DNA from: Synechococcus sp. Nb3U1
GTDB taxonomy: Bacteria > Cyanobacteriota > Cyanobacteriia > Thermostichales > Thermostichaceae
Length of the DNA: 64,000 nucleotides
Assembly: GCF_021533835.1 (NCBI RefSeq)
Contig: NZ_JAKFYQ010000003.1
Location: forward strand, 248,001 to 312,000
Reading direction: 5' to 3'
Numbering within the stretch: the stretch's first letter is position 1; the number at the start of each line of letters is the position of its first letter. The notes below the pieces were generated by a model that did no database searches, had not been told where the DNA came from, and saw nothing but the letters and a program-made list of their open reading frames with translations. Positions 1 to 64,000 of this stretch are shown here, piece after piece. Made by a program: the position numbers and the translations under genes.

Positions 1-101
1 ATCTCGGGCAGTTTGCCGCTGGGAAACTCGGCATCAATCACAGGCCCAATGACCTGAGTAACATAGCCGATATTGGTGGCAGTAGCGGTGGCAGTAACCA
101 T
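1..101 (-). CDS. atpD: ATP synthase F1 subunit beta, N-terminal fragment
   Basis: Only the first 33 codons lie inside the window; the gene runs off the left edge. The reverse strand reads a Thr/Ala-rich leader and then [17 protein letters not shown], the beta-barrel start of the F1 beta subunit (called atpB in many cyanobacterial annotations). The beta subunit carries the catalytic nucleotide sites of the thylakoid and plasma-membrane ATP synthase. The ATG at 101 is preceded by AAGGAG at 115-120, 13 bases away, which is a long but usable spacing. The catalytic P-loop lies outside the window, so the call rests on the N-terminal match alone. Confidence 0.9.
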
Positions 102-465
102 TGTTGAGGCTCAGCTCCTTATCTTATGTGCTCAGTGATGTCGGGTGTGAGAATTGAATGGAACGGAGGGATCCCACCAAGAGCAGCCGGATCCCGGCAG
201 CGAAACCCAGCTTGCTTGAATGTCTGCCCTAAGAACTCCGTTTCGCTATTACGATCAGCCTACCACTCCCTGTAACCATCTGTAATATCCCTCCTTTGCG
301 GGAATTGGGCTAGGGATCCCTTCTTGCTGCGGAGCAGCTCTTGAATATCTCGAATGTTGCCCATCACAGCGGTATGTCACCCAATTCCGAGGGCAATTCC
401 GGGATCCCGGCTTCGGCGTATGCTGGAAAGGAAAGATTTCTTCACACTTACGGACGGAGCGGATT
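102..465. other. Gene-free stretch between divergent atpD and ABC ATPase genes
   Basis: These 364 bases separate two divergently transcribed genes, so both promoters should be here. I see several GGGATCCC-type palindromes (about 168, 190, 315 and 402), including an extended CCGGGATCCCGG. I see no convincing tRNA, riboswitch or terminator and no credible small gene. Reading frames crossing it are low-quality shadows. Confidence 0.5.
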
Positions 466-1359
466 GTGACAGCCCTTTCGATGGCCCCAACCTTACCTCA
501 GACCCAGCCGGCGGCGGTGGAACTGCAATCGGTATGGAAACGCTTTGGGGAGCAGGTTGCCGTTCAAGACCTGAGTTTACGGATCCCACAGGGAGAAGTG
601 TTCGGGTTGCTAGGGCCAAATGGAGCCGGGAAATCGACCACCATCCGTATGCTGACCAGCCTCACCCGACCCAGCCAGGGATCCATTCAGGTGGGGGGCT
701 ACGACGTGGTACGGGATCCCTTGCTTGTCCGGCAACAGATCGGGGTGGTATTGCAACCAATCACTCTAGAGGCGGAGCTGAGCGTTTGGGAAAACCTAGA
801 GTTTCATGCCCGAATGCACCACATCCCCAACCCGGAGCGGCAACAGCGCATTGACCAGTGGCTGGAGTATGTGCGCCTGGCGGATCGGCGACAGGACAAG
901 GTGAGAACCCTTTCCGGGGGTATGAAACGCCGCTTACAAGTGGCCAGGGCCCTGTTGCATCGACCGCAAATTTTGTTTTTGGATGAGCCTACTGTCGGGT
1001 TGGATCCGCAGGCACGGCGGCTACTGTGGGAGATCATGCGGAATTTGAACCAGCAGGGGATGACCTTGTTGGTGACCACCCACTATATGGAAGAAGCAGA
1101 AGAACTGTGTGACCGCATCGGCATTATGGAGGGCGGGCGGTTGATCGAATTGGGCAGCCCAGCCCAGTTGCGAGCCAAACATGGGGAAGCCCTACTGGTG
1201 CGTTCCCGTCCCGGACTCGAGGCCGACTACACCTTTTTCCCCAGCTTGGCCGAAGCCCAAAGGCAGTTGGAGTTAGAACCCGACAAAACCGGCCTGATGG
1301 TACGTCCTGCCAACTTAGAGGATATCTTCGTGCGGCTGACGGGCCGTCGCCTGGATTAG
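466..1359 (+). CDS. ABC-2 type transporter ATP-binding protein (DrrA/CcmA-like)
   Basis: 297-residue cytoplasmic ATPase that would power an ABC-2 type exporter. The Walker A motif GPNGAGKST is at about residues 50-58, the signature LSGGM at 149-153, Walker B ILFLDEP at 169-175 and the H-loop His near 206. The TTHYMEEAEELCDRI segment and a C-terminal extension ending in an EDIFVRLTGR element are typical of the daunorubicin-resistance/CcmA subfamily. The start is GTG at 466, preceded by GGAG seven bases upstream; an in-frame ATG at 481 has no ribosome site. No permease gene is adjacent, so the partner must be elsewhere. The stop codon interlocks with the stop of the convergent regulator at 1356-1359. 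Confidence 0.88.
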   Translation: MTALSMAPTLPQTQPAAVELQSVWKRFGEQVAVQDLSLRIPQGEVFGLLGPNGAGKSTTIRMLTSLTRPSQGSIQVGGYDVVRDPLLVRQQIGVVLQPITLEAELSVWENLEFHARMHHIPNPERQQRIDQWLEYVRLADRRQDKVRTLSGGMKRRLQVARALLHRPQILFLDEPTVGLDPQARRLLWEIMRNLNQQGMTLLVTTHYMEEAEELCDRIGIMEGGRLIELGSPAQLRAKHGEALLVRSRPGLEADYTFFPSLAEAQRQLELEPDKTGLMVRPANLEDIFVRLTGRRLD

Positions 1360-2072
1360 TTCTTTTCCCCCACCCACCCCTCCCCGGAAGGGGGTTCAAA
1401 CTTGTAGCCCACCCCACGCACGGTGCGAACCAACTCCGGTTTGCTGGTATCCGTTTCTAGTTTCTTGCGGATCTGACCGATGTGAACATCTACCACCCGT
1501 TCATCCCCCTCGTGGTTGAAGTCCCACACCTCCTGAATTAACTCAGCCCGTCGCCAAACCCGGCCCGGATGTCGGGCCAGAGCGTAGAGCAGGTCAAATT
1601 CCAACGCAGTCAAGTTGATCGGGCGCTGATTTCGGGTCACTTCTCGCGTTTCGGGGTCGATCACCAAAGAGGCGAAGGTCAACATCGGCGCGCTGGCAAT
1701 CTCGGTTTTTAGCCGTTGTCGCCGCAAAATAGCTTGCACTCGCGCTTGTAATTCTGGCAAGCTGAAAGGCTTGGTCAGATAGTCATCTGCCCCCAACTGG
1801 AAACCCTGCAATTTGTCGGCAGCACTGACCCGGCTGGTCAGCATCAGCACGTACACGCCAGTTTCTTTTTGCATTTGCTGACAGAGGTCGTAACCGCTCA
1901 CATCCGGCAAATTCAGATCCAAAATCACCAAAATCGGTTGGAAGGAGCGCAACCGTTGTAAGCCTTCCGCCCCGGTAACTGCCACCTCGACCGAATACCC
2001 CTGCCGCTGCAAATACCGCTGTAACAGTACACAGATGCTGGGATCATCATCAATGATGAGGATACGTGACAT
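1356..2072 (-). CDS. Two-component response regulator, OmpR/PhoB family
   Basis: 238 residues: an N-terminal receiver domain (about 1-120) and a C-terminal winged-helix DNA-binding domain (about 140-232). The receiver has the acidic pocket DDD at 8-10, the phospho-acceptor Asp52 in LDLNLP, Ser/Thr at 79-80 and Lys101 in TKPF. The output domain shows the PhoB-type NLTALEFDLL start and the RTVRGVGYKFE end. I start it at the ATG before SRILIIDDD (2072); the longer open frame upstream lacks family similarity. No histidine kinase is adjacent. The sequence is not close enough to RpaA, RpaB or NblR as I remember them to give a name. The target genes cannot be read from the window. Confidence 0.9.
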   Translation of the reverse strand: MSRILIIDDDPSICVLLQRYLQRQGYSVEVAVTGAEGLQRLRSFQPILVILDLNLPDVSGYDLCQQMQKETGVYVLMLTSRVSAADKLQGFQLGADDYLTKPFSLPELQARVQAILRRQRLKTEIASAPMLTFASLVIDPETREVTRNQRPINLTALEFDLLYALARHPGRVWRRAELIQEVWDFNHEGDERVVDVHIGQIRKKLETDTSKPELVRTVRGVGYKFEPPSGEGWVGEKN

Positions 2073-2534
2073 GGCGACTTGGGACTCTCGGGGTGGGCAA
2101 CATGGGTGTGGTCTTGGGCAAGGGCTCACGGGCAGCAATTCTAGGATTGAAAGCCCCCTGATCCAGCTTGCTCATGGGAGAAGAGAAAGCGGCAAACCGC
2201 GCAAACTCAACCGGAATCTCTGCTGGAATGGATGGTAAACCCAAGCGATTTACTTAGATTATTTCAGGTTTTACCATTGCATCACATAAGGAGTTTATCC
2301 CTGCTGGAGCACTCTTTGCTCTCCGTAAATTAACGGAGGCTGGTTCCAAAATCGGGGCATCATTCTACTAGGTTGCCCGGAATCAAGGGGAAGGGTAAGG
2401 TGGGAGGGATCCGAAAAAGGGATCCCATGCCAGTAGGTGGGCCAAGCGGCGGGGGGTGTCAGGCTGGATCCCGGCGGTTCAGATCGAGGGTAAAAAATTG
2501 AGAGTGGCAGGGCGGCGCTTCATTCCAGAGGCTT
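2073..2534. other. Gene-free stretch between divergent regulator and membrane-protein gene
   Basis: 462 bases that must contain the leftward promoter of the response regulator and the rightward promoter of the 2535 gene. It holds GGATCC-core palindromes near 2407, 2421 and 2465. An A/T-rich patch at about 2245-2290 (TTACTTAGATTATTTCAGG) is the most promoter-like part. I see no RNA gene and no supported ORF. Confidence 0.45.
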
Positions 2535-2906
2535 ATGTACGATCCTAATGAAGTCTTTCGCAAAGATATCCAGTTGGCCCTCTTCACCTGGGGGGTTCTG
2601 GAATTGGCCTGTTTTGTGATCATCCCGCTGACGGGAGCCTACGAGTTTTCGCAGGTGGAGGGTTGGCTGTGGCCCTCTCTAGTGTTGGGGCCGGTGGGGG
2701 CGGTGGTGGTGGCCTTCTGTTCCAAGGTTGTGCTGGCCGCCAATAACATCCCGGATCCCAAGAAGAAAAAAGCCCAGCGACAGGTGGCGCAGGTGTTCAG
2801 CTTCTTTGGCTTTTTAGGCTTGGCGTTGCCCTTGATCCTGGCCGGCTGGGTGTTTGGGCGGGAAATTTTGACCACGGACTGGCAGAATAAATTCACCAAC
2901 GAGTGA
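2535..2906 (+). CDS. Small membrane protein of unknown function
   Basis: 123 residues with three likely membrane segments at about 15-37, 44-68 and 90-110, separated by a basic loop (PDPKKKKAQRQ, about 74-84). I do not recognise the family. AGAGG lies three bases before the ATG, a rather short spacing. Its TGA stop overlaps the GTG proposed as the start of the aminotransferase (GTGA at 2903-2906), so the two are probably co-transcribed and translationally coupled. A topology with the basic loop in the cytoplasm is inferred from the positive-inside rule. Confidence 0.7.
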   Translation: MYDPNEVFRKDIQLALFTWGVLELACFVIIPLTGAYEFSQVEGWLWPSLVLGPVGAVVVAFCSKVVLAANNIPDPKKKKAQRQVAQVFSFFGFLGLALPLILAGWVFGREILTTDWQNKFTNE

Positions 2907-4105
2907 GTTCAATACCTATCTCACCGCCCAAATTGATGATGCTCTCCCGAATGCAGGCGGTGCAATCCCCCATGATCCCGCTAGTGGCGGAGTTGATCCG
3001 TCAGCACCCTGGCACTATTTCTCTCGGACAGGGGATCGCCTACTACGGCCCACCCCAAGAAGCCCTAGAGCAAATCCCAGAGTTTCTCTCCCAGCCTAGC
3101 AATCACCAGTATCAACCGGTACACGGGATCCCCTCACTCATCGAGGCCATCGAAAAGAAGCTGTGCCAGGAGGATGGCTACCAAACGGGGTCGGGGCGGC
3201 GCGTGGTGGTGACAGCGGGCAGCAATATGGGCTTTCTCAATGCAGTGCTGGCCATTACCCAGCCCGGAGATGAGATCCTCCTGCAAACCCCCTATTACTT
3301 CAACCACGAAATGGCGGTGACGATGGCGGGGTGTCGGGCCGTCTGTGTGCCTACGGACGTAAACTACCAGTTGCAGCCTGAGCAAATTGAGGCGGCCCTG
3401 ACAGAGCGAACGCGGGGGATCGTCACTATTTCTCCCAACAATCCCACTGGGGTGGTGTATCCGCCTACCGATCTCAAGGCCGTCAACCACCTGTGCCGAG
3501 AGCGCGGTCTCTACCACATTCACGACCAAGCCTACGAGTACTTCCTTTACGATGGGATCCCCCCTTTTTCTTTGGTGAGTGTGCCGGAAGGCAACCACCA
3601 CACGATCTCTCTGTTTTCCCTGTCCAAGTCCTATGGGTTTGCTGGCTGGCGCATCGGCTATATGGTGATCCCGGAGGCGCTATTTATGCCGATCCTGAAG
3701 ATCCAGGACACCAATTTGATCTGTCCGCCGGTGATCTCTCAATACGCGGCTTTGGGGGCGTTACAAGTGGGATCCGCCTATTGTCGGGAACGGCTGGAAT
3801 CTCTGGTGGCGGTGCGTCAGGTGGCTCTATCTGCTTTTCAAACCTTGGGAGAACGGGTGCAGATCCCCACCGCACAGGGAGCCTTTTACTTTTTGCTGCG
3901 TCTGAAAACCGATTGGCCGGCCATGGCGGTGGTGGAGCACCTGATCCGTGAGCATCGGGTGGCGGTGATCCCCGGGGATACCTTTGGGTTGAAGTCGGGA
4001 GAAGGAATCTGTTATGTCCGGGTTGCCTATGGGGCGCTGGATCAGACTAGGGCGGCGGAAGGGATTGGCCGCTTGGTAGAGGGTCTGAAGCACCTGTTGG
4101 GCTAG
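2903..4105 (+). CDS. Pyridoxal-phosphate aminotransferase, class I/II (aspartate aminotransferase fold)
   Basis: 400-residue fold-type I PLP enzyme. Visible landmarks are SLGQGIAYYGPP near the N-terminus, the NNPTGVVYPP substrate and cofactor loop, the HDQAYEYF Asp/Tyr that contacts the PLP pyridine ring, and the SLSKSYGFAGWRIGY segment containing the Schiff-base Lys. It transfers an amino group between an amino acid and a 2-oxo acid; the exact donor cannot be read. The GTG at 2903 overlaps the upstream stop; ATG at 2936 or 2939 is an alternative that would remove 11-12 residues. Neither has a clear ribosome site, so coupling to the upstream gene is plausible. Confidence 0.88.
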   Translation: MSSIPISPPKLMMLSRMQAVQSPMIPLVAELIRQHPGTISLGQGIAYYGPPQEALEQIPEFLSQPSNHQYQPVHGIPSLIEAIEKKLCQEDGYQTGSGRRVVVTAGSNMGFLNAVLAITQPGDEILLQTPYYFNHEMAVTMAGCRAVCVPTDVNYQLQPEQIEAALTERTRGIVTISPNNPTGVVYPPTDLKAVNHLCRERGLYHIHDQAYEYFLYDGIPPFSLVSVPEGNHHTISLFSLSKSYGFAGWRIGYMVIPEALFMPILKIQDTNLICPPVISQYAALGALQVGSAYCRERLESLVAVRQVALSAFQTLGERVQIPTAQGAFYFLLRLKTDWPAMAVVEHLIREHRVAVIPGDTFGLKSGEGICYVRVAYGALDQTRAAEGIGRLVEGLKHLLG

Positions 4106-4277
4106 TGGGGGATCCCTAGAGAGTGGGATCCGAGGATGTTATAAATTGGGATGCAAGCCCTTCAGCGCTCCTCAGTCCCGGTTGCCAAACTGGAGTCAGC
4201 GCTATGCCCGTCGGTGGCTTGAGAGCCTATCGATAGGTGTCTCTGGTGTGTTTCTGGATGGTCGAGGTGAAGAACCC

Positions 4278-5222
4278 ATGTACCCGAACGAGACGACTTC
4301 TCAACCTGAGGTGAGTCGCCAGAATGTTGGACAGTCCGTGTCTACCCCGGCTGTGCAGAGGATGAACCGGGATCCCAGATTGCGGTCGGCGGCTTCTTCT
4401 CTCCATGAGTCCCCATGGGTACAGGATTTGGATGACGAATCTTTGGATCGCTACCCCATGCGCGGTCGTTCTTCTCCTTCTTCCGGCGGTTTTCCCTTTG
4501 GTACTTTGATGGTAGCCAGTGTTTCGGTCGGGGCTTTGGCTGCTTTGGGTTGGCAGGTTTGGCAGATTGTATTGCCGATGCTGGAGCCACCTTCCGTACC
4601 TCAGTTTCAACAGGCAGTGCGGTTGGATCCCTTGCCCAGTCCAGTCAGTTTGCCCACGGATATCCCTGTCACTGAGGGGCCTGCCGCAGGCAGGATTGAC
4701 CCTGAGGGGTTTCCCCCCGGTAGTCGAGGCCGGGTGATCGAGCCGATTGGGCTGGCCATTCGCAGTCAACCTGCCGCTGAGGGTGCCTATCAGGGGGGGA
4801 TCGTGGTGGGGGAAACCGTGACCGTGCTGGAGTACAGTGCTGATGGCCTTTGGCAACGGGTACGGCGAGAGCTGAATGGACAGGAGGGTTGGGTACGAGC
4901 TGGCAACCTGGGCCCAGTTGCAGATTCTGGAGCGGTGGCCACTGTCACTCCCCCGCAGGATCCCACAGTTGAGTTGACGCCTTTGCCGACTCGCCCCCCT
5001 GTCGTGGCAACCGTTACATCCGGCGGACAAGGGCGGGTGATCGAGCCGATTGGGCTGGCTTTGCGAGCCTCTCCGGAGGCGGAGGGGGCCTATATCGGCG
5101 GTGTGCCCATGAACGAGGTGGTGACGGTGCTGGGCTTGAGCGAAGATGGCCGTTGGCAGCGCATTCGTCGTCAGGATGGTCAAGAAGGTTGGGTACGGGC
5201 CGGAAACTTGGCCCAGGAATAA
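4278..5222 (+). CDS. Membrane-anchored protein with two bacterial SH3 domains
   Basis: 314 residues. A polar N-terminal tail is followed by one membrane segment at about residues 76-100 (ASVSVGALAALGWQVWQIVL) and a Pro-rich linker. Two tandem SH3b repeats follow, each opening with GRVIEPIGLA and closing with GWVRAGN. Such domains usually bind peptidoglycan or cell-wall peptides, so a periplasmic envelope role is inferred. The start ATG at 4278 has GAGGTGA seven bases upstream, which decides it against the longer frame from 4146. The two repeats are also closely similar at DNA level, suggesting internal duplication. Confidence 0.82.
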   Translation: MYPNETTSQPEVSRQNVGQSVSTPAVQRMNRDPRLRSAASSLHESPWVQDLDDESLDRYPMRGRSSPSSGGFPFGTLMVASVSVGALAALGWQVWQIVLPMLEPPSVPQFQQAVRLDPLPSPVSLPTDIPVTEGPAAGRIDPEGFPPGSRGRVIEPIGLAIRSQPAAEGAYQGGIVVGETVTVLEYSADGLWQRVRRELNGQEGWVRAGNLGPVADSGAVATVTPPQDPTVELTPLPTRPPVVATVTSGGQGRVIEPIGLALRASPEAEGAYIGGVPMNEVVTVLGLSEDGRWQRIRRQDGQEGWVRAGNLAQE

Positions 5223-5350
5223 GGCCAGTGCAGAGATTGAACGGCAGGGATCGGGATCTCGCTCATTTTTTTGCCTGAGATGCCCCGGCAGGGGATTGTG
5301 ACCCAGGAATGCCTGTGTTTCGGTAGAACAGTACCGCAATAGGGCGACGT

Positions 5351-6268
5351 GTGAAGCACAGTTCATTTGGGTTGGGCCGTTCACCCTGGGATCCCTTGGG
5401 GAACAGGCTGACTTTGTTGGTTCTGATGGTAGGGCTGGGATCCACCCTGATTGCTTGTCGCCAGAATCCTGATTCCATGGCTGGAGGACCTGAGGCTGAA
5501 ACAGGCTCTCAATCCACCCTTTCAGTAGCGGCAGAGACAGGCACCCTGGAATTATGGGCCAACGGCGAGGCGTTCATTCGGGAGGGCTTTGTCTCCAAAG
5601 ATGGCTGGGCACTGAGTTTCGACCAGGTGTACGTGACGCTGGCGGAGATCACGGCCTACCAAGCGGATCCCCCCTTTGAGCCAGAATCCGAGGCAGCCTT
5701 GCAAGCGCAAACCCAAGTGGGTCTACCCGGCCCAATCACCGTCAACTTGGTCAGCACCCCTGAAGAACGGGCCTTGCTGGGATCCCTAGACGTCCCCCCT
5801 GGTCACTACAATGCCTTCTCTTGGCGGATGGTTCCCGCTGTTGCTGGGCCGGCCACGGGCTATTCCCTCTGGATTCAGGGATCCGCTCAACCTCAGGAGG
5901 GAGAACCCGGCGACGCAATAGATTTTGTACTTAAATTCCCGCAAGAACTGGCCTTTACCTGTGGCGAGTATATCGGTGAAGACCGCAAAGGGTTCGTTAC
6001 CCCCAACTCAATAGCCGATTTAGAGGCCACGTTCCACTTCGACCATCTGTTCGGAGATGGGGAATTGCCTCCTGAAGACAGCTTGAATCAATCGGCGCTG
6101 GGATTTGCTCCTTTTGCGGCTTTGGCCGTTGGGGGATCCCTGGAAATGGATTGGGCCAGCCTGCAGGAGAATCTCAGCCCAGCCGAAGCCGACCAAGTGG
6201 TGGAGATCTTGAGGGAATTGGGCCATGTCGGGGAAGGGCACTGCCGCCAGACCACAGCCCGCCCCTAG
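5351..6268 (+). CDS. Predicted lipoprotein of the cobalt/nickel transporter operon (DUF4382-like)
   Basis: 305 residues beginning with a signal peptide and lipobox LIAC (Cys at about residue 36), so a membrane-anchored extracytoplasmic protein is predicted. The body contains a segment around residues 75-100 reading VYVTLAEITAYQAD that resembles DUF4382-type beta-sandwich proteins; this assignment is tentative. It precedes the NikL-like, CbiM and CbiQ genes in the same direction with 53 bases to the next start, so a role in metal capture is inferred from position only. The start is GTG; no better ATG lies before the signal peptide. Confidence 0.72.
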   Translation: MKHSSFGLGRSPWDPLGNRLTLLVLMVGLGSTLIACRQNPDSMAGGPEAETGSQSTLSVAAETGTLELWANGEAFIREGFVSKDGWALSFDQVYVTLAEITAYQADPPFEPESEAALQAQTQVGLPGPITVNLVSTPEERALLGSLDVPPGHYNAFSWRMVPAVAGPATGYSLWIQGSAQPQEGEPGDAIDFVLKFPQELAFTCGEYIGEDRKGFVTPNSIADLEATFHFDHLFGDGELPPEDSLNQSALGFAPFAALAVGGSLEMDWASLQENLSPAEADQVVEILRELGHVGEGHCRQTTARP

Positions 6269-6321
6269 CCCCCACCAGAACCATCCGGAAAACCAGTCAA
6301 CCGCTCAAACAAACACTTGCC

Positions 6322-6882
6322 ATGTACCCACTCTCCTTGTCGCGCCAGCAGTATGTAGCGCCAGCCCACCGAATGGGCTTTTCTGGAAGGTTAAAACTGG
6401 CTCTGGGGTTGATCGGTCTCAGTCTGCTGATTGCCAGGGTGGCCTCGGCACATGGGGTGGAAGCGTCTTATCGGGCCATCCCAACCTTTCAAATCAAGGC
6501 CCGCTATGATACCGGCGAACCGATGGGATCTGCTCAGGTAACCGTGTTTGCGCCCACGGATCCTGCCACGCCTTGGCAAGAGGGGCAAACCAATGCCGCC
6601 GGGCAGTTTGTCTTGCAACCGGATCCCCAACTCAGCGGCCTTTGGCAGGTGAGGATTCGACAGGCTGGGCATGGGGTGTTGCTGAATGTGCCGGTGGGAG
6701 AGGATGCCGCCATAGCAGCCGGGGTCAGCAGTTCCCCATCCTTTGGGCCATTGCAACGGGGGGTAATGGCAGCCTGTGTGATCTGGGGTTGCTTAGCTAC
6801 TGCTTTGTTTTTCTCTACACCGCGTCGGGAAACCCAGCCTAGCCGCTCAGCGTTCACCGCACCTGTTCTGGAGCACGACTAA
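6322..6882 (+). CDS. NikL/CbiL-like extracytoplasmic component of metal ECF transporter
   Basis: 186 residues: a signal peptide ending near ARVASAHG, a beta-sandwich domain resembling carboxypeptidase regulatory or DUF4198-type folds (about 45-135), and one C-terminal membrane segment (about 145-165). This architecture matches the accessory NikL/CbiL proteins encoded next to CbiM-type transporters. The His directly after the predicted cleavage site could bind metal, as the exposed N-terminal His does in related periplasmic metal proteins. CbiM starts two bases after its stop. The ATG at 6322 begins the signal peptide; longer upstream frames overlap the lipoprotein gene and are rejected. Confidence 0.75.
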   Translation: MYPLSLSRQQYVAPAHRMGFSGRLKLALGLIGLSLLIARVASAHGVEASYRAIPTFQIKARYDTGEPMGSAQVTVFAPTDPATPWQEGQTNAAGQFVLQPDPQLSGLWQVRIRQAGHGVLLNVPVGEDAAIAAGVSSSPSFGPLQRGVMAACVIWGCLATALFFSTPRRETQPSRSAFTAPVLEHD

Positions 6883-6884
6883 CC

Positions 6885-7619
6885 ATGCACATCAGTGACG
6901 GCATTTTGCCCCTACCGCTTTGGCTGGGGGGCTACGGCATCACCACACTCCTGACTGGTTACAGCTTGCGGGTTGGCCAGCGGGGATCCCGTTTCATGCC
7001 GGAGTCCGATCCCCGCCGGCAGTTACCGAAAGCATCTTTGCTCACGGCGGCTTTTTTTGTCGCCTCCTCCATTCACCTCCCTATCCCTCCCGCCAGCGTC
7101 CATTTCTTGTTGAATGGGTTGGTGGGTTCGCTGCTAGGGCCATTGGCCTATCCTGCCATTGTGGTGGGTTTGTTTTTTCAGGTGGTGGCCTTTGGGCACG
7201 GTGGGCTCACGACTTTGGGGATCAATGCCGCAATCATGGGAATCCCTGCTTGGTTGGCGGGGGGTCTCTTTCGGATTGGGCGTCGAGTGCTGGGTACAGG
7301 GATGGCCGCCTTTTGGGCGGGGGTTGTGGGGGCGGGGTTGGCGGTGCTGCTGTTTTACGGGGTGGTGATCGCCGGTTTATCCGGTTCGCCCCTGCTAGCT
7401 ACCGAAGCAGAACGGCTGACCACCGGAACTTTGGTTTTGGCTCACATCCCCGTCATTGTCTTAGAGGGATTGTTCACCAGTTGGGTGCTGCTGTTTCTAC
7501 AGCGGGTGCAGCCAGATCTTTTGGCCGACTCTTTGCCTCAGCCCTCCTGGGCAACAACTAACCCGCAATCCACCCCAGTAGAGCCGGCCCTCAGTCCCAG
7601 CGGGTATGGGAAAGGGTGA
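6885..7619 (+). CDS. cbiM: Cobalt/nickel ECF transporter substrate-binding component CbiM/NikM
   Basis: 244-residue membrane protein opening with MHISDG. In this family the amino terminus and His2 coordinate the Co2+ or Ni2+ ion, so the start is certain. Six to seven hydrophobic segments follow. It is the S component of an energy-coupling-factor importer and binds the metal ion at the membrane. Whether it prefers cobalt or nickel cannot be told by eye. The gene overlaps cbiQ by 14 bases. The downstream pair cbiX and cobA (25-27 kb) shows that the genome also encodes tetrapyrrole steps that may use cobalt. Confidence 0.92.
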   Translation: MHISDGILPLPLWLGGYGITTLLTGYSLRVGQRGSRFMPESDPRRQLPKASLLTAAFFVASSIHLPIPPASVHFLLNGLVGSLLGPLAYPAIVVGLFFQVVAFGHGGLTTLGINAAIMGIPAWLAGGLFRIGRRVLGTGMAAFWAGVVGAGLAVLLFYGVVIAGLSGSPLLATEAERLTTGTLVLAHIPVIVLEGLFTSWVLLFLQRVQPDLLADSLPQPSWATTNPQSTPVEPALSPSGYGKG

Positions 7620-8406
7620 AGTGGGGGGATCCCTGACTGCCAAAACTTCAGCCAAAACACCTTCCTGGATCCATCGCTGGCGACCCCTTCCCAAGCTACT
7701 GGGGTTGCTGGCGTTGATGGTGGCTTTTGCTGCGATTCAGCGCTTGGCTTTGCTGCCGGTGATCGGGGTTGTGGCAGTGGGGTTGTGGGGGATCTCGGGA
7801 TTGCCCTGGCGCTTGTGGCTGAGGCGGCTGGCGGGGCCGGGGGTACTGGTGACTGGGTTGATCCTGGTGCTGCCCTTTTGGTTGGGAGAAACCGTCATTT
7901 GGCGCTGGGGAGCCCTGGCGGTGCGCTGGGAGGGAATCGCGATAGTGCTGCGGATGGGGGGCCGCTTGGGGGCCATTTTCACCCTCAGCCTGTTGCTGCT
8001 AGAAACCACCCCCCTTACGGAGTTACTGGCGGCTGTACGGCGGTTGGGGATCCCGGATTTACTCTTGGAGCTGGCCTGGCTGACCTATCGCTATCTCCAG
8101 GAGCTGGGATCCCAATGGCAGCAAATGCGACGGGCAGCCCAATTGCGGGGCTGGCGACCGGGGGGATCCCTGAGGCGAGATCTCCCCTTCCTGGCTTCTT
8201 TGCTGGGGACTTTGCTGGTGCGCAGCTACGAGCGCTCTGAGCGCGTTTACCAAGCTTTGCGGTTGCGGGGTTATGGGCAGGGTGCCCCGTTGGTTTCTTC
8301 TGCAGGGGATCCCGCGCAGGCATATACCTCTGTAGCACTCAGTTGGGGCGCAACCGGGCTAGCTCTGGGCATCGCAGGACTCCTGCTTGGGTTGGGATTG
8401 GTTTGA
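7606..8406 (+). CDS. cbiQ: ECF transporter transmembrane component CbiQ/NikQ
   Basis: 266 residues with about five membrane segments. It has the two short Ala-Arg-Gly coupling motifs of T components: RRAAQLRGW at about residue 180 and RVYQALRLRGYG at about 218, which dock onto the ATPases. It overlaps the end of cbiM by 14 bases, which indicates translational coupling. The expected ATPase gene (cbiO) is not next; the following gene on this strand encodes a membrane serine protease. The ATPase must come from another locus or be shared with other ECF transporters. Confidence 0.88.
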   Translation: MGKGEVGGSLTAKTSAKTPSWIHRWRPLPKLLGLLALMVAFAAIQRLALLPVIGVVAVGLWGISGLPWRLWLRRLAGPGVLVTGLILVLPFWLGETVIWRWGALAVRWEGIAIVLRMGGRLGAIFTLSLLLLETTPLTELLAAVRRLGIPDLLLELAWLTYRYLQELGSQWQQMRRAAQLRGWRPGGSLRRDLPFLASLLGTLLVRSYERSERVYQALRLRGYGQGAPLVSSAGDPAQAYTSVALSWGATGLALGIAGLLLGLGLV

Positions 8407-8563
8407 AGGGATCCCCCATTGACCCAATATGAACCCGGCTGATGCCCGCAATCAGCGCACGGAAATTCCCCTGGTGCGGGTAGATCAGCCTAATCCCGAC
8501 CCAAAATCCGGTACACCTGATCTCCTATGCTGGAAGCAAAGGGATCCCGTCTGAGGTGTAAAG

Positions 8564-9433
8564 GTGGATTGGGGCAGCCTGTTCTGGATTTTTTTGATCT
8601 TCAGCTCTTTGCAACCCTTGTTCAATCGCCGTGCCCAGGAGTTCCGTCGTTTGATGGCGATTCGCGAGCTAGAGCGAAAACGGGGCAGCCGGGTGATTTT
8701 GCTGATCCACCGCCAGGAGTCGATCAGTTTTCTGGGGATCCCGGTTTCCCGCTACATCAGCATCGAAGACTCCGAACAGGTGTTACGGGCGATTCGGCTT
8801 ACCCCACCGAATACCCCGATTGATTTGATTTTGCACACCCCCGGCGGCTTGGTATTGGCCACCGAACAAATTGCCCGTGCCCTGATTCGTCACCCGGCCA
8901 AAGTGACGGTGTTTGTGCCCCATTACGCCATGTCGGGGGGAACGATGTTGGCGCTGGCCTCCGATGAAATTGTCATGGATGCCAATGCGGTACTCGGGCC
9001 GGTGGATCCGCAGTTGGGGGGCTATGCCGCCGCCAGTATCCTGCAGGTGTTGGCGGATAAACCTATTGCCGAAATCGACGACCAAACGCTGATTTTGGGG
9101 GATCTGGCCCGTAAAGCAATGGGGCAGGTGCAGAACTTCGTACGCGATCTCCTCAAGGATGATGTGCCCAAACGCAAAATTGATCCTGAACGGGTTGAAC
9201 CCCTGATTCAAGCATTGACTAGCGGACAAGTCACCCACGATTACCCGATCACCGCCGAAGAAGCACAAGGGTTGGGCTTGCCCATTTCTACCGACTTGCC
9301 ACCCCAGATCTATGCCCTGATGGATTTGTATCCTCAGGCTGCTCTGGGTCGTCCTTCGGTGCAGTACATTCCAACTCCCTACGATCCGCGTCCGGCAATG
9401 CCCAGTGGCGGAGCGGGTTCGGGGTTAGCGTGA
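8564..9433 (+). CDS. Membrane-anchored serine protease of the SDH/ClpP-like family
   Basis: 289 residues: one N-terminal membrane anchor (about 4-20) and a ClpP/crotonase-like domain. HTPGGLVLAT (about 91-100) and YAMSGGTMLALASDEIVMD with the candidate nucleophile Ser124, followed by AVLGPVDPQ, match the serine dehydrogenase proteinase family (PF01972), which resembles SppA. It probably degrades membrane-associated peptides. The start is GTG at 8564 with GAGGTG about 6 bases upstream. The last nine bases overlap the 3' end of the convergent DnaJ gene. Confidence 0.85.
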   Translation: MDWGSLFWIFLIFSSLQPLFNRRAQEFRRLMAIRELERKRGSRVILLIHRQESISFLGIPVSRYISIEDSEQVLRAIRLTPPNTPIDLILHTPGGLVLATEQIARALIRHPAKVTVFVPHYAMSGGTMLALASDEIVMDANAVLGPVDPQLGGYAAASILQVLADKPIAEIDDQTLILGDLARKAMGQVQNFVRDLLKDDVPKRKIDPERVEPLIQALTSGQVTHDYPITAEEAQGLGLPISTDLPPQIYALMDLYPQAALGRPSVQYIPTPYDPRPAMPSGGAGSGLA

Positions 9434-10117
9434 ACTGTTGGCATAAGCCTCCATCGCCTCAGCCCGTAAGCCCTTGGCCCGTCGGAATAACTCCTGCCCC
9501 GTATGCAAATGGCGGTCGTCGAAGTTAAGGGGGAAAAAATTCAGCTCCTCTAGCGCATCTTCCAAGTGGTTGAGGGCGTAGTAGAGACGAGAAGCCACCC
9601 CCCCCAGGCTGCTGGGATTGGGAATGCGGCGAAAAATTTGCTGAGCTTGGGCCAACTTCTGACCGCACTCCTCCAGGTAAACAACAAAGGCATCCAGCAA
9701 ATCGGGATCGAAGGGATCCGCCGCCAACGCATTCAACTGGGGTTTTAAGGAGGACAACAATGGCCCCAAAACCCGATTCAGGGGAGTATAGACCTGCCGA
9801 ATCCAGACTTCGCGGGCAGTGGCCTCATGGCTAACCGTTTCCCTAGAGGATCCCGTCGGCTGGGGGCGAGATGAAGCACTCGGGGGTTGCAATTGGTGGT
9901 CATACTCGCGACGGGATTGCGGATCTTTGAGCACCGTATAGGCAGCATTGATCTGGCGGATGCGCTCGGAGGTGGCGCAGTCTTTTTTGGCCAGCAGACT
10001 GTCGGGATGATGGTGCTTGACCAAATGACGATAGGCACGTTTAATCTCAGCCGCCGTGGCCAGCGCCGAGACCCCCAAAATGTCGTAATGGGATCCCACC
10101 TCAGACCCACTGCCCAT
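9425..10117 (-). CDS. J-domain protein (DnaJ-like co-chaperone)
   Basis: 230 residues: an N-terminal J domain (about 9-75) with the essential HPD tripeptide at residues 37-39, a variable Ser/Pro linker, and a C-terminal helical region (about 110-225) I do not recognise. It lacks the Gly/Phe region, zinc finger and C-terminal beta domains of DnaJ, so it is a type III J protein that recruits an Hsp70 to a specific client. I chose the ATG at 10117, with AGGA just upstream, over the longer frame because the J domain starts nine residues later. It converges with the protease gene and overlaps its end. Confidence 0.82.
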   Translation of the reverse strand: MGSGSEVGSHYDILGVSALATAAEIKRAYRHLVKHHHPDSLLAKKDCATSERIRQINAAYTVLKDPQSRREYDHQLQPPSASSRPQPTGSSRETVSHEATAREVWIRQVYTPLNRVLGPLLSSLKPQLNALAADPFDPDLLDAFVVYLEECGQKLAQAQQIFRRIPNPSSLGGVASRLYYALNHLEDALEELNFFPLNFDDRHLHTGQELFRRAKGLRAEAMEAYANSSR

Positions 10118-10196
10118 GATCCTGCTTTTTCCTGAAAAGAAACTCCCACATTGTACCTGGAGCCTAGAATGAAGGTGAGTTTTCCGGTGCTGCTCC

Positions 10197-10496
10197 ATGT
10201 CTTCTTCCCCACAGGGATCCCCCAATCCCCTCAATGCGCTCTTGGGAGCCTCCATCGCCGCCGGCCTGGGCTACGGATTTTTTCAACTGCTGCTCTCGAT
10301 GTTGGCTAAGTTGCCGCCAGTGGACTGGGAGGGCAGCTCTTTAGCACGTGGGATCAGCATTTTGGTGCGCTACCTGTTGGTGGGCTCGGTTTCCCTGATC
10401 ACCTTCATGTTTGCCATGGTGGGGCTGGGGTTGGCGGCCTATGGTGTGCAGCTACTGGGAGAGCGGCTGAGGGACAGCTTGCGACGGGCGGGCTGA
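10197..10496 (+). CDS. DUF3082 membrane protein
   Basis: 99 residues with two long hydrophobic segments (about 14-37 and 53-86) and a basic C-terminus. The pattern of Gly-rich first helix, short polar loop and long second segment ending in AYGVQLLGERL matches the cyanobacterial DUF3082 family as I remember it. The function is unknown. It is divergent from the J-domain gene; the 79 bases between them must hold both promoters. The thioredoxin gene follows on the same strand after 72 bases. Confidence 0.75.
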   Translation: MSSSPQGSPNPLNALLGASIAAGLGYGFFQLLLSMLAKLPPVDWEGSSLARGISILVRYLLVGSVSLITFMFAMVGLGLAAYGVQLLGERLRDSLRRAG

Positions 10497-10568
10497 AGAC
10501 AGCAGCGACAGGCGGAGCTGTGGTAGAGTAGGCAAATATAACGAATACGTTTCAGGAGTTCTCCGAGC

Positions 10569-10910
10569 ATGTCTGCAGCAGTAGATATTGCTGATGCCAC
10601 CTTCGAAACAGAGGTGCTAGGCAGCAGCATTCCGGTTCTGGTGGATTTTTGGGCTCCTTGGTGTGGCCCCTGCCGGATGGTGGCTCCTGTGGTGCAGGAA
10701 ATTGCTGAGCAGTATGTCGGCAAAGTCAAGGTCGTGAAGATCAACACTGACGAGAACCCTCAAACCGCCAGTCAGTACGGGATTCGCAGCATTCCCACCC
10801 TGATGCTGTTCAAGGATGGCCAGAAAGTGGATGTCGTGGTGGGCGCCGTTCCCAAAGCTACTCTGACGACTATTTTGGAAAAACACTTCGACGCACCTGC
10901 CGAGGCCTAA
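10569..10910 (+). CDS. trxA: Thioredoxin
   Basis: 113 residues with the redox-active WCGPCR at 31-36, the FWAP lead-in, the cis-Pro loop SIPTLMLF and the helix-strand layout of a complete thioredoxin, close to the m-type chloroplast and cyanobacterial form. It reduces disulfides in target enzymes and receives electrons from a thioredoxin reductase. CAGGAG lies 11 bases before the ATG, and an AT-rich box (AAATATAAC, about 10536) is a likely -10 element. It probably has its own promoter, as the gap to the upstream gene contains these signals. Confidence 0.96.
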
Positions 10911-11036
10911 AGCCGAAATCGGGACGATGGGCTCGGGTATGTCAGGATGTAACGTTTGGGTTCTAGGGCGGAACCTGGTTAATATTCTGCTTAGAGAACC
11001 CACTAAAGTAGACTACAGAGAACTCTGGATCCTAGT

Positions 11037-12107
11037 TTGACCGATTCCCTTTCCTCCCTCCTGCAAGAGATTCTTGCCGATGCCGAATTTTGTCTGAAGC
11101 AGTCGGGTTCTCATCCCAATCGCACGGCTTGGATACGCATTATCCAGTCTCTGCAGCGCATGGGATCCTTAGAGCTGAGTCGTTTGGATGCCAAGATCCT
11201 GGCGGCTACCCTAGAGGATCTGGAGCAGGGGTTTGCGGCCTTCCAAAACTACACCCACCAACGCAAGATCACCGTCTTCGGCTCAGCCCGCCTAGAGCCG
11301 GAGAGCCCTGAATATCGTCAGGCCCAGATGTTTGCCCACTGCATTAGCCAGCGGGGATTTATGGTCATGACCGGTGGTGGCGGCGGCATCATGGAAGCAG
11401 GCAATCTCGGTGCAGGCCTAGAAAACTCCTTCGGGCTGAACATCCAGCTCCCGTTTGAGCAAATGGCCAATCCGGTGATTGCCGCCAGTGATCGGGTGAT
11501 TAACTTCAAGTATTTCTTTTCTCGCAAGCTCTTTTTTGTCAAAGAGACCGATGCGGTGGTGCTCTTCCCCGGTGGCTTTGGCACTCAGGATGAAGCTTTT
11601 GAATGCCTGACCCTGATGCAAACGGGCAAAACTAAGTTGATGCCTTTGATCCTGGTGGATAAAACGGGTGGGCGCTACTGGAAGGAATGGGATGAATACG
11701 TGCGAGAGCATCTGCTCAGTCGTGGATTGATCAGCCCAGAGGATCTGTATCTCTATACCCTCACAGACGATGTGGGGGATGCCTGTCAGCAAATCACCGA
11801 CTTCTATCGCATTTTTCATAGCAACCGCTATGTGCGGGAACTGTTGGTGTTGCGGTTGAATACAAAACTCTCGGCCCAGGCTCTAGAAACCTTGAATGAA
11901 GAGTTTGCCGATATTCTCGACTCCGGCCAGATCCTGCAAACCCAAGCCCTCCCAGAAGAAGCCGAAGAAGATATCGCCCACCTGCCACGATTGGTGATGC
12001 ACTTTAACCAGCGCAACTTCGGGCGATTGTGGCAAATGGTACGCCGCATCAATCGGCTCCACCCACAGCACCCTGAGCATCTGCAAATGCGCCCCAATCA
12101 AAAATAA
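11037..12107 (+). CDS. LOG-family protein (lysine-decarboxylase-like Rossmann fold)
   Basis: 356 residues. The central domain (about 75-270) shows VFGSAR, MTGGGGGIMEAGN and the family signature PGGFGTQDE (178-186). These bind a nucleoside monophosphate in LOG phosphoribohydrolases, which release free cytokinin-type bases, and in related nucleosidases. It is longer than the plant LOG enzymes (about 200 residues) and has extra N- and C-terminal helical regions as in a larger bacterial subgroup, so the substrate is uncertain. The best start is TTG at 11037; the next in-frame ATG would cut into the conserved N-terminal helices. The trpF gene follows after 30 bases. Confidence 0.82.
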   Translation: MTDSLSSLLQEILADAEFCLKQSGSHPNRTAWIRIIQSLQRMGSLELSRLDAKILAATLEDLEQGFAAFQNYTHQRKITVFGSARLEPESPEYRQAQMFAHCISQRGFMVMTGGGGGIMEAGNLGAGLENSFGLNIQLPFEQMANPVIAASDRVINFKYFFSRKLFFVKETDAVVLFPGGFGTQDEAFECLTLMQTGKTKLMPLILVDKTGGRYWKEWDEYVREHLLSRGLISPEDLYLYTLTDDVGDACQQITDFYRIFHSNRYVRELLVLRLNTKLSAQALETLNEEFADILDSGQILQTQALPEEAEEDIAHLPRLVMHFNQRNFGRLWQMVRRINRLHPQHPEHLQMRPNQK

Positions 12108-12137
12108 GACTCACCCCGCACCTGCCAAGGGATCCCG

Positions 12138-12827
12138 ATGGGCCAGCTCTTTGTGAAAATTTGTGGGATCACCCGCCCAGACCAAGCAGAAGCAATCGCG
12201 GCACTGGGGGTGAGTGCCCTTGGGTTTATTGCGGTGCCCAATACCCCCCGCTATTTGCCCCCATCGGCAATGGCTGGGTGGGTGGGATCCCTACCCGTTG
12301 TGAGGGTGGGAGTCTTTTTGGATCAAGAGCCCCACACCATCGCCACCTGGGTAGAAGTCACGGGCCTCACGGCTGTTCAGTTGCATGGGCAAGAATCCCC
12401 ACAAGATTGCCACCGATTGGGAGAATTGCTCCCCGGGATCCCTCGCATCAAAGCGCTGCGCATTCGCCATCTTTCTGATCTGGAAAAGTCGGCGGCCTAC
12501 GTGGGCTGTGTGGAAACCCTATTGCTGGATGCCTATCACCCCCAACGGGCGGGTGGCACCGGCCAAACCCTCAATTGGCAGGAACTCGCTCATGGATCCC
12601 TGCCGTTGCCCTGGCTCTTGGCGGGGGGATTAAACCCGGACAACATTGGCCTAGCCCTGAGCCAAGTGACCCCCAGTGGCATCGATCTCTCCAGTGGGGT
12701 AGAGTCCAAACCGGGAGACAAAGATCTGGGGAAAGTAGAGCGCCTACTCCAGCACATCCGTTCCCAGGGGTGGGCAGTGGCTGCCTCTCTGCCCCACCCA
12801 AAACTGTCGGGATCCCTATTGCAATGA
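12138..12827 (+). CDS. trpF: Phosphoribosylanthranilate isomerase
   Basis: 229 residues with the TIM-barrel opening VKICGITR (6-13), whose Cys is the general base of the family, the VGVFLDQ strand, the LLLDAYHPQRAGGTGQTLNW phosphate loop and GIDLSSGVESKPGDKD at the end. It converts phosphoribosylanthranilate to the carboxyphenylamino-deoxyribulose phosphate in tryptophan synthesis. It stands apart from other trp genes, as is usual in cyanobacteria. Its stop codon lies in the first unit of a perfect 14-bp tandem duplication, the second unit of which contains the stop of the convergent gene. Confidence 0.95.
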   Translation: MGQLFVKICGITRPDQAEAIAALGVSALGFIAVPNTPRYLPPSAMAGWVGSLPVVRVGVFLDQEPHTIATWVEVTGLTAVQLHGQESPQDCHRLGELLPGIPRIKALRIRHLSDLEKSAAYVGCVETLLLDAYHPQRAGGTGQTLNWQELAHGSLPLPWLLAGGLNPDNIGLALSQVTPSGIDLSSGVESKPGDKDLGKVERLLQHIRSQGWAVAASLPHPKLSGSLLQ

Positions 12828-12841
12828 CCCTATTGCAATGA
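12814..12841. repeat. Perfect 14-bp tandem duplication across two convergent stops
   Basis: The unit CCCTATTGCAATGA occurs at 12814-12827 and again, identically, at 12828-12841. The first unit ends with the TGA of trpF; the second begins with the bases that complete the TAG of the convergent RodZ-like gene. As a result both proteins end in Leu-Gln. TTGCAA inside the unit is itself palindromic. This looks like a slippage or unequal-repair duplication fixed at the only place where neither gene is damaged. Confidence 0.95.
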
Positions 12842-13756
12842 ATCGAGCTCCAGGCCCGGCTCAAACATCTGTTCCTTCACTTCCCCGAACCGTCCCATCA
12901 CCCCAAGATCGCGGTTATTGAAGGTCACTAGCACCCCGCCCGCATTGCCAGTACGCAACACGATCGATTGCTCTGCTTCCCAGTTCAGCTCCGCCCCCGG
13001 CTGCAACGTGGCCTCAAACACCGTCTGTCCGTCGGCAATCACCCGTAACCAGGAGGGGTGCTCCACCACCCGAATATCCAACCGCACCGGCTTTTGCCCG
13101 ATTCCACCGGAGTAGGCTTCCAAAACCTCCGGGAATACCCCTTGGATGCGTGTCCATTGGTCGAGAGTAGGAAACAGTTGCCGGGTGGTCAGAGGTGGTT
13201 GCGTCGGAGGCAGAGAGACAGGGGAAGGGTTGGATTCCCCACGACCGATATTACCGATATTTTGCAGACCGATGACCCAGCGGCTGAAGGGATTGCCCGT
13301 ACCCTCTAGCAGAGCGGATAACCCCCCCACCGCCAATACGATCAGCACGACATAAGCCGCCCAGAGGTGCAGCGGGCGCAGGGCAAAAGTAGGCCGGTCA
13401 CTAGCGGTGGCAAGGGGCGCTGGGGGATGGGGTGCTTTGGTGAATAGAAGCGGAAAAGCTTGCCGAGAGAGGGTTTCGCCATCCAAGCCCAAATAGTCTG
13501 CATAGCGCTTCAAAAACCCTTGGGCGTAGACCGGCTCTGGCAACCGGCTCAAATCCGCCTGTTCCAGGGCCTGCAGATATTGTGTGCGAATGAAGGTATC
13601 GTTGGCTACTTCCGTCAACGTCAGACCTCTTGCCTCCCGTGTTTGCCGCAACAGGGATCCTAGGGCTTCCAAAGAGTATGCTGAATCTCGCATCGCTAGG
13701 CTACCTACAGAAGAAAGGGGGCCCTTGTGAAGATCATGCATCGTGTTCAGAGACAT
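12830..13756 (-). CDS. RodZ-like protein: cytoplasmic HTH, one membrane span, periplasmic domain
   Basis: 308 residues. A Cro/RodZ-type helix-turn-helix domain (about 30-92, with GSLLRQTREARGLTL and YAQGFLKRYADYLGL) is followed by a Pro/Ala linker, one membrane segment (about 131-150), and a periplasmic beta-domain (about 215-300) of DUF4115 type. RodZ links the MreB cytoskeleton to the wall synthesis machinery and helps set cell shape. No mreB is nearby. The start at 13756 lacks a good ribosome site; ATG at 13693 is an alternative that would remove a poorly conserved 21-residue leader. A 9-bp in-frame duplication at 13244-13261 gives the NIGNIG repeat. Confidence 0.8.
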   Translation of the reverse strand: MSLNTMHDLHKGPLSSVGSLAMRDSAYSLEALGSLLRQTREARGLTLTEVANDTFIRTQYLQALEQADLSRLPEPVYAQGFLKRYADYLGLDGETLSRQAFPLLFTKAPHPPAPLATASDRPTFALRPLHLWAAYVVLIVLAVGGLSALLEGTGNPFSRWVIGLQNIGNIGRGESNPSPVSLPPTQPPLTTRQLFPTLDQWTRIQGVFPEVLEAYSGGIGQKPVRLDIRVVEHPSWLRVIADGQTVFEATLQPGAELNWEAEQSIVLRTGNAGGVLVTFNNRDLGVMGRFGEVKEQMFEPGLELDSLQ

Positions 13757-13793
13757 GACGAGACAAAAAAGAGGTGACCTAAAGAACAGCTGA

Positions 13794-14561
13794 TCAGCGC
13801 CATGGGAACGGGGCGAGCAAAGCTTGAACCTGATGAGGCTCCAATTGACGAAACTGACCGGGCTTAAGGTTCCCCAACCGCAGCGAGCCGATGGCTTCTC
13901 GATGTAAAGTCAGCACCGGATGCCCGAGACGCTCTGCCACCCGCCGAATTTGCCGATTGCGCCCCTCGAACAAAACCACCTTCAGCCAGGAACCCTCAGG
14001 AGTGCTCCTTCTGTAAAAACTGGGGGCAGAGCTACGCTCCACCTCCGCTGGCAGGGTGGTATACCCCTCTAAGTCTACTCCGTCTCGCCAATATTGCAGG
14101 GTGGTCTGGCTGGGCTGCCCCTGAACCTGTACCCGATAGGTTTTGGGCAAATGGTAGCGCGGATGGGTCAATTTCAAAGTTAGGTTGCCATCATCACTCA
14201 GGAGCAGCGCCCCACTGCTGTCTGCATCCAATCGACCCACAGGATACAGGCGGATTTGGCTATGCCAAGGTTCGGGAAGTAAGTCCAGCACGGTCTTGCG
14301 TCCCAAGGGATCCGCACAGGTGGACAATACCCCCACTGGCTTGTGGAGGAGTAAAACATGGCGAACGGGATCCCGGGAAAAAGAGATCACCTGTCCGTCC
14401 ACTTCGATGCGATCCCGATCGGGGTCAGCTTTGCAGCCCAGCTCCGTGACCACTTCCCCGTTGACCCGAATGCGACCGGCCACCATCCAGGCTTCCACTT
14501 GGCGACGGGAGGCCAATCCCTGCTGAGCTAACAGTTTCTGAAGCCGTTGTGGTTCTGCCAT
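13794..14561 (-). CDS. Pseudouridine synthase of the RsuA/RluB/E/F family
   Basis: 255 residues: an N-terminal S4 RNA-binding domain (about 5-50, LQKLLAQQGLASRRQVEAW) and the catalytic domain with GRLDADSSGALLL, in which Asp112 is the conserved catalytic Asp, and the closing EGRNRQIRR motif. It isomerises a uridine in rRNA to pseudouridine; the exact position (16S or 23S) cannot be decided by eye. I start at the ATG before AEPQRLQ; the upstream extension overlaps the preceding gene and is unlike the family. It lies 31 bases after the 14593 gene on the same strand and is probably co-transcribed. Confidence 0.9.
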   Translation of the reverse strand: MAEPQRLQKLLAQQGLASRRQVEAWMVAGRIRVNGEVVTELGCKADPDRDRIEVDGQVISFSRDPVRHVLLLHKPVGVLSTCADPLGRKTVLDLLPEPWHSQIRLYPVGRLDADSSGALLLSDDGNLTLKLTHPRYHLPKTYRVQVQGQPSQTTLQYWRDGVDLEGYTTLPAEVERSSAPSFYRRSTPEGSWLKVVLFEGRNRQIRRVAERLGHPVLTLHREAIGSLRLGNLKPGQFRQLEPHQVQALLAPFPWR

Positions 14562-14592
14562 CGGCGTTTGGGCAGCGAAAGAAGGGGGAGCA

Positions 14593-15075
14593 CTAAGCAG
14601 CAGAGCCCTCAGGGTTGGAGAGCAAATCGCCACCAGGACTGGGGGCCAATAGCAACATTTCCGGCTGTGACTCTGGCCCATCCCCTAAAAAAGAATAGCT
14701 GAGACCACAATCAAACTCTTCCGCCAGCCGACAGACTTCCTTAAGATCTCCCACCGACCAAATGCTCCAACTGCTGCGAATCTGGTCATCCACCCACACT
14801 TCCACACGATTGCCCTCGATGTGAATGATGCGCTTGGGGTTGGCTTCTGAAGGGCGGCCCATTGCCTTTGTGTCAGGAGATTCTTGCCCTAAGGCCCCCA
14901 GAGCGGTCATCAACTGCGGTAGAGCCAGTAAAAGGTGCTGAGCGGCTTGCTGCGGCTGCCCTTTTAAGCAGGAGACCAAAGCTTCCGCAACACTCTGATT
15001 GAGGGCCTGTAGAGCTTGCAGTGGGGTAGCACCTGCTAGAGAGGGATCCGGTTGTAGTGGACTTTGGACATCCAT
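14593..15075 (-). CDS. Conserved-looking hypothetical protein upstream of pseudouridine synthase
   Basis: 160 residues, soluble, no signal peptide or membrane segment. The N-terminal half (about 15-60) is helical and Gln/Ala/Leu-rich. The C-terminal half (about 80-145) reads like a small alpha/beta domain with IIHIEGNRVEVWVDDQIRSSW and a DCGLSYSFLGDG stretch. I do not recognise the family and assign no function. It shares strand with the following pseudouridine synthase gene at 31 bases spacing, so co-expression is likely. Confidence 0.65.
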   Translation of the reverse strand: MDVQSPLQPDPSLAGATPLQALQALNQSVAEALVSCLKGQPQQAAQHLLLALPQLMTALGALGQESPDTKAMGRPSEANPKRIIHIEGNRVEVWVDDQIRSSWSIWSVGDLKEVCRLAEEFDCGLSYSFLGDGPESQPEMLLLAPSPGGDLLSNPEGSAA

Positions 15076-15171
15076 GAAAAGGCATGAACAGCTTCTTTAG
15101 AGCTTCTTAAGCCTAGCAAATCCAAAAACTTTTCGGTCACTAAACAGGCAAGAAATTCTCTCTAAAGTGTG

Positions 15172-15218
15172 AAAAAACCTTGCTTCTGAGGTATCTGCAT
15201 GATTATCAAGCAAGGGTT
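15172..15218 (-). terminator. Rho-independent terminator downstream of rbfA
   Basis: Read on the minus strand, AAGCAAGG/CCTTGCTT arms (15208-15215 and 15178-15185, extended by AA/TT pairs with one bulged base) enclose a 22-base loop and are followed directly by a run of six T (15172-15177 on the complement). This is about 110 bases downstream of the rbfA stop and 97 bases upstream of the next gene, so it probably ends the rbfA transcript. Confidence 0.78.
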
Positions 15219-15327
15219 CTCCTCGTCTATTCAGTTGGCAAGGTAGAGTCATTTCCCCTCATTGATCCATTTCCACTTCCTGCAAAGCAGGCTGACGCTT
15301 AGCGCAGATCTCCCGAAATTGGCGCAA

Positions 15328-15759
15328 TTATTGGTTGCTCAACTCGTCTTCGTCGCCCCCTGTTGTGTTCTCAACTTCAGGTTGGGATCCCTCCGGGTTG
15401 GCCTCAGAGTCCCGTTTCAGTCGGCTAAGCAAAGACAAAACTCGGGCGCCCCGCTCCAAAGAGCGATCCTGCAAAAACACCAAGACCGGTACCCGACGCA
15501 GGCTAAGGCGATGGCCAATTTCCCGCCGCACGAAGGGAGTGGCGGCTTCTAGTCCCTGCATGGTTTGTTGCTGCGCCGTTTCATCCCCATAGATACTGAC
15601 GAAGATGCGGGCGTTTTGTAGGTCATTGGACACCTCGACATCGACAACGCTGACCATGCCTGCCCCGACGCGGTCGTCTTTGATCTGCGATAGCAGGATT
15701 TGGCTGACCTCTCGCTTGATCAACTCCGCTACTCGCGCCACCCGTCGCCCTGTCGCCAT
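15328..15759 (-). CDS. rbfA: 30S ribosome-binding factor A
   Basis: 143 residues. The KH-like fold is recognisable from [18 protein letters not shown] at the N-terminus, [23 protein letters not shown] and the [20 protein letters not shown] strand-helix-strand. RbfA binds the immature 30S subunit and aids 16S rRNA 5' end processing, particularly in the cold. The acidic, Gln/Asn-rich tail (about 118-143) goes beyond the core domain and is typical of cyanobacterial versions. It is transcribed alone and followed by a strong terminator. Confidence 0.94.
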
Positions 15760-15945
15760 TTTTGTATCCCTGAGTTACTATCGTCTGCAAACCTGCTCTG
15801 GCCCGCCGCCGATCCTCGCCAACTCGGCCACAGGAACAGTAGCGGATGCTACGAGCATCTCTTCCTTCCACCTTTATTCTGGTTCAATGTCCATCTTGCA
15901 TTGAGTATGAATACCTAACGCCATCGATGGATGGGTGGAGACGTG

Positions 15946-16161
15946 ATGATCAATACGCCAGAGGCGCTGCGGCGCTCCTTTGAGCAGTTCATGCTAAACG
16001 TGACGGAGCCGCTGGATCCGTTGATCTCCCTGAAGCTGACTCAACTTGTGGTGATGCTGGGGGATACGGCTTACGCGATGGGATATAGCGATGGCCAGCA
16101 AAAGCCGGATGATCGCTGTCGTCATTGTCCCAGCCGAGTGTTCGACAGTCTAGAGCTTTAA
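15946..16161 (+). CDS. Small hypothetical protein
   Basis: 71 residues, no membrane segment. A helical start (NTPEALRRSFEQFMLNV) precedes a VVMLGDTAYAMGY helix and a C-terminal CRHC motif that could bind metal or take part in redox chemistry. I chose the ATG at 15946 because GTGGAG lies five bases before it; the ATG at 15931 would place that Shine-Dalgarno inside the gene. I do not recognise the family. It is divergent from rbfA and 128 bases upstream of the photolyase gene. Confidence 0.6.
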   Translation: MINTPEALRRSFEQFMLNVTEPLDPLISLKLTQLVVMLGDTAYAMGYSDGQQKPDDRCRHCPSRVFDSLEL

Positions 16162-16289
16162 TAGGGTTCTTTACAAAACGGCTCCTCTGCTGCTGGCGGA
16201 GCCTCAATTGCTGCCCTGACCCCACCTGGGGTTGAGTTGAAAGGATCTGGGGAAACCAGGCAAGATGGGATCCCATTCTTTGGCACCCC

Positions 16290-17711
16290 ATGACGCCCCC
16301 TGTCCTGATTTGGCATCGTCGTGATCTGCGCGTGGAAGATAATGCCGCTCTGCATGAGGGGGCTCGGCACAGCCTGCAGGTGGTGCCCGTCTTCATTTTC
16401 GACCGGCAGATCCTGGAAAGAGCGGATACGGCACCAGCGCGGGTGGCGTTTTTGCTGGAAGCTTTACAGCGGCTGCAGGAGCGCTACAGCCAGTTAGGGC
16501 TCACCCTGGTTTGGCGGATGGGGGATCCCTTGGCGGAACTGCGGAACCTAGCGGCAGACCTTGGGGCTAAGGCGGTGTTTTGGAATGCGGATGTGGAGCC
16601 CTTTGCGCTGCAACGGGACAGTCGAGTACGGGCCGGGTTGGCGGAAGCCGGGATCCAGAGCTTTTCTGACCAGGATATGTTGCTGCACGGGCCGGGGGAA
16701 GTGTTGACCCAGGCGGGGGATCCCTACTCGGTGTTCACGCCCTTCTGGCGCAACTGGTCGAGCTTGCCCAAGCCGGCGCCCTACCCGATCCCCAAGGGGT
16801 TACAACCGATCCCCTCCCTCAGCTTTCAACCCCTACCGGCCCTGGCGGATTTGGGGTTTGTCTGTGAACAGCGGATCCCGGCGGCGGGGGAAGCAGCAGC
16901 CCAGGCGCTTCTGGAAAACTTTTGCGATAATCTGCGCATTTTGGATTACGAACGCTCCCGCAATTTCCCGGCTGAAGACGGCACTTCCCGGCTCAGCCCC
17001 CATCTGCGCTGGGGGACTGTGGGCATTCGTCAGGTGTGGCAGGCCACGCTGGAGGTGGAAGCAGAGGTGCGCAGCGAAGAAGCAGAAGCCAGTCTACAAA
17101 CTTGGCGGCAGGAGTTGTGCTGGCGGGAGTTTTACAAGCATGTCTTGGCCCACTGGCCCCATGTGGAAACCGGCGCCTACCGCAAAGTCTTTGATGACCT
17201 GGAATGGGACAATCGGCGGGATAGGTTTCAAGCCTGGTGTGCCGGGCAGACGGGCTACCCAATCGTGGATGCGGCGATGCGCCAACTGAACGAGACCGGC
17301 TGGATGCACAACCGCTGCCGCATGATCGTGGCCAACTTTCTGACCAAAGATTTGCTGATTGACTGGCGCTGGGGGGAGCTGTATTTCATGCAAAAGCTGG
17401 TGGATGGGGATCTGGCGGCCAATAACGGCGGTTGGCAGTGGAGTGCCAGTGTCGGGACGGATCCCAAGCCTCTGCGCATCTTTAACCCCGCCACCCAAGC
17501 TGCTCGCTACGATCCCGAAGGGGAGTACATCCGTCGCTATGTGCCGGAACTGGCCGGGTTGGATACGCCCGCTTTGTTGTGGGTGGGCGATGACAAAAAG
17601 GGAGCCTGGGCTTTACGGGAACGGCGGGCCTGCCGCTATCCGGATCCGATCGTGGATCACAAGGTGCAGCAGCAGGAGTTCAAACGGCGTTATCAGGCGG
17701 TGCAACGTTGA
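16290..17711 (+). CDS. phrA: Deoxyribodipyrimidine photolyase (class I, cryptochrome/photolyase family)
   Basis: 473 residues. The N-terminal antenna domain opens with LIWHRRDLRVEDNAAL. The C-terminal FAD domain has TSRLSPHLRWGTVGIRQVW, ELCWREFYKH, the GYPIVDAAMRQLNETGWMHNR stretch and NNGGWQWSASVGTDP. These contact FAD and the lesion in CPD photolyases that use a deazaflavin antenna. The enzyme splits cyclobutane pyrimidine dimers using blue light. The NNGGWQW segment favours photolyase over plant-like cryptochrome. It converges with the transglutaminase gene; 13 bases separate the two stops. Confidence 0.93.
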   Translation: MTPPVLIWHRRDLRVEDNAALHEGARHSLQVVPVFIFDRQILERADTAPARVAFLLEALQRLQERYSQLGLTLVWRMGDPLAELRNLAADLGAKAVFWNADVEPFALQRDSRVRAGLAEAGIQSFSDQDMLLHGPGEVLTQAGDPYSVFTPFWRNWSSLPKPAPYPIPKGLQPIPSLSFQPLPALADLGFVCEQRIPAAGEAAAQALLENFCDNLRILDYERSRNFPAEDGTSRLSPHLRWGTVGIRQVWQATLEVEAEVRSEEAEASLQTWRQELCWREFYKHVLAHWPHVETGAYRKVFDDLEWDNRRDRFQAWCAGQTGYPIVDAAMRQLNETGWMHNRCRMIVANFLTKDLLIDWRWGELYFMQKLVDGDLAANNGGWQWSASVGTDPKPLRIFNPATQAARYDPEGEYIRRYVPELAGLDTPALLWVGDDKKGAWALRERRACRYPDPIVDHKVQQQEFKRRYQAVQR

Positions 17712-17724
17712 TCCCAAGCTGAGA

Positions 17725-20112
17725 TCAAGTAGCTGAGGATGTCCTTTTGGGTTTGTCTGAAGGACTTCTGGAGAATGGCTGCCACTGCCGCCGCAGTTCT
17801 CCCAGCTTCTGCTGCCAACGCCGCAATTCTCCCGCTTCCAAGGGGATCCCGCCGAAGCGAATTTCCATGTAGCGCTGCAAGAAGTGGATAGCCAACTGAG
17901 CTTGCGGCAAATCGGAGTGGCACAGTTGCTCCACCCGTTGCTCTGGCCCCAGGTGCTCCGGGATCCCTACCGCTGTCGAGATATCCCGCAGTTGCAAATA
18001 CAGCCTTGAAATCGCCTGTTGTCGTTGGCGTGGCTTGGGCCAAGCCGCAGGGCTCCAACGCATCAGGGCAAAGGCCATCCCCGGCAACAGGATCCCAACC
18101 ATCCAGGTGGGCCATTGCGGAGGTGGATGCCACAGAGATCCCATCAACGTGCCATTGCCAGCCGTGGCCAACAGGATCCACCCCCCATCCCGCCAGCGCA
18201 GCGCCTGATAACGGCGTCGGTAGCCCCAATAGGCCGTGGCTCCGGCGATCAAGACTACACCTAGCACGGGTAGCCCATTTTGCTGCAACGTCTGCCAGAA
18301 GGCAGCCAGACCCCCCCGGAAGGCCGCACCCACATCTTCTCGGTCTTGGGAAACGGCGACGGTGCTGGCGATCTCCTGAATCTGCCGCCAGATCTGCTGC
18401 TGGGTAAATAGGTCGTACTGAATCACGTACTTAAACCAGCGGAAGCGCAGGCTGTCGTAGAAATCCTGAAGCGGATCCCACCAGGTTTCCCGCAAGCTGA
18501 CATTGGCCTCGGGTGGCGTGGCATCGAAGGTGACCCACCCATAGGGGCCAAAGGGGATCTCCGTCCAGGAATGGGCATCGGCATTGCGCACCGCCAGATA
18601 ATTCTCCTGGGCCACCCATCTCCCCCCTAAAAAGCCATTAACAGTACGGGCAGGGATGCCGACGCTGCGGGCCAACACTGTCAGAGCCGTGGCGAAGTAT
18701 TCACAATGGCCCCGTCGATGGGTAAACAAAAAGGCATCCAGGGGCGGCTCAGCCCGTGGATCTGGTAGATCCAGAGAGTAGGCGTAGTTGTCCAGTAGAT
18801 AATCCTTCAAGGCGGTCACTTTGCCCAGATCATCCGAGATCCCGCTGGTGATCTCTGCTGCCAACGCGGGAATACGCGGATCCAGATCCTCTGGCAACTG
18901 CAGATAGGCTGCTTGCTGAACAGGATCGAGAGCGCTCAACAAATCCGCATGACTGAGCTGTTGCAGGCGGGGGCCGAAACGGGTGGGGATCCGACTCAGA
19001 GCCCGGTAGAGATAGGGGATCTGTCTGGGCAACGAATGGCCAACATCCCCGGTTTCGCTCAAGCTCAGGCGGCGATTTTGCCGTTGCCATTCCTGACGCA
19101 CCGTAGTGGCTCCACCCCGATCCAGCCACTCCACCTCCACGATCGGGGCCACCCCAAACACCGTGTTAGTGGCCAGCGGCTCCAGGTAGATCAACTGTTC
19201 CAAGGGGAAAAAGCTCAACCCCGCTGCCGTCGGGATCAGGCTAGAAGCGGAAAGATCAAACACCCCCGCTGCATTTAAGGGAATGGATGTGGATCTATCC
19301 AGCGTGCGCGACCAAGCCAGCCCGTCGTAGCGATCGAAGCTGATCCCCCGCCAGTAGAGGGTATCCACCTGGGGGGGCACCCCCGCCGGGAACTCCACCC
19401 GCATCACCACGGTGTTGTCGGTTTTGAGGGTGCCAAACCCACCCAGACTCACCTCTTCTGCAAACCCGGTGGTCATGACCGGCGAACGGGATTGTTGGCC
19501 CAAGATCCCTAAACTGACCCGCGGAAACAAGAAAAACAAAGCCACCGAGAGAACCACCGCCACCAAAGCCAGGGATCCGAGAAAGCCCAAAAAGTTGAGG
19601 TCGATGCCACGGGTTTGGCTGGCAGCCTGTGGGTGAACTTCGGTTTGCAAGCGCAAATGGTAGAGGGTGAGATTGACAAGCCCCACCCCCACATAGACCA
19701 AAAACAGCAACCCAAAACTGACATCCTCATTGAACAACGTGGCAATGGCCATCAACAGCAACGACAACACCGCCAACTGGATATGATCCGCCGCCCGTTC
19801 CCGCTGAAACAGCTTGGCCCCGGTGAGATAGAGCACCAACCCCAGCGCCCCATCGGAAGCCTGCACAATGCCAAACAGCACCAGCGCCGCCAAACTGAGC
19901 AGCACACTCACCGTCAGGGGCATCCACAGCGGGGCATAGCGAGCAAAGTCGAGCCGTGGCGGCTCCCAAAACCAACTGCAAACTCCAGCCGCCCAACAGA
20001 GGCCGATCACCAGCGGCGACAAAGCCTGATCCCCCAAACACAGGGCAATAAAGGCTATACCTACCAGCAGGTAAGCAAAGACTTTTTGAACAGAGTGCAG
20101 CGTCCAGGTCAC
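17725..20112 (-). CDS. TgpA-like membrane transglutaminase (DUF3488 + transglutaminase core)
   Basis: 795 residues. Several N-terminal membrane segments lie in about residues 10-205, followed by a periplasmic region with the transglutaminase-like core around 430-540. The Cys of RGHCEYFATAL (about residue 470), the His of NADAHSWTEI and the Asp of TFDATPP form the predicted Cys-His-Asp triad. A membrane segment near 615-670 and a cytoplasmic C-terminal domain follow, as in TgpA of Pseudomonas. It probably processes cell-envelope proteins or peptides; the substrate is unknown. It is divergent from uvrA. Confidence 0.88.
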   Translation of the reverse strand: MTWTLHSVQKVFAYLLVGIAFIALCLGDQALSPLVIGLCWAAGVCSWFWEPPRLDFARYAPLWMPLTVSVLLSLAALVLFGIVQASDGALGLVLYLTGAKLFQRERAADHIQLAVLSLLLMAIATLFNEDVSFGLLFLVYVGVGLVNLTLYHLRLQTEVHPQAASQTRGIDLNFLGFLGSLALVAVVLSVALFFLFPRVSLGILGQQSRSPVMTTGFAEEVSLGGFGTLKTDNTVVMRVEFPAGVPPQVDTLYWRGISFDRYDGLAWSRTLDRSTSIPLNAAGVFDLSASSLIPTAAGLSFFPLEQLIYLEPLATNTVFGVAPIVEVEWLDRGGATTVRQEWQRQNRRLSLSETGDVGHSLPRQIPYLYRALSRIPTRFGPRLQQLSHADLLSALDPVQQAAYLQLPEDLDPRIPALAAEITSGISDDLGKVTALKDYLLDNYAYSLDLPDPRAEPPLDAFLFTHRRGHCEYFATALTVLARSVGIPARTVNGFLGGRWVAQENYLAVRNADAHSWTEIPFGPYGWVTFDATPPEANVSLRETWWDPLQDFYDSLRFRWFKYVIQYDLFTQQQIWRQIQEIASTVAVSQDREDVGAAFRGGLAAFWQTLQQNGLPVLGVVLIAGATAYWGYRRRYQALRWRDGGWILLATAGNGTLMGSLWHPPPQWPTWMVGILLPGMAFALMRWSPAAWPKPRQRQQAISRLYLQLRDISTAVGIPEHLGPEQRVEQLCHSDLPQAQLAIHFLQRYMEIRFGGIPLEAGELRRWQQKLGELRRQWQPFSRSPSDKPKRTSSAT

Positions 20113-20368
20113 ATCGGCCCTCGCGGTCTACCTTCAGCATAGCTACAGCTCTTGTGCGGGTTTTCTACAACAATGCTTGTGTCCCTGACCCTAGAATCCC
20201 CCTCCCCAATCTTCTGGATCCCAAGAATTCACCCGGCAGGTGCTCTCTCCTGCGCAAGATGTCACCCAAGCCCAGCGTTAAAATCGTTAAGATTTCTTCA
20301 TCCGCTCTGTCCTGGCGGGTTTTACCCTGGCGTTATGCCTACGGCACGCTGCGCGAAAAGGTGGTGAG

Positions 20369-23278
20369 ATGTCCAGTCAGAACGAGATTCATGTGGTGGG
20401 GGCGCGGCAGCACAACCTTAAGGATGTGAACCTGCGGATCCCACGCAATCGCTTGGTGGTGTTCACGGGGGTCTCGGGATCCGGAAAATCCTCCCTAGCT
20501 TTCGATACCATCTTCGCGGAGGGGCAGCGGCGCTATGTGGAGTCCCTCAGCGCCTATGCACGGCAATTTTTAGGGCAACTGGACAAGCCGGATGTGGATC
20601 GCATCGAGGGGCTGAGCCCGGCCATTTCCATCGATCAAAAATCCACCAGCCATAACCCTCGCTCCACCGTCGGTACCGTCACCGAAATCTACGACTACCT
20701 GCGTCTGCTCTATGGCCGGGCCGGGATCCCCCACTGCCCCCACTGTGACCGGGGCATTGCTCCCCAAACAGTGGATCAGATTGTAGATCAGATCATGACC
20801 CTGCCGGATCGTACCCGCTTTCAGTTGCTCTCGCCGGTGGTGAAGGGAAAAAAGGGCACCCATGCCGGGTTGTTGCAAAGCCTTAGTCATCAGGGGTTTG
20901 TGCGGGTACGAGTGGATGGTCAAGTACGGGATCTGAGCGAGGAGATCACTCTAGCCAAGAACAAAGCCCATGACATTGAAATTGTGGTGGATCGGTTGGT
21001 GAAGGGGCCGGATCTGGCGGAGCGCTTGACGGATTCTCTAGCCACCTGTCTGCGGCAGTCGGAAGGGATCGCCGTGGTGGAACTGATGCCCCGGCAGGAA
21101 GAGCAGGAGCAGCTTTTGCAAAAAGTGGCGGAAGCAGCAGGGCAATACCTGAACGGCAAACCGACAGAGCTGATCTTCTCGGAAAAATTCGCCTGCCCGG
21201 AACACGGCTCGGTCATGGATGAGTTATCGCCGCGGTTATTTTCTTTTAACTCGCCGATTGGGGCCTGTCCCACCTGTCATGGCTTGGGGTTCGAACCTAC
21301 CTTTGATCCCGATCTGGTGGTGCCGGATCCGAGGTTGCCCCTTTACGCCGCCATTGCCCCCTGGGCGGAACGGGATAACCCCTACTATCTGGCCCTGCTG
21401 GTAGGGGCGGCCAATGCCTTTGGTTTTGAAATCAGCACCCGCTGGTGTGAACTCACCCCCGAGCAGCAGCACATAGTTCTCTACGGCTCCGACCAGGAGA
21501 TCTACATCGAAGCGGAATCCCAGTATCGAGCTGGCGGGAAAGGCTACTACCGCCGCTATGAAGGGGTGATCCCCCAGTTGCAGCGGCATTACCAGGAAAC
21601 CACCTCGGAAACCTATCGACAAAAACTGGAAGCCTATCTTACCAACCGACCCTGTTCCGCCTGTCATGGATCCCGTCTCAAGCCCGAAGCCCTGGCGGTG
21701 CGCATTGGAGGTTACCGCATCACGGATCTCACAGAGATCTCCATCAGCGACTGCCTACACCGCCTGGAAACCCTGAAGCTCACTCCCCGGCAGGCGCAAA
21801 TTGGCGAGTTGGTGTTGCGAGAGATCAAGGCCCGGTTGCAGTTTTTGGTGGATGTAGGCCTCGATTACCTGACGTTAGCCCGTCCGGCCATGACCCTGTC
21901 CGGCGGCGAAGCGCAACGGATCCGGCTGGCCACCCAAATCGGCTCCGGTTTGACGGGGGTGCTGTACGTGCTGGATGAACCCTCCATCGGCCTACACCAG
22001 CGGGATAACGAGCGCCTGTTAAACACTCTCTTCCGCCTACGGGACTTGGATAACACCCTGATCGTGGTGGAGCACGACGAAGAAACCATCCGCGCGGCGG
22101 ATCACATCGTAGATATTGGCCCAGGGGCGGGTGTGCACGGCGGCGAAGTAGTGGTTCAAGGATCCCTGGCAGACATTATGGCTTCAGAACGCTCCATCAC
22201 TGGGGCTTATTTGTCGGGGCGAGTGCAGATTCCTACCCCAGCGCAGCGACGAGCTGGCAAAGCAGTTTCTCTGAAGCTGACGGATGCCCACAAAAACAAC
22301 CTCAAGCACATCGATGTAGAGATCCCTCTGGGTAAGTTGGTGTGTGTAACGGGAGTCTCCGGATCCGGCAAATCTACCCTGATCAACGAGCTGCTCTACC
22401 CTGCCCTGCAACACCATCTAGGCCAGAAGGTGCCCAAACCGGCGGAAATGGGAGAACTCAAGGGCATTGAACACATCGACAAAGTGATCGTTATCGATCA
22501 ATCCCCAATTGGCCGTACCCCCCGTTCCAACCCCGCCACCTACACCGGCCTGTTCGACCCGATCCGGCAAACTTTCGCTCAAACCCTGGATGCCAAGGCC
22601 AAGGGCTATCAATCGGGGCATTTTTCCTTCAATGTCAAGGGAGGGCGCTGCGAAGCCTGCAAGGGCCAGGGGGTGAACGTCATTGAAATGAACTTTTTGC
22701 CGGATGTGTATGTTACCTGCGATGTGTGCGGGGGCACCCGCTACAGCCGCGAGACCCTGCAGGTGAAGTACAAGGGCAAAAACATTTCGGAAGTGCTAAA
22801 CATGACTGTCGGAGAAGGGGTGGACTTTTTCAGTGCCTTGCCCCCAGCAGCGAAGATCCTCCAAACCCTGGCGGATGTAGGCCTGGACTACATCAAGCTG
22901 GGCCAACCGGCTCCCACCCTCTCCGGCGGGGAAGCGCAGCGGGTAAAACTGGCCTCGGAACTGGCCCGCCGCTCCACGGGCAAAACCCTCTATCTGCTGG
23001 ATGAGCCTTCTACGGGCTTGTCTTTTTACGATGTGCACAAGCTCTTAAATGTGATGCAACGCTTGGTGGATACCGGCAACACGGTGCTGGTCATCGAGCA
23101 CAATTTGGATATTCTGCGTTGTGCCGACTGGATGATCGACCTGGGGCCAGAAGGGGGTAACCGCGGTGGGCAGATCATCGCCGTGGGCACTCCAGAACAG
23201 GTGGCAGAACAGCCCGGATCCCATACGGGGCGATATCTACAGCAGGTGCTGCGACAACATCCTCCTGCTTCTGCTTGA
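20369..23278 (+). CDS. uvrA: Excinuclease ABC subunit A
   Basis: 969 residues, full length for the family. It contains two ABC ATPase modules, with Walker A GVSGSGKSS at 34-42 and GVSGSGKST near 663, and two ABC signatures TLSGGEAQRI and TLSGGEAQRV. Zinc-binding cysteine pairs include CPHC in the signature-insertion region and CEAC...CDVC in the second module. UvrA dimers find bulky DNA lesions and load UvrB in nucleotide excision repair. GGTGGTGAG directly precedes the ATG. The gene lies one gene away from the photolyase, so light and dark repair of UV damage are near each other; co-regulation is not shown. Confidence 0.97.
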   Translation: MSSQNEIHVVGARQHNLKDVNLRIPRNRLVVFTGVSGSGKSSLAFDTIFAEGQRRYVESLSAYARQFLGQLDKPDVDRIEGLSPAISIDQKSTSHNPRSTVGTVTEIYDYLRLLYGRAGIPHCPHCDRGIAPQTVDQIVDQIMTLPDRTRFQLLSPVVKGKKGTHAGLLQSLSHQGFVRVRVDGQVRDLSEEITLAKNKAHDIEIVVDRLVKGPDLAERLTDSLATCLRQSEGIAVVELMPRQEEQEQLLQKVAEAAGQYLNGKPTELIFSEKFACPEHGSVMDELSPRLFSFNSPIGACPTCHGLGFEPTFDPDLVVPDPRLPLYAAIAPWAERDNPYYLALLVGAANAFGFEISTRWCELTPEQQHIVLYGSDQEIYIEAESQYRAGGKGYYRRYEGVIPQLQRHYQETTSETYRQKLEAYLTNRPCSACHGSRLKPEALAVRIGGYRITDLTEISISDCLHRLETLKLTPRQAQIGELVLREIKARLQFLVDVGLDYLTLARPAMTLSGGEAQRIRLATQIGSGLTGVLYVLDEPSIGLHQRDNERLLNTLFRLRDLDNTLIVVEHDEETIRAADHIVDIGPGAGVHGGEVVVQGSLADIMASERSITGAYLSGRVQIPTPAQRRAGKAVSLKLTDAHKNNLKHIDVEIPLGKLVCVTGVSGSGKSTLINELLYPALQHHLGQKVPKPAEMGELKGIEHIDKVIVIDQSPIGRTPRSNPATYTGLFDPIRQTFAQTLDAKAKGYQSGHFSFNVKGGRCEACKGQGVNVIEMNFLPDVYVTCDVCGGTRYSRETLQVKYKGKNISEVLNMTVGEGVDFFSALPPAAKILQTLADVGLDYIKLGQPAPTLSGGEAQRVKLASELARRSTGKTLYLLDEPSTGLSFYDVHKLLNVMQRLVDTGNTVLVIEHNLDILRCADWMIDLGPEGGNRGGQIIAVGTPEQVAEQPGSHTGRYLQQVLRQHPPASA

Positions 23279-23455
23279 GGAGTCAGGGGATACCGACCTA
23301 GCCCGCCCTTGATTTTTTCCAAGACCCTAGCTCACCGGAGCCTGCGCACACCCCTGATGTTTGCAGTGGTTTTTCTAGCAGAAAGGCCGGCTCACGTTGA
23401 AAACCAAAACCCTGCTTGGAGCAAGTCAGCAGAGAAGGCTAGAATCCCTTACTAT

Positions 23456-24172
23456 ATGGATGCTCTCCAGCCGCTCCCTTATCCGTACCGATCCAACATG
23501 TACACCATTTCCGAGTTTGATCGCCTGATCCAGTTTCTCCCGGTGGAGATCCGTCCTGAAGTTCAGATCGAGATCGGTACTCCCGACCAATCTCGGATTG
23601 TGCAGCCCCTGTGGCGCTTCCCCTGGCAAAAGTATTCTCGCTTCGCTATTGACCTCAGCCGCTGGCAGAAGTTGAGCAGCGACCAGCAGAAGATCTATTT
23701 TTTGCGCGAGGCGGTGATGGCCACTGAGCTGGCGCTTGGGGATAACTGGTCGGCGTTGCTGCTGTATCCGGCGTTGATCGGCGCGGGCAGTATGGGCATT
23801 TTGGTGGAGCTACAGATGGGGGACAACCTCGGCATTGGCTTGGCGGCAGGATTGGCGGCTTCGGCGGTGTTTTTGCTGCGCAAAGCGGAAAAAGGACAAA
23901 AACCTCAGGTGACTGCCGACGAGTTCACGGTGCGCTACGCCTCCCAGAATGGCTATACCTCCGAGCAAGCCGCTTCCATTTTGCTGAGCGCGCTGCAACA
24001 GGTGGCAGTAATGGAAGATCGGGTTAAAAACGACTATGACACCACGATGCGCCGCCGCAACCTGGAGTTTCTTGCTCAGCGGGGCCTGGGTACCGGGGCC
24101 TTAACCATCAACCCTAAGTACCGCAACAAAGGCCAAGGCTCTAATCCCAACCCCAATCCGTACCAACGCTGA
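23456..24172 (+). CDS. DUF3318 membrane protein
   Basis: 238 residues from the chosen ATG. The YTISEFDRLIQFLP opening, the WQKYSRFAIDLSRWQKLSSDQQ block and a central pair of membrane segments (about 100-142) match DUF3318 proteins of cyanobacteria as I remember them. The C-terminus is long and Asn/Pro-rich. The start could also be the ATG at 23498, just before YTISEFD; neither has a good ribosome site. The open frame from 23309 begins with sequence unlike the family and is not used. The function is unknown. Confidence 0.75.
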   Translation: MDALQPLPYPYRSNMYTISEFDRLIQFLPVEIRPEVQIEIGTPDQSRIVQPLWRFPWQKYSRFAIDLSRWQKLSSDQQKIYFLREAVMATELALGDNWSALLLYPALIGAGSMGILVELQMGDNLGIGLAAGLAASAVFLLRKAEKGQKPQVTADEFTVRYASQNGYTSEQAASILLSALQQVAVMEDRVKNDYDTTMRRRNLEFLAQRGLGTGALTINPKYRNKGQGSNPNPNPYQR

Positions 24173-24190
24173 AGCTCCGTTTCGGACAGA

Positions 24191-25144
24191 TCAAGCCATG
24201 CGCAGCTCCCCTTGTACCTCCAGACGGGTATAGGGGCCGATGGAAAGAAACCGTTCCCCCAACATTTCAGCCGCTGCCGGTTGAATCCAGCCCATGCTCT
24301 GTAGCAGGTGTAGGGCTAGGGCATATTTGGCTCGTGCCGCTCCATCTTGCACTTTGATGGCCAAACCCATGCCTTCTCCAACCCGGCCAATACACTGGAT
24401 CCCTTCCGCGCCGGACTTGCTGACCAGCTCCCCCTGGGTGGCTCGCATCAGCTCGGTATCGAAGCGCCCACTGCCAGCCACCATTTCTGGCTGATGGGTC
24501 ATGGCCCGTGCTACTGATTCCAAATCCGCCCGCTCTCCGGCCGTCAGTTGGGCGAAGAGGGAAGCCATTTGGTTGAGTTGGAGCTGGTAGGTGGGCACAC
24601 CGCAGTCATCCCGAGCACATAAAAACTCTTCTGAAGGCATTTGCAGCAGTTCCGCCAGCTTGGCCCGCACTAGGGCTTGTACTGGATGTTGCCGCTGAGC
24701 GTAGTCCTGCAAGGTCCAGTTTTGGGTGCGGCTGGCCATGAGCATGCCCGCATGTTTGCCGGAGCAGTTATGACAGAGGGGGCTGGGCTTCTCCGGTGGA
24801 GTGGGGCAGCTCAACAGTTCTGGGGCCAGATCGGCTCGCCACAGCATGCCGAACACCTGCCGCGCGTGGGCCATGGTGCCCTGATGGGATCCGCACATGA
24901 TGGCAATATCTTTTTCGCTCAGACGATAGCGCTCTCGAATGCCGGTGGAGAGCATCGCCAGGGCTTGAAAGGGCTTGAGGGCGGAACGGGCGAAAACGGA
25001 GGTGGTGCTACTGCCGGCCATGGCTAGGGAGCGTCCACGGCTATCGGCCACAACGGCTTGGCAATGATGGATAGATTCGGTCAAGCCCTCCCGCAGCACA
25101 TGGATCAACAGTTCGGGGGCGGCGGAACGATTCTCAAATGACAT
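24191..25144 (-). CDS. Asparaginase, Rhizobium-type (asparaginase II family)
   Basis: 317 residues of the PF06089 family. Landmarks are HCQAVVADSRGR near the N-terminus, RSALKPFQALAML, CGSHQGT, the HNCSGKHAGML loop, and RDDCGVPTYQL. The family hydrolyses L-asparagine to aspartate and ammonia and is unrelated to the classic L-asparaginases. It is convergent with the DUF3318 gene (18 bases between stops) and divergent from cbiX. It is probably a single-gene unit. Confidence 0.87.
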   Translation of the reverse strand: MSFENRSAAPELLIHVLREGLTESIHHCQAVVADSRGRSLAMAGSSTTSVFARSALKPFQALAMLSTGIRERYRLSEKDIAIMCGSHQGTMAHARQVFGMLWRADLAPELLSCPTPPEKPSPLCHNCSGKHAGMLMASRTQNWTLQDYAQRQHPVQALVRAKLAELLQMPSEEFLCARDDCGVPTYQLQLNQMASLFAQLTAGERADLESVARAMTHQPEMVAGSGRFDTELMRATQGELVSKSGAEGIQCIGRVGEGMGLAIKVQDGAARAKYALALHLLQSMGWIQPAAAEMLGERFLSIGPYTRLEVQGELRMA

Positions 25145-25265
25145 GAAATCCTAAGGAAGGGCTGATTGAGCCGGAAAACGAGGTGTGCACCATCCAAATC
25201 ATACGCGAGGAGTTGCCGTGATCTTCCAGAATGGAACAGTCCCGTTTGGATCCCAAATCCTGGCC

Positions 25266-26030
25266 ATGTCCTTATTCCCACTGGTGTTTTTGGTTTGCCA
25301 CGGCAGCCGGGATCCCGATTATCAGCAGGCTTTGGCAGATTTATGGGCACGGGTACGGCAGCGGATCCCGTTTACGGTGGAGCTGGCTCAGCTAGAAGGG
25401 CAGCCTCTGAGCTTGGCAGAACAAATCCATCAGCGGTTGCAGGCTCGCCTGCCCCGGGGCGTGGGGTGGTCGCCCGGAAAGGTGGTGTTGCTGTCGTTGT
25501 TTATGGGGGAGGGATCCCATGTGGAGGAGGATTTACCCGCTGCTCTAGAGCAGGTACAGGCCCAATGGCCCCAGTTGAAGCTGCTGTTGACGCCGCCGAT
25601 TGGCCAACATCCGGCCTTTATCGACCTCCTGGCCGCTCGGATTCGTACCGCTTCTGAACGGGCGGACGCTTGGATTGTGCTCGGTCATGGCAGTCGTTTG
25701 CCGGGGTTTGCCGCCCAGTTACAGGCCGGGATCCAACAATTGGAACAGCACTTGCCCGGAATCCCGGTGTATGGGGCCTTTGCCGCTCAACCTCCCAACC
25801 TAGAAGCCGCTGTGATTCATTGTCTGCGCCGCAGCCAACATCACCTGCGGGTACTGCCCTTTTTTTTGTTTCCGGGTGGGCTGCTACACACTCTCCAATC
25901 CCAGGCTCAACAACTGCAACGGGAATGGCCTCTGCTACAGATTCACGTGGAGCCGCCCCTCTGGCAAGATCCCCAAGTGATGGAAGCCATAATGGATACT
26001 CTCCAAACCGTTTGTCCGGCGCTAGAATAA
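25266..26030 (+). CDS. cbiX: Sirohydrochlorin chelatase, long CbiX/SirB form
   Basis: 254 residues built of two similar halves. Each half has the metal-binding His motif: CHGSRD (His12) and LGHGSRLPG (His141). The long, two-domain version inserts Co2+ (CbiX) or Fe2+ (SirB) into sirohydrochlorin on the way to cobalamin or siroheme. I chose the ATG at 25266, ten residues before the HGS motif; the longer frame adds unrelated sequence. The neighbour cobA makes the precorrin-2 precursor, which supports the pathway assignment. Whether iron or cobalt is used in vivo cannot be read. Confidence 0.87.
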   Translation: MSLFPLVFLVCHGSRDPDYQQALADLWARVRQRIPFTVELAQLEGQPLSLAEQIHQRLQARLPRGVGWSPGKVVLLSLFMGEGSHVEEDLPAALEQVQAQWPQLKLLLTPPIGQHPAFIDLLAARIRTASERADAWIVLGHGSRLPGFAAQLQAGIQQLEQHLPGIPVYGAFAAQPPNLEAAVIHCLRRSQHHLRVLPFFLFPGGLLHTLQSQAQQLQREWPLLQIHVEPPLWQDPQVMEAIMDTLQTVCPALE

Positions 26031-26127
26031 GGCTTCTGTTGCCAGAACTTCCTCATCACAGCAGAACAGGTATTCTCCACAAGGTGCGGTGCGTTAGGAT
26101 CCAGCGCACAAGGATTCAAAAAACCCT

Positions 26128-26883
26128 ATGGGCAAGGTGTATTTGGTGGGGGCAGGGCCTGGGGATCCGGGGTTGCTGACGGTGAAGGGGAAAGCGCTGC
26201 TGGCCCACGCGGATGTGGTGATTTATGATGCCCTGGTGGGATCCCCGATTTTGGACTTGATCCCGCCTAGCGCCGAACGGGTCTATGCCGGCAAAAACTG
26301 CGGTGCCCACACGCTGCCACAGGAGCAAATTACAGCCCTGCTGATTGAAAAGGCCCAGACTGCCGCAGTGGTGGTTCGGCTGAAGGGCGGGGATCCCTTT
26401 GTGTTTGGGCGGGGGGGCGAAGAGATGTTGGCCCTGGTGCAAGCGGGGATTGCGGTGGAGGTGGTGCCGGGGATTACGGCAGGAATTGCAGCTAGTGCCT
26501 ATGCCGGGATCCCCTTGACCCATCGGGACTTCAGCTCTTCAGTGGCTTTTGTCACCGGGCACGAAGCAGCGGGGAAATATCGTCCTGAGGTGAATTGGCG
26601 GGCTTTGGCAGGGGCGGTGGAAACGCTGGTGGTGTACATGGGCATGCACAATCTGAACCATATCGCAGCGGAACTGTTGGTGGGGGGCAAAGCTCCGGAT
26701 ACCCCCGTAGCCCTGATCCGCTGGGGCACGACTCCGCAGCAAGAAATTCATCTGGCCCGTTTGGATCAGTTGCAGAGGCAGCCTCCTGAGGTAGCTCCCC
26801 CGGCTGTGGTGGTGATTGGGGAAGTGGTTAATTTGGCCGCCGTTCTGCCCTCCTTCCTCCCTTTAGCCCCACAAGAACCCTGA
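26128..26883 (+). CDS. cobA: Uroporphyrinogen-III C-methyltransferase
   Basis: 251 residues with the SAM-dependent tetrapyrrole methylase motifs VGAGPGDPGLLT at the N-terminus, RLKGGDPFVFGRGGEE (about 84-99) and VVPGITAG. It methylates uroporphyrinogen III at C2 and C7 to give precorrin-2, the branch point to siroheme and cobalamin. It is the stand-alone form, without the uroporphyrinogen synthase or CysG fusions. Its TGA overlaps the ATG of the following ABC permease (TGATG at 26881-26885), so the two are translationally coupled. Confidence 0.94.
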   Translation: MGKVYLVGAGPGDPGLLTVKGKALLAHADVVIYDALVGSPILDLIPPSAERVYAGKNCGAHTLPQEQITALLIEKAQTAAVVVRLKGGDPFVFGRGGEEMLALVQAGIAVEVVPGITAGIAASAYAGIPLTHRDFSSSVAFVTGHEAAGKYRPEVNWRALAGAVETLVVYMGMHNLNHIAAELLVGGKAPDTPVALIRWGTTPQQEIHLARLDQLQRQPPEVAPPAVVVIGEVVNLAAVLPSFLPLAPQEP

Positions 26884-27671
26884 TGCACGCCTTCTTTCGT
26901 AAACTGGCTGCCCTCTTTTCCACCTACTACGCCTACATGCTGGAGTATCGGGCCGAGTTGATCCTCTGGGTGCTGGCGGGATCCCTGCCTTTGATCATGA
27001 TGGGGGTGTGGAGCGAGGCGGCCCAATCGGGAGACTTTTCTCTCTCTTCGTTAGAGTTCATCCGCTACTTTTTGACGGTGTTCATCGTGCGGCAGTTCAC
27101 CATCGTCTGGGTGATCTGGGAGTTTGAACGGGAGGTGGTGGAAGGTAAGCTATCGCCGCGCCTGTTACAACCGATGGATCCGATGTGGCACTACGTTGCT
27201 AGCCATGTGGTGGAACGCATAGCCCGCCTGCCCTTTACCCTACTTTTGATTGGCCTGTTTTTTGCGCTGTACCCACGCGCTTTCTGGATCCCGTCGCTGG
27301 CGCAGGTGGGGCTGGGATCCCTGGCGGTGCTGATGGCTTTTACGCTGCGTTTTTTAATGCAATATACTCTAGCACTGCTGGCCTTTTGGGTAGAACGGGT
27401 GACGGCGGTGGAGCAATTCCACTTTTTGGTGTATCTCTTTCTCTCGGGTGTGATCGCGCCGCTGGCGGTTTTCCCCCCGCTATTGCGGGAGATCGTCTCC
27501 TGGACTCCCTTCCCCTACCTGGTTCATTTTCCCGCCAGCCTTTGGGTGGAGATCCCAGTGGATATTGGGCGCAGCTTTGGAACTGGATTGGCCTGGATTG
27601 GCTTTTTTGGGGTTGTGAATCGCTGGCTGTGGCGAAAAGGTTTACAACAGTACTCGGGGATGGGCGCTTGA
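26883..27671 (+). CDS. ABC-2 type transporter permease subunit
   Basis: 262 residues with six predicted membrane segments. The arrangement, with an N-terminal amphipathic stretch, YRAELILWVLAG, and the cytosolic loop WEFEREVVEGKLSPRLLQPMDP, is that of ABC2_membrane_6/DUF990 permeases. These usually occur as pairs of permeases with one ATPase. Here no ATPase and no second permease are adjacent; the only ABC-2 type ATPase in the window is at 466-1359. The start codon shares bases with the cobA stop. The substrate is unknown. Confidence 0.82.
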   Translation: MHAFFRKLAALFSTYYAYMLEYRAELILWVLAGSLPLIMMGVWSEAAQSGDFSLSSLEFIRYFLTVFIVRQFTIVWVIWEFEREVVEGKLSPRLLQPMDPMWHYVASHVVERIARLPFTLLLIGLFFALYPRAFWIPSLAQVGLGSLAVLMAFTLRFLMQYTLALLAFWVERVTAVEQFHFLVYLFLSGVIAPLAVFPPLLREIVSWTPFPYLVHFPASLWVEIPVDIGRSFGTGLAWIGFFGVVNRWLWRKGLQQYSGMGA

Positions 27672-27871
27672 ACGACCTAGAGCTGGATTTGGGGTATAAG
27701 ATCTTTATCTAGATATCTTTTCGGTAGCTCCCCTCCACAGCCACTGTGGGCCCAGCAAGACAGCCTCGGATTCAGTCACTATCATGTGGCCAGGATCCAT
27801 ACCTGAGTCTTATCACGCTTAGCAGATAACATCCTCCCTTTTTCCGCGACAGCTTCCCCTTTGAGTCAGCA

Positions 27872-28540
27872 ATGAAGCGTGTACTGGTCGTAGATGACGA
27901 TCCCCTATCACTCAAGGTGCTGAGCCGCCACCTCACTCAGCATGGCTATCGGGTGTGCACGGGTGCTTCAGGTGTGGAGGGCTTGCGCCTGTTTGCCCAG
28001 GAGCAGCCGGATGTGGTGGTTTCGGATGTAGTGATGCCGGAAATGGACGGTTTTGAATTCTGTCGGCAACTGCGCCAGCAGCGGGGCGGCGAACTCGTCC
28101 CCTTTATTTTCCTCTCCTCACGGGGGGAGGTGGATGACCGGGTTCAGGGCTATGAGTGGGGGGCGGATGACTACATCATCAAACCTTTTGAGCCGCTGGA
28201 ATTGGTGGCCAAAATCGAAGCACAAATTGAACGTTCCCGCCGCACCCAATCGGAAATTTTGCGCCTGATCCAACAGCAACCGCAGGCAAAACCGGAAGTG
28301 GTGGCCCCACGCCCGACTCCGGCTGAGCTACCCCTGACCGCTGCCGAAGAACGGGTGTTTCGGGAGGTGATTCGCGGCTCCACCAACAAGCAAATTGGCG
28401 AGAAACTGTTCATCAGCCCGCGCACGGTGCAAACCCACTTGACCAATATTTTGAGCAAGCTCTCTCTAGAAAACCGCTCGCAGTTGGTTCGTTTTGCCTA
28501 TGAGCGGGGCTACAGTGCCGAAGAGGAACCGGCGGAGTAG
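27872..28540 (+). CDS. Response regulator, NarL/LuxR family (Ycf29-like)
   Basis: 222 residues: a receiver domain (about 1-120) with the DDD acidic pocket, phospho-acceptor Asp52 (SDVVMPEMDG), and Lys in IKPF. A Pro-rich linker precedes a LuxR-type helix-turn-helix (about 152-212) with RGSTNKQIGEKLFISPRTVQ and NILSKLSLENRSQL. The receiver-linker-LuxR layout resembles Ycf29 of algal plastids and its cyanobacterial relatives. No kinase is adjacent. The ATG at 27872 follows a 200-base gap that must contain its promoter. Its stop lies in a perfect 11-bp tandem duplication. Confidence 0.88.
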   Translation: MKRVLVVDDDPLSLKVLSRHLTQHGYRVCTGASGVEGLRLFAQEQPDVVVSDVVMPEMDGFEFCRQLRQQRGGELVPFIFLSSRGEVDDRVQGYEWGADDYIIKPFEPLELVAKIEAQIERSRRTQSEILRLIQQQPQAKPEVVAPRPTPAELPLTAAEERVFREVIRGSTNKQIGEKLFISPRTVQTHLTNILSKLSLENRSQLVRFAYERGYSAEEEPAE

Positions 28541-28555
28541 GCCGGGAGTAGGCCG
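28534..28555. repeat. Perfect 11-bp tandem duplication spanning a stop codon
   Basis: GGAGTAGGCCG occurs at 28534-28544 and 28545-28555. The TAG in the first unit (28538-28540) is the stop of the response regulator. The second copy lies just outside the gene, so protein sequence is unaffected. It is one of about a dozen such short duplications in this window. Confidence 0.95.
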
Positions 28556-28580
28556 AGAATCGACTGAGCAGGGATCCCTT

Positions 28581-28844
28581 TCAGGCCAGATGCAGCTTCA
28601 AAACAGCCCGCGGCGCCTTCCGCACTCGACAGGGGATCCGCTCCTTGCCCAACCGGGTAAAGGCCTCATAGCGGTGACAGCCGGAAAATCCGTAATATTC
28701 CCCTTCCACCTCTAGAACCTCAATCGGTTCTTGCAGGCCAATTTCATCGATGGAAGCCATCAGCGCCTGCACCTTATCGGGATCCGTTTGACGCGGCAAC
28801 GGACGACGAATTTGGGCAAGGGGAATTTCTCGAATCTGAGCCAT
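28581..28844 (-). CDS. srx: Sulfiredoxin
   Basis: 87 residues with the ParB-like fold of sulfiredoxin and the hallmark FSGCHRYEA, in which Cys56 attacks the phosphorylated sulfinate. The Arg/Pro region at the N-terminus (IPLAQIRRPLPRQ) is also typical. The enzyme reduces over-oxidised (sulfinic) 2-Cys peroxiredoxin using ATP and so restores peroxide removal. It converges with the response regulator gene and lies next to the photoprotective ocp-frp region. A stand-alone ParB would be larger, so sulfiredoxin is the better call. Confidence 0.92.
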   Translation of the reverse strand: MAQIREIPLAQIRRPLPRQTDPDKVQALMASIDEIGLQEPIEVLEVEGEYYGFSGCHRYEAFTRLGKERIPCRVRKAPRAVLKLHLA

Positions 28845-29011
28845 GTTGGGCTTTCTCCTGAGCCAAGATCAGTTTCTTAATCATACTCGTTATGACTTTG
28901 ACTTACAATTATTTGGGGATGGGGATGGATTCTCAGGTCAGGGCATGGCAGGATAACACCATTCGCAGTTGCACCCCTTCACCACCCCTTTGCTCAGGAG
29001 CCAACACGGTC

Positions 29012-29824
29012 ATGTGGCAAGCCCTCAAAGCCCTATGGGGAAAGATCGCTGGTCAGGCCCCCCCAGTTCCCCCTACCTCCTCGACGCGCAAGCCTGTCCC
29101 TCCGCCATCCTCTCAACCCAAGCAGTCTCCTAGCAAAGATCTCTCCACCCGCGCTACGACACCCGTTCCACAACCTGCTCCCAAAGCGGCTACCTCCACC
29201 TCCGGTCGGGATCCCTTGTCGAAATTGGATGAAGTTGCCAGCAAACCCCCCACTGCCCCCAGTAAAGCTTGGGATGCCTTTGCCACTATTAGTACCGCTG
29301 CCGATACCCAGAAAGAAGAATCTTCTGGGTTGGAATCGGGTAAGCCTACTGAAGATACCACCGATGACTTTCTGCAAAGGCTCGTCGGCAAGCGCCCTGC
29401 CCCGACAGCAGAAACGGCCACACCCGAACCGGAGCCTGTAGCGGAAATCCTCGAACCGCAAGCGCCAGAGGATGAGGATAGATCCGCACCAGAATCTGTC
29501 TCTGAATCCCCTGATCCTGAGATCACTCTGAACATTTCTATCCCAACTGGGGGAGCTCCAAAAACAGCTTCAGAGTCTTCTGAGGCTGTGGTTATTCCCC
29601 CTGTTCAGCCAGCGGAAAACCCGGCCAACTCACAGGGCGAAGAGTTTCCCAAGGCTGTGCAGTCCCCCATCCATCCAGCTCGACCCACTCCTACGGCCGA
29701 GAGCATCAACAGCTTCGGGGCCAAAAGCGATATCGGATCTCGTATTTCTAGCATGGCCTCCTCCATCAGCAGCAGTCGGGCTGTGAGCTCCATTTCCATT
29801 GCCCGACTTCGCCAACCGGAATAA
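29012..29824 (+). CDS. Pro/Ser/Thr-rich low-complexity protein, function unknown
   Basis: 270 residues from the ATG at 29012 (CAGGAG 11 bases upstream; the longer frame from 28892 has no such signal). After a short amphipathic start (WQALKALWGKIAG) it is largely disordered: Pro/Ser/Thr-rich to about residue 80, then acidic with many Glu/Pro, then a Ser-rich tail ending near ISSSRAVSSISIARLRQ. No known domain or signal peptide is seen. The conserved-looking ends may be short binding motifs. It converges with ocp and is divergent from sulfiredoxin. A link to photoprotection rests on position only. Confidence 0.6.
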   Translation: MWQALKALWGKIAGQAPPVPPTSSTRKPVPPPSSQPKQSPSKDLSTRATTPVPQPAPKAATSTSGRDPLSKLDEVASKPPTAPSKAWDAFATISTAADTQKEESSGLESGKPTEDTTDDFLQRLVGKRPAPTAETATPEPEPVAEILEPQAPEDEDRSAPESVSESPDPEITLNISIPTGGAPKTASESSEAVVIPPVQPAENPANSQGEEFPKAVQSPIHPARPTPTAESINSFGAKSDIGSRISSMASSISSSRAVSSISIARLRQPE

Positions 29825-29844
29825 AGAGGGATCCCTCTAGCTTC

Positions 29845-29896
29845 AAAAAAACTCCAGACAAAAAAAGGCGCATCCCCATCTGGAGAACGCCTGTCT
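29845..29896 (-). terminator. Two overlapping rho-independent terminators after ocp
   Basis: On the minus strand, reading from ocp, AGGCG (29892-29888) pairs with CGCCT (29870-29866) and is followed by seven T (29866-29860). Interleaved with it, CTCCAGA (2985 to 29879 side: 29885-29879) pairs with TCTGGAG (29858-29852) and is followed by a second run of seven T (29851-29845). The two hairpins share loop and arm sequence, so both cannot form fully at once, except as a pseudoknot. Both are properly placed about 75-125 bases beyond the ocp stop. A 14-bp palindrome AGAGGGATCCCTCT (29825-29838) adjoins on the other side. Confidence 0.8.
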
Positions 29897-29969
29897 AACC
29901 ATTGTCCAGACTCAAAGGAGAAAAGGAGTTCCCCTAGAGCAAAGTAGGATCCTTTGGGCCTTGGCATCC

Positions 29970-30929
29970 TCAACGGATGAAATTCAGCAGTTCCTTGGGT
30001 GAGGCCAGCAGGTCAATTGCCACAAAGAAAATCTGATTCTCCGGGTTCAGCAAAAATCGCCAAGCCACATTCATGCCGACATTGCCACCAAACCAGGGGG
30101 TCTGCACTTTTCCAGTCACCTTGATTTGGGTATAACCATCTTCGGCAGGCTCAGATACTCCCCGCTCCGGCAGGAGTTTTAAGTTCTGGCACTCTTCCCG
30201 GAAGAAGCGCAAAATTGCCTCGGTGCCAACAATCGGGCGTTGGAAAGGTGGCTGTAGGGCTCCATCTGGAGTGAACAGCTTGATCAGAGCCTCAAAATCA
30301 TTGGCATTGAGGTTGTCCATGTAGTTCAGAATGGTGGGGTTGGTGATCCCTTCGATGGCAACCTTGGTGCGCTCTGACATGGATTTGGGAGGCGCCACGG
30401 GTTCACTGACGCGATTAAACTGGCCCAACTTGGCGGGGTCGTAGCCCATGTCCACTACTGCATTGCGCAAAATCGTGATCTGCTGGCCGGAATCAGCCGC
30501 TTGAATAGCTTGCAGCACAGCAGAAGCATTGGCGGAGAGGCGATACCCTTCCGGGATGGGAGCAACGATCCCTTCCTCCATCCACTTGCCCAACTGGTAC
30601 CAGAACCCCAACTTGACGTTTGGCGACCAGATAGCATAAGTACGACAAATAGGAGTATCAGCGCGGTTGGCCAAGTCGCACATGGCCTGGGTTTGCTCCC
30701 GGAAGGACATTTTTCGGAACTCTTCAAGGGTGCGCTCGGCTAAGACCATGCTGGCTGCGCCAGGAGCAGCAATGGTGATGGTTTTGCCCATTTCCAGGTA
30801 TGCAAACCAGATCAAGGCCAGTTGGTCTTCTGCACTGAGCTGGTTAAACCGGGCTATGGTTGCAGGGACAACATCCGCAGCAAGGGTCTCCGGAAAGATG
30901 GTGCGAGCGGTCTCTACGTTGTAAGGCAT
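29970..30929 (-). CDS. ocp: Orange carotenoid protein
   Basis: 319 residues, full length. It comprises the all-helical carotenoid-binding N-terminal domain (about 18-165), a linker (about 166-190), and the NTF2-like C-terminal domain. The carotenoid-contact and switch residues known from Synechocystis are present: Tyr44, Trp110 and Arg155, and, shifted by two, Tyr203, Glu246 and Trp290. Blue-green light converts the orange form to the red form, which binds phycobilisomes and dissipates excess energy. ATAGGACAGAACT precedes the ATG, giving an AGGA ribosome site. The gene for its recovery protein lies directly upstream on the same strand. The linker differs from Synechocystis and is two residues longer. 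Confidence 0.97.
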   Translation of the reverse strand: MPYNVETARTIFPETLAADVVPATIARFNQLSAEDQLALIWFAYLEMGKTITIAAPGAASMVLAERTLEEFRKMSFREQTQAMCDLANRADTPICRTYAIWSPNVKLGFWYQLGKWMEEGIVAPIPEGYRLSANASAVLQAIQAADSGQQITILRNAVVDMGYDPAKLGQFNRVSEPVAPPKSMSERTKVAIEGITNPTILNYMDNLNANDFEALIKLFTPDGALQPPFQRPIVGTEAILRFFREECQNLKLLPERGVSEPAEDGYTQIKVTGKVQTPWFGGNVGMNVAWRFLLNPENQIFFVAIDLLASPKELLNFIR

Positions 30930-31038
30930 AGTTCTGTCCTATCGGTAAGGGGCTTCAAACGTTCAAGCTCCATTCCTCACCTTACCGTTAGTTACGAGAA
31001 ATGTAAAAAAGTGTAAATCAACTGAGGGATCCCTATTC

Positions 31039-31359
31039 TCACATGCGGGCCAAAGCGGTGATTTTGGCCAGTTTGTCGCGGCTGAGGCCCTCGAGATCTC
31101 CTAAGTGCAGCCAGCCCTCCCGTAGCAACCCCGCGAACACAAAAATTAAGCTCGGGTAGCTATAGTCATACTTGCCGTCAATTTCGTGGCGACGGGCGCT
31201 GAGAAAGTCGTGCAGCCGCCAGAGATCTTCTAGGCGGGTGATGGAACCAGCCTTGGCCCGTACATCCTGAATCAGGGTGGAAGTTTCGCGGTGGTAGGCG
31301 TTCTTAAAGGCAGCTTGAGCAATTTGCTGTTCGGTGGTTGACCAATCGTGCGCGTTCAT
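31039..31359 (-). CDS. frp: Fluorescence recovery protein
   Basis: 106 residues. The block LWRLHDFLSARRHEIDGKYD is diagnostic, with Trp47, His50, Asp51 and Arg57 corresponding to the functional Trp50, His53, Asp54 and Arg60 of the Synechocystis protein. FRP binds the C-terminal domain of red OCP, speeds its return to orange and detaches it from the phycobilisome. It is upstream of ocp with 109 bases between, in the same direction. In strains I know, frp is more often downstream of ocp, so this order is worth noting. Confidence 0.93.
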   Translation of the reverse strand: MNAHDWSTTEQQIAQAAFKNAYHRETSTLIQDVRAKAGSITRLEDLWRLHDFLSARRHEIDGKYDYSYPSLIFVFAGLLREGWLHLGDLEGLSRDKLAKITALARM

Positions 31360-31439
31360 GAGCGATGCAAAGGCATAGTTTATTAAAAAGGATTTACATA
31401 GATTAACATCGATTCATATTCTAATTCCAGGGTTCCCCT

Positions 31440-31757
31440 TTAAGGGTTCTCCCCGGCAGCCCGTTTTTGCAAAGTGAGCAACAAAGCCTGCCATTCCACG
31501 GGATCCCGGTAGACCGAGAGCAGATCCTCCATCAAGCCCGCATCTTCTTCGATGTCCTGTCTGGCCCAGGCGGAAGGCGTAGTCCCAAAGTCTCGCTGTA
31601 CAGTTTTGGGATCCCTGCGGGTTTCGCGATCCAAGGTTTTCACCCGGATACGTCGCAGCAGATAGATCGCCTCATCCAAAAGTGCCTGTAGGGGTTTACC
31701 CTCTTCTGCAGCAATGGCTTGCAATTGGTCAAGAGGTGAGAGGGACTGCGTTTCCAT
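31440..31757 (-). CDS. Small hypothetical protein upstream of frp
   Basis: 105 residues, soluble and charged. The N-terminal half (LDQLQAIAAEEGKPLQALLDEAIYLLRRI) looks like a helix-turn-helix or ribbon-helix-helix antitoxin-type fold, but I cannot assign a family. The C-terminal half is Trp/Asp-rich and helical. The start at 31757 has GGAG six to seven bases upstream, better than the ATG four codons earlier. No toxin partner is visible: the next gene on the strand is frp, 80 bases on. An AT-rich gap between them (31360-31439) probably holds the frp promoter. Confidence 0.62.
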   Translation of the reverse strand: METQSLSPLDQLQAIAAEEGKPLQALLDEAIYLLRRIRVKTLDRETRRDPKTVQRDFGTTPSAWARQDIEEDAGLMEDLLSVYRDPVEWQALLLTLQKRAAGENP

Positions 31758-31894
31758 TCTGATCTCCAAAGGATCCCCACGCCAGGATCATACCCAGTTC
31801 CAGGGGGCAACCTGCGGGTCATTTCTGGCATACAACTCTTGGATTTGTCTGTGATATGTTGTGGCCCCAGAGGCATTCAGGCCGGATCCTTGCG

Positions 31895-31920
31895 ACAAAC
31901 TTGTTACACAAACTTGTTAC
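31895..31920. repeat. Perfect 13-bp tandem duplication upstream of RNase III gene
   Basis: ACAAACTTGTTAC occurs at 31895-31907 and 31908-31920. The core ACAAACTTGT is an imperfect inverted repeat (8 of 10 positions), so each unit resembles a half-helical operator. It sits 107 bases before the ATG chosen for rnc and 137 bases before the divergent 31757 start. It may be a regulatory pair of sites or simply another neutral duplication. Confidence 0.9.
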
Positions 31921-32026
31921 AAAAGAGCCAGGGGCCGTTCTCCGACCCAAAGCTACAAGTTTCTATTCCTTTTGTATGGATCCTTATCTGAAATCTCCAG
32001 CCCTGCTCGGTTTTGCTTTGGATGCT

Positions 32027-32749
32027 ATGTCTGAGCCGATCCCTCCTCGTCGCCGTGCCCTAGAGCACCTTCTGAACCGACTAGGGTTCAAGGATTCTGC
32101 TTTGCTAGAGCAACTGCGCTGGGATCTGCTGGATCAAGCTCTCATTCACCCTTCTCTGGATAGCCAGCGAAACAATGATCGTCTGGAGTTGTTGGGGGAT
32201 TCTGTCCTACGGATTTTGGCCACTGAATTCTTGTTTGAGTCTTACCCGGAGTTGTCGGTGGGAGAGTTGACCGCTATTCGCTCCGATTTGATTAGCGACG
32301 CTCATTTGTCAGAACTGGCGGATCTACATGGCTTAGAGCACTACCTGGAGTTAGGCTCTAGCTCCCAAAAAGATCTAGCCGGGCGGGATCGCCGATTGGC
32401 GGATGCCTTCGAGGCGCTATTGGGATCCTTTTACCTCAGTTGGGGTATCTATACCCTGCCTAGCCTCCATCCCTGGTTGGATCCCTATTTACGCCAGCGC
32501 GTGGAGCAGTGGTTTCAAGATCCGACCCGGCGCAACCCGAAAGCGGCTTTACAGGAACTCACCCAACGCCTTTGGGGTGACCTGCCAGAATATCGCCTAG
32601 TGGCTGCGGAAGACCATCCACCCCATTTCACCATGGAGGTTTGGGGACATGGGCAATGCTGGGGTCGAGGTGAGGGCCGCTCGAAAAAGGCTGCTGAAAT
32701 GGCTGCTGCTGCTGAAGCCTACGGACACTTGCAGTCGGAGGAAGCATGA
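32027..32749 (+). CDS. rnc: Ribonuclease III
   Basis: 240 residues from the chosen ATG. The RNase III signature NDRLELLGDSVL is at about 50-61, followed by the second acidic site in DAFEALLG. A C-terminal double-stranded RNA-binding domain (about 165-238) carries NPKAALQELTQ and the GRGEGRSKKAAEMAAAAEA helix. It cuts double-stranded RNA in rRNA processing and mRNA decay. ATG at 31976 would add 17 residues; neither start has a strong ribosome site. The stop overlaps the ATG of the next small gene (ATGA). Confidence 0.93.
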   Translation: MSEPIPPRRRALEHLLNRLGFKDSALLEQLRWDLLDQALIHPSLDSQRNNDRLELLGDSVLRILATEFLFESYPELSVGELTAIRSDLISDAHLSELADLHGLEHYLELGSSSQKDLAGRDRRLADAFEALLGSFYLSWGIYTLPSLHPWLDPYLRQRVEQWFQDPTRRNPKAALQELTQRLWGDLPEYRLVAAEDHPPHFTMEVWGHGQCWGRGEGRSKKAAEMAAAAEAYGHLQSEEA

Positions 32750-32946
32750 GGCGCACAAAAGCAGAGAACCTGCGTTATGAACTGGCCAGTTGGTTGTTTT
32801 TGGTGGGGAGCAGCCTGTTTGGGGTGAGCGAGTTGATGAACCTAGGGGCGGATATGAAGGTCATCCAAACTCTGCTGGGGGTGGTGGCCAGTTTGCTGTT
32901 TACGCTAGGCAGTGGGCTATTTGTGCTCGATGCGCGGCAGCGCTGA
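32746..32946 (+). CDS. Small two-span membrane protein coupled to rnc
   Basis: 66 residues: a basic start (MRRTKAENLRYELASW) and two hydrophobic segments (about 16-31 and 38-60) ending with LDARQR. It resembles YrhK-like small membrane proteins by layout, but I do not claim the family. Its ATG overlaps the rnc stop in an ATGA, so it is translated from the same message. The function is unknown. Confidence 0.65.
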   Translation: MRRTKAENLRYELASWLFLVGSSLFGVSELMNLGADMKVIQTLLGVVASLLFTLGSGLFVLDARQR

Positions 32947-33037
32947 GTCATCAGGGTTGCTCTCCAACTGAGCCAAGTACTGGTGGATCAGAGTCAGAAT
33001 CTTCAGAATTTATAGACCCACTGGCCGGACATCACAC

Positions 33038-33059
33038 ATGAAGGGTTCATGAAGGGTTC
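33038..33059. repeat. Perfect 11-bp tandem duplication at the stop of the DUF948 gene
   Basis: ATGAAGGGTTC occurs at 33038-33048 and 33049-33059, with a third ATG following. The stop of the minus-strand DUF948 gene (33047-33049) spans the junction. Because the unit is 11 bp, the same insertion within the gene would have shifted the frame. Confidence 0.95.
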
Positions 33060-33625
33060 ATGTCTTCTGAGCGGGAAGACCGGGCATCAGGGCCAGATCG
33101 TTCCTCATCAGACCCAACGGAGCGGGGGCGAACAGAAGACTCCGGCTCGCTGACACGATCGGTCAGGGGAATGGCTTGCCGAGTGACCGAAAAAGAACGG
33201 TTGGTCGCTGGGGATGGGGATCCCAGTCTGGGGTTGCTGATGGAGTTAACATTGGCGGAAGTCTCGCTGGAAAACGTTCGCCAAGCCGCCCGTACCCCTG
33301 CCCAAACGCTACGGGCATTGACTTGGGCTCCACGGGCTTGAGTGCGTGCCCCTTCGATGGAGCGGTTTACCTGCTTCACCACCTGCCCGGCTCCTTTCAC
33401 CCCTTCATCGAGGCTATCGGCAATCTCGCTCACCTCTAGGCTGGTCAGGCGCAGGGCCTCAAGGGTCGGGGGCAATTCCCGCAGCAGTGTGTCAAAAAAA
33501 CGCTCCACACTTTGGGCAGCTCGACCCAGTTGGATAACGGCAGGCAGCAGAGTAATCACCACCGCCAAAATGCCCACCGCCACCAGACCTACCGAGAGGC
33601 CCAGCCAAAATACCGGATCGGTCAT
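33047..33625 (-). CDS. DUF948-type membrane-anchored protein
   Basis: 192 residues. One N-terminal membrane segment (about 7-33) is followed by a long amphipathic helix region (about 35-110) with a regular heptad-like pattern, as in DUF948 proteins related to bacterial membrane-bound coiled-coil proteins. The tail (about 115-192) is Ser/Arg-rich and disordered. The gene overlaps the end of the YtxH-like gene by four bases (ATGA at 33622-33625), so they form one unit. The pair is typical of stress- or envelope-related operons. The function is unknown. Confidence 0.78.
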   Translation of the reverse strand: MTDPVFWLGLSVGLVAVGILAVVITLLPAVIQLGRAAQSVERFFDTLLRELPPTLEALRLTSLEVSEIADSLDEGVKGAGQVVKQVNRSIEGARTQARGAQVNARSVWAGVRAAWRTFSSETSANVNSISNPRLGSPSPATNRSFSVTRQAIPLTDRVSEPESSVRPRSVGSDEERSGPDARSSRSEDMNPS

Positions 33626-33993
33626 CGCGCTTCTTCCTCCCGATCCTGCCTTTCTAAGTCCACTTCATCCACAGCTAAGGTGCGCAGGTTTTGGGCTTGA
33701 GTGAGTTCTTGCCGCTTTTGCACCATTGCTTCTTTGCCCACGGCCACCGCCTGTTGCAGTCGCAACAACGCTTCATCCAAACTTTTTTGGGCAGAGTCGA
33801 GCAGCTTTTCTGACTGGTACTGCAAGCTGCTGGTCACATCCTCTGCCACCTCTGGCAGCGCCTCTGCCGATTTCTTGAGCAGTCGCCGCGTTTCCCGTCC
33901 GCTGCGGGGGGCCAAGAGCAAGCCAATGGCAGTTCCTACAGCTGTGCCCAACAACAGCCCACCGATAAATGCACCAGTACGGTTTTCAGCCAT
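33622..33993 (-). CDS. YtxH-domain protein
   Basis: 123 residues with a Gly-rich membrane segment and the hallmark GGLLLGTAVGTAIGLLLAPRSGRETR, followed by amphipathic helices (about 40-110). YtxH proteins are often general-stress proteins in Gram-positive bacteria; in cyanobacteria the role is unknown. It overlaps the start of the DUF948 gene by four bases, suggesting that the two products interact. The Gly-rich stretch is the likely membrane anchor. Confidence 0.85.
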   Translation of the reverse strand: MAENRTGAFIGGLLLGTAVGTAIGLLLAPRSGRETRRLLKKSAEALPEVAEDVTSSLQYQSEKLLDSAQKSLDEALLRLQQAVAVGKEAMVQKRQELTQAQNLRTLAVDEVDLERQDREEEAR

Positions 33994-34074
33994 GCCTTCC
34001 CAGAGTTGAATTGGATACGGGTGGCCCCGAAACCAGACTACCTCAGATCCCTGCCAATCTTCTGCTGCCCGCTT

Positions 34075-36522
34075 CTAGAGAATCCGCAGCGGATCCACAT
34101 CCAGGCTGATTCGGATCCCTTGGGGGGGATGGCCAATCGCTTTGTGAAGCTGCGCACCGATGGCTTGGCGATCCCAAACGCGCTCGGGAGTCTGCTTCAG
34201 CAAAATCTGCCAACGATAGCGCCCACTAACTCGCTCCACCTGGGCTGGCCCCGGCCCCAATACCTCCGCTGGGATCCCCTGCAGACGTTCGGCCACCTGA
34301 GTACAGTAGTGCTCCAGAGCCTCCAGGCGGGTGCTGCTCAGGCGCATTAAAATCAGGGCTCGATAAGGAGGATAGCCCCCTTCCTGCCGCTGCTTCAGTT
34401 CTGCCCGCAAAAAGCCCTCGTAATCCTGGGCCAGCACCGCCGCCAAAATTGGGTGCTCCGGCAAGTAAGTTTGGATGATCGCCTGTCCGGGCAGGGATCC
34501 CCGCCCCGCCCGCCCCGCCACCTGGGTGAGCAGTTGAAAGCTGCGCTCGCCGGCCCGATAGTCCGCCTGATGCAGCAGGCCATCGGCAGCTATCACCCCC
34601 ACCAAGGTCACCTGCGGAATGTCCAAACCTTTGGTGAGCATTTGGGTGCCCACTAGCACCTGCGCCGCGCCGCGCCGGAACTGCTCCAACAAATCCCGGT
34701 GGGATCCCTTGCGACGGGTGGCATCGCTGTCGTAGCGCAACACCGAGAGATCCGGCCAACACTGCTGCAACACCTCCACCACTTTTTGGGTGCCACTACC
34801 GAAGTGCTTCAGATAGGGGGATCCACACTCCGGACACTGCTGGGGATGGGGCCGACGATCGCCGCAATAGTGGCAGCGCAGATCTTGCCCGAGCTGGTGG
34901 AAGGTCAGAGAAACATCGCAATGCTGACAGGTGAGGGCTACCCCACAACTGCGACAGAGCACGAAGGTACTGTGGCCTCGCCTTGGCACAAACAGAATCG
35001 CCTGTTCTTTTTTATCCAGGACTTGCTGCAAAGCCTGATGTAGACGACGGCTGAGGACGGTACGATTCCCCGCCGCCAGCTCTTGGCGCATATCCACCAG
35101 TTCCAGTTGCGGGAGGGTGGCCGGGATCCCCTGTTGCGGGATACGCTCTGGCAAGGGGAGGCGGATCCACCGCTGGGGAGCCTGTAGATGGGCAGCATAG
35201 GTTTCCACCGCAGGGGTAGCGCTGCCCAACACCAATGGACAACCCGCCAACTCAGCCCGCCACTCGGCCACCTGACGGGCGTGGTAGCAGGGCTGTGGTT
35301 GCTCCTGCTTGAAGCTATCGTCGTGCTCTTCATCCAAAACAATCAGGCCCAGCTTCGAGAGAGGGACAAATACCGCCGAGCGGGTGCCGATCACCACCTG
35401 AGGTTCAGGGCTGAGCATCTGCCGCCAGGTGTCGTAGCGTTCCCCCTCCGATAGCCCGCTGTGATAGGCCCAGACCCGAGCTCCCAAGCGCGCCCGAAAC
35501 CGATCCATCAGTTGGGGGGTAAGGCCGATCTCAGGCACCAATACCAACGCTGATAGGCCTTTTTGCAACAGTTGGGCGATGACTTGCAGGTAGACCTCCG
35601 TCTTGCCGGATCCCGTCACCCCATGCAGGAGAAACGGCTGCACTTGTCCCAATGCCGCGAGGATCGACTCTACCGCTTTGGTTTGGGCCGCCGTCAGGGG
35701 TTTAGGCTGATCCTCCTCTGAGCACAGGGAAGCGCTCTCCCCCAGCCGCAGCAGAGGCCGTTCGTAAATGTGAATGCGGCCTTTGCGGGCCAGCCCTTGC
35801 AATACGGCGCGGCTCACCCCTGCTTTTGAAGCCCATTCCGTCAGCAGCAGTTCCCCACCCCCCTGCTGCAGACAATGCAGCGCTTTTTGTTGCGGAGGGC
35901 TCAATCCGTCTAGGGAAGGATCCGCCAGACTGGCCGCCTGCTGAGTTTTGAGTTTTCCACCCCCACTCTCCTGCCAGCGGCTTTCCACCCAACCCTGGTG
36001 CTGTAATTCCCGTAGGGCGACTGCGGCATTGGGCACCTGTTGTTGTAGGTAGCGCCAAGAGAGATCCCCACCCCGAGCACGCAGAACCTCCAGCAGTTTC
36101 TGAGCCGCAGCAGAACATTGGCCGGGATCCCGGCTAGCTGTGGCCAGTAACCGGATGCGGCGCTGGGAACGATTCAGCAACCCCGGCGGCAGAACAGTGC
36201 GCACCACCTGGGGCAGGGGGGTGAGGTAGTAGTTTGCCACCTGCTGCAACAGCGGCCAAAACTCGCTGGGTAGGATCCCTTTGGCCACTACCGCCTCGAT
36301 GTCTCGAATGGACTGAGGATCCACCCCTTCGGGTAGATCAGAGCGCCAGCCCAAAGCCACGGCCCCCGCCGTTTGCTGACCAAAGGGCACGCTGAGCAAA
36401 TCGCCCGCTTGGGGATCCCATTCTTCCGGCACGCGGTAGGTAAAACAGCCTCCTAGATGGGGATGATCCACCCACACCTCAAGCCAGCGGGGAGGCACCT
36501 GTTGCAGCACGGGATCCCTCAC
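34075..36522 (-). CDS. priA: Primosomal replication protein N' (PriA helicase)
   Basis: 815 residues. An N-terminal 3' DNA-binding domain (about 10-110) and a winged-helix region are followed by the superfamily-2 helicase core with Walker A GVTGSGKTE near residue 300 and the DEEHD box. A cluster of eight zinc-binding Cys in the CRSCG/CQHC/CHYCG/CPECG series follows (about 535-575), and a C-terminal helicase lobe with QVAGRAGRG. PriA restarts stalled replication forks by reloading the replicative helicase. Its start overlaps the stop of the upstream coiled-coil gene (ATGA), so the two are coupled. Confidence 0.95.
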   Translation of the reverse strand: MRDPVLQQVPPRWLEVWVDHPHLGGCFTYRVPEEWDPQAGDLLSVPFGQQTAGAVALGWRSDLPEGVDPQSIRDIEAVVAKGILPSEFWPLLQQVANYYLTPLPQVVRTVLPPGLLNRSQRRIRLLATASRDPGQCSAAAQKLLEVLRARGGDLSWRYLQQQVPNAAVALRELQHQGWVESRWQESGGGKLKTQQAASLADPSLDGLSPPQQKALHCLQQGGGELLLTEWASKAGVSRAVLQGLARKGRIHIYERPLLRLGESASLCSEEDQPKPLTAAQTKAVESILAALGQVQPFLLHGVTGSGKTEVYLQVIAQLLQKGLSALVLVPEIGLTPQLMDRFRARLGARVWAYHSGLSEGERYDTWRQMLSPEPQVVIGTRSAVFVPLSKLGLIVLDEEHDDSFKQEQPQPCYHARQVAEWRAELAGCPLVLGSATPAVETYAAHLQAPQRWIRLPLPERIPQQGIPATLPQLELVDMRQELAAGNRTVLSRRLHQALQQVLDKKEQAILFVPRRGHSTFVLCRSCGVALTCQHCDVSLTFHQLGQDLRCHYCGDRRPHPQQCPECGSPYLKHFGSGTQKVVEVLQQCWPDLSVLRYDSDATRRKGSHRDLLEQFRRGAAQVLVGTQMLTKGLDIPQVTLVGVIAADGLLHQADYRAGERSFQLLTQVAGRAGRGSLPGQAIIQTYLPEHPILAAVLAQDYEGFLRAELKQRQEGGYPPYRALILMRLSSTRLEALEHYCTQVAERLQGIPAEVLGPGPAQVERVSGRYRWQILLKQTPERVWDRQAIGAQLHKAIGHPPQGIRISLDVDPLRIL

Positions 36523-38219
36523 GGACGGGGCAAAAACCTCGGCAAGTCTACCGCCTTTTTGTTCACCCGCGCCGGTAGAGGCCGTGGTAGAGGCTGGATA
36601 GAAGGCTTGACAGGGGTAGGAGTTTTGGTTGTCGGCTCGGGGGGCATCTCCTGTCCCTTTCGCTCCAGAGCAGCCTTCAAGCTGAGGATATGCATCTGTT
36701 GCTCATCATATTTGTCTTTCAAGCCCCGGTTTTCTTCGTAGAGGGCGGCGCGTTCTGCCTGTAGGAGCCTCAGTTGCTCCTCCCGTTTCTCCGCCTGAGC
36801 TTGCAGTGCTTCGGTCTGTTCCTGTAAATGGGCGATGGTGGTTTGAGCAGCACGCAACTCCGGTTGCCAGTCCGGTTGGGCAGCGAGTTGGGCCAAAGCT
36901 GCTTGTAGCTGCTGCTGAACCTGGGTGTACTGTTCCTGCAGATGTTGGTGCGCCTGCTGCCAGTGGGTTACCTCTGCTTGAGCTTGGGATAGGGCCGCTT
37001 GCAACTCCTCAGCCTGGACTTGCCAGTATTGCTGTAGATGCTGCTGTTCCAGGGATCCCTGGCGCAGTTGTTCTTGACTGGCTTGGAGAGCGACCACTTG
37101 AGCTTGTACCGTCTCTAGGGCTGCTTCTAATTCCTGACGTTGCTCTTGCCAACGTTGCTCAGCTTCTGCTTCGGTTTCCGCATAGCCTGCCAGCCGCGCC
37201 TCCAGGTGTTCCCGTTGTTCCTGCCAGGCGGCCTGTTGGTCGCTGTGGAGAGCCCGCAAACTGCTGAGCTCGGTTTGGGTTTCGGAAATTTGCGTCCGGG
37301 CTAGAGAGAGTTCCGCCTTAAAGCGCTGCAACATGTCCACCCGTTTTTCCGCCAAATCCTGTGCTTCTAGGAGGGAGGCTTGTAACTCCTGTTGGCGATG
37401 TTCCCACTGGCGACGCTCCTGGGCATGGGCTAGCTGCAACTGCTCGATCTGTTCTTGTAGGGCTTCAATATCCTGCCGTTGACGGTCATTCAGCCGCTGA
37501 CGGGCCGCGATCTGGGCCTCTCGATCCGCCACTTGCACAGCCTGATCCGCTAAAGCCTGTTGCGCCTGTTGCAGAGTCCGCTCCTGCTCCTGTAACCGCT
37601 GTTGCTGTTCAGCCACTTGCTGCCGCAGGGCTTGATGCTCTGCCTCCCGGCTGGGATCAGGCGTGGGCTGAGCCTTCAATTGCAGCAGTTCTAGCTGTTG
37701 CTGCTGTTTGCGCGCCTGCAGTTCGGTTTGGGCCAGTTGAGTGCGCAAGGCCTGCACCTGGGCTTGCAGTTGCTCCTGAAGGGTCTGCCGTTCCTGCAGT
37801 TCGGCCTCGGCTTTGAGCAGGCGGGCTTCTAGCTGTTGTCGCTGTCTCAGGGCTTGGTGGTGCTCTGCGCCGAGATCCCGCTCTGGGGGCAAGCCATCGA
37901 CGGGCGGGATTGGATCCAAATCACCTGAGGGAGAGACATGCATAGGTTGAAGAGAAGATGAAGAGTCAGACAATAAAGTTCCTTGCAGTATAGAGAGATT
38001 TTTCAGGGGACTCAAGCGAGGAGAATTCCCCTGTAAAGATCCCTTCTCTGTGGGCGTTTTTGAACCTATTTCTTCCCCTTGAGCCGGTTCCAAATCGGGG
38101 AGTTGCCCATCTGCTGAAGTCGTTTTGCTTGTTCGTCTGGGGGCGCGAGTCCGGCGAGAGGATGCTTCCCCACGTTTAGGAGTGGACTCTGGCCCGTTGT
38201 TGCCTCGAGAACCTGCCAC
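36519..38219 (-). CDS. Long coiled-coil protein, Gln/Leu/Ala-rich, coupled to priA
   Basis: 566 residues. The first about 110 are basic and Ser/Pro-rich and probably disordered. Residues about 118-525 form an almost unbroken run of Gln/Glu/Leu/Ala heptads (for example QLQAQVQALRTQLAQTELQ), predicted as one long coiled coil. A short basic Pro-rich tail closes it. It has no signal peptide or membrane segment, so it should be cytoplasmic. Long bacterial coiled coils often act as cytoskeletal or chromosome-organising scaffolds, but no family is recognisable. Overlap with priA (ATGA at 36519-36522) suggests linked synthesis. Confidence 0.75.
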   Translation of the reverse strand: MAGSRGNNGPESTPKRGEASSRRTRAPRRTSKTTSADGQLPDLEPAQGEEIGSKTPTEKGSLQGNSPRLSPLKNLSILQGTLLSDSSSSLQPMHVSPSGDLDPIPPVDGLPPERDLGAEHHQALRQRQQLEARLLKAEAELQERQTLQEQLQAQVQALRTQLAQTELQARKQQQQLELLQLKAQPTPDPSREAEHQALRQQVAEQQQRLQEQERTLQQAQQALADQAVQVADREAQIAARQRLNDRQRQDIEALQEQIEQLQLAHAQERRQWEHRQQELQASLLEAQDLAEKRVDMLQRFKAELSLARTQISETQTELSSLRALHSDQQAAWQEQREHLEARLAGYAETEAEAEQRWQEQRQELEAALETVQAQVVALQASQEQLRQGSLEQQHLQQYWQVQAEELQAALSQAQAEVTHWQQAHQHLQEQYTQVQQQLQAALAQLAAQPDWQPELRAAQTTIAHLQEQTEALQAQAEKREEQLRLLQAERAALYEENRGLKDKYDEQQMHILSLKAALERKGQEMPPEPTTKTPTPVKPSIQPLPRPLPARVNKKAVDLPRFLPRP

Positions 38220-38481
38220 AATTGCCCCCTATCATCACCAACAACACTCACCCAATACACCCAGGATGGTTCGCACCATCTTAATCGGTTGCATTCAAAA
38301 GCGTCTCCGCCCCAATTGTAGGAGGGCTTTGGCAAAGCTTTAGAGGTCTGTTGAGGAGTATGACGAGCGGATCACCACAGCAACAGCCGTCCAGAGCAGA
38401 ACGGGGGCCTGTGGAAAACCGTCTTACCTTTGTCCCTCACTTTGCGATACTGCTAAAGGTGATGTTAAGAACTACAACATT

Positions 38482-40044
38482 ATGGTGATGCAGGATGTGG
38501 CAAAGGCTCGAGTTCAACTGCACCCACAGCACCGGCCCCGACAGGGATCCCGTTTAGCCTGTTCCACCCCTTGGAGCCTGCTATTTGGTTTGGTTAGCAT
38601 AGCCCCTGCCTTGGCTCAACCAGATCCTTCTGCAACATCGTCCAACCCAGCTGCCAGCCCTGCCGCCTTTACCCTGCCGGATAGCCGCGAAATCGTCACC
38701 CCCCCCCTGCCCCCCTCCTTATCCGTACCCCCTGACGCCGCCCTCCCTGCTGCCCCGGTTCTGGAGGGATCCCTGACGGCAGAAGAATTGGTGGTACCGC
38801 AATCTCCCCTGGAAGTGCGGATTGAGCGCACCGAAGGTTTGTCTTTACAAGAGGCCCTGGATATCGCCATCGCCCAAAACCCCGCCATTCAACAGGCAGA
38901 ATTGGCTGTACAACGAGCGGAGGCGGGAATTGCCCAAGCAGAGGCTGCCTATACCCCCACCCTCTCCAGTAGTGCCAACTACCAATACAGCGATGCCCCT
39001 TCCCCGGGGGGTGGGCCCAGCCGCGAATCCCACTCCCTCTCGGCGAGCGTGGTGCGGGTGGAGTACACCGCCTTTGACAGTGGCTTGCGGGATCAAAACC
39101 TGAAGCTAGCCCAAGAAGCGCTGCGTATTGCCCAGTTGCAACTGCAGCAAACCCTGCAGACAATAAAACAAAGTGTGGCCAATGCCTACTACGATTTACA
39201 AAGCTCCGATGCCAGGGTTGCCATCAGCCAAGCTGCCATCGAAAGCTCTGAAGCCACCCTCCGCGATGCCCAAGCCCGAGAACGAGCCGGACTGGGTACC
39301 CGCTTCGAGATCCTGCAAGCAGAGACAGAGGTGGCCAACAACCGACAAACCCTGCTGGCGGCCCAAAACACCCAACAACTGAACCGTCGCCGCTTGGCCG
39401 AATTGCTCAACTTTCCTAACCCCACCGATGTGGTGGCCAGTGACCGCGTTGAACCGATGGGGGAATGGGATTTGAGTCTAGAAGAAACAATTGTGGCTGC
39501 CTTTGCCCAACGGCAGGAATTGGAGATTCAACGGCAACAACTGGAACAAGCCCAAAGCCGTGTACGCTTGGCGCAAGCCAGCAATGGCCCGCGTATTGGC
39601 CTGTTTGCCACCCTCGACGCTGCCAACGATTTCAACGCCAGCCGCGACAGTTTCGATGTTGGCTATTCGGCAGGGGCCAATTTCAGCTTTACTTGGTTTG
39701 ATGGGGGAGAGGCGGAGGCCCAAGCCCGCCAAGCCCAGATTGATGGGCAAGTGGCCGTGAGCAATTTTGTCGGATCCCGCAATGAAATCCAACGGGGGGT
39801 AGAAGAAGCCTTTCTCACCCTCAGCTCCAGCCGCGAACAGATCGATTCGGCCAAGGTGGCTATTGCCTCGGCAGAAGAAAGCCTGCGCCTAGCTCGGTTG
39901 CGCGTGCAAGCGGGGGTGGGCACCCAAACGGAGGTGATCAACGCCGAGACCGCCCTCACCACCGCTCGCGGCAACCTTTCCAACGCCGTTATTGCCTACA
40001 ACCGTGCCCTTGTCCAACTGCGGCGGGCCATCGGTACCCTTTGA
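38482..40044 (+). CDS. TolC-family outer membrane efflux protein
   Basis: 520 residues. A signal peptide ending at ALAQ (about residue 47) and a Pro-rich periplasmic linker are followed by two repeated TolC/OEP domains. The helical signature LSLQEALDIAIAQNPAIQQAELAVQRAEAG (in pieces, about 115-145) and its echo ALTTARGNLSNAVIAYNRALVQLRRAIG at the end are clear. It forms the outer-membrane exit duct for a tripartite exporter or type I secretion. No inner-membrane pump or adaptor is adjacent. An ATP-rich exporter partner must be encoded elsewhere. Confidence 0.92.
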   Translation: MVMQDVAKARVQLHPQHRPRQGSRLACSTPWSLLFGLVSIAPALAQPDPSATSSNPAASPAAFTLPDSREIVTPPLPPSLSVPPDAALPAAPVLEGSLTAEELVVPQSPLEVRIERTEGLSLQEALDIAIAQNPAIQQAELAVQRAEAGIAQAEAAYTPTLSSSANYQYSDAPSPGGGPSRESHSLSASVVRVEYTAFDSGLRDQNLKLAQEALRIAQLQLQQTLQTIKQSVANAYYDLQSSDARVAISQAAIESSEATLRDAQARERAGLGTRFEILQAETEVANNRQTLLAAQNTQQLNRRRLAELLNFPNPTDVVASDRVEPMGEWDLSLEETIVAAFAQRQELEIQRQQLEQAQSRVRLAQASNGPRIGLFATLDAANDFNASRDSFDVGYSAGANFSFTWFDGGEAEAQARQAQIDGQVAVSNFVGSRNEIQRGVEEAFLTLSSSREQIDSAKVAIASAEESLRLARLRVQAGVGTQTEVINAETALTTARGNLSNAVIAYNRALVQLRRAIGTL

Positions 40045-40051
40045 CGGCGAC

Positions 40052-40330
40052 TTAATTGGAGGCTTGACTGAGGTGTTTCTGCAGCCAGGTGCGCAACTGG
40101 ATCACTGTCAGTCGTGGTGAGGGTTGCGGTAGAGGTTGCTCGGGATCCCCTGCCAGGCTAAGCACCGGAATGGCCAACTGATAGCGTTCCCACCAAGTGG
40201 AATTAGTGGTAATGTCGCGGATTTCCAGAGAGGGGATCTCGGGGATTTGCCGCAACTTGTCTGCCAAGCCTTCACAAAGGTGGCAGCCGGGTTTGCTATA
40301 GAGAATCAGGGGCGGCCAAGAGGGAGACAT
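40052..40330 (-). CDS. Glutaredoxin-like protein (DUF836 family)
   Basis: 92 residues with a thioredoxin-fold start LILYSKPGCHLC (CxxC at 16 and 19) and the conserved strand-loop IPVLSLAG holding the cis-Pro. DUF836 proteins are short glutaredoxin relatives of uncertain partner. It converges with tolC (7 bases between) and follows the nitrilase gene by 9 bases on the same strand. They are probably one transcript. Confidence 0.84.
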   Translation of the reverse strand: MSPSWPPLILYSKPGCHLCEGLADKLRQIPEIPSLEIRDITTNSTWWERYQLAIPVLSLAGDPEQPLPQPSPRLTVIQLRTWLQKHLSQASN

Positions 40331-40339
40331 GGCTTGCCC

Positions 40340-41167
40340 TCAACGGGTGACCGCACAGGCCAGGCGACGATGTTGCAGGGAGGGCATCTGCCGCCGCACC
40401 GACTGAAGGCGTTCTGGGTCAATTGCGGCGATCGCCGCCCCCGGTTTTTCCCCGCCCGCATCCGCCAAGATCGCCCCCCAGGGATCCAAAATCATGGCAT
40501 GGCCATGACATTGTCGCCGTTCGTAGTGGTTGCCCACTTGGGCAGGAGCGATCACATAGCAGGTATTCTCGATGGCCCGACATTGCAGCAAAATTTGCCA
40601 ATGATCTCGCCCGGTGTAGGCGGTAAAGGCCGCTGGGATGAGCAAAATCTGGGCTCCTCGATCCACCAAGGAGCGGTACAGCTCGGGGAAACGCACGTCA
40701 TAACAGACCGATAAACCGAGGTTCCCCAGAGGCTCTTGCTCGCAGGTCACCAGTTCATCTCCACTCACCACCGTGCTGGATTCGCGATAAGTGTTGCCAT
40801 CGGGCAAATTGACATCAAACAGATGGATTTTGCGATAGCGGGCCAGTTCTCTGCCATCGGGGTCATAGAGGGCGGCGGTGTTGTAGACCCTGCCCTGGCG
40901 ATCCGGTACAGGATACCCTCCACCCAAAACAAACACCTGATAGCGCTGGGCCATTTTGCCCAAAAAGGCTTCGGCCCGCTCCGAAATCTCTTGGGCGAGG
41001 CGGGTTTTCTCCGCTTCTGGCCCCATAAAGGCGAAGTTTTCCGGCAGTGTCACCAGCTCACAGCCCTGTCGCACCGCAAAATCGATCCACTCTTCCGCTT
41101 GCTGCAAATTGCTGGCCAGATCGGGAATGCTGGTCATCTGGATGGCGGCTGCCAGGTAGGGACGCAT
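40340..41167 (-). CDS. Carbon-nitrogen hydrolase, Nit1/Nit2-like amidase
   Basis: 275 residues of the nitrilase superfamily with the complete catalytic set: Glu43 (LPENFAF), Lys113 (YRKIHLFD) and nucleophile Cys155 (GLSVCYDVRFPELYR). The pattern is that of Nit2 omega-amidase and Nit1 deaminated-glutathione amidase rather than true nitrilases, so a repair role on 2-oxoglutaramate-type or deaminated glutathione substrates is likely. The gene contains the only classic HIP1 site I found outside the 43.6-49.6 kb island (40428-40435). The glutaredoxin-like gene follows. Confidence 0.88.
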   Translation of the reverse strand: MRPYLAAAIQMTSIPDLASNLQQAEEWIDFAVRQGCELVTLPENFAFMGPEAEKTRLAQEISERAEAFLGKMAQRYQVFVLGGGYPVPDRQGRVYNTAALYDPDGRELARYRKIHLFDVNLPDGNTYRESSTVVSGDELVTCEQEPLGNLGLSVCYDVRFPELYRSLVDRGAQILLIPAAFTAYTGRDHWQILLQCRAIENTCYVIAPAQVGNHYERRQCHGHAMILDPWGAILADAGGEKPGAAIAAIDPERLQSVRRQMPSLQHRRLACAVTR

Positions 41168-41212
41168 AGAGAAAACTCCGGAGGATGCTGAGGTGGGATC
41201 CCGAGGATCCTA

Positions 41213-41236
41213 AGAGGCTTAACCAGAGGCTTAACC
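41213..41236. repeat. Perfect 12-bp tandem duplication at the DUF2839 stop
   Basis: AGAGGCTTAACC occurs at 41213-41224 and 41225-41236. The TTA at 41231-41233 is the reverse complement of the TAA stop of the minus-strand DUF2839 gene, so the second unit contains the stop and the first lies beyond it. Confidence 0.95.
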
Positions 41237-41452
41237 GACCAAATGCCACCAGCCAAAGGTTGGGCCCACGAATCGTACTACGACCCAAAAGATGGCCAGC
41301 AGAATGATGCCCGCCCAGGCTCCACGGGTTGTCCAATCGTAGATCGTGCGCGCTTGCCCTTTGGTGAGGGGAATATCCTTGAGTTGGGGAAATACCAGTT
41401 CTTGATCAGGATCCTGGGGATCGCGGTTTTTGCGGCGCTTAGCTTCGCCCAT
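41231..41452 (-). CDS. DUF2839 small membrane protein
   Basis: 73 residues: the basic opening GEAKRRKNRDPQ, a short soluble region with LTKGQARTIYDWTTRGAWAGI, and one membrane segment near the C-terminus (about 47-65) ending in WWHLVG. This layout is the cyanobacterial DUF2839 family as I remember it. The function is unknown. It lies between copC and the nitrilase gene on the same strand; the gap to copC is 45 bases. The stop is inside a tandem duplication. Confidence 0.82.
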   Translation of the reverse strand: MGEAKRRKNRDPQDPDQELVFPQLKDIPLTKGQARTIYDWTTRGAWAGIILLAIFWVVVRFVGPTFGWWHLVG

Positions 41453-41497
41453 AGGGTTGCCTCCACGTTGCCTACTGCATTGCCAGGGTGGCGACTC

Positions 41498-41965
41498 CTA
41501 TCTTAATCGCAAGGGATCCCGAACCTGAGCGCGGGCTGCCAGTAGCGCCTGCAAAGCTTCGGGATCCGACTCCCCCACCTGAAAGACAAACGATCCGCTC
41601 ACCGGATGGGAATCTGCAGAAATAGCCTGCCAACTGACGATGTAAATCCCCTCCGGGATCTCTTCCGACAAATCCGCCTGTGGCCCATCGCCCGTAGTCA
41701 GCAGGTTCTCCAGTTCCAGCGCTTGTCCGGTGGTATCCAAAACCTGCAACTGAGTGATTTGCACTGACTCATTGAACTGCAGCCGCACCTGTGCTGGAGC
41801 CTCCTGTAACACTGCCCCATCCGGTGGGAATGTGGAGAGCAAACTGGCATGGGCAAAACTGGGTTGGATCCCTATCAGCCACAGCAACAGACAGAGGATC
41901 CCGCTCGCACCAGGGAGACGGAGTCTTTTCAGGACGGACTTGGAGAAATAGGACAAATAGGACAT
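41498..41965 (-). CDS. copC: CopC-domain copper-binding periplasmic protein
   Basis: 155 residues: a signal peptide ending at PSFA, then His39 at the mature N-terminus (HASLLSTFPPDGAVL), which in CopC proteins binds Cu(II). The beta-barrel core with VRLQFNESVQ and the second His in ADSHPVSGSF follow. The Met-rich Cu(I) site of classic CopC is not evident, so this is probably a Cu(II)-only form. No copD follows. A His-rich ORF lies just upstream on the same strand. A 9-bp tandem repeat at 41946-41963 duplicates three codons near the start. Confidence 0.86.
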   Translation of the reverse strand: MSYLSYFSKSVLKRLRLPGASGILCLLLWLIGIQPSFAHASLLSTFPPDGAVLQEAPAQVRLQFNESVQITQLQVLDTTGQALELENLLTTGDGPQADLSEEIPEGIYIVSWQAISADSHPVSGSFVFQVGESDPEALQALLAARAQVRDPLRLR

Positions 41966-42065
41966 AGTGACCCGGGATGCCTATCCAACTCAGTGGATCT
42001 GGTTACGGGGACTGATCTGCTAGAGCCTTTCAAAAGTTTCGCCCAGCTCTGTCCAGTTTCGGATC

Positions 42066-42251
42066 CTAGGGGTTGGAGTGCCCGTGGGAGTGGTCGTGAC
42101 TGTGACCATGGCCATGGGAGGATTGATCTCCTGTAAGCTTCAACAGAGGGGCCGGTTTCGGCAGCGCATGGGGATCCTCACCGGGTTGAGCCACCTGGAT
42201 GTCAAGCCCCGGATGTCGGAGAGCCCGGATACTATGGGGGCAGGATCCCAA
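42066..42251 (-). CDS. Small His-rich ORF upstream of copC, possible metal-binding peptide
   Basis: The minus-strand frame reads 61 codons from a TTG at 42251, with a C-terminal run of alternating His (SSHGHGHSHDHSHGHS, about 44-59). Such tails bind Ni, Zn, Co or Cu in chaperones and transporters. There is no membrane segment or signal peptide and no clear ribosome site. The TTG is 8 bases from the divergent dnaG start. The 100-base gap and shared strand with copC make a metal-related role attractive. It could also be a remnant of a larger protein; an internal GTG start is possible. Confidence 0.45.
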   Translation of the reverse strand: MGSCPHSIRALRHPGLDIQVAQPGEDPHALPKPAPLLKLTGDQSSHGHGHSHDHSHGHSNP

Positions 42252-42259
42252 TCGAGTCC

Positions 42260-44167
42260 ATGAGCGGTCTACCCCCTGATACGATCAACTTGGTGCGCCA
42301 AAAGGCTGACCTCGCTGAGGTGGTAGCCGAAAAGGTGGTGCTGCGTAAGCAGGGTAAGAACTTTGTCGGGCTTTGCCCCTTCCACAACGACCGTAAGCCC
42401 AGTTTTCAGGTCAGCCCCAGCAAACAGATCTACAAATGTTTCTCCTGCGGTGCTGGGGGGGATGTGCTGCGTTTTGTCAGCCAGATGGAGCACCTCTCCT
42501 TTGCTGAGGCGGTGCGTAAGCTGGCCCAGCGCTATCATGTACACCTTCCTGAGGGATCCCTGCAACAGCGACAAGTCTATGAACGTAAGCTCTCTCACCA
42601 AGAAAAGCTGCTGGACATTTTGGCCATGGCCGCCGATTTTTATCAGCATGCCCTCAGATCCAGCTTGGGATCCGCTGCCCGCCGCTACCTACAAAACCGC
42701 CAACTCAGCGAAGTCACCCTGCAAAAATTTCAGGTTGGCTTTGCCCCTCCTGGCTGGCAGTCCCTTTATGAGTATTTGGTCAATCAAAAACGCCAACCGG
42801 TTCATCTTTTAGAAGAAGCAGGATTGTTGGTGGCCCGCCAACAGGGATCCGGCCATTACGATCGCTTTCGTCACCGGATTATGCTGCCCATCTTTGATTT
42901 ACAAGGGCGGGTGATTGGTTTTGCAGGCAGAGCACTTGGAGAGGAACAGCCCAAATATCTCAATTCCCCAGAAACAGAACTGTTTAGTAAAAGCCAGGTG
43001 GTGTATGGCCTCAATTTTGCCCGTGATGCCATTGTTAAAGCCGATCAAGTGTTGATTGTTGAAGGCTATTTCGATGTCATAGCCCTGCATCAAGCTGGGA
43101 TCCCTCAAGCTGTTGCCGCCATGGGTACGGCCCTCACCTCACAACAGATAAAAACCCTCCTGCGCTATACTGAATCAAAGCGATTAATTTTTAATTTTGA
43201 TGGGGATCGGGCTGGGCTAAAAGCAGCTGAGCGAGCAATTGAGGCAATCGAAGAGCAGGCGCGGCGTGGCGAAGTGGAACTGCGCATTCTCACCATTCCC
43301 GACGGCAAAGATGCCGACGAATTTCTGCGGGATCATCCGGTTGGTGAGTTTCAAGCTCTGCTAAATCAAGCTCCCCTTTGGCTGGATTGGCAGATCGAAC
43401 AGGTGCTCTCCGGTCGGGATCTTAGCCGGGCTAGCGATTTTCAACAAGCCCATCAAGCCTTTGTCCAATTGCTCGCCGGTTTGGGTGGACAATGGCGCTC
43501 TTTATATTTGCACAAAGTGGCGGAATTACTCAGCCGGGGCAATGGCCGCCTTAGTCGGGATTTGGAAGAAGAACTACGCCGAGGAGTACGGCAATATCGC
43601 TGGGCCAAACCGGAGCAACTTTCTCCGGCTAAGGGATCCAAGTTGTTGCAATCGGAATCCCATTTGCTACAGATTTTTCTGCATTTTTGTGAGTACCGCC
43701 GCGAAATTCGTGAGGCTTTGTTGGAGCGAGAACTGCAATTTAGCTTTCGTCCCCACCGGGATCTGTGGCAGCGGATTTTGGAGCTGGTGTATGGGCAACC
43801 AGAATTAGAAACCCAAGAAGAAGCTCTGCTCACGGCCTTGCGTACCATTTGTGCCCATGATGAACAACTGAACGAGCGGCTCAGCCATCTGCTCTGGTTG
43901 GATGAAAATACCCGCGTGGCCCTAATGCGCCCCCGGATCGTGGTGCGGGCAGCCATCGCCAATATGGAGCTGGAAATTCGCCAGAAACGCTACCGCTACT
44001 GGACACAACTGTGGGATCAAGCCTTTTCCGAAGGCAACACAACCCTAGCCGCCCAATATCAAGCTAGCATTCAGCAGGAATACCAGGCGATTCAAACGCT
44101 GCAACGGGATGTGCAACTGAGCGTAGAAGACATGCTAGAGACGCCACTAACTGAAGATTTACTTTGA
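42260..44167 (+). CDS. dnaG: DNA primase
   Basis: 635 residues. The N-terminal zinc-binding domain has Cys39, His42, Cys60 and Cys63 (LCPFHNDRKPSF...YKCFSCGAGGD). It is followed by the TOPRIM RNA polymerase core with VEGYFDVIALHQAG, RLIFNFDGDRAGLKAA and PDGKDADEFL, and by a C-terminal helicase-interaction region. It makes RNA primers for lagging-strand synthesis. The gene has about five GGATCC sites in its first 1.4 kb. The last about 530 bases have none, but the protein is intact to the end. Confidence 0.96.
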   Translation: MSGLPPDTINLVRQKADLAEVVAEKVVLRKQGKNFVGLCPFHNDRKPSFQVSPSKQIYKCFSCGAGGDVLRFVSQMEHLSFAEAVRKLAQRYHVHLPEGSLQQRQVYERKLSHQEKLLDILAMAADFYQHALRSSLGSAARRYLQNRQLSEVTLQKFQVGFAPPGWQSLYEYLVNQKRQPVHLLEEAGLLVARQQGSGHYDRFRHRIMLPIFDLQGRVIGFAGRALGEEQPKYLNSPETELFSKSQVVYGLNFARDAIVKADQVLIVEGYFDVIALHQAGIPQAVAAMGTALTSQQIKTLLRYTESKRLIFNFDGDRAGLKAAERAIEAIEEQARRGEVELRILTIPDGKDADEFLRDHPVGEFQALLNQAPLWLDWQIEQVLSGRDLSRASDFQQAHQAFVQLLAGLGGQWRSLYLHKVAELLSRGNGRLSRDLEEELRRGVRQYRWAKPEQLSPAKGSKLLQSESHLLQIFLHFCEYRREIREALLERELQFSFRPHRDLWQRILELVYGQPELETQEEALLTALRTICAHDEQLNERLSHLLWLDENTRVALMRPRIVVRAAIANMELEIRQKRYRYWTQLWDQAFSEGNTTLAAQYQASIQQEYQAIQTLQRDVQLSVEDMLETPLTEDLL

Positions 44168-44174
44168 TTGTCGA

Positions 44175-44200
44175 TTTAATCCATGAGTTTAATCTATGAG
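44175..44200. repeat. 13-bp tandem duplication around the AI-2E gene start
   Basis: TTTAATCCATGAG (44175-44187) and TTTAATCTATGAG (44188-44200) match at 12 of 13 positions. Each carries an ATG, in different frames; only the second (44196) opens the transporter gene. The first ATG could act as a short decoy start. Confidence 0.9.
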
Positions 44201-45281
44201 TTGGAAATCTTATCTGTTGCGGCTTGCTGTCTGGGGATTGCCCCTTCCTCTACTGGTTCTCAACGGCTGGGCACTGCTCCTTTTGCTTGATTACTTTCGC
44301 AGCATCTTTACCGTAGTAGTAGCAGCAATTCTGCTAGCCTTTGTGCTGGACTATCCCGTACTTTGGATACAACACTGGCAGCGACAGCGATCGCGGGCTG
44401 TAATTCTGGTGCTTCTTCTGTTAGTTGTGGTGCTTAGTGTTTTGGGTGTTACCCTCATCCCTTTGCTTATTCAGCAGGGCAATGAGTTGGCGAAACGCCT
44501 ACCCGAGTGGATTGCCTCTGGCAGCCAACAACTCAACAGTTTCCAGACTTGGGCAGCATCACGTCAGTTGCCAATAGATGTTAGCCATTGGACTATCGAG
44601 CTTGAAAACCAGGTGGCTGGCCAACTGCAGATGGCCACTGGGAGAGTGGCCAGCACACTCAGCAGTGCCATTGACGGTGTAATCAACATCATGCTTACCC
44701 TATTGCTAACTTTTTACCTACTGCTGCACGGTCAAACCCTTTGGGACAATGTGTTTCAGGTTCTACCGGTTCATCTGTCCAGACGGCTACGGCAAAGCTT
44801 AAAGCAAAACTTTCACAATTACTTTGTTGGTCAAGTCACAGTGGCATTATGTATGGCAGTAGCGATGGCGATCGCATTTGTAATTATTCGTGTGCCCTTT
44901 GGATTGGTCTTTGGCTTAAGCATTGGCATGATGGCACTATTTCCATTTGGGGCAGCGTTAGGCATTGTCATTGTTAGCTTTCTAACTGGACTCAATACGA
45001 TTTGGCTAGGAGTTAGAGTGCTGCTGGTCGCTACAGCAATCGACCAGATTATTGAAAACGGCTTGGCTCCCCAACTGCTTGGAGGCTTCACAGGACTGAG
45101 TCCAATATGGATTTTAATCTCACTGTTGGTGGGAGCTAAGGTAGCTGGACTACTGGGGCTAATCGTGGCAGTACCTATTGCCGGATCAATTCGCGATACC
45201 TTAGTTGCGCTGATACCACCATCCAACCTATCAATGACAACCATGACTGATCCCAGAACATTAAACCCCTTGGATCATTGA
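44196..45281 (+). CDS. AI-2E family transporter (PF01594-type permease)
   Basis: 361 residues with about seven to eight membrane segments: paired helices at the N-terminus (about 10-45 and 66-92), an extracytoplasmic loop (about 95-160), and further helices beyond 160. The layout and the GLSPIWILISLLVGAKVAGLLGLIVAVPI stretch match the AI-2E exporter superfamily, which includes Na+(Li+)/H+ antiporters as well as putative autoinducer exporters, so the substrate is not settled. It has two HIP1 octamers and no GGATCC, unlike flanking genes, and starts 28 bases after dnaG. Confidence 0.86.
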   Translation: MSWKSYLLRLAVWGLPLPLLVLNGWALLLLLDYFRSIFTVVVAAILLAFVLDYPVLWIQHWQRQRSRAVILVLLLLVVVLSVLGVTLIPLLIQQGNELAKRLPEWIASGSQQLNSFQTWAASRQLPIDVSHWTIELENQVAGQLQMATGRVASTLSSAIDGVINIMLTLLLTFYLLLHGQTLWDNVFQVLPVHLSRRLRQSLKQNFHNYFVGQVTVALCMAVAMAIAFVIIRVPFGLVFGLSIGMMALFPFGAALGIVIVSFLTGLNTIWLGVRVLLVATAIDQIIENGLAPQLLGGFTGLSPIWILISLLVGAKVAGLLGLIVAVPIAGSIRDTLVALIPPSNLSMTTMTDPRTLNPLDH

Positions 45282-45529
45282 TAAAGCCGAATGAAATCTT
45301 TGCGTCGAGATGACATGAAAACAAATACTGATTGAAGTTATCTCAATAGCTGGATCTTATCCATATCTATCCATATCCAGATCTAGCCAACCCCACGTAA
45401 CTTGGGCATCACTTGCATGGAGTATGTTAGACTCATTTTTGTTCTTAGTCTGTTTTTGTATTCTTAGCTTTATCGAACTGCATACCTAATATATATGTAA
45501 TTGTAGACAAATAATGATTCTGATAGGTT
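45282..45529. other. AT-rich intergenic region before mprF
   Basis: 248 bases of AT-rich sequence with no GGATCC. It contains a perfect 10-bp tandem repeat at 45358-45377 and TATATATG-like promoter material at about 45485-45500. AGG stands three bases before the ATG at 45530. No ORF or RNA gene is supported. Confidence 0.45.
45358..45377. repeat. Perfect 10-bp tandem duplication
   Basis: TATCCATATC occurs at 45358-45367 and 45368-45377, in the AT-rich gap between the permease and mprF genes. Confidence 0.9.
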
Positions 45530-48187
45530 ATGATGATTGGATTTAAGCATAGGCAGAACCCAAATTTAGAGCAAGCTGCCATATATGTAGTGTCTGGGCT
45601 GATTGCCCTAGCTGGGTTAATCAATCTATGGTCGGCAGTTACCCCAAGTGTACCTGAGCGATTGGCTTGGTTGGACGGTATTTTTCCAGTTGAGTTACGA
45701 GCTGGTGCTCATCTCTTTGCTGCTTTGAGTGGATTTTTTTTGTTGATGATAGCTGCAAATCTACTGCGCCGCAAGCGACTGGCCTGGGGGTTGGCAGTGG
45801 GTCTATTAATCATGTCGATTGTGAGCAACTTGCTCAAAGGGCTGGATTATGAAGAAGGGCTATTGTCCTTCGGCTTGTTGGTGGTGTTAGTGGTATTGCA
45901 GCCTCTTTACACAGCTCAGTCTGACCGACCATCCTTAATTCAGGGATTTTGGGCGTTAGCTGGGGCGCTACTGTTCACGCTGGCGTATGGCACCTTAGGT
46001 TTTTGGGCTCTTGATCGCAATTATGCCAGGTCGTTTAGTCTGCCGGAGGCACTGGGCCAAACCCTGGCCATGTTTTTTTTGGCCGACAATGCTGGCTTGC
46101 AGCCCACTAACCGCTTTGGACGATATTTTGCCGACTCAATCTACATAGTGGGATCGGTAACCCTGTTGTATGCGGGGTGGATGCTATTTCGTCCAGTAAT
46201 TCTTCGCGGTGGAGCCAGTGAGCTGGAGCGACAGCAGGCTAAGGCGATTGTGGAGCAGCATGGCCGCTCTTCGTTGGCTCGGTTTGCACTGTTAGAGGAC
46301 AAATCCTATTACTTTACTCCGTCAGGACAATCAGTTGTTGCCTATGTAGCCAAGGGGCGAGGAGCGATTGCGCTAGGGGATCCGATCGGCCCAACTGAGG
46401 ATCGGCCAGCAGCGATTGAGGGTTTCCGAGACTTTTGTGCCAAAAATGACTGGCATCCTGCCTTTTATCAAACCCTGCCTGATGATCTAGATCTGTATCA
46501 AAGTCTCGGCTTTCATATTTTGAAAGTGGGGGAAGAAGCTACAGTTGACCTGCATACTTTCACTCTGGAGGGTAAAGCTGGACGTAGTCTCCGCTCCGTG
46601 ATGAATAAATTCATCAAGCTGAACTACCGAGTTGAGTACTATACACCACCGATTAGAGATGAGCTACTAGATGAGCTAAAGGTCATCAGTGACGACTGGT
46701 TAGAGCAAATGCAGGGGGCTGAAAAAAAGTTTTCCTTAGGTTGGTTTGATCATGAATATTTACAGGAATGCAATATCGCTGTGGTCAAAAATGCCCAGGA
46801 TGTTCCTATCGCCTTTGCCAACCTAATTCCTGAATATCAGCACAATGAAGCCACCATTGACCTGATGCGTCATCGGCGCGATGCCGAGCGGGGAACCATG
46901 GATTTCTTATTTATTTCGCTGATTCAGCATTGCAAAGACCAGGGTTACGACAGCTTTAATCTGGGTTTAGTGGTTTTGTCTGGAGTTGGTGAATCTGTTA
47001 CTGCATCGCGTCTCGAAAAGGTTTTGCACTATCTCTATCAGCACCTTGATGAATTCTACAGTGCGCAGGGACTGCGGGCCTACAAGGACAAGTTTCATCC
47101 CAATTGGGAGCCTCGCTACTTAGTGTATGAACATCTAGCTGATCTACCTGATGTAGTGATTGCTTTGGTTAGAGCTGATTCGGGTGATCGCCTACAGGAC
47201 TATTTTGGGGCACAATTTTTTAGTATGGTGCTGACGCAGAGCCTGAAATGGGCATCTCAAGTTGCTCCAATTGTGCTGAGCCTGGGATTGTTTGTTCTCT
47301 CTGTCTGGGTGATCACAAATGAGCTGAGACACCACAGGCTCGGCGATGTTCTCAACAATATGGCAGCCATTCCGATCTGGACACTTGTGGGGGCAGTTGT
47401 ACTAACAATCCTCAACTATGTTTTTCTGACCGGCTACGACACGCTGGCTACCCGCCTTGTGGGTTGTCCGCTTCCCTACCCTAAAACTGCTCTGGTCGCG
47501 GTGATTAGCTATGCCATCAGCAACAGCATCGGCCTATCACTGCTGAGTGGCAGTGCTATTCGTTACCGCTTCTACAGTAACTGGGGGTTTAGCCCTGGCC
47601 AAATTGGCCAGATTATTGCCTTTTGTAATCTGAGTTTCTGGGTTGGCTTATTTGCGGTGGGGGGAGTAGTATTTTCAGTTGAGCCCTTATCGGTGCCAGG
47701 TGTTTTGCATCTGCCCTTTTCAGGGGTGCATCCTCTGGGCATTTTATTTTTGGCAATTATCTTCACCTACCTCTTGCTCAGTAGTAGGAGTCGTCGCAGA
47801 ATCAAACTTGGGGGGTGGGTATTGCCTCACATACCTCTGAAACTATCGTTAGGGCAAGTTGTTGTTACCTCATGCGACTGGGCCTTGGCGGCTGGCGCTC
47901 TCTATCTCTTGCTGCCTGATCATCCAAACCTTACCTACTTCATCTTTTTTGGGAACTATTTGCTTGCTCAAATTGCTGGTATTGTCAGCAACGTACCGGG
48001 TGGACTAGGTGTTTTCGAAACTGTGTTCATCTTGCTGCTCTCTCCTCCAATCGCTTCTGAGCAGATCTTGGGAGCGCTGCTTGTCTACCGTACGATTTAT
48101 TATTTTCTGCCCTTTCTGGTTAGCATTTCGTTGCTAGTTCTGTGGGAACAAAGAAAACTCAGGTCTGTGTCAAAACTTCAATCTTAG
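45530..48187 (+). CDS. mprF: MprF-like lysyl-phosphatidylglycerol synthase/flippase with permuted domains
   Basis: 885 residues. About 1-222: six to seven membrane segments ending with ADSIYIVGSVTLLYAGWMLF, the part that precedes the synthase in MprF. About 229-550: a GNAT-like DUF2156 aminoacyl-lipid synthase domain (HGRSSLARFALL, GDPIG, TIDLMRH, FNLGLVVLSGVG, YKDKFHPNWEPRYL). About 570-880: a flippase domain with YDTLATRLVG, ISYAISNSIGLSLLSGSAIRYR and VPGGLGVFE. Canonical MprF has the flippase at the N-terminus and the synthase last; here the flippase is last. It should transfer lysine or alanine from tRNA to phosphatidylglycerol and translocate the product, lowering membrane negative charge. 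One GGATCC only, consistent with acquisition. Confidence 0.87.
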   Translation: MMIGFKHRQNPNLEQAAIYVVSGLIALAGLINLWSAVTPSVPERLAWLDGIFPVELRAGAHLFAALSGFFLLMIAANLLRRKRLAWGLAVGLLIMSIVSNLLKGLDYEEGLLSFGLLVVLVVLQPLYTAQSDRPSLIQGFWALAGALLFTLAYGTLGFWALDRNYARSFSLPEALGQTLAMFFLADNAGLQPTNRFGRYFADSIYIVGSVTLLYAGWMLFRPVILRGGASELERQQAKAIVEQHGRSSLARFALLEDKSYYFTPSGQSVVAYVAKGRGAIALGDPIGPTEDRPAAIEGFRDFCAKNDWHPAFYQTLPDDLDLYQSLGFHILKVGEEATVDLHTFTLEGKAGRSLRSVMNKFIKLNYRVEYYTPPIRDELLDELKVISDDWLEQMQGAEKKFSLGWFDHEYLQECNIAVVKNAQDVPIAFANLIPEYQHNEATIDLMRHRRDAERGTMDFLFISLIQHCKDQGYDSFNLGLVVLSGVGESVTASRLEKVLHYLYQHLDEFYSAQGLRAYKDKFHPNWEPRYLVYEHLADLPDVVIALVRADSGDRLQDYFGAQFFSMVLTQSLKWASQVAPIVLSLGLFVLSVWVITNELRHHRLGDVLNNMAAIPIWTLVGAVVLTILNYVFLTGYDTLATRLVGCPLPYPKTALVAVISYAISNSIGLSLLSGSAIRYRFYSNWGFSPGQIGQIIAFCNLSFWVGLFAVGGVVFSVEPLSVPGVLHLPFSGVHPLGILFLAIIFTYLLLSSRSRRRIKLGGWVLPHIPLKLSLGQVVVTSCDWALAAGALYLLLPDHPNLTYFIFFGNYLLAQIAGIVSNVPGGLGVFETVFILLLSPPIASEQILGALLVYRTIYYFLPFLVSISLLVLWEQRKLRSVSKLQS

Positions 48188-48336
48188 TATTGTGTTTTTT
48201 TATTGGGCACCTTGATTTATTCCAAGGTAGTGAAAAGAGTGAGGGCTAGACCCTTATCGTCTTGAGCTGGTGGCAGGCTAAGGCCAACGCTTAGCATCCG
48301 TAATATCAATTCTCTAAATACCCGCTACACATAGAG
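48188..48336. other. Gap between mprF and the IS630 element
   Basis: Contains a seven-T run (48194-48200 area) shortly after the mprF stop, a small hairpin ACCTTG/CAAGGT (48209-48214 and 48223-48228), and GCTAAG/CTTAGC near 48270-48295. None has the full stem-plus-T layout of a strong terminator. ATTCTCT and AGAGAAT (about 48310-48338) form a further inverted repeat at the IS left end. Confidence 0.4.
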
Positions 48337-48350
48337 AATCGACAATCCAA
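48337..48350. repeat. Left terminal inverted repeat of the IS630 element
   Basis: AATCGACAATCCAA; reverse complement matches 49466-49479 at 12 of 14 positions. It lies just beyond the transposase stop side. Confidence 0.65.
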
Positions 48351-48360
48351 TCCCACTGAG

Positions 48361-48852
48361 TCAGCGATCGCAGCGACTCAGCCGACAAACCCACTGGCTG
48401 ATGGCGTGCTGGAGTTGGCCAACATCATCAAAGTGAACCCAAGCTAGCTCCCGCTTGAGTTCCCGCCAGACCCGCTCAATGGGATTGACCTCAGGGCAAT
48501 AAGGCGGCTGAAACACCAAGATGACATTGTCCGCTATCGTCAGGTTCTGAGCCGTATGGGCTGCGGCATTATCCACCTGAATCAGATGTAAATCATCGGG
48601 GAACTGAGCCGCAAAGCTGTGCAAAAACGCCTCAAAACAACAACTGTCGAGATGAGAAAACTCGACCATCCACGAGGCACCGCTCAGCGGTTCCACGAGA
48701 CCGTACAGCCACCGATACACAAACTCCCATTGAATTGAACCCATCGGCTGCACCCCAAAGCCCGTCAACTTGCGATGTTGAACCGTCAGCAGTCCGACGC
48801 GGCTCTCATCGCTGCACCAATAGCGGATTCGCCTCCTGTAGCGTTGTCTCAA
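48361..48852 (-). CDS. IS630 transposase, C-terminal (catalytic DDE) frame
   Basis: 163 codons. It has the DDE domain: Asp in CSDESRVGL, Asp in LIQVDNAAAHTA, and Glu in NPIERVWRELK. The frame is offset by one base (a -1 shift) relative to the upstream DNA-binding frame, and similarity to IS630 transposases runs straight across the overlap. It probably needs frameshifting to be made; the listed beginning at 48852 is an in-frame TTG, not a proven start. The reading continues upstream as QISQSLPPALRQRY. No internal stop is seen. Confidence 0.85.
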   Translation of the reverse strand: MRQRYRRRIRYWCSDESRVGLLTVQHRKLTGFGVQPMGSIQWEFVYRWLYGLVEPLSGASWMVEFSHLDSCCFEAFLHSFAAQFPDDLHLIQVDNAAAHTAQNLTIADNVILVFQPPYCPEVNPIERVWRELKRELAWVHFDDVGQLQHAISQWVCRLSRCDR

Positions 48853-49373
48853 GGCTGGCGGAAGCGACTGGCTGATCTGGGCTGCAAGGTTTGCTTAAAG
48901 GATTCGCACGCCCCAGGAGTCTGCTTCTTTGACACCGGACGGGGCACTTTGAGCTTCGCTTTGAGCCGATAGCGCACCGTCTTATGCACCGTCTTGTAGG
49001 GCACCCGTTGACCATGCACCGCTGCGAGCCACTGCTGCACCGCTCCATAACTGCTAAAGCCTTCTGGATCTTGCAGTTCCCGCTCTAAAGATGCCAGGAC
49101 TTCACCGCTAATCGCTCGCGGTCGTCCACTGCGAGATGCTACCTCCACCAACCCTTCGAGTCCACTCTGTCGATACTGGCTCAGCCACCGAGACACGGTC
49201 GTGCGATGGCAACCGCTCAGTTGGGCTAACTGCTCAACACGCTTCGCTTGTCCTGTTTTGAGCCACCACAACACCTGTACTTTACGGCGCTGTGATGACC
49301 GTTGCTGTTGTTCCAAGACGGCTTTTAGTTCTTCTGCTGTTTCAGCGATATCGATTTTGAGGACTCCACTCAT
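48849..49373 (-). CDS. IS630 transposase, N-terminal (helix-turn-helix) frame
   Basis: 174 codons from ATG at 49373. It contains two helix-turn-helix units for terminal-repeat binding: VEQLAQLSGCHRTTVSRWLSQYRQ and the GAVQQWLAAVHGQRVPYKTVHKTVRYRL stretch. The frame runs into FKQTLQPRSASRFRQP and stops at the point where the DDE frame takes over. This two-frame set-up is common in IS630, where a -1 frameshift makes the full transposase, but a simple one-base mutation is equally possible. Confidence 0.85.
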   Translation of the reverse strand: MSGVLKIDIAETAEELKAVLEQQQRSSQRRKVQVLWWLKTGQAKRVEQLAQLSGCHRTTVSRWLSQYRQSGLEGLVEVASRSGRPRAISGEVLASLERELQDPEGFSSYGAVQQWLAAVHGQRVPYKTVHKTVRYRLKAKLKVPRPVSKKQTPGACESFKQTLQPRSASRFRQP

Positions 49374-49405
49374 GGCGGTTGGCTCTAACGTCTTCTTATA
49401 TGTAG

Positions 49406-49423
49406 CAAATCTTCGGAGATTTG
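49406..49423 (-). promoter_or_regulatory. Perfect 7-bp hairpin with TCGG loop ahead of the transposase start
   Basis: CAAATCT (49406-49412) and AGATTTG (49417-49423) flank a four-base loop. It lies in the transposase mRNA leader, 33-50 bases before the ATG. Such hairpins in IS leaders can block translation from read-through transcripts, but that role is an inference. Confidence 0.5.
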
Positions 49424-49465
49424 ATATGAGCTGCGATATTTGTAACTCGAATTAAGTCCTCGCTG

Positions 49466-49479
49466 TTCGATTGTCCATT
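49466..49479. repeat. Right terminal inverted repeat of the IS630 element
   Basis: TTCGATTGTCCATT; see left copy at 48337-48350. It lies about 90 bases upstream of the transposase start. Confidence 0.65.
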
Positions 49480-49570
49480 GGAGCTTTGACTGGATGCCGA
49501 AGACACTCGTGGGAGTCTCATAGGGCGAAATGTAAAGTTTTATGTCTCCATTCAACACTTCTGCCCCTAA

Positions 49571-50755
49571 CTAAACCTCCTGCACAGTTAAAAGTCGGGA
49601 TCCGACCAATCGTTGTAGCCAAGGGGTGAGGAATTCCCGGTTTGCCAATTGTTGCTGGGGATCCTGAGTTTCTAGGGGAAAAGGAGCTAGGGCGCGCAAG
49701 GCAGCGGTGGTGACACAAAACATGGATTTCTGAAAGCTTAAACAGATTTTTACCCGCAGATCATCTTCTCCCCGCAGGCTACGGCGATAGTGTTCCCGTA
49801 AATAGGGGGGCAAATGCCGCATCATATCCTGCATCAGCAGGGTGGGTGGGATCCCAGCACTGCCCACTGGCAGCGGATCCGCATACAATGCCCCATAGGC
49901 AAAATCCGCCTGTTCCTCCGGGATCTGCCCGGCCTGGGCATTGTAAGACAGGGTACCCATGAAGGGAAACGAGCGGAAGAACACCGCCTCCACGTAGGGA
50001 ATGGCGGTATCCGGCAGGAAGGTCAGCCCCACCGACTGCGGGATCACCTCATGGCGTTGACCCCAAATGCGCGGGGCATAAGTAATCGGTTTGTCAGCAG
50101 CATCCACCAACCCCTGCTGCACATGGGCCACCACATCGGTAATGGTCAGGTGAGGTTCCGTCTCGTAGCGCTTGGCCAAAGCCAAGAACAGATCGCTCAT
50201 CACCCGCCAGAACTGGCCCAAACCGCTGTACATGGCCAGCATCCGCACCTGTTCCAGACCAAAATCGGGGAAGAACAGCCCCAAGCCCCGCAAAAAAGGG
50301 TTGAACTGGATCTTGGCTCGAATGGCGGCCTTGGCCCGTTCGATAAACTCCGGCGTATCCAGATGGGCATCCAAACCGCCCCCCCCATGCCAAAGCATGG
50401 CCTTCATGCAGTATTCAGCAAACTCGTAGTTGATGCGGTCATGCCAAAGGTAACGCAGCCACTTGCCAGGGGTAATCTCGCCATTGAAATACTTAAAGGC
50501 TGGGAACAGCTCCAGAAATTGGTGGTCGGCGATGAAGATCAAATTGCGGGAATAGGCATCCAACACCTCCCCGTAGCTGTGGAGGATCCCGATCACCTCC
50601 AGACGGTTGATCAGCGAATCCGGCAGCAGGGCACCCCCCGCCTCCAAGCGCTGCAAAATCGGGCGAATCCGCACCTGATCCAACGGATCCAGACCCACCA
50701 GCAGAAAACAGGAGGGAGAAAGAGAAGAGCCATCACGAGGCAAAGTGGAAGTCAT
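49571..50755 (-). CDS. chpX: CO2 hydration protein (ChpX/ChpY; CupA/CupB family)
   Basis: 394 residues, soluble, no signal. The family is recognised from the position behind ndhF-ndhD and from blocks such as KYFNGEITPGKWLRYLWHDRINYEFAEYCMKAMLWHGGGGLD and QVRMLAMYSGLGQFWRVMSDLF (in pieces). The protein joins the specialised NDH-1 complex at the thylakoid and hydrates CO2 to bicarbonate using redox energy. The length fits the constitutive ChpX (CupB) form rather than the longer ChpY (CupA) as I remember them; the symbol is therefore tentative. No cupS gene follows: the IS630 island lies beyond its stop. It starts 56 bases after ndhD. Confidence 0.82.
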   Translation of the reverse strand: MTSTLPRDGSSLSPSCFLLVGLDPLDQVRIRPILQRLEAGGALLPDSLINRLEVIGILHSYGEVLDAYSRNLIFIADHQFLELFPAFKYFNGEITPGKWLRYLWHDRINYEFAEYCMKAMLWHGGGGLDAHLDTPEFIERAKAAIRAKIQFNPFLRGLGLFFPDFGLEQVRMLAMYSGLGQFWRVMSDLFLALAKRYETEPHLTITDVVAHVQQGLVDAADKPITYAPRIWGQRHEVIPQSVGLTFLPDTAIPYVEAVFFRSFPFMGTLSYNAQAGQIPEEQADFAYGALYADPLPVGSAGIPPTLLMQDMMRHLPPYLREHYRRSLRGEDDLRVKICLSFQKSMFCVTTAALRALAPFPLETQDPQQQLANREFLTPWLQRLVGSRLLTVQEV

Positions 50756-50799
50756 GGGAGGAAGGAAGCATCAACAATCAGCCAAAAATCAAACTAAAA

Positions 50800-50819
50800 A
50801 TTCAAAGCCATTCAAAGCA
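50800..50819. repeat. 10-bp tandem duplication at the ndhD stop
   Basis: ATTCAAAGCC (50800-50809) and ATTCAAAGCA (50810-50819) match at 9 of 10 positions. The complement of the TGA stop of ndhD is at 50812-50814, in the second unit. Confidence 0.85.
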
Positions 50820-52320
50820 AAGTTGGATGACCTACATCGCTCACCGGGGCAAGCACCACCGCTGTTGAGGCCGGATCCAGGATATGAACCATCGTCGGCT
50901 CTACCCAGCCCGTCACCCAGGCCGGTTGCAACCCCAGCAGCACCACGATCACCGCCAACACCGCCGCTGGCAACCGTTCCCCCAAGCGTCGCCGGGGCAT
51001 AGCAATCGCGACATCGGATAGACGGCCAAAGAAAGCGCGGTTCACCATCAGCAGGAAATAAGCTGCCGTCAGACCCGTCCCGATCATGCACAGCAGGGTC
51101 TGCAAGGGGAACACCGGAAAGCTGCCGCGAAAGACGATGAACTCGGCGATAAAGCCCACCATACCCGGCGTGCCGCCGCTGGCCATCACCCCCAACACCA
51201 TCAAACTGCCGATCAACGGTAAGCCCCGCTCTGGATTGAGCAAGCCCTCTAGCAGCTTCAGATCTCGTGTGCCGGTGTTGGTGTAAACCGCCCCCACCAA
51301 CAGAAACAGCAGCGCCGAGATCAGACCGTGGCTGATCATTTGAAAGATAGATCCCACCAAAGCCAGAGGAGTGGCCGCCGCCGCCGCTAGCAAAATGTAG
51401 CCCATATGGGCAATCGAGCTGTAGGCCACCAACTTCTTCATATCCTGCTGCACCAGGGCATTGAAGGAGCCGTACAGCACGTTCACCACCGCCAAACCCG
51501 CCAACCACGGCCCCGCCTGCTCCCAGGCATCCGGCAACAGCTGCAAGCCAAAGCGCAACAGGCCATAGGTGCCCAATTTCAGCAGCAACCCTGCCAAGAG
51601 CACAGAAATAGGGGTGGAAGCCTCCACGTGCCCATCCGGCAGCCAAGTATGAAAAGGCACCAAGGGGATTTTAATGGCCAATCCCAACAAAATCGGGATC
51701 AACAACAAGCTCTGCTGTACCAAGGGCAGGGGATGAGCCTGCAACACCGCGTAGGTGAAGCTGTTGGTATCACTCAGCCAACTGAGGCCAAAGAAGCCAA
51801 TCAAAAGCAGGATCCCGGATAGGGCCGTATACACCAAAAATTTGGTGGCCGCATAGGTGCGGCGTGGCCCGCCCCAGATGGCAATGAGCAAATAAAGCGG
51901 GATCAGCTCGATCTCATAAAACAGGAAAAACAGCAGTAAGTTCTGCGCCAAAAAGGCCCCTGCCACTGCCGCCGCCAACATCAACAACAGACTGTAATAA
52001 AGGCGAGGCCGCTCCACTTTGCCACTAGCCCAAATGGCGATTAGCACCAGCAAGCCATTCATCACCACTAAAGGTAAGGAAATACCATCCACCCCTAACT
52101 CGTAGATCAAGCCCAATTGCGGGATCCAAGGCACCGTCTCCGCCAGTTGCAAAGATCCCAGACTGGGATCAAATTGCAGCAACAACCCCATACTCAGGCC
52201 GAACAAAATCAGCCCAAACGTTAGGGCTAATGTTCGATGGATCTGCCGATCCAATTGCTCCGGGATCAACCCAATCACCGCTGCCCCCAGCAATGGGATC
52301 CCGATCAATAGGCTTAACAT
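50812..52320 (-). CDS. ndhD: NAD(P)H-quinone oxidoreductase subunit D-type, CO2-uptake NDH-1
   Basis: 502 residues with about 14 membrane segments of the proton-translocating antiporter-like family. Clear parts are LIYELGVDGISLPLVVMNGLL, the LVPFHTWLPDGHVEASTPISVLLAGLLLKLGTYG region with the conserved Lys and Glu, and QQDMKKLVAYSSIAHMGY. It lies between ndhF and chp, so it is the ndhD3/ndhD4 type, part of CO2-uptake complexes rather than of respiratory NDH-1. Which of the two cannot be decided by eye. Confidence 0.93.
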   Translation of the reverse strand: MLSLLIGIPLLGAAVIGLIPEQLDRQIHRTLALTFGLILFGLSMGLLLQFDPSLGSLQLAETVPWIPQLGLIYELGVDGISLPLVVMNGLLVLIAIWASGKVERPRLYYSLLLMLAAAVAGAFLAQNLLLFFLFYEIELIPLYLLIAIWGGPRRTYAATKFLVYTALSGILLLIGFFGLSWLSDTNSFTYAVLQAHPLPLVQQSLLLIPILLGLAIKIPLVPFHTWLPDGHVEASTPISVLLAGLLLKLGTYGLLRFGLQLLPDAWEQAGPWLAGLAVVNVLYGSFNALVQQDMKKLVAYSSIAHMGYILLAAAAATPLALVGSIFQMISHGLISALLFLLVGAVYTNTGTRDLKLLEGLLNPERGLPLIGSLMVLGVMASGGTPGMVGFIAEFIVFRGSFPVFPLQTLLCMIGTGLTAAYFLLMVNRAFFGRLSDVAIAMPRRRLGERLPAAVLAVIVVLLGLQPAWVTGWVEPTMVHILDPASTAVVLAPVSDVGHPTLL

Positions 52321-52451
52321 TCTTCTCTCCTAGCCAATCGCACCCTCACCACAAAACCTCTGCTAATTGCAAGTCTGAAATGTTCTGATATGTTTTGATC
52401 CCGAGTTAACGCCCTCAAGTCGAAGCTAAAGGTAAAGCCACTGCTCATTCT

Positions 52452-54344
52452 TTAGGCCAACCCCAAGCCAGGAGAGCGCATCAACCAGGTCACCACCACC
52501 ACCACCCCAATCAAAATCAGCAGCACATACAGTTGCATCCGCCCTGACAAGGTGTACTTCAAGGTTTCGCCACTAAATAAAAAGGCCAAGCTCACCCCGT
52601 TCACCAAGCCATCCACCCAGTTGCGGTCGAGCCATTCCAACCCCCGCGAGAGGGCACTGACCGGCTGCACCACCAGGGCTTGATATAACCGCCCTGTATA
52701 AAAGTCGTAGGCCAGCAGATCTTGCACCTCCGGCCAGGGGAGATGCAGCATCCGTTTGCCCCCCCAGTACAGCCAGCCGCCCACACCCGCTCCCACCGCA
52801 CCGGAGAGAACCAGCAAGGCTGCCATTAGCTTCAATTTGGGGATCCACCCCGGATAGAGCTGCCAGTGCCAGAGCAGCCAGGGCATGAGCAGGGTTTGCA
52901 CCGCCAGGATCCCCATTGGCAAAGCCATCAACCAGCCCACCTCCGGCGCACGGCGGGTCTTGGGCTGTATGGATCCCTGAAATACTAGGCCAAACACCCG
53001 CATCAGGTTTAGGGCAGTGAGGCCATTCACCAACAGCAGCACCCCCACTAAGGCCGGTTGCAAAACGCTATATACCAACGCTAGGCGGGCCATTGTCCAG
53101 AAGCAGCCCAGCGGCAACAGCGCTACCATTCCCAAAGATCCCACCGCAAAGGCGGTCACTGTAGCAGGCATGCGGCTGCGCAATCCCCCCAATTCCGTCA
53201 GGTTCTGGGTTGCAGTGGTGTAGATGATGGATCCCACCCCCGTAAATAGCAATGCTTTGGCCATGCCGTGCATCAACAACAGCTCCAGCGCCAAATCCGG
53301 CTGCTGCATCCCTACAGCTACGAACACCAAGCCCAAGTAGGCACTCGTGGAATAGGAAAAGGTGCGTTTGATATCAATTTGCGCCAGCGCCACCAGGGAT
53401 CCGCCAATCGCCGTAACCGTACCGATAGTAACCAAAAAGCCATCCGTAATCGGGGAGAGAGCCAAAAGGGGTTGCAGTTTAATCAGCACAAAAGCCCCGC
53501 AGGCCACCACCACCGAGTTGCGCATAATTGAGGCCGGGTTTGGCCCCTCCATCGCCTCATCCAACCACAGGTGCAGCGGAAATTGCGCACATTTTCCCAG
53601 TGGCCCCGCCATCAAAGCCAACCCCATCAAGGCCGCCCAAGTGGGCTCCAAGCTGGCCGTCGCCGCCCAATCCCGCAAATCGGAAAACGTCAAAGCCCCC
53701 GAGAAATTGGAAACCGCCACCACCCCCATCAGCAGCAGCAGATCCCCTACCCGCTTGGTTAAAAAGGCATCCCGCGCCGCCGTCACCACCAAGGGCTGGG
53801 CGTACCAGAAGCCCACTAACAGATAGGTAGACAAAGTGAGCATCTCCAGCAGCGCGTAGCTCAAAAACAGCGAATCACTAATCGCAATGCCAGTGAGAGC
53901 TCCCTCAAAAAAGCCCATCAACGCCGAAAAGCGCCCCAGCCCCCAGTCTTTATCCAAGTAGCCGAGAGCGTAGATCTGCGCCAACAAACTGAGACCGCTG
54001 ATCCAGACCACTGCCCCCATGGTGATGGGAGAGATTTCTAGGGACAGGGACAAATCTAGATCCGCCACCTGAAACCAGGGATAGTCCACGATGTAAGGAG
54101 CATGACCCCACACCTGCTGCAGCACCAAGGCACCGTGGGCCAGAGCCACCAAAGTCAGCGAAATGTTGATGTAGGCCGCTGGACGAGGGCCACGGCGCTT
54201 GACCCATCCTGTCGCCCAGGGAGTGGCCAAGGCTGCCCCCGCTAACCCGTAGGAGGGGATCCACCAACTGCTCTCTAATAAAACACTGCCTGACATTCGT
54301 TTGTTAAGAAACTTTTTAATTGTTTTGATCACCGTTTTGATCAC
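52452..54344 (-). CDS. ndhF: NAD(P)H-quinone oxidoreductase subunit F-type, CO2-uptake NDH-1
   Basis: 630 residues, antiporter-like with about 16 membrane segments. Landmarks are LGYLDKDWGLGRFSALMGFFEG, FPLHLWLDEAMEGPNPASIMRNS and the IDIKRTFSYSTSAYLGLVFVAVG repeat, and a long C-terminal lateral helix. The order ndhF-ndhD-chp marks the CO2-uptake form (NDH-1 MS or MS'). GTG at 54344 has AAGG six bases upstream; an ATG at 54296 (SGSVLLESSWW) would remove 16 residues, most of which come from a 12-bp duplication. It follows the LpxB-related gene by 22 bases on the same strand. Confidence 0.93.
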   Translation of the reverse strand: MIKTVIKTIKKFLNKRMSGSVLLESSWWIPSYGLAGAALATPWATGWVKRRGPRPAAYINISLTLVALAHGALVLQQVWGHAPYIVDYPWFQVADLDLSLSLEISPITMGAVVWISGLSLLAQIYALGYLDKDWGLGRFSALMGFFEGALTGIAISDSLFLSYALLEMLTLSTYLLVGFWYAQPLVVTAARDAFLTKRVGDLLLLMGVVAVSNFSGALTFSDLRDWAATASLEPTWAALMGLALMAGPLGKCAQFPLHLWLDEAMEGPNPASIMRNSVVVACGAFVLIKLQPLLALSPITDGFLVTIGTVTAIGGSLVALAQIDIKRTFSYSTSAYLGLVFVAVGMQQPDLALELLLMHGMAKALLFTGVGSIIYTTATQNLTELGGLRSRMPATVTAFAVGSLGMVALLPLGCFWTMARLALVYSVLQPALVGVLLLVNGLTALNLMRVFGLVFQGSIQPKTRRAPEVGWLMALPMGILAVQTLLMPWLLWHWQLYPGWIPKLKLMAALLVLSGAVGAGVGGWLYWGGKRMLHLPWPEVQDLLAYDFYTGRLYQALVVQPVSALSRGLEWLDRNWVDGLVNGVSLAFLFSGETLKYTLSGRMQLYVLLILIGVVVVVTWLMRSPGLGLA

Positions 54345-54345
54345 T
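54322..54345. repeat. 12-bp tandem duplication at the ndhF start
   Basis: GTTTTGATCACC (54322-54333) and GTTTTGATCACT (54334-54345) match at 11 of 12 positions. Read on the minus strand it encodes two copies of an Ile-Lys-Thr element at the proposed N-terminus. Being a multiple of three, it is in frame. Confidence 0.88.
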
Positions 54346-54366
54346 ATATACCTTGTCCGGTCGGCC

Positions 54367-55572
54367 TCAAACTTGGGCCAAATCTCTCATTAGCCAGACT
54401 TGTATTTGAGCTGCGATGCGCTGAGCAGCACCAGGGGCTCCCATGCGTTGGCGTCCGTGAGCTTGCAGATGTGCGGTGTAGGTGGGATCGGTGGCCAAGC
54501 GCTCTAGAAGCTGGCGAAGTAACGTGGGGGCGTGCTCCACAGACGTGAGGTGAACCGCGGATCCCAGCAGGCGAGTTTGGGCTTCGGCAAAACGGGGGGT
54601 AAATTGTGGCCCTTCTCCCGGCAGCGTCATCACCGGCTTGCCTAGGCCTACGCATTGCTCCGTTGCGGTTCCGGCCATGGCCAGCACTATGGTGGCTCGT
54701 TGCGCGCAGGCGCCGAAATCTGTGCAGATGAGGGGCATATCACGTCGTTGCGGCGGGATCCAGGCCTGAAGTTGGGCTGGCTCTAGGTTGGGGCTGAGGG
54801 CGGCATAGACCTGAATCTCGGGTGGGATCCCCTGCACCACCTGCATCATCAAGGCCCAGTTGCGATAGGCTTCCGGCGGACGGGATCCGGGTAGCAGCAA
54901 CAACGCCGGTCGGTTCGGATCCAGCGGCAAGTCCCTTTGTGCATCCAGCCCATCCATCATCGGGTTGCCCAGGTAAAAGGTTCTCAATCCGCGTTTGTAC
55001 AGGGCGGTGGTCGTCAGTTCATCCCGCAGAAAGGATCCGCGACAGCGCTCTCGACCCATCAACCAGCGTTCCCAGGGCAAATAATCAGAAACCTGCTTTG
55101 CAAACGGGATCCAGGCTGGGTGATAGGGGCCTTGTTCATCCCGCCAGTAGTAATCCGACTTGGCCGTACCCACAAACCCATAGGGGATACCGCTCCACCA
55201 AGCCATCAGCAAGGGCACGATATCCCCCACCGCCAACATCAGATCCGTCTGAGGAGCTTCTTTCCGGATCACTGCCAGTTGTCGCCCTGTTAACCCCAGT
55301 AACCCTCCCCGCAGATCTCGCCACAGCTGCCGCCAATCCTGATAGATAAACCCTCCCGAGGGCATCACCTGAGGAGTTGCCAAAATCGGGATCCCTTGAC
55401 GCACATAAGCTTTTCCTTCCCCCACAATCGGCAGGGCCCGCACTTGGATCCCCAACTGCACAAGGGCAAGAGCAATCCGACTAGCCACCTCATCTTCCCC
55501 GTGTCCATTGCTCAGACACAGCACCCGCGGCGGATCCAATCGGGATCTAGGCTGAATCGAGAGGGATCCCAC
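54367..55572 (-). CDS. Lipid-A-disaccharide synthase-related glycosyltransferase
   Basis: 401 residues with an LpxB/MurG-like layout: N-terminal RVLCLSNGHGEDEVA, a central VGDIVPLLMAW, and a C-terminal donor-binding half with LLLLPGSRPPEAYRNW, then MAGTATEQCVGLGKPVMTLPGEGPQFT. This is the cyanobacterial lipid-A-disaccharide-synthase-related family (TIGR03492-type), distinct from true LpxB; the acceptor is unknown. GTG at 55572 is the only good start; AGGAGGA lies 15 bases upstream (55588-55594). ndhF follows after 22 bases, so a shared transcript is possible. Confidence 0.82.
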   Translation of the reverse strand: MGSLSIQPRSRLDPPRVLCLSNGHGEDEVASRIALALVQLGIQVRALPIVGEGKAYVRQGIPILATPQVMPSGGFIYQDWRQLWRDLRGGLLGLTGRQLAVIRKEAPQTDLMLAVGDIVPLLMAWWSGIPYGFVGTAKSDYYWRDEQGPYHPAWIPFAKQVSDYLPWERWLMGRERCRGSFLRDELTTTALYKRGLRTFYLGNPMMDGLDAQRDLPLDPNRPALLLLPGSRPPEAYRNWALMMQVVQGIPPEIQVYAALSPNLEPAQLQAWIPPQRRDMPLICTDFGACAQRATIVLAMAGTATEQCVGLGKPVMTLPGEGPQFTPRFAEAQTRLLGSAVHLTSVEHAPTLLRQLLERLATDPTYTAHLQAHGRQRMGAPGAAQRIAAQIQVWLMRDLAQV

Positions 55573-55628
55573 ATGACACCAGAAATCTCCTCCTAAAATA
55601 GAGCCAATCTGAGAGCGGAACTGAGGAG

Positions 55629-55961
55629 ATGATCCGAAATGAGCGACAACGGGCCGAGTTCATCGCGGCAGTAGAAACCCTCCACCTAGAGGGCCCTTAT
55701 TTCGTCGAGGAGCGTCTCACCCGCCATCGCGGCCCTTTTTGGCGGGCGGTGAAGGATGTGCCCGTCGGTGGCACCTGGTGGGAAATTCGCTACTTTCCCG
55801 ATTGCGAGCGTTATGCCTGGGCCTACTTGCCAGAACAGCCTAGCCCGCGAGAATTTGCTTGGGGACATACCCTAGAACAAGCGTTTCTCAACGCACTGTG
55901 GCAGCAGCCGGAGGCTCCCTCCCTAAGCTCTGCAGAAGAAAACCATTCCGATTTACAGTGA
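55629..55961 (+). CDS. Small hypothetical protein
   Basis: 110 residues, soluble, Trp/Arg/Glu-rich, with a likely alpha/beta core (GPYFVEERLTRHRGPFWRAV, then TWWEIRYFPDCERYAWAYL) and an HTLEQAFLNALW helix. I do not recognise the family. GAGGAG immediately precedes the ATG. It is divergent from the LpxB-related gene and lies 27 bases before thiE, probably in one operon. Confidence 0.68.
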   Translation: MIRNERQRAEFIAAVETLHLEGPYFVEERLTRHRGPFWRAVKDVPVGGTWWEIRYFPDCERYAWAYLPEQPSPREFAWGHTLEQAFLNALWQQPEAPSLSSAEENHSDLQ

Positions 55962-55988
55962 AGAAAGCTTTTCCCACATGAAGGGAAT

Positions 55989-57062
55989 ATGAAACCTCAG
56001 GCCATTGCCCGTATTCTTGATGTCAACCTCGATCGCGCCCGCGAGGGTTTGCGGGTACTAGAAGAATGGTTCCGCTTCGGCCTGGAGGATCCGACCCTTT
56101 CTGGCGAATGCAAAGCCATGCGTCAGGCTTTGGCCCAGTGGCACAGCGATCCCTTGCGCTTTGCCCGCGATACTCCCGCCGATCCGGGCACGCGACTCTC
56201 CCATCCCCAAGAAGAGCAGCGTCGCGATCTCAGCCATCTGTTGCAGGCCAATTGCAGCCGCGTTCAGGAAGCTCTACGAGTCTTAGAAGAGTACGGAAAA
56301 CTGGCCGAAGCTAGCCATTGGGTGGCTCCTGGCTTGGCCAAGCTGGCCCAAGACATGCGCTATCGCCTCTACGGACTGGAAAATGAACTGTTGGGGGGAT
56401 CCCTGCGGCAACGCCTTTCGGAGGCTCACCTGTATCTGGTGACCAGTCCCGTCCCCCATTGGCTAGAGGCCGTGGAAAAAGCCCTGCGCGGCGGGGTAAC
56501 CCTGGTGCAGTATCGCCAAAAAAACCTCTCCGACAGCGAAAAGCTGCGGGATCTGAAGCTGCTGCGGCAACTGTGCAACCGTTACTATGCTCTGATGATC
56601 GTCAACGACCGAGTGGATTTGGCCCTGATTAGCCAAGCCGATGGCGTTCACCTGGGGCAAACCGATTTGCCTGTCCCTTACGCCCGACAGTTGCTGGGAT
56701 CCCATAAGCTGATTGGCCTTTCTACCACCAACCCCGAAGAATTGGCCCAGGCTCTAACGGCTAGCGTAGATTACATCGGTGTAGGACCTGTCTATGCTAC
56801 CCCCACCAAAGCCGATAAGCCTGCTTCTGGGCTGGACTATGTGCGCTTAGCGGCCCAGCAGTCCCACATTCCCTGGTTTGCCATTGGTGGCATCGATACC
56901 CACAATCTGGCCCAAGTGCGGGAGGCGGGGGCCACCCGGGTAGCCGTGGTGCGTGCTTTGATGGAAGCCCCCGATCCGGCCCAAACAGCACGACTAATGT
57001 TAGGAGAATTGCTGCCCCAGGGGATCCCTGCTTTGTCTCAAATTGACCGATACCATGACTGA
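55989..57062 (+). CDS. thiE: Thiamine-phosphate synthase, long cyanobacterial form
   Basis: 357 residues. About 1-130 is a helical N-terminal extension (ARILDVNLDRAREGLRVLEEWFRF and an echo NCSRVQEALRVLEEYGK), typical of cyanobacterial ThiE. About 145-345 is the TIM-barrel ThiE domain with TLVQYRQKN, IVNDRVDLALISQADGVHLGQTDLP and VGPVYATPTKADKP. It joins hydroxymethylpyrimidine pyrophosphate and thiazole phosphate to make thiamine phosphate. The two N-terminal echo helices suggest an internal repeat. Its last eight bases overlap ycf46. Confidence 0.92.
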   Translation: MKPQAIARILDVNLDRAREGLRVLEEWFRFGLEDPTLSGECKAMRQALAQWHSDPLRFARDTPADPGTRLSHPQEEQRRDLSHLLQANCSRVQEALRVLEEYGKLAEASHWVAPGLAKLAQDMRYRLYGLENELLGGSLRQRLSEAHLYLVTSPVPHWLEAVEKALRGGVTLVQYRQKNLSDSEKLRDLKLLRQLCNRYYALMIVNDRVDLALISQADGVHLGQTDLPVPYARQLLGSHKLIGLSTTNPEELAQALTASVDYIGVGPVYATPTKADKPASGLDYVRLAAQQSHIPWFAIGGIDTHNLAQVREAGATRVAVVRALMEAPDPAQTARLMLGELLPQGIPALSQIDRYHD

Positions 57063-58704
57063 TGCCGCAAAACACCTGCCTGAGAGCGAAAGCAGGTTAA
57101 ATCTCTCCCCAAATGGGATCCCTTCGGGCCAAGCTTTGACCCACGAACCGCAAGCGCAGCTGGTCACCGCCCTTGATTTGATGATTCGGGCTCGTTACCC
57201 TCTGATTTACCTGGTTTCTCCAGAGGAGGAGCCTGCCGATGCGGTGCTGGCGCAAGTGGCCAAATGCACGGATCCCGCCCGCAAAGTGCTGATTTGGGAT
57301 CTGGTACGCGGCTGGCAGGACACCGGCGAAGATCGAGGCTCGGTCATGGCCGCCCTAGGCCGGGTGATGCGCTCTGCCCCGAGCGAAGACACCCTGTTTG
57401 TGTTGCGGGATCTGCACTACATTTTGCGCAACGCCAGCAGCGACAAAAATGCCCCCATTGTGCGCGAGCTGAAAAACCTCAGCCGTGAGCTAAAACGCAG
57501 CCGCAAGATGTTGCTCCTTCTCAGCCATACCCTAGAGATCCCCACCGATCTGGCAGAAGAGATCACCGTCGTCGATATCCCCTTGCCCAGCAGCGACGAG
57601 ATCAGCCGCCTGATCCAGCTCTATGTTGCCCCCGAGAAACTCAAACTCACCTCCCTCGCCCGCGAACAGCTGATCAAAGCCTGCCAGGGTCTGAGTCGAG
57701 AACGGATTCGCCGCGTTTTGGCCCGTGCCCTGGCGGCCAAACAAGAAGTGAACGAAGCGGATATTGATCTGGTGTTGGAGGAAAAAAAGCAGGCCATTCG
57801 CCAAACTGGCATTCTAGAGTTTTTCACCGCCCGCGAGAGCCTCAAAAGTGTGGGCGGGCTGGATAACCTGAAAGCCTGGGTGCGGGTGCGCCAAGAAGCC
57901 TTTACCGAAGAAGCACGTCGCTATGGCTTGCCCAACCCGAAGGGGGTGTTGCTGGTGGGGATCCAGGGCACCGGCAAATCCTTATCCGCCAAAACCATTG
58001 CCAACGAGTGGCGTTTGCCCTTGCTGCGGTTGGATGCAGGCCGCCTTTTCGCTGGGATCGTTGGGGAATCGGAAAGTCGCGTGCGGCAGATGATCCAACT
58101 CTCGGAGGCGATGGCTCCCTGCGTGCTCTGGATCGACGAGATTGACAAAGCTTTTGGCAATATCGCCAGTGGCGCCGATGGGGATTCTGGCACCAGTCGG
58201 CGGGTGTTTGGCAGCCTGATCACCTGGATGCAGGAGAAAACCAGCCCCGTTTTCATCGTGGCCACCGCCAACAATGTTCCCCTATTGCCGCCGGAATTGC
58301 TGCGCAAAGGCCGCTTTGATGAGATCTTTTTCTTGAACTTGCCCACCGAAGCTGAACGCAAAGAGATTTTTCGCGTCCATCTGCAGCGGTTACGCCCCAG
58401 CCGCCTGCGGGAGTTCGACCTAGGGGCTTTAGCCGCTCAGTCAGAAAACTTTAGCGGGGCGGAGATCGAACAAACGATTGTGGATGCCATGTACAACGCC
58501 TTTGGGGGCAGCGGGGGTAACAGCAGACGGGACTTCACCCAAGAGGACATTCTGCAAGCCATTGCCGAAACCGTGCCCTTGGCCTCGATCGCCCGCGACC
58601 AAATTGAGAACCTCAAGTGTTGGGCGGCCCAAGCGGGAGCCAGAACCGCCTCGCAAGATGCCAAGATACTACAGGAGATGAAACAGTGTTTTATCCCCTC
58701 CTGA
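57055..58704 (+). CDS. ycf46: AAA ATPase, Ycf46 family
   Basis: 549 residues: an N-terminal region (about 30-260) with ARYPLIYLVSPEEEPADAVL and a lid-like helical bundle, then an AAA module with Walker A GIQGTGKS near residue 305, Walker B CVLWIDEIDKAF, sensor TANN and an arginine finger in LLRKGRFDEIF. Ycf46 is conserved in cyanobacteria and red-algal plastids and has been linked to carbon dioxide use, but its substrate is not known. I prefer the ATG at 57055 to the TTG at 57043; both overlap the end of thiE, so translation is coupled. Confidence 0.92.
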   Translation: MTDAAKHLPESESRLNLSPNGIPSGQALTHEPQAQLVTALDLMIRARYPLIYLVSPEEEPADAVLAQVAKCTDPARKVLIWDLVRGWQDTGEDRGSVMAALGRVMRSAPSEDTLFVLRDLHYILRNASSDKNAPIVRELKNLSRELKRSRKMLLLLSHTLEIPTDLAEEITVVDIPLPSSDEISRLIQLYVAPEKLKLTSLAREQLIKACQGLSRERIRRVLARALAAKQEVNEADIDLVLEEKKQAIRQTGILEFFTARESLKSVGGLDNLKAWVRVRQEAFTEEARRYGLPNPKGVLLVGIQGTGKSLSAKTIANEWRLPLLRLDAGRLFAGIVGESESRVRQMIQLSEAMAPCVLWIDEIDKAFGNIASGADGDSGTSRRVFGSLITWMQEKTSPVFIVATANNVPLLPPELLRKGRFDEIFFLNLPTEAERKEIFRVHLQRLRPSRLREFDLGALAAQSENFSGAEIEQTIVDAMYNAFGGSGGNSRRDFTQEDILQAIAETVPLASIARDQIENLKCWAAQAGARTASQDAKILQEMKQCFIPS

Positions 58705-58723
58705 TACCCCCTGCAAAGCGGCA

Positions 58724-59740
58724 TTAGCCCTCCGCCTCAGATGGGAGCGGATCCGGATCCCCATCTGCATCTACATCCTCAACAATGCGGGCTGATCGCT
58801 GCTGTCGCCACCATACCAGTAGAGGGCTAGCGATAAAAATGCTGGAATAAACCCCCAAGCTAAACCCTACCAACAGCGCCACCGCAAATCCCTTTAAGGT
58901 CGCTCCACCCAAAATGGCAATGGCAATCAGGGGCAACATCGTCGTCAGGGTGGTGTTGAAAGAGCGGGCAAAGGTTTGGTTCAAGGACAGGTTCACGACC
59001 TCAGCAAAGCTGACCTTGCGGCTGATCAGACGGCGGTTTTCCCGGATGCGGTCGTAGATGACCACCGTGTCATTCACAGAAAAGCCGATGATAGTGAGCA
59101 GTGCTACCACAAACAGGCTATCCACCTCCATGCCCACCGTCAGACCCAAGAGGGCAAACAGCCCCATCGTCAGCACCACGTCGTGCAAAAGGGCCAGAAT
59201 GGCGAATACCGCGTAATCTAACTGGAAGCGCAGCGTCAGATAGACCACGATCAACCCGAAGGAGATCAACACCGCCAGAATGCCGGAACGCAGCAGCAGC
59301 CTTCCTACCGTCGGGCCGACAGTCTCGACCAAATTGCGCTCAAACGGGCCAACCTTCTGCTGAATTGTGGCTTCCACTGCTAGTCGTTCCTCTTCGGAAA
59401 GGGGGGGCATACGGATCAGGGCTTCTTGGCTGGTGTTGGTGTCCAGTTGAATCACACTGCTTGCCAAGTTGTGTTCCTGAAGAGCTTGCCGCAGTTCCTC
59501 GGTGGTGATGGGTTGCTCGAAGCTCAAATCCAACAGGGTACCGCCGGAAAAATCCAACCCCAGCCGCAGGGGGGTGCCGAAGGAGGCCAGGGAGAAGGCC
59601 ATACTGGTTAACCCCACTACCAACACCACCAATGAGATGGTGAACCACAGCTTACTGCGCCTGACAATATCGAAGCGATAACTCAGTTGAGGGAGGACTT
59701 GTAGTGTTGGATCTGTCGGGGATATCTCCTGAGTGGTCAT
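58724..59740 (-). CDS. secF: Protein translocase subunit SecF
   Basis: 338 residues with six membrane segments: LGLDFSGGTLLDLSFEQP after the first segment, and FSVNDTVVIYDRIRENRRL in the second half, the family signatures. With SecD it forms the proton-driven complex that completes protein export across the membrane. Its ATG overlaps the secD stop (ATGA at 59737-59740). It converges with ycf46. Confidence 0.95.
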   Translation of the reverse strand: MTTQEISPTDPTLQVLPQLSYRFDIVRRSKLWFTISLVVLVVGLTSMAFSLASFGTPLRLGLDFSGGTLLDLSFEQPITTEELRQALQEHNLASSVIQLDTNTSQEALIRMPPLSEEERLAVEATIQQKVGPFERNLVETVGPTVGRLLLRSGILAVLISFGLIVVYLTLRFQLDYAVFAILALLHDVVLTMGLFALLGLTVGMEVDSLFVVALLTIIGFSVNDTVVIYDRIRENRRLISRKVSFAEVVNLSLNQTFARSFNTTLTTMLPLIAIAILGGATLKGFAVALLVGFSLGVYSSIFIASPLLVWWRQQRSARIVEDVDADGDPDPLPSEAEG

Positions 59741-61083
59741 GATTGGGACACCTCCATCCGAACACCATAAAGCTGAGGTTTGCGCAAACTCGGGATCCCC
59801 ATTGCTGCCAAGAGCAAGGTACGGGTACAGGTGAGCGCCGTAAAGAAACTGACCAAGATGCCAATGCCAAGGGTCACCGCAAACCCTTTCACTAGACCCA
59901 CCCCCAGCCAGAAGAGCACGCCACAGACCAAGAGCGTGGTGACGTTGCTATCCAAAATGCTGCTGAAGGCGCGGTTAAACCCTTCCGAAATGGACTTGTA
60001 GAGGGATTTTCCTTCCCGCAGTTCTTCCTTGATGCGCTCAAAAATCAACACATTGGCATCCACTGCCATGCCAATACTGAGGATAAAGCCCGCGATCCCC
60101 GGCAGGGTCATGGTTACCCCCAGTAACTGAAACAGGGCAAAGGTACAGAGGGCATAAATCAGCAGCGCCACATCGGCAATCAACCCCGGCAAACGATAGT
60201 AAGCCACCATGAAGATAAACACCAGCACAATGCCACCGATGCCGGCATAGAGGCTGCGCCGCACACTCACTTCCCCAAGAGTGGCTCCAACGGTGCGGTT
60301 CTCGATTACCTGGATGCGGGCTGGCAAGGCTCCCGCTTTTAGTTTGACCGCCAGATCGTTGGCGGTTTCCACCGAAAAGTTTCCCGTAATCACGGCTGTT
60401 CCGCCGGTAATGCCAGTGCGAGCAAACTCCGCCCCCACCACCGGCGCGCTGATCAGCACATCATCCAGGAAAATGCCAATCGAGCGACCGGTTCCGGCCA
60501 AATCACGGGTCAGCTGAGTGAATCTTTCTGCCCCTTCCGGCTTAAACTCCAGCAGCACCTCCCAATTTTGGGATCCCCGTCGGGGCGCTTGGGGGTAAGC
60601 ATTGCGCAGCAGATCCCCGGTTAAGCCCACATGCTCAAATAAAGCATCAGGCTCCTCACCAGCGGTCACCTCCCCCAATTCATTACGGGGCAGGGTATTC
60701 GCGGGTACCAAACCTTTGCGAAAGTCCAGTTGGGCAGTATCCCCCAGTAGGGCAATAGCGCGATCCGGATCCGCCACCCCTGGCAACTGTACAAACAGGC
60801 GATCTTGACCACTGATTTGCACCAACGGCTCGGCTACTCCCAACCCATTGATGCGCTGCTGGATCACAGCCTCCACACCCTGCATCACATTAGGGGTGAT
60901 CTCGGTCACTTCCTCGGTGGGCAGAGCTTGCAGGGTGAGTTGGGTTCCCCCCTTGAGATCCAGACCCAGGCGCACTTCGCGACTGAAGCCCACGTAGACA
61001 AAAGCTACCACCACCGCCAGGATGAGGAGCAGTCCCCGCAAAAAGGCAAGCCGATTGAGCAATGAACCCGAGGATTTAACCAT
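59737..61083 (-). CDS. secD: Protein translocase subunit SecD
   Basis: 448 residues: first membrane segment, then LGLDLKGGTQLTLQA, a periplasmic P1 region with INGLGVAEPLVQISGQDRLFVQLPGV, and five further segments with SIGMAVDANVLIFERIKEELREG, which carries the conserved Asp involved in proton flow. It works with SecF. A 12-bp imperfect duplication lies just upstream of its start (61088-61111). Confidence 0.96.
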   Translation of the reverse strand: MVKSSGSLLNRLAFLRGLLLILAVVVAFVYVGFSREVRLGLDLKGGTQLTLQALPTEEVTEITPNVMQGVEAVIQQRINGLGVAEPLVQISGQDRLFVQLPGVADPDRAIALLGDTAQLDFRKGLVPANTLPRNELGEVTAGEEPDALFEHVGLTGDLLRNAYPQAPRRGSQNWEVLLEFKPEGAERFTQLTRDLAGTGRSIGIFLDDVLISAPVVGAEFARTGITGGTAVITGNFSVETANDLAVKLKAGALPARIQVIENRTVGATLGEVSVRRSLYAGIGGIVLVFIFMVAYYRLPGLIADVALLIYALCTFALFQLLGVTMTLPGIAGFILSIGMAVDANVLIFERIKEELREGKSLYKSISEGFNRAFSSILDSNVTTLLVCGVLFWLGVGLVKGFAVTLGIGILVSFFTALTCTRTLLLAAMGIPSLRKPQLYGVRMEVSQS

Positions 61084-61087
61084 ATTG

Positions 61088-61111
61088 CTGGAGATGTGAC
61101 TGGAGGTGTGA
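61088..61111. repeat. 12-bp tandem duplication upstream of secD
   Basis: CTGGAGATGTGA (61088-61099) and CTGGAGGTGTGA (61100-61111) match at 11 of 12 positions, five to 28 bases upstream of the secD ATG, in the presumed leader. Confidence 0.88.
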
Positions 61112-61283
61112 AGAACACTGACGCACTCAACCTGAACTCCTCAGGATTTTGGCGCTCACTGATCCTATCTCACACGGGATCCCTGCTTCGACAATGCTAG
61201 GAACCGTGGAGCACGTGGCAGGGTCCCGAATGACCAACCTCTAGCCCAGGGATACCCCATTCCTCAAATCAGCTAGGGATATG

Positions 61284-61307
61284 AAGTCTAGAAGAAAGTC
61301 TAGAAGA
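61284..61307. repeat. Perfect 12-bp tandem duplication just beyond the TPR gene stop
   Basis: AAGTCTAGAAGA occurs at 61284-61295 and 61296-61307. It ends three bases before the stop codon (61311-61313) of the minus-strand TPR gene, which looks C-terminally shortened. Confidence 0.93.
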
Positions 61308-61310
61308 GCT

Positions 61311-62288
61311 TCATCCAAGGCTTCCTAAAGCTTTCAATGGCTGGTTTTGAGCGGCAGCTTGGACAACCCTGAGGTGGTGAGGGTAATAGGTGCGGGCATA
61401 ATCGCTACGCCAGATGCTGGATCCTTGTAAAACCTCACGATCAGCCCGGATCGCCTTGACCCCAGTTCGATAGGCATCGGCAAAGCGCTCTAGGGGCAAG
61501 TAAATGTGGGCGGGCATGTGCAAGAGATGTCCGGCAGCGGGCACGAGTGTTTCCAAGCGTTCGGCACTGGCCAGCGCTTTCTCGGGGGTTGGGGATCCCT
61601 CTAAAGCGTGGATGTAGAGGTGATTGGCACCTGGATGGTCGGGATCCTGAGTGAGTACCCCTTCTAAGGTGGTGAGGATTTCTTGCGTGTAGGGCTGCGG
61701 CTGGCCGGTCGCCGTCCAGTAGTGCCCTGGAGAGAGCAGCATCAAGGCTTCGGCGTAGAGAGTGGCTGCATCCAGATCCTCTGGGAAAAGGGTGGTCAGG
61801 CTGCGCATCGCCCCGGCATAGTTTAGGGCCTGTTGTCGGTCATCTTCTGGCTCAGGGGAGGAGTAGCGTTGAGAGAGTGCCCAGAGATAAGCGCGGGTTT
61901 GTCGGTCGGTTGCCAAAGTTTGCCCTTGGGCCAGCAGATCCAGAATCTGGGGTTGAAACGGTTGAAATCGGTGGGGTCTGGGATCCGCCAAGTTGGGCCC
62001 CAGAGCGTAGGCCATTCCCCAGTAACACAGAGCACAGCCGGGATCCCGCTCTATGGCCCTTTCAAAAGAGTGAATTGCCGCCTCTAGGTTAAACCCGTAC
62101 AGCCAGACCCATCCCTGGTCAAAATAGCGTTGGGCGACGGGATCCTCCGTTTCAATGGGGTGATGATGGGATCCCAATCCGGCCATGAGGGGAAATGCTG
62201 ACTGTTTTGCTGGGATCCAATGTCCGCCACCCACACAGCCGATGCACAGGAGCAGACTGAGAATAAACCCCACAACCTGACTGAACAT
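61311..62288 (-). CDS. Tetratricopeptide-repeat protein, probably shortened at the C-terminus
   Basis: 325 residues from the ATG at 62288, which follows TTGAGGAC. An N-terminal hydrophobic segment (about 4-20, with LCIGC as a poor lipobox) precedes TPR-like helices: QRYFDQGWVWLYGFNLEAAIHSFERAIERDPGCALCYWGMAYALG (in pieces, about 50-95) and further pairs to about 310. In proteobacteria this family usually runs to about 500-550 residues with repeats after the YYPHHLRVVQAAA element; here it stops about 15 residues later. The role is unknown. It follows the cation transporter gene by four bases, so they share an operon. Confidence 0.75.
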   Translation of the reverse strand: MFSQVVGFILSLLLCIGCVGGGHWIPAKQSAFPLMAGLGSHHHPIETEDPVAQRYFDQGWVWLYGFNLEAAIHSFERAIERDPGCALCYWGMAYALGPNLADPRPHRFQPFQPQILDLLAQGQTLATDRQTRAYLWALSQRYSSPEPEDDRQQALNYAGAMRSLTTLFPEDLDAATLYAEALMLLSPGHYWTATGQPQPYTQEILTTLEGVLTQDPDHPGANHLYIHALEGSPTPEKALASAERLETLVPAAGHLLHMPAHIYLPLERFADAYRTGVKAIRADREVLQGSSIWRSDYARTYYPHHLRVVQAAAQNQPLKALGSLG

Positions 62289-62292
62289 GTCC

Positions 62293-63201
62293 TCAAGAAT
62301 CGGATCCCTCAATGTAGGAATAGGGCTCCAGATGAATGGTGGCCCGCACTGCTCCATAGCGCTCCCGCAGCAGTTGCTCCACTTCTTCGGTGATACGATG
62401 GGCCGACTCGATATCTTGAGGTTCCACCACCATGTGCATCTCGATAAAAATCATCTGCCCAGGGATCCCGCGGGAGGTGATCTCATGGCAATCCAACACC
62501 CCTGGCAAGCTCATGATCAGCTCTCGTAAAGCTTTGGGGGGAATGGCTACACTGTCAGTGAGATAGGGAACATTTTCTCGCAACACCTGCCAGCCGCTCC
62601 AAAATACCAGCAAGCCCACCGGAAAGGCCAAGGCTTGATCCAGCCAGGTCAACCCCAGGCGCACCCCAACCAACCCCAGCAGCACCGCCAGGGTTACCCA
62701 AACATCACTGAGGGTATGGCGGGCATCTGCCAGCAACAAACGACTAGACAGAGCCTTACCTCGTTGGTGCTCGTAAACCGTGACGAAAAGATTGATCACC
62801 AAAACCCCTACCATCAGGACGAGGGTAAGTTGATTGATCTCCAATGTTTGATTGGGTTCAAAGAAGCGGACAACCGCCGACTGCAAAATTTCAAAACTGG
62901 CCATGCCCAGAAAGGCAGCAATCCCCAAGGCCCCAATGGACTCAAACTTTCGGTGTCCATAGGGATGATCAGCATCCGGCTCTGGTGAAGAAAAGCGCAT
63001 GGCCAATAGGCCTAAAATGTTGCTGGCGCTGTCGGTAAAGCTGTGCAAGGCATCGGCAATCAAGCTCAGGGATCCCGTCGTTAGTCCCAGAATGAGCTTG
63101 ACCCAAAATACCAAGATATTCAGCCCCAGGGTGATGTACAACACCTTTTGCACCTGGCGCTGACGATGTCCTGAGACTGCACTAGAAACCGACAGACTCA
63201 T
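62293..63201 (-). CDS. Cation diffusion facilitator (Zn/Co/Fe efflux)
   Basis: 302 residues with six membrane segments and a cytoplasmic C-terminal domain. The HSFTDSASNILGLLAMRFSS element and DADHPYGHRKFE are family signatures; the metal site residues DALHSFTDS and DARHTLSDV, with Asp and His in helices 2 and 5, are present. It exports divalent metal ions by proton exchange; the metal cannot be read. I start at ATG 63201; the longer frame from 63339 is unlike the family. Its TPR neighbour follows after four bases. Confidence 0.9.
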   Translation of the reverse strand: MSLSVSSAVSGHRQRQVQKVLYITLGLNILVFWVKLILGLTTGSLSLIADALHSFTDSASNILGLLAMRFSSPEPDADHPYGHRKFESIGALGIAAFLGMASFEILQSAVVRFFEPNQTLEINQLTLVLMVGVLVINLFVTVYEHQRGKALSSRLLLADARHTLSDVWVTLAVLLGLVGVRLGLTWLDQALAFPVGLLVFWSGWQVLRENVPYLTDSVAIPPKALRELIMSLPGVLDCHEITSRGIPGQMIFIEMHMVVEPQDIESAHRITEEVEQLLRERYGAVRATIHLEPYSYIEGSDS

Positions 63202-63371
63202 CCATCCAAAAAGGAAACCACCCCTTATTCTGCCATTGGCCTCAGAAGGAAACAAACAGAAGGAAACAAATATCTCCCAAGCTAGAATTTCTCCCCAACG
63301 AAGTATCTTGGAAGCAGCATCCGCAGAAGTCATGTTCAAAATAACACGATCAAGTTAAGGATGACTGATCT
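63202..63371. other. Divergent gap between cation transporter and sugar dehydrogenase
   Basis: 170 bases holding both promoters. It includes the 14-bp duplication at 63244-63271. TGAC and AT-rich parts occur before 63372, but I cannot name promoter boxes with confidence. Confidence 0.4.
63244..63271. repeat. 14-bp tandem duplication upstream of the cation transporter gene
   Basis: AGAAGGAAACAAAC (63244-63257) and AGAAGGAAACAAAT (63258-63271) match at 13 of 14 positions, 43-70 bases upstream of the start on the minus strand. Confidence 0.9.
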
Positions 63372-64000
63372 ATGCATGTTGCGGTCATTGGAACCGGCTA
63401 TGTCGGGTTGGTCACGGGAGCTTGCCTGGCTCACCTCGGCCATTCAGTCATTTGTGTGGACAACAACCCAGCCAAAATCGAAGGACTGCAGCGGGGGCGA
63501 TTGCCCATTTACGAGCCTGGCTTAGAGGAATTGGTGCGGCGGGGCTCCGCCAGTGGCCAGTTACGGTTCACCACCGATCTCCGCAGTGGGATCGAAAACA
63601 GCCAGGTCATCTTTATTGCTGTCGGTACGCCCGCCTTACCCAGTGGGGATCCAGATTTGCGCTATGTAGAGGCGGTGGCTCGAGAGATTGGCCAACATCT
63701 AGATGAGCAGTATCGGGTGATTGTTAACAAATCCACCGTCCCGATTGGCTCCGGTGACTGGGTGCGCATGATCATCCTGGATGGGGCAGCCGAGGCCGCC
63801 AAGCAACGGTTCAACAGCTCAGGAGAAAGTCACCTCGAGGAACTGCGGCAAGCAGGAAATCCAGAAACAGTGACTGGGCAAGGGAGCGTTGCCACTCTGC
63901 AGGGATCCCGTTGGATGCCCCACTTTGATGTGGTTAGCAACCCAGAATTTTTGCGGGAGGGCAGCGCCATTCACGACACTTTTAACCCCGATCGCATCGT
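63372..64000 (+). CDS. UDP-glucose/GDP-mannose dehydrogenase, N-terminal part
   Basis: At least 209 codons, cut by the window edge. The Rossmann motif VIGTGYVG (residues 5-12) is followed by the GTPALPSGDPDL loop, the VNKSTVPIGSGD segment and NPEFLREGSAIHD, all typical of UDP-glucose 6-dehydrogenase. An insertion between about residues 139 and 180 (ASP/GLU-rich, with SGESHLEELR) is larger than I expect for the family. The enzyme oxidises UDP-glucose to UDP-glucuronate for polysaccharides; the catalytic Cys is beyond the window, so GDP-mannose or UDP-ManNAc relatives are not excluded. Confidence 0.88.
   Translation, partial: MHVAVIGTGYVGLVTGACLAHLGHSVICVDNNPAKIEGLQRGRLPIYEPGLEELVRRGSASGQLRFTTDLRSGIENSQVIFIAVGTPALPSGDPDLRYVEAVAREIGQHLDEQYRVIVNKSTVPIGSGDWVRMIILDGAAEAAKQRFNSSGESHLEELRQAGNPETVTGQGSVATLQGSRWMPHFDVVSNPEFLREGSAIHDTFNPDRI

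Follow-up and report, generated by a model that had tools for sequence, protein, structure and literature searches.

Why does a palindrome that is strongly over-represented in a Thermostichus-like genome nearly vanish over 6 kb, and can the different palindrome that appears there tell where the DNA came from? The window, i.e., the whole 64-kb stretch that was analysed (G000:C3:248001-312000, from a genome of 3.49 Mb in four contigs), contains 204 copies of GGATCC versus 25.4 ± 4.9 in shuffled sequences, an approximately eightfold over-representation. GGATCC is often part of GGGATCCC, of which 82 copies are spread across the window and none lies within positions 43640-49597. Within this interval GGATCC occurs once, at 46378, and no GGATCC-free gap of the window is longer than the two on either side of it (2744 and 3220 bp). 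The GC content falls there from approximately 0.57 to 0.49, and HIP1 (GCGATCGC) is present three times (44387, 44868 and 48364) versus once in the remainder of the window. An earlier note had described the interval as an island of foreign DNA in which HIP1 may name the donor group, and its HIP1 counts and positions are reproduced here.

The deficit persists when it is judged against the genome's own background. In 38 other 20-kb stretches of the same genome (760 kb), the densities are 3.37 per kb for GGATCC and 0.028 per kb for HIP1, so that about 20 GGATCC and 0.16 HIP1 sites are expected per 6 kb, and a Poisson estimate for at most one GGATCC in the interval is near 4e-8. Among 1219 overlapping 6-kb segments, two or fewer GGATCC were counted only in the island and at one other place; the sliding count proposed earlier thus finds the island nearly unique, but with one rival as poor as itself. 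This other stretch (G000:C1:1320001-1340000, 6 kb from 13001), with two GGATCC, a GC content of 0.41 and no HIP1, is possibly an island of different source.

The interval was delimited by GGATCC sites and so opens with ~530 bp that belong to a dnaG gene of host type, namely its 3′ end (Table 1). The notion of a single island is therefore sustained for a foreign core, but not for the interval as a whole, which is a composite of this dnaG end, the core and an independent insertion sequence. The latter was correctly recognized as an insertion sequence and belongs to the IS630 family: its terminal inverted repeats are imperfect, a TA stands at either end, and its transposase lies in two overlapping frames; because the halves overlap in different frames, its activity may need a frameshift. 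It is, on the other hand, no part of the island, being a separate insertion with its own ends and with a second copy that stands without the cassette (C1:2041897-2043031, 100% identity, rounded, over 1135 aligned bases). Since the HIP1 site at 48364 lies inside this mobile element, of which the genome carries two copies, it is uninformative on the origin of the cassette. All three HIP1 sites exist, but only two, both in the permease gene, bear on the cassette itself. Extended HIP1 contexts were also considered as a means of narrowing the donor and were set aside, as the three sites have no common extension by eye.

Table 1. Features in and around the palindrome-poor interval (positions in the window).
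Feature	Positions	Strand	Basis
Block differing from nearest relative G005	41509..49577		blastn collinearity of flanks
copC	41498..41965	-	Pfam CopC; host-type DNA; matches L070, L074, L076 near dnaG
ycnI-like (DUF1775) gene remnant	42074..42200	-	blastn to L069, L072, L074, L076, L078; Pfam of the intact gene
Second dnaG (primase)	42260..44167	+	TIGR01391; host-type palindromes
Foreign core, 4.0 kb	44168..48190		GC 0.47, 1 GGATCC, 2 HIP1
AI-2E family permease	44196..45281	+	PF01594 E 3e-64; HIP1 at 44387, 44868
Fused MprF, 885 aa	45530..48187	+	Pfam 239-533 and 581-864; alignment to solved MprFs in swapped order
IS630-family element	48306..49424	-	NF033545 in both transposase halves; inverted repeat; HIP1 at 48364
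chp (CO2 hydration protein), native right flank	49571..50755	-	PF10216

Comparison with relatives locates the block precisely. In all five congeneric genomes chp and the genes beyond it are collinear. In the comparison with the nearest relative, G005, both flanks are collinear at 84-86% identity; by blastn, window positions 34771-41508 and 49578-52372 correspond to 19999-13253 and 10455-7668 of L079. The G005 flanks are 2.8 kb apart, with a DUF4394 gene, an ECF sigma factor and an RskA-like anti-sigma factor between them. We rejected the idea that the host had lost these sigma/anti-sigma genes, as a G005-type sigma gene is present elsewhere in its genome (C1:1470024, 88% identical). The locus has therefore undergone rearrangement, and no clean empty site is found, the G005 interval being filled by an unrelated 2.8 kb. 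The empty site between dnaG and chp that the earlier note expected in related strains has to be abandoned, because the two genes are never neighbours there and lie far apart or on different contigs. Absence from close relatives at the locus, one mark of an acquired island, was found: G005 carries other genes, and this MprF is missing from five of five congeneric genomes. In the list of open reading frames, no integrase, tRNA or target duplication was noticed at the edges.

The dnaG at the island edge, named simply as dnaG in the earlier note, is a second, diverged copy. The native gene lies at G000:C2:494923-496827 in a context common to G005; both copies are intact, and congeners have one. 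With 86.7% DNA identity, dN of 0.038 and dS of 0.68 (dN/dS about 0.05) between them, both copies have been under purifying selection. The dS between the native dnaG and that of G005 is likewise 0.68, so dnaG2 is about as old as the G005 split, or else came from a strain about that distant. It retains all four GGATCC sites of dnaG1 plus one more and is thus DNA of the host's type. The segment it belongs to looks like the copC-DUF1775-cytochrome-dnaG locus of relatives from which an inner part has been deleted: copC is upstream of dnaG in three congeners, the intact DUF1775 gene of relatives sits between the two, and the cytochrome c gene of their locus is missing from the window locus.

The foreign character of the core is evident in its composition and codon use. 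Its GC content is under that of the host, but also under that of the two nearest mprF relatives, which counts against the favoured donor. Among 517 genes the codon scores of the permease and MprF rank at percentiles 1.9 and 4.8, versus 94 and 97 for the flanking chp and nuoM. Both island genes are low, as the codon comparison called for earlier would have it, and such deviation in composition and codon use is that of an acquired island. The nearest full-length relatives of the MprF are found in other families, namely in a genome from a pond metagenome (71%), G019 (69%) and Waterburya (62%), and the fused protein groups with these distant taxa. In trees built with cyanobacterial rows only, the fused proteins of the window, G019, L017 and L018 form one clade (support 100/99 for the synthase, 86/90 for the flippase), and both trees branch as (Waterburya, (G019, (window, pond genome))). 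The single clade and the common order of the two trees speak for a fusion that happened once and for entry into Thermostichus by transfer. The call for gene trees is answered in part: MprF groups with distant HIP1-bearing cyanobacteria, but the permease tree points to other genomes, placing the window protein with G035 and G017 (93/72).

Traces of the donor's palindrome may survive within mprF. The loci of the fused-MprF relatives hold 12 to 38 HIP1 sites and 0 or 1 GGATCC, and their mprF genes 4 to 6 HIP1 each; that the window mprF contains no intact HIP1 tells against such a donor. Where the pond genome and Waterburya have HIP1 at one site, the window reads GCGATTGC; at another, with HIP1 in all three relatives, it reads GTGATCGC. 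Each is one base off, and a third site in common shows four differences in the window. The off-by-one sites would reflect decay after arrival in a genome of non-HIP1 type, and a donor in the course of losing HIP1 would look alike. The absence from congeners, the fused-protein clade, the low codon scores and the one-off HIP1 sites together give good support to a transfer from a cyanobacterium of HIP1 type, and the proposal of a foreign island with such a donor is upheld.

The transferred MprF is unusual, as had been suspected, in that a single protein of 885 aa has its domains in reversed order: transmembrane subdomain 2, then LPG_synthase_C, and then flippase subdomain 1 (LPG_synthase_TM). Aligned with Pseudomonas MprF, residues 20-117 correspond to subdomain 2, 213-534 to the synthase and 580-877 to subdomain 1. 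The catalytic domain is recognized by PF09924 (E 3e-94), and its predicted fold matches 4v36 and 5vrv (Z 31-33, 2.6-2.9 Å, 311-321 residues). The flippase is recognized by PF03706 above cut-off (residues 581-864) and aligns by sequence to residues 50-355 of 9w50; it does not precede the synthase. The predicted model has a mean pLDDT of 80.5 overall, with a confident synthase and flippase and a weak linker at 555-573; in a structure search with the whole model only residues 224-551 tested well, the flippase half being supported by sequence. The known topology of canonical MprF places both ends of each part at the cytosolic face, so the swapped joining order would need no extra membrane crossing. 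By homology, the protein would transfer lysine or alanine from tRNA to phosphatidylglycerol at the inner face, and the aminoacylated lipid would be flipped outward. RtMprF has flippase subdomain 1 (TM1-8), subdomain 2 (TM9-14) and then the cytosolic synthase (PMC8131360). The bifunctional MprFs of Rhizobium and Pseudomonas (7duw, 7f47, 9goe and 9j8q) have the same parts as the window protein, but in the order 1, 2, synthase instead of 2, synthase, 1.

Among the 386 genomes of the phylum sample, the full-length fused form occurs in two, the window's genome and G019; other matching genomes encode a synthase of ~560 residues, a flippase of ~320, or both. In G171, G319 and G146, a synthase gene is directly followed by a flippase gene. 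These three genomes and plasmid pCHRO.01 of Chroococcidiopsis thermalis match the window in both gene families and in their order, but encode two separate proteins where the window has one. The plasmid (L183) is 371 kb long and typed conjugative, and is a possible vehicle for the spread of these genes. As such same-order split genes are common in cyanobacteria, the simplest origin of the fused MprF is that two genes lying side by side became one. That an intact MprF gene was circularly permuted was considered and judged less likely; alternatively, an older fusion may have been split later, the root being unsure with a far alphaproteobacterial outgroup. A search of the literature, with most subscription journals outside its reach, returned nothing relevant on a reversed MprF order or on a link between MprF and AI-2E proteins. 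We found no description of a reversed fused MprF or of its permease neighbour, and a protein-architecture database may already list it.

The neighbouring gene was rightly called a permease and belongs to the AI-2E family (PF01594, 217.7 bits versus a cut-off of 34.3). An AI-2E gene adjoins a synthase or flippase gene in G146, G018, G037, G017, G161, G050 and the window, in the order permease-synthase-flippase in G146 and permease-synthase in G018 and G037. Because a genome of several megabases has only a handful of AI-2E genes, we estimate that this adjacency is far above chance. The permease was not found beside the fused MprF within the examined stretches of G019 and L018, and the L017 contig starts inside the gene. 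A common donor for permease and MprF is likely, and one may guess at a role of the permease in export or lipid handling tied to MprF.

Three other histories deserve attention. The most serious is that two donors, or two events, supplied the permease and MprF, which met by chance or through selection for a shared function. The permease relatives (G035 and G017) do differ from those of MprF, and the stretches examined around the fused-MprF relatives are without a nearby permease. On the other hand, GC and GC3 are nearly equal in the two genes, and the gene orders of G146, G018 and G037 suggest an inherited operon, so that we regard two donors as unlikely, though worth keeping in mind, and a single transfer of both genes as the probable course.

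Much less probable is an ancestral presence of the genes in Thermostichaceae with loss in the congeners sampled, the deficit reflecting a local relaxation of palindrome maintenance. G006, a member of the family, does carry a distant flippase-like gene (38%), which would fit such ancestry. Against this history, loss in five congeners would be required, the window protein nests in the fused clade next to the pond genome and G019, codon use is foreign, and the adjoining dnaG2 has preserved its GGATCC sites. Hardly credible is the idea that the IS630 element carried the cassette genes in as a transposon: it does stand directly behind mprF, but it is a complete unit with its own ends and there is no second IS copy left of the cassette. 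Simple transposition of the cassette is refuted by the solitary copy at C1:2041897.

Our preferred account, to which we assign a probability of roughly 0.86, is that a host with GGGATCCC took up a two-gene cassette from a HIP1 cyanobacterium at a rearranged locus, and that IS630 inserted behind it. A Thermostichus-like host would maintain GGGATCCC as its highly iterated palindrome; a distant cyanobacterium maintaining HIP1, in whose lineage a synthase gene and a flippase gene had been joined, would have supplied the AI-2E permease followed by the fused MprF. The cassette would have come to lie beside chp, together with the second host-type copC/dnaG segment, and the IS630 element would have jumped in behind it. 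The HIP1 sites in MprF would have decayed because the recipient does not maintain HIP1, the two in the permease would remain, and the host palindrome would not have accumulated.

HIP1 may mark acquired DNA elsewhere in this genome. A genome scan found 112 HIP1 sites versus 34 for a reversed control, with clusters on C1, and the three clusters examined, which were chosen for HIP1, are all GGATCC-poor. One (G000:C1:1476000-1495999, 7300-19500) contains a fragment of an ISL3-type transposase, together with a type I-E CRISPR-Cas operon in which cas3 has been split into pieces. Another (G000:C1:2070000-2089999, 4769-13869) is defence-like, with an SNF2/NO VEIN helicase gene (6 HIP1) and, after it, the gene for a 1399-aa DUF1156 protein that carries an intein-like Hint and LAGLIDADG insertion. 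The third (G000:C1:1919000-1938999) has one GGATCC and five HIP1 in 20 kb, encodes DNA methyltransferases, a HerA-like protein, an ArsP permease and an alternative oxidase, and is likely another acquired region. These clusters, having been selected by HIP1, offer support, not proof. In the unbiased sample, the island's bin is the sole one without GGATCC, and with so few gaps a genome-wide link to HIP1 would rest on the clusters selected by HIP1.

The reading of transfer from a deficit of the host palindrome has been published (PMC3025956, PMC3497702). The islands of Synechococcus elongatus PCC 7942 combine this deficit with odd codon use, as here, but there HIP1 is the host palindrome and the donor is not named, whereas here GGGATCCC is that of the host and HIP1 that of the donor (PMC3025956). 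In the accessible part of a study of HIP derivatives, GGGATCCC is the iterated palindrome of Synechococcus JA-3-3Ab and JA-2-3B, probably of the same host group, and palindromes are counted over whole genomes, while the present case concerns an island with a different palindrome (PMC4390886). With a second palindrome and decayed sites used to derive the class of the donor, the present approach is a modest extension of the published one.

What this locus may mean reaches beyond a single insertion. One tentative idea, which we hold to be somewhat less probable than its opposite, is that palindromes form a readable “dialect” of donor class and age, and that a synthase-then-flippase MprF lineage with an AI-2E permease has gone undescribed. 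If so, moved DNA would keep the palindrome of its donor and lose the sites base by base, donor class and age could be read from intact and one-off sites, and the AI-2E permease may serve the same lipid pathway as the fused MprF. The direction of transfer would be readable from two palindromes, which could give estimates of age and source without gene trees. The parts of MprF have here been rearranged in nature, with the flippase at the enzyme's other end, and the recurring AI-2E/MprF neighbourhood suggests a role in lipid modification for the poorly understood AI-2E family.
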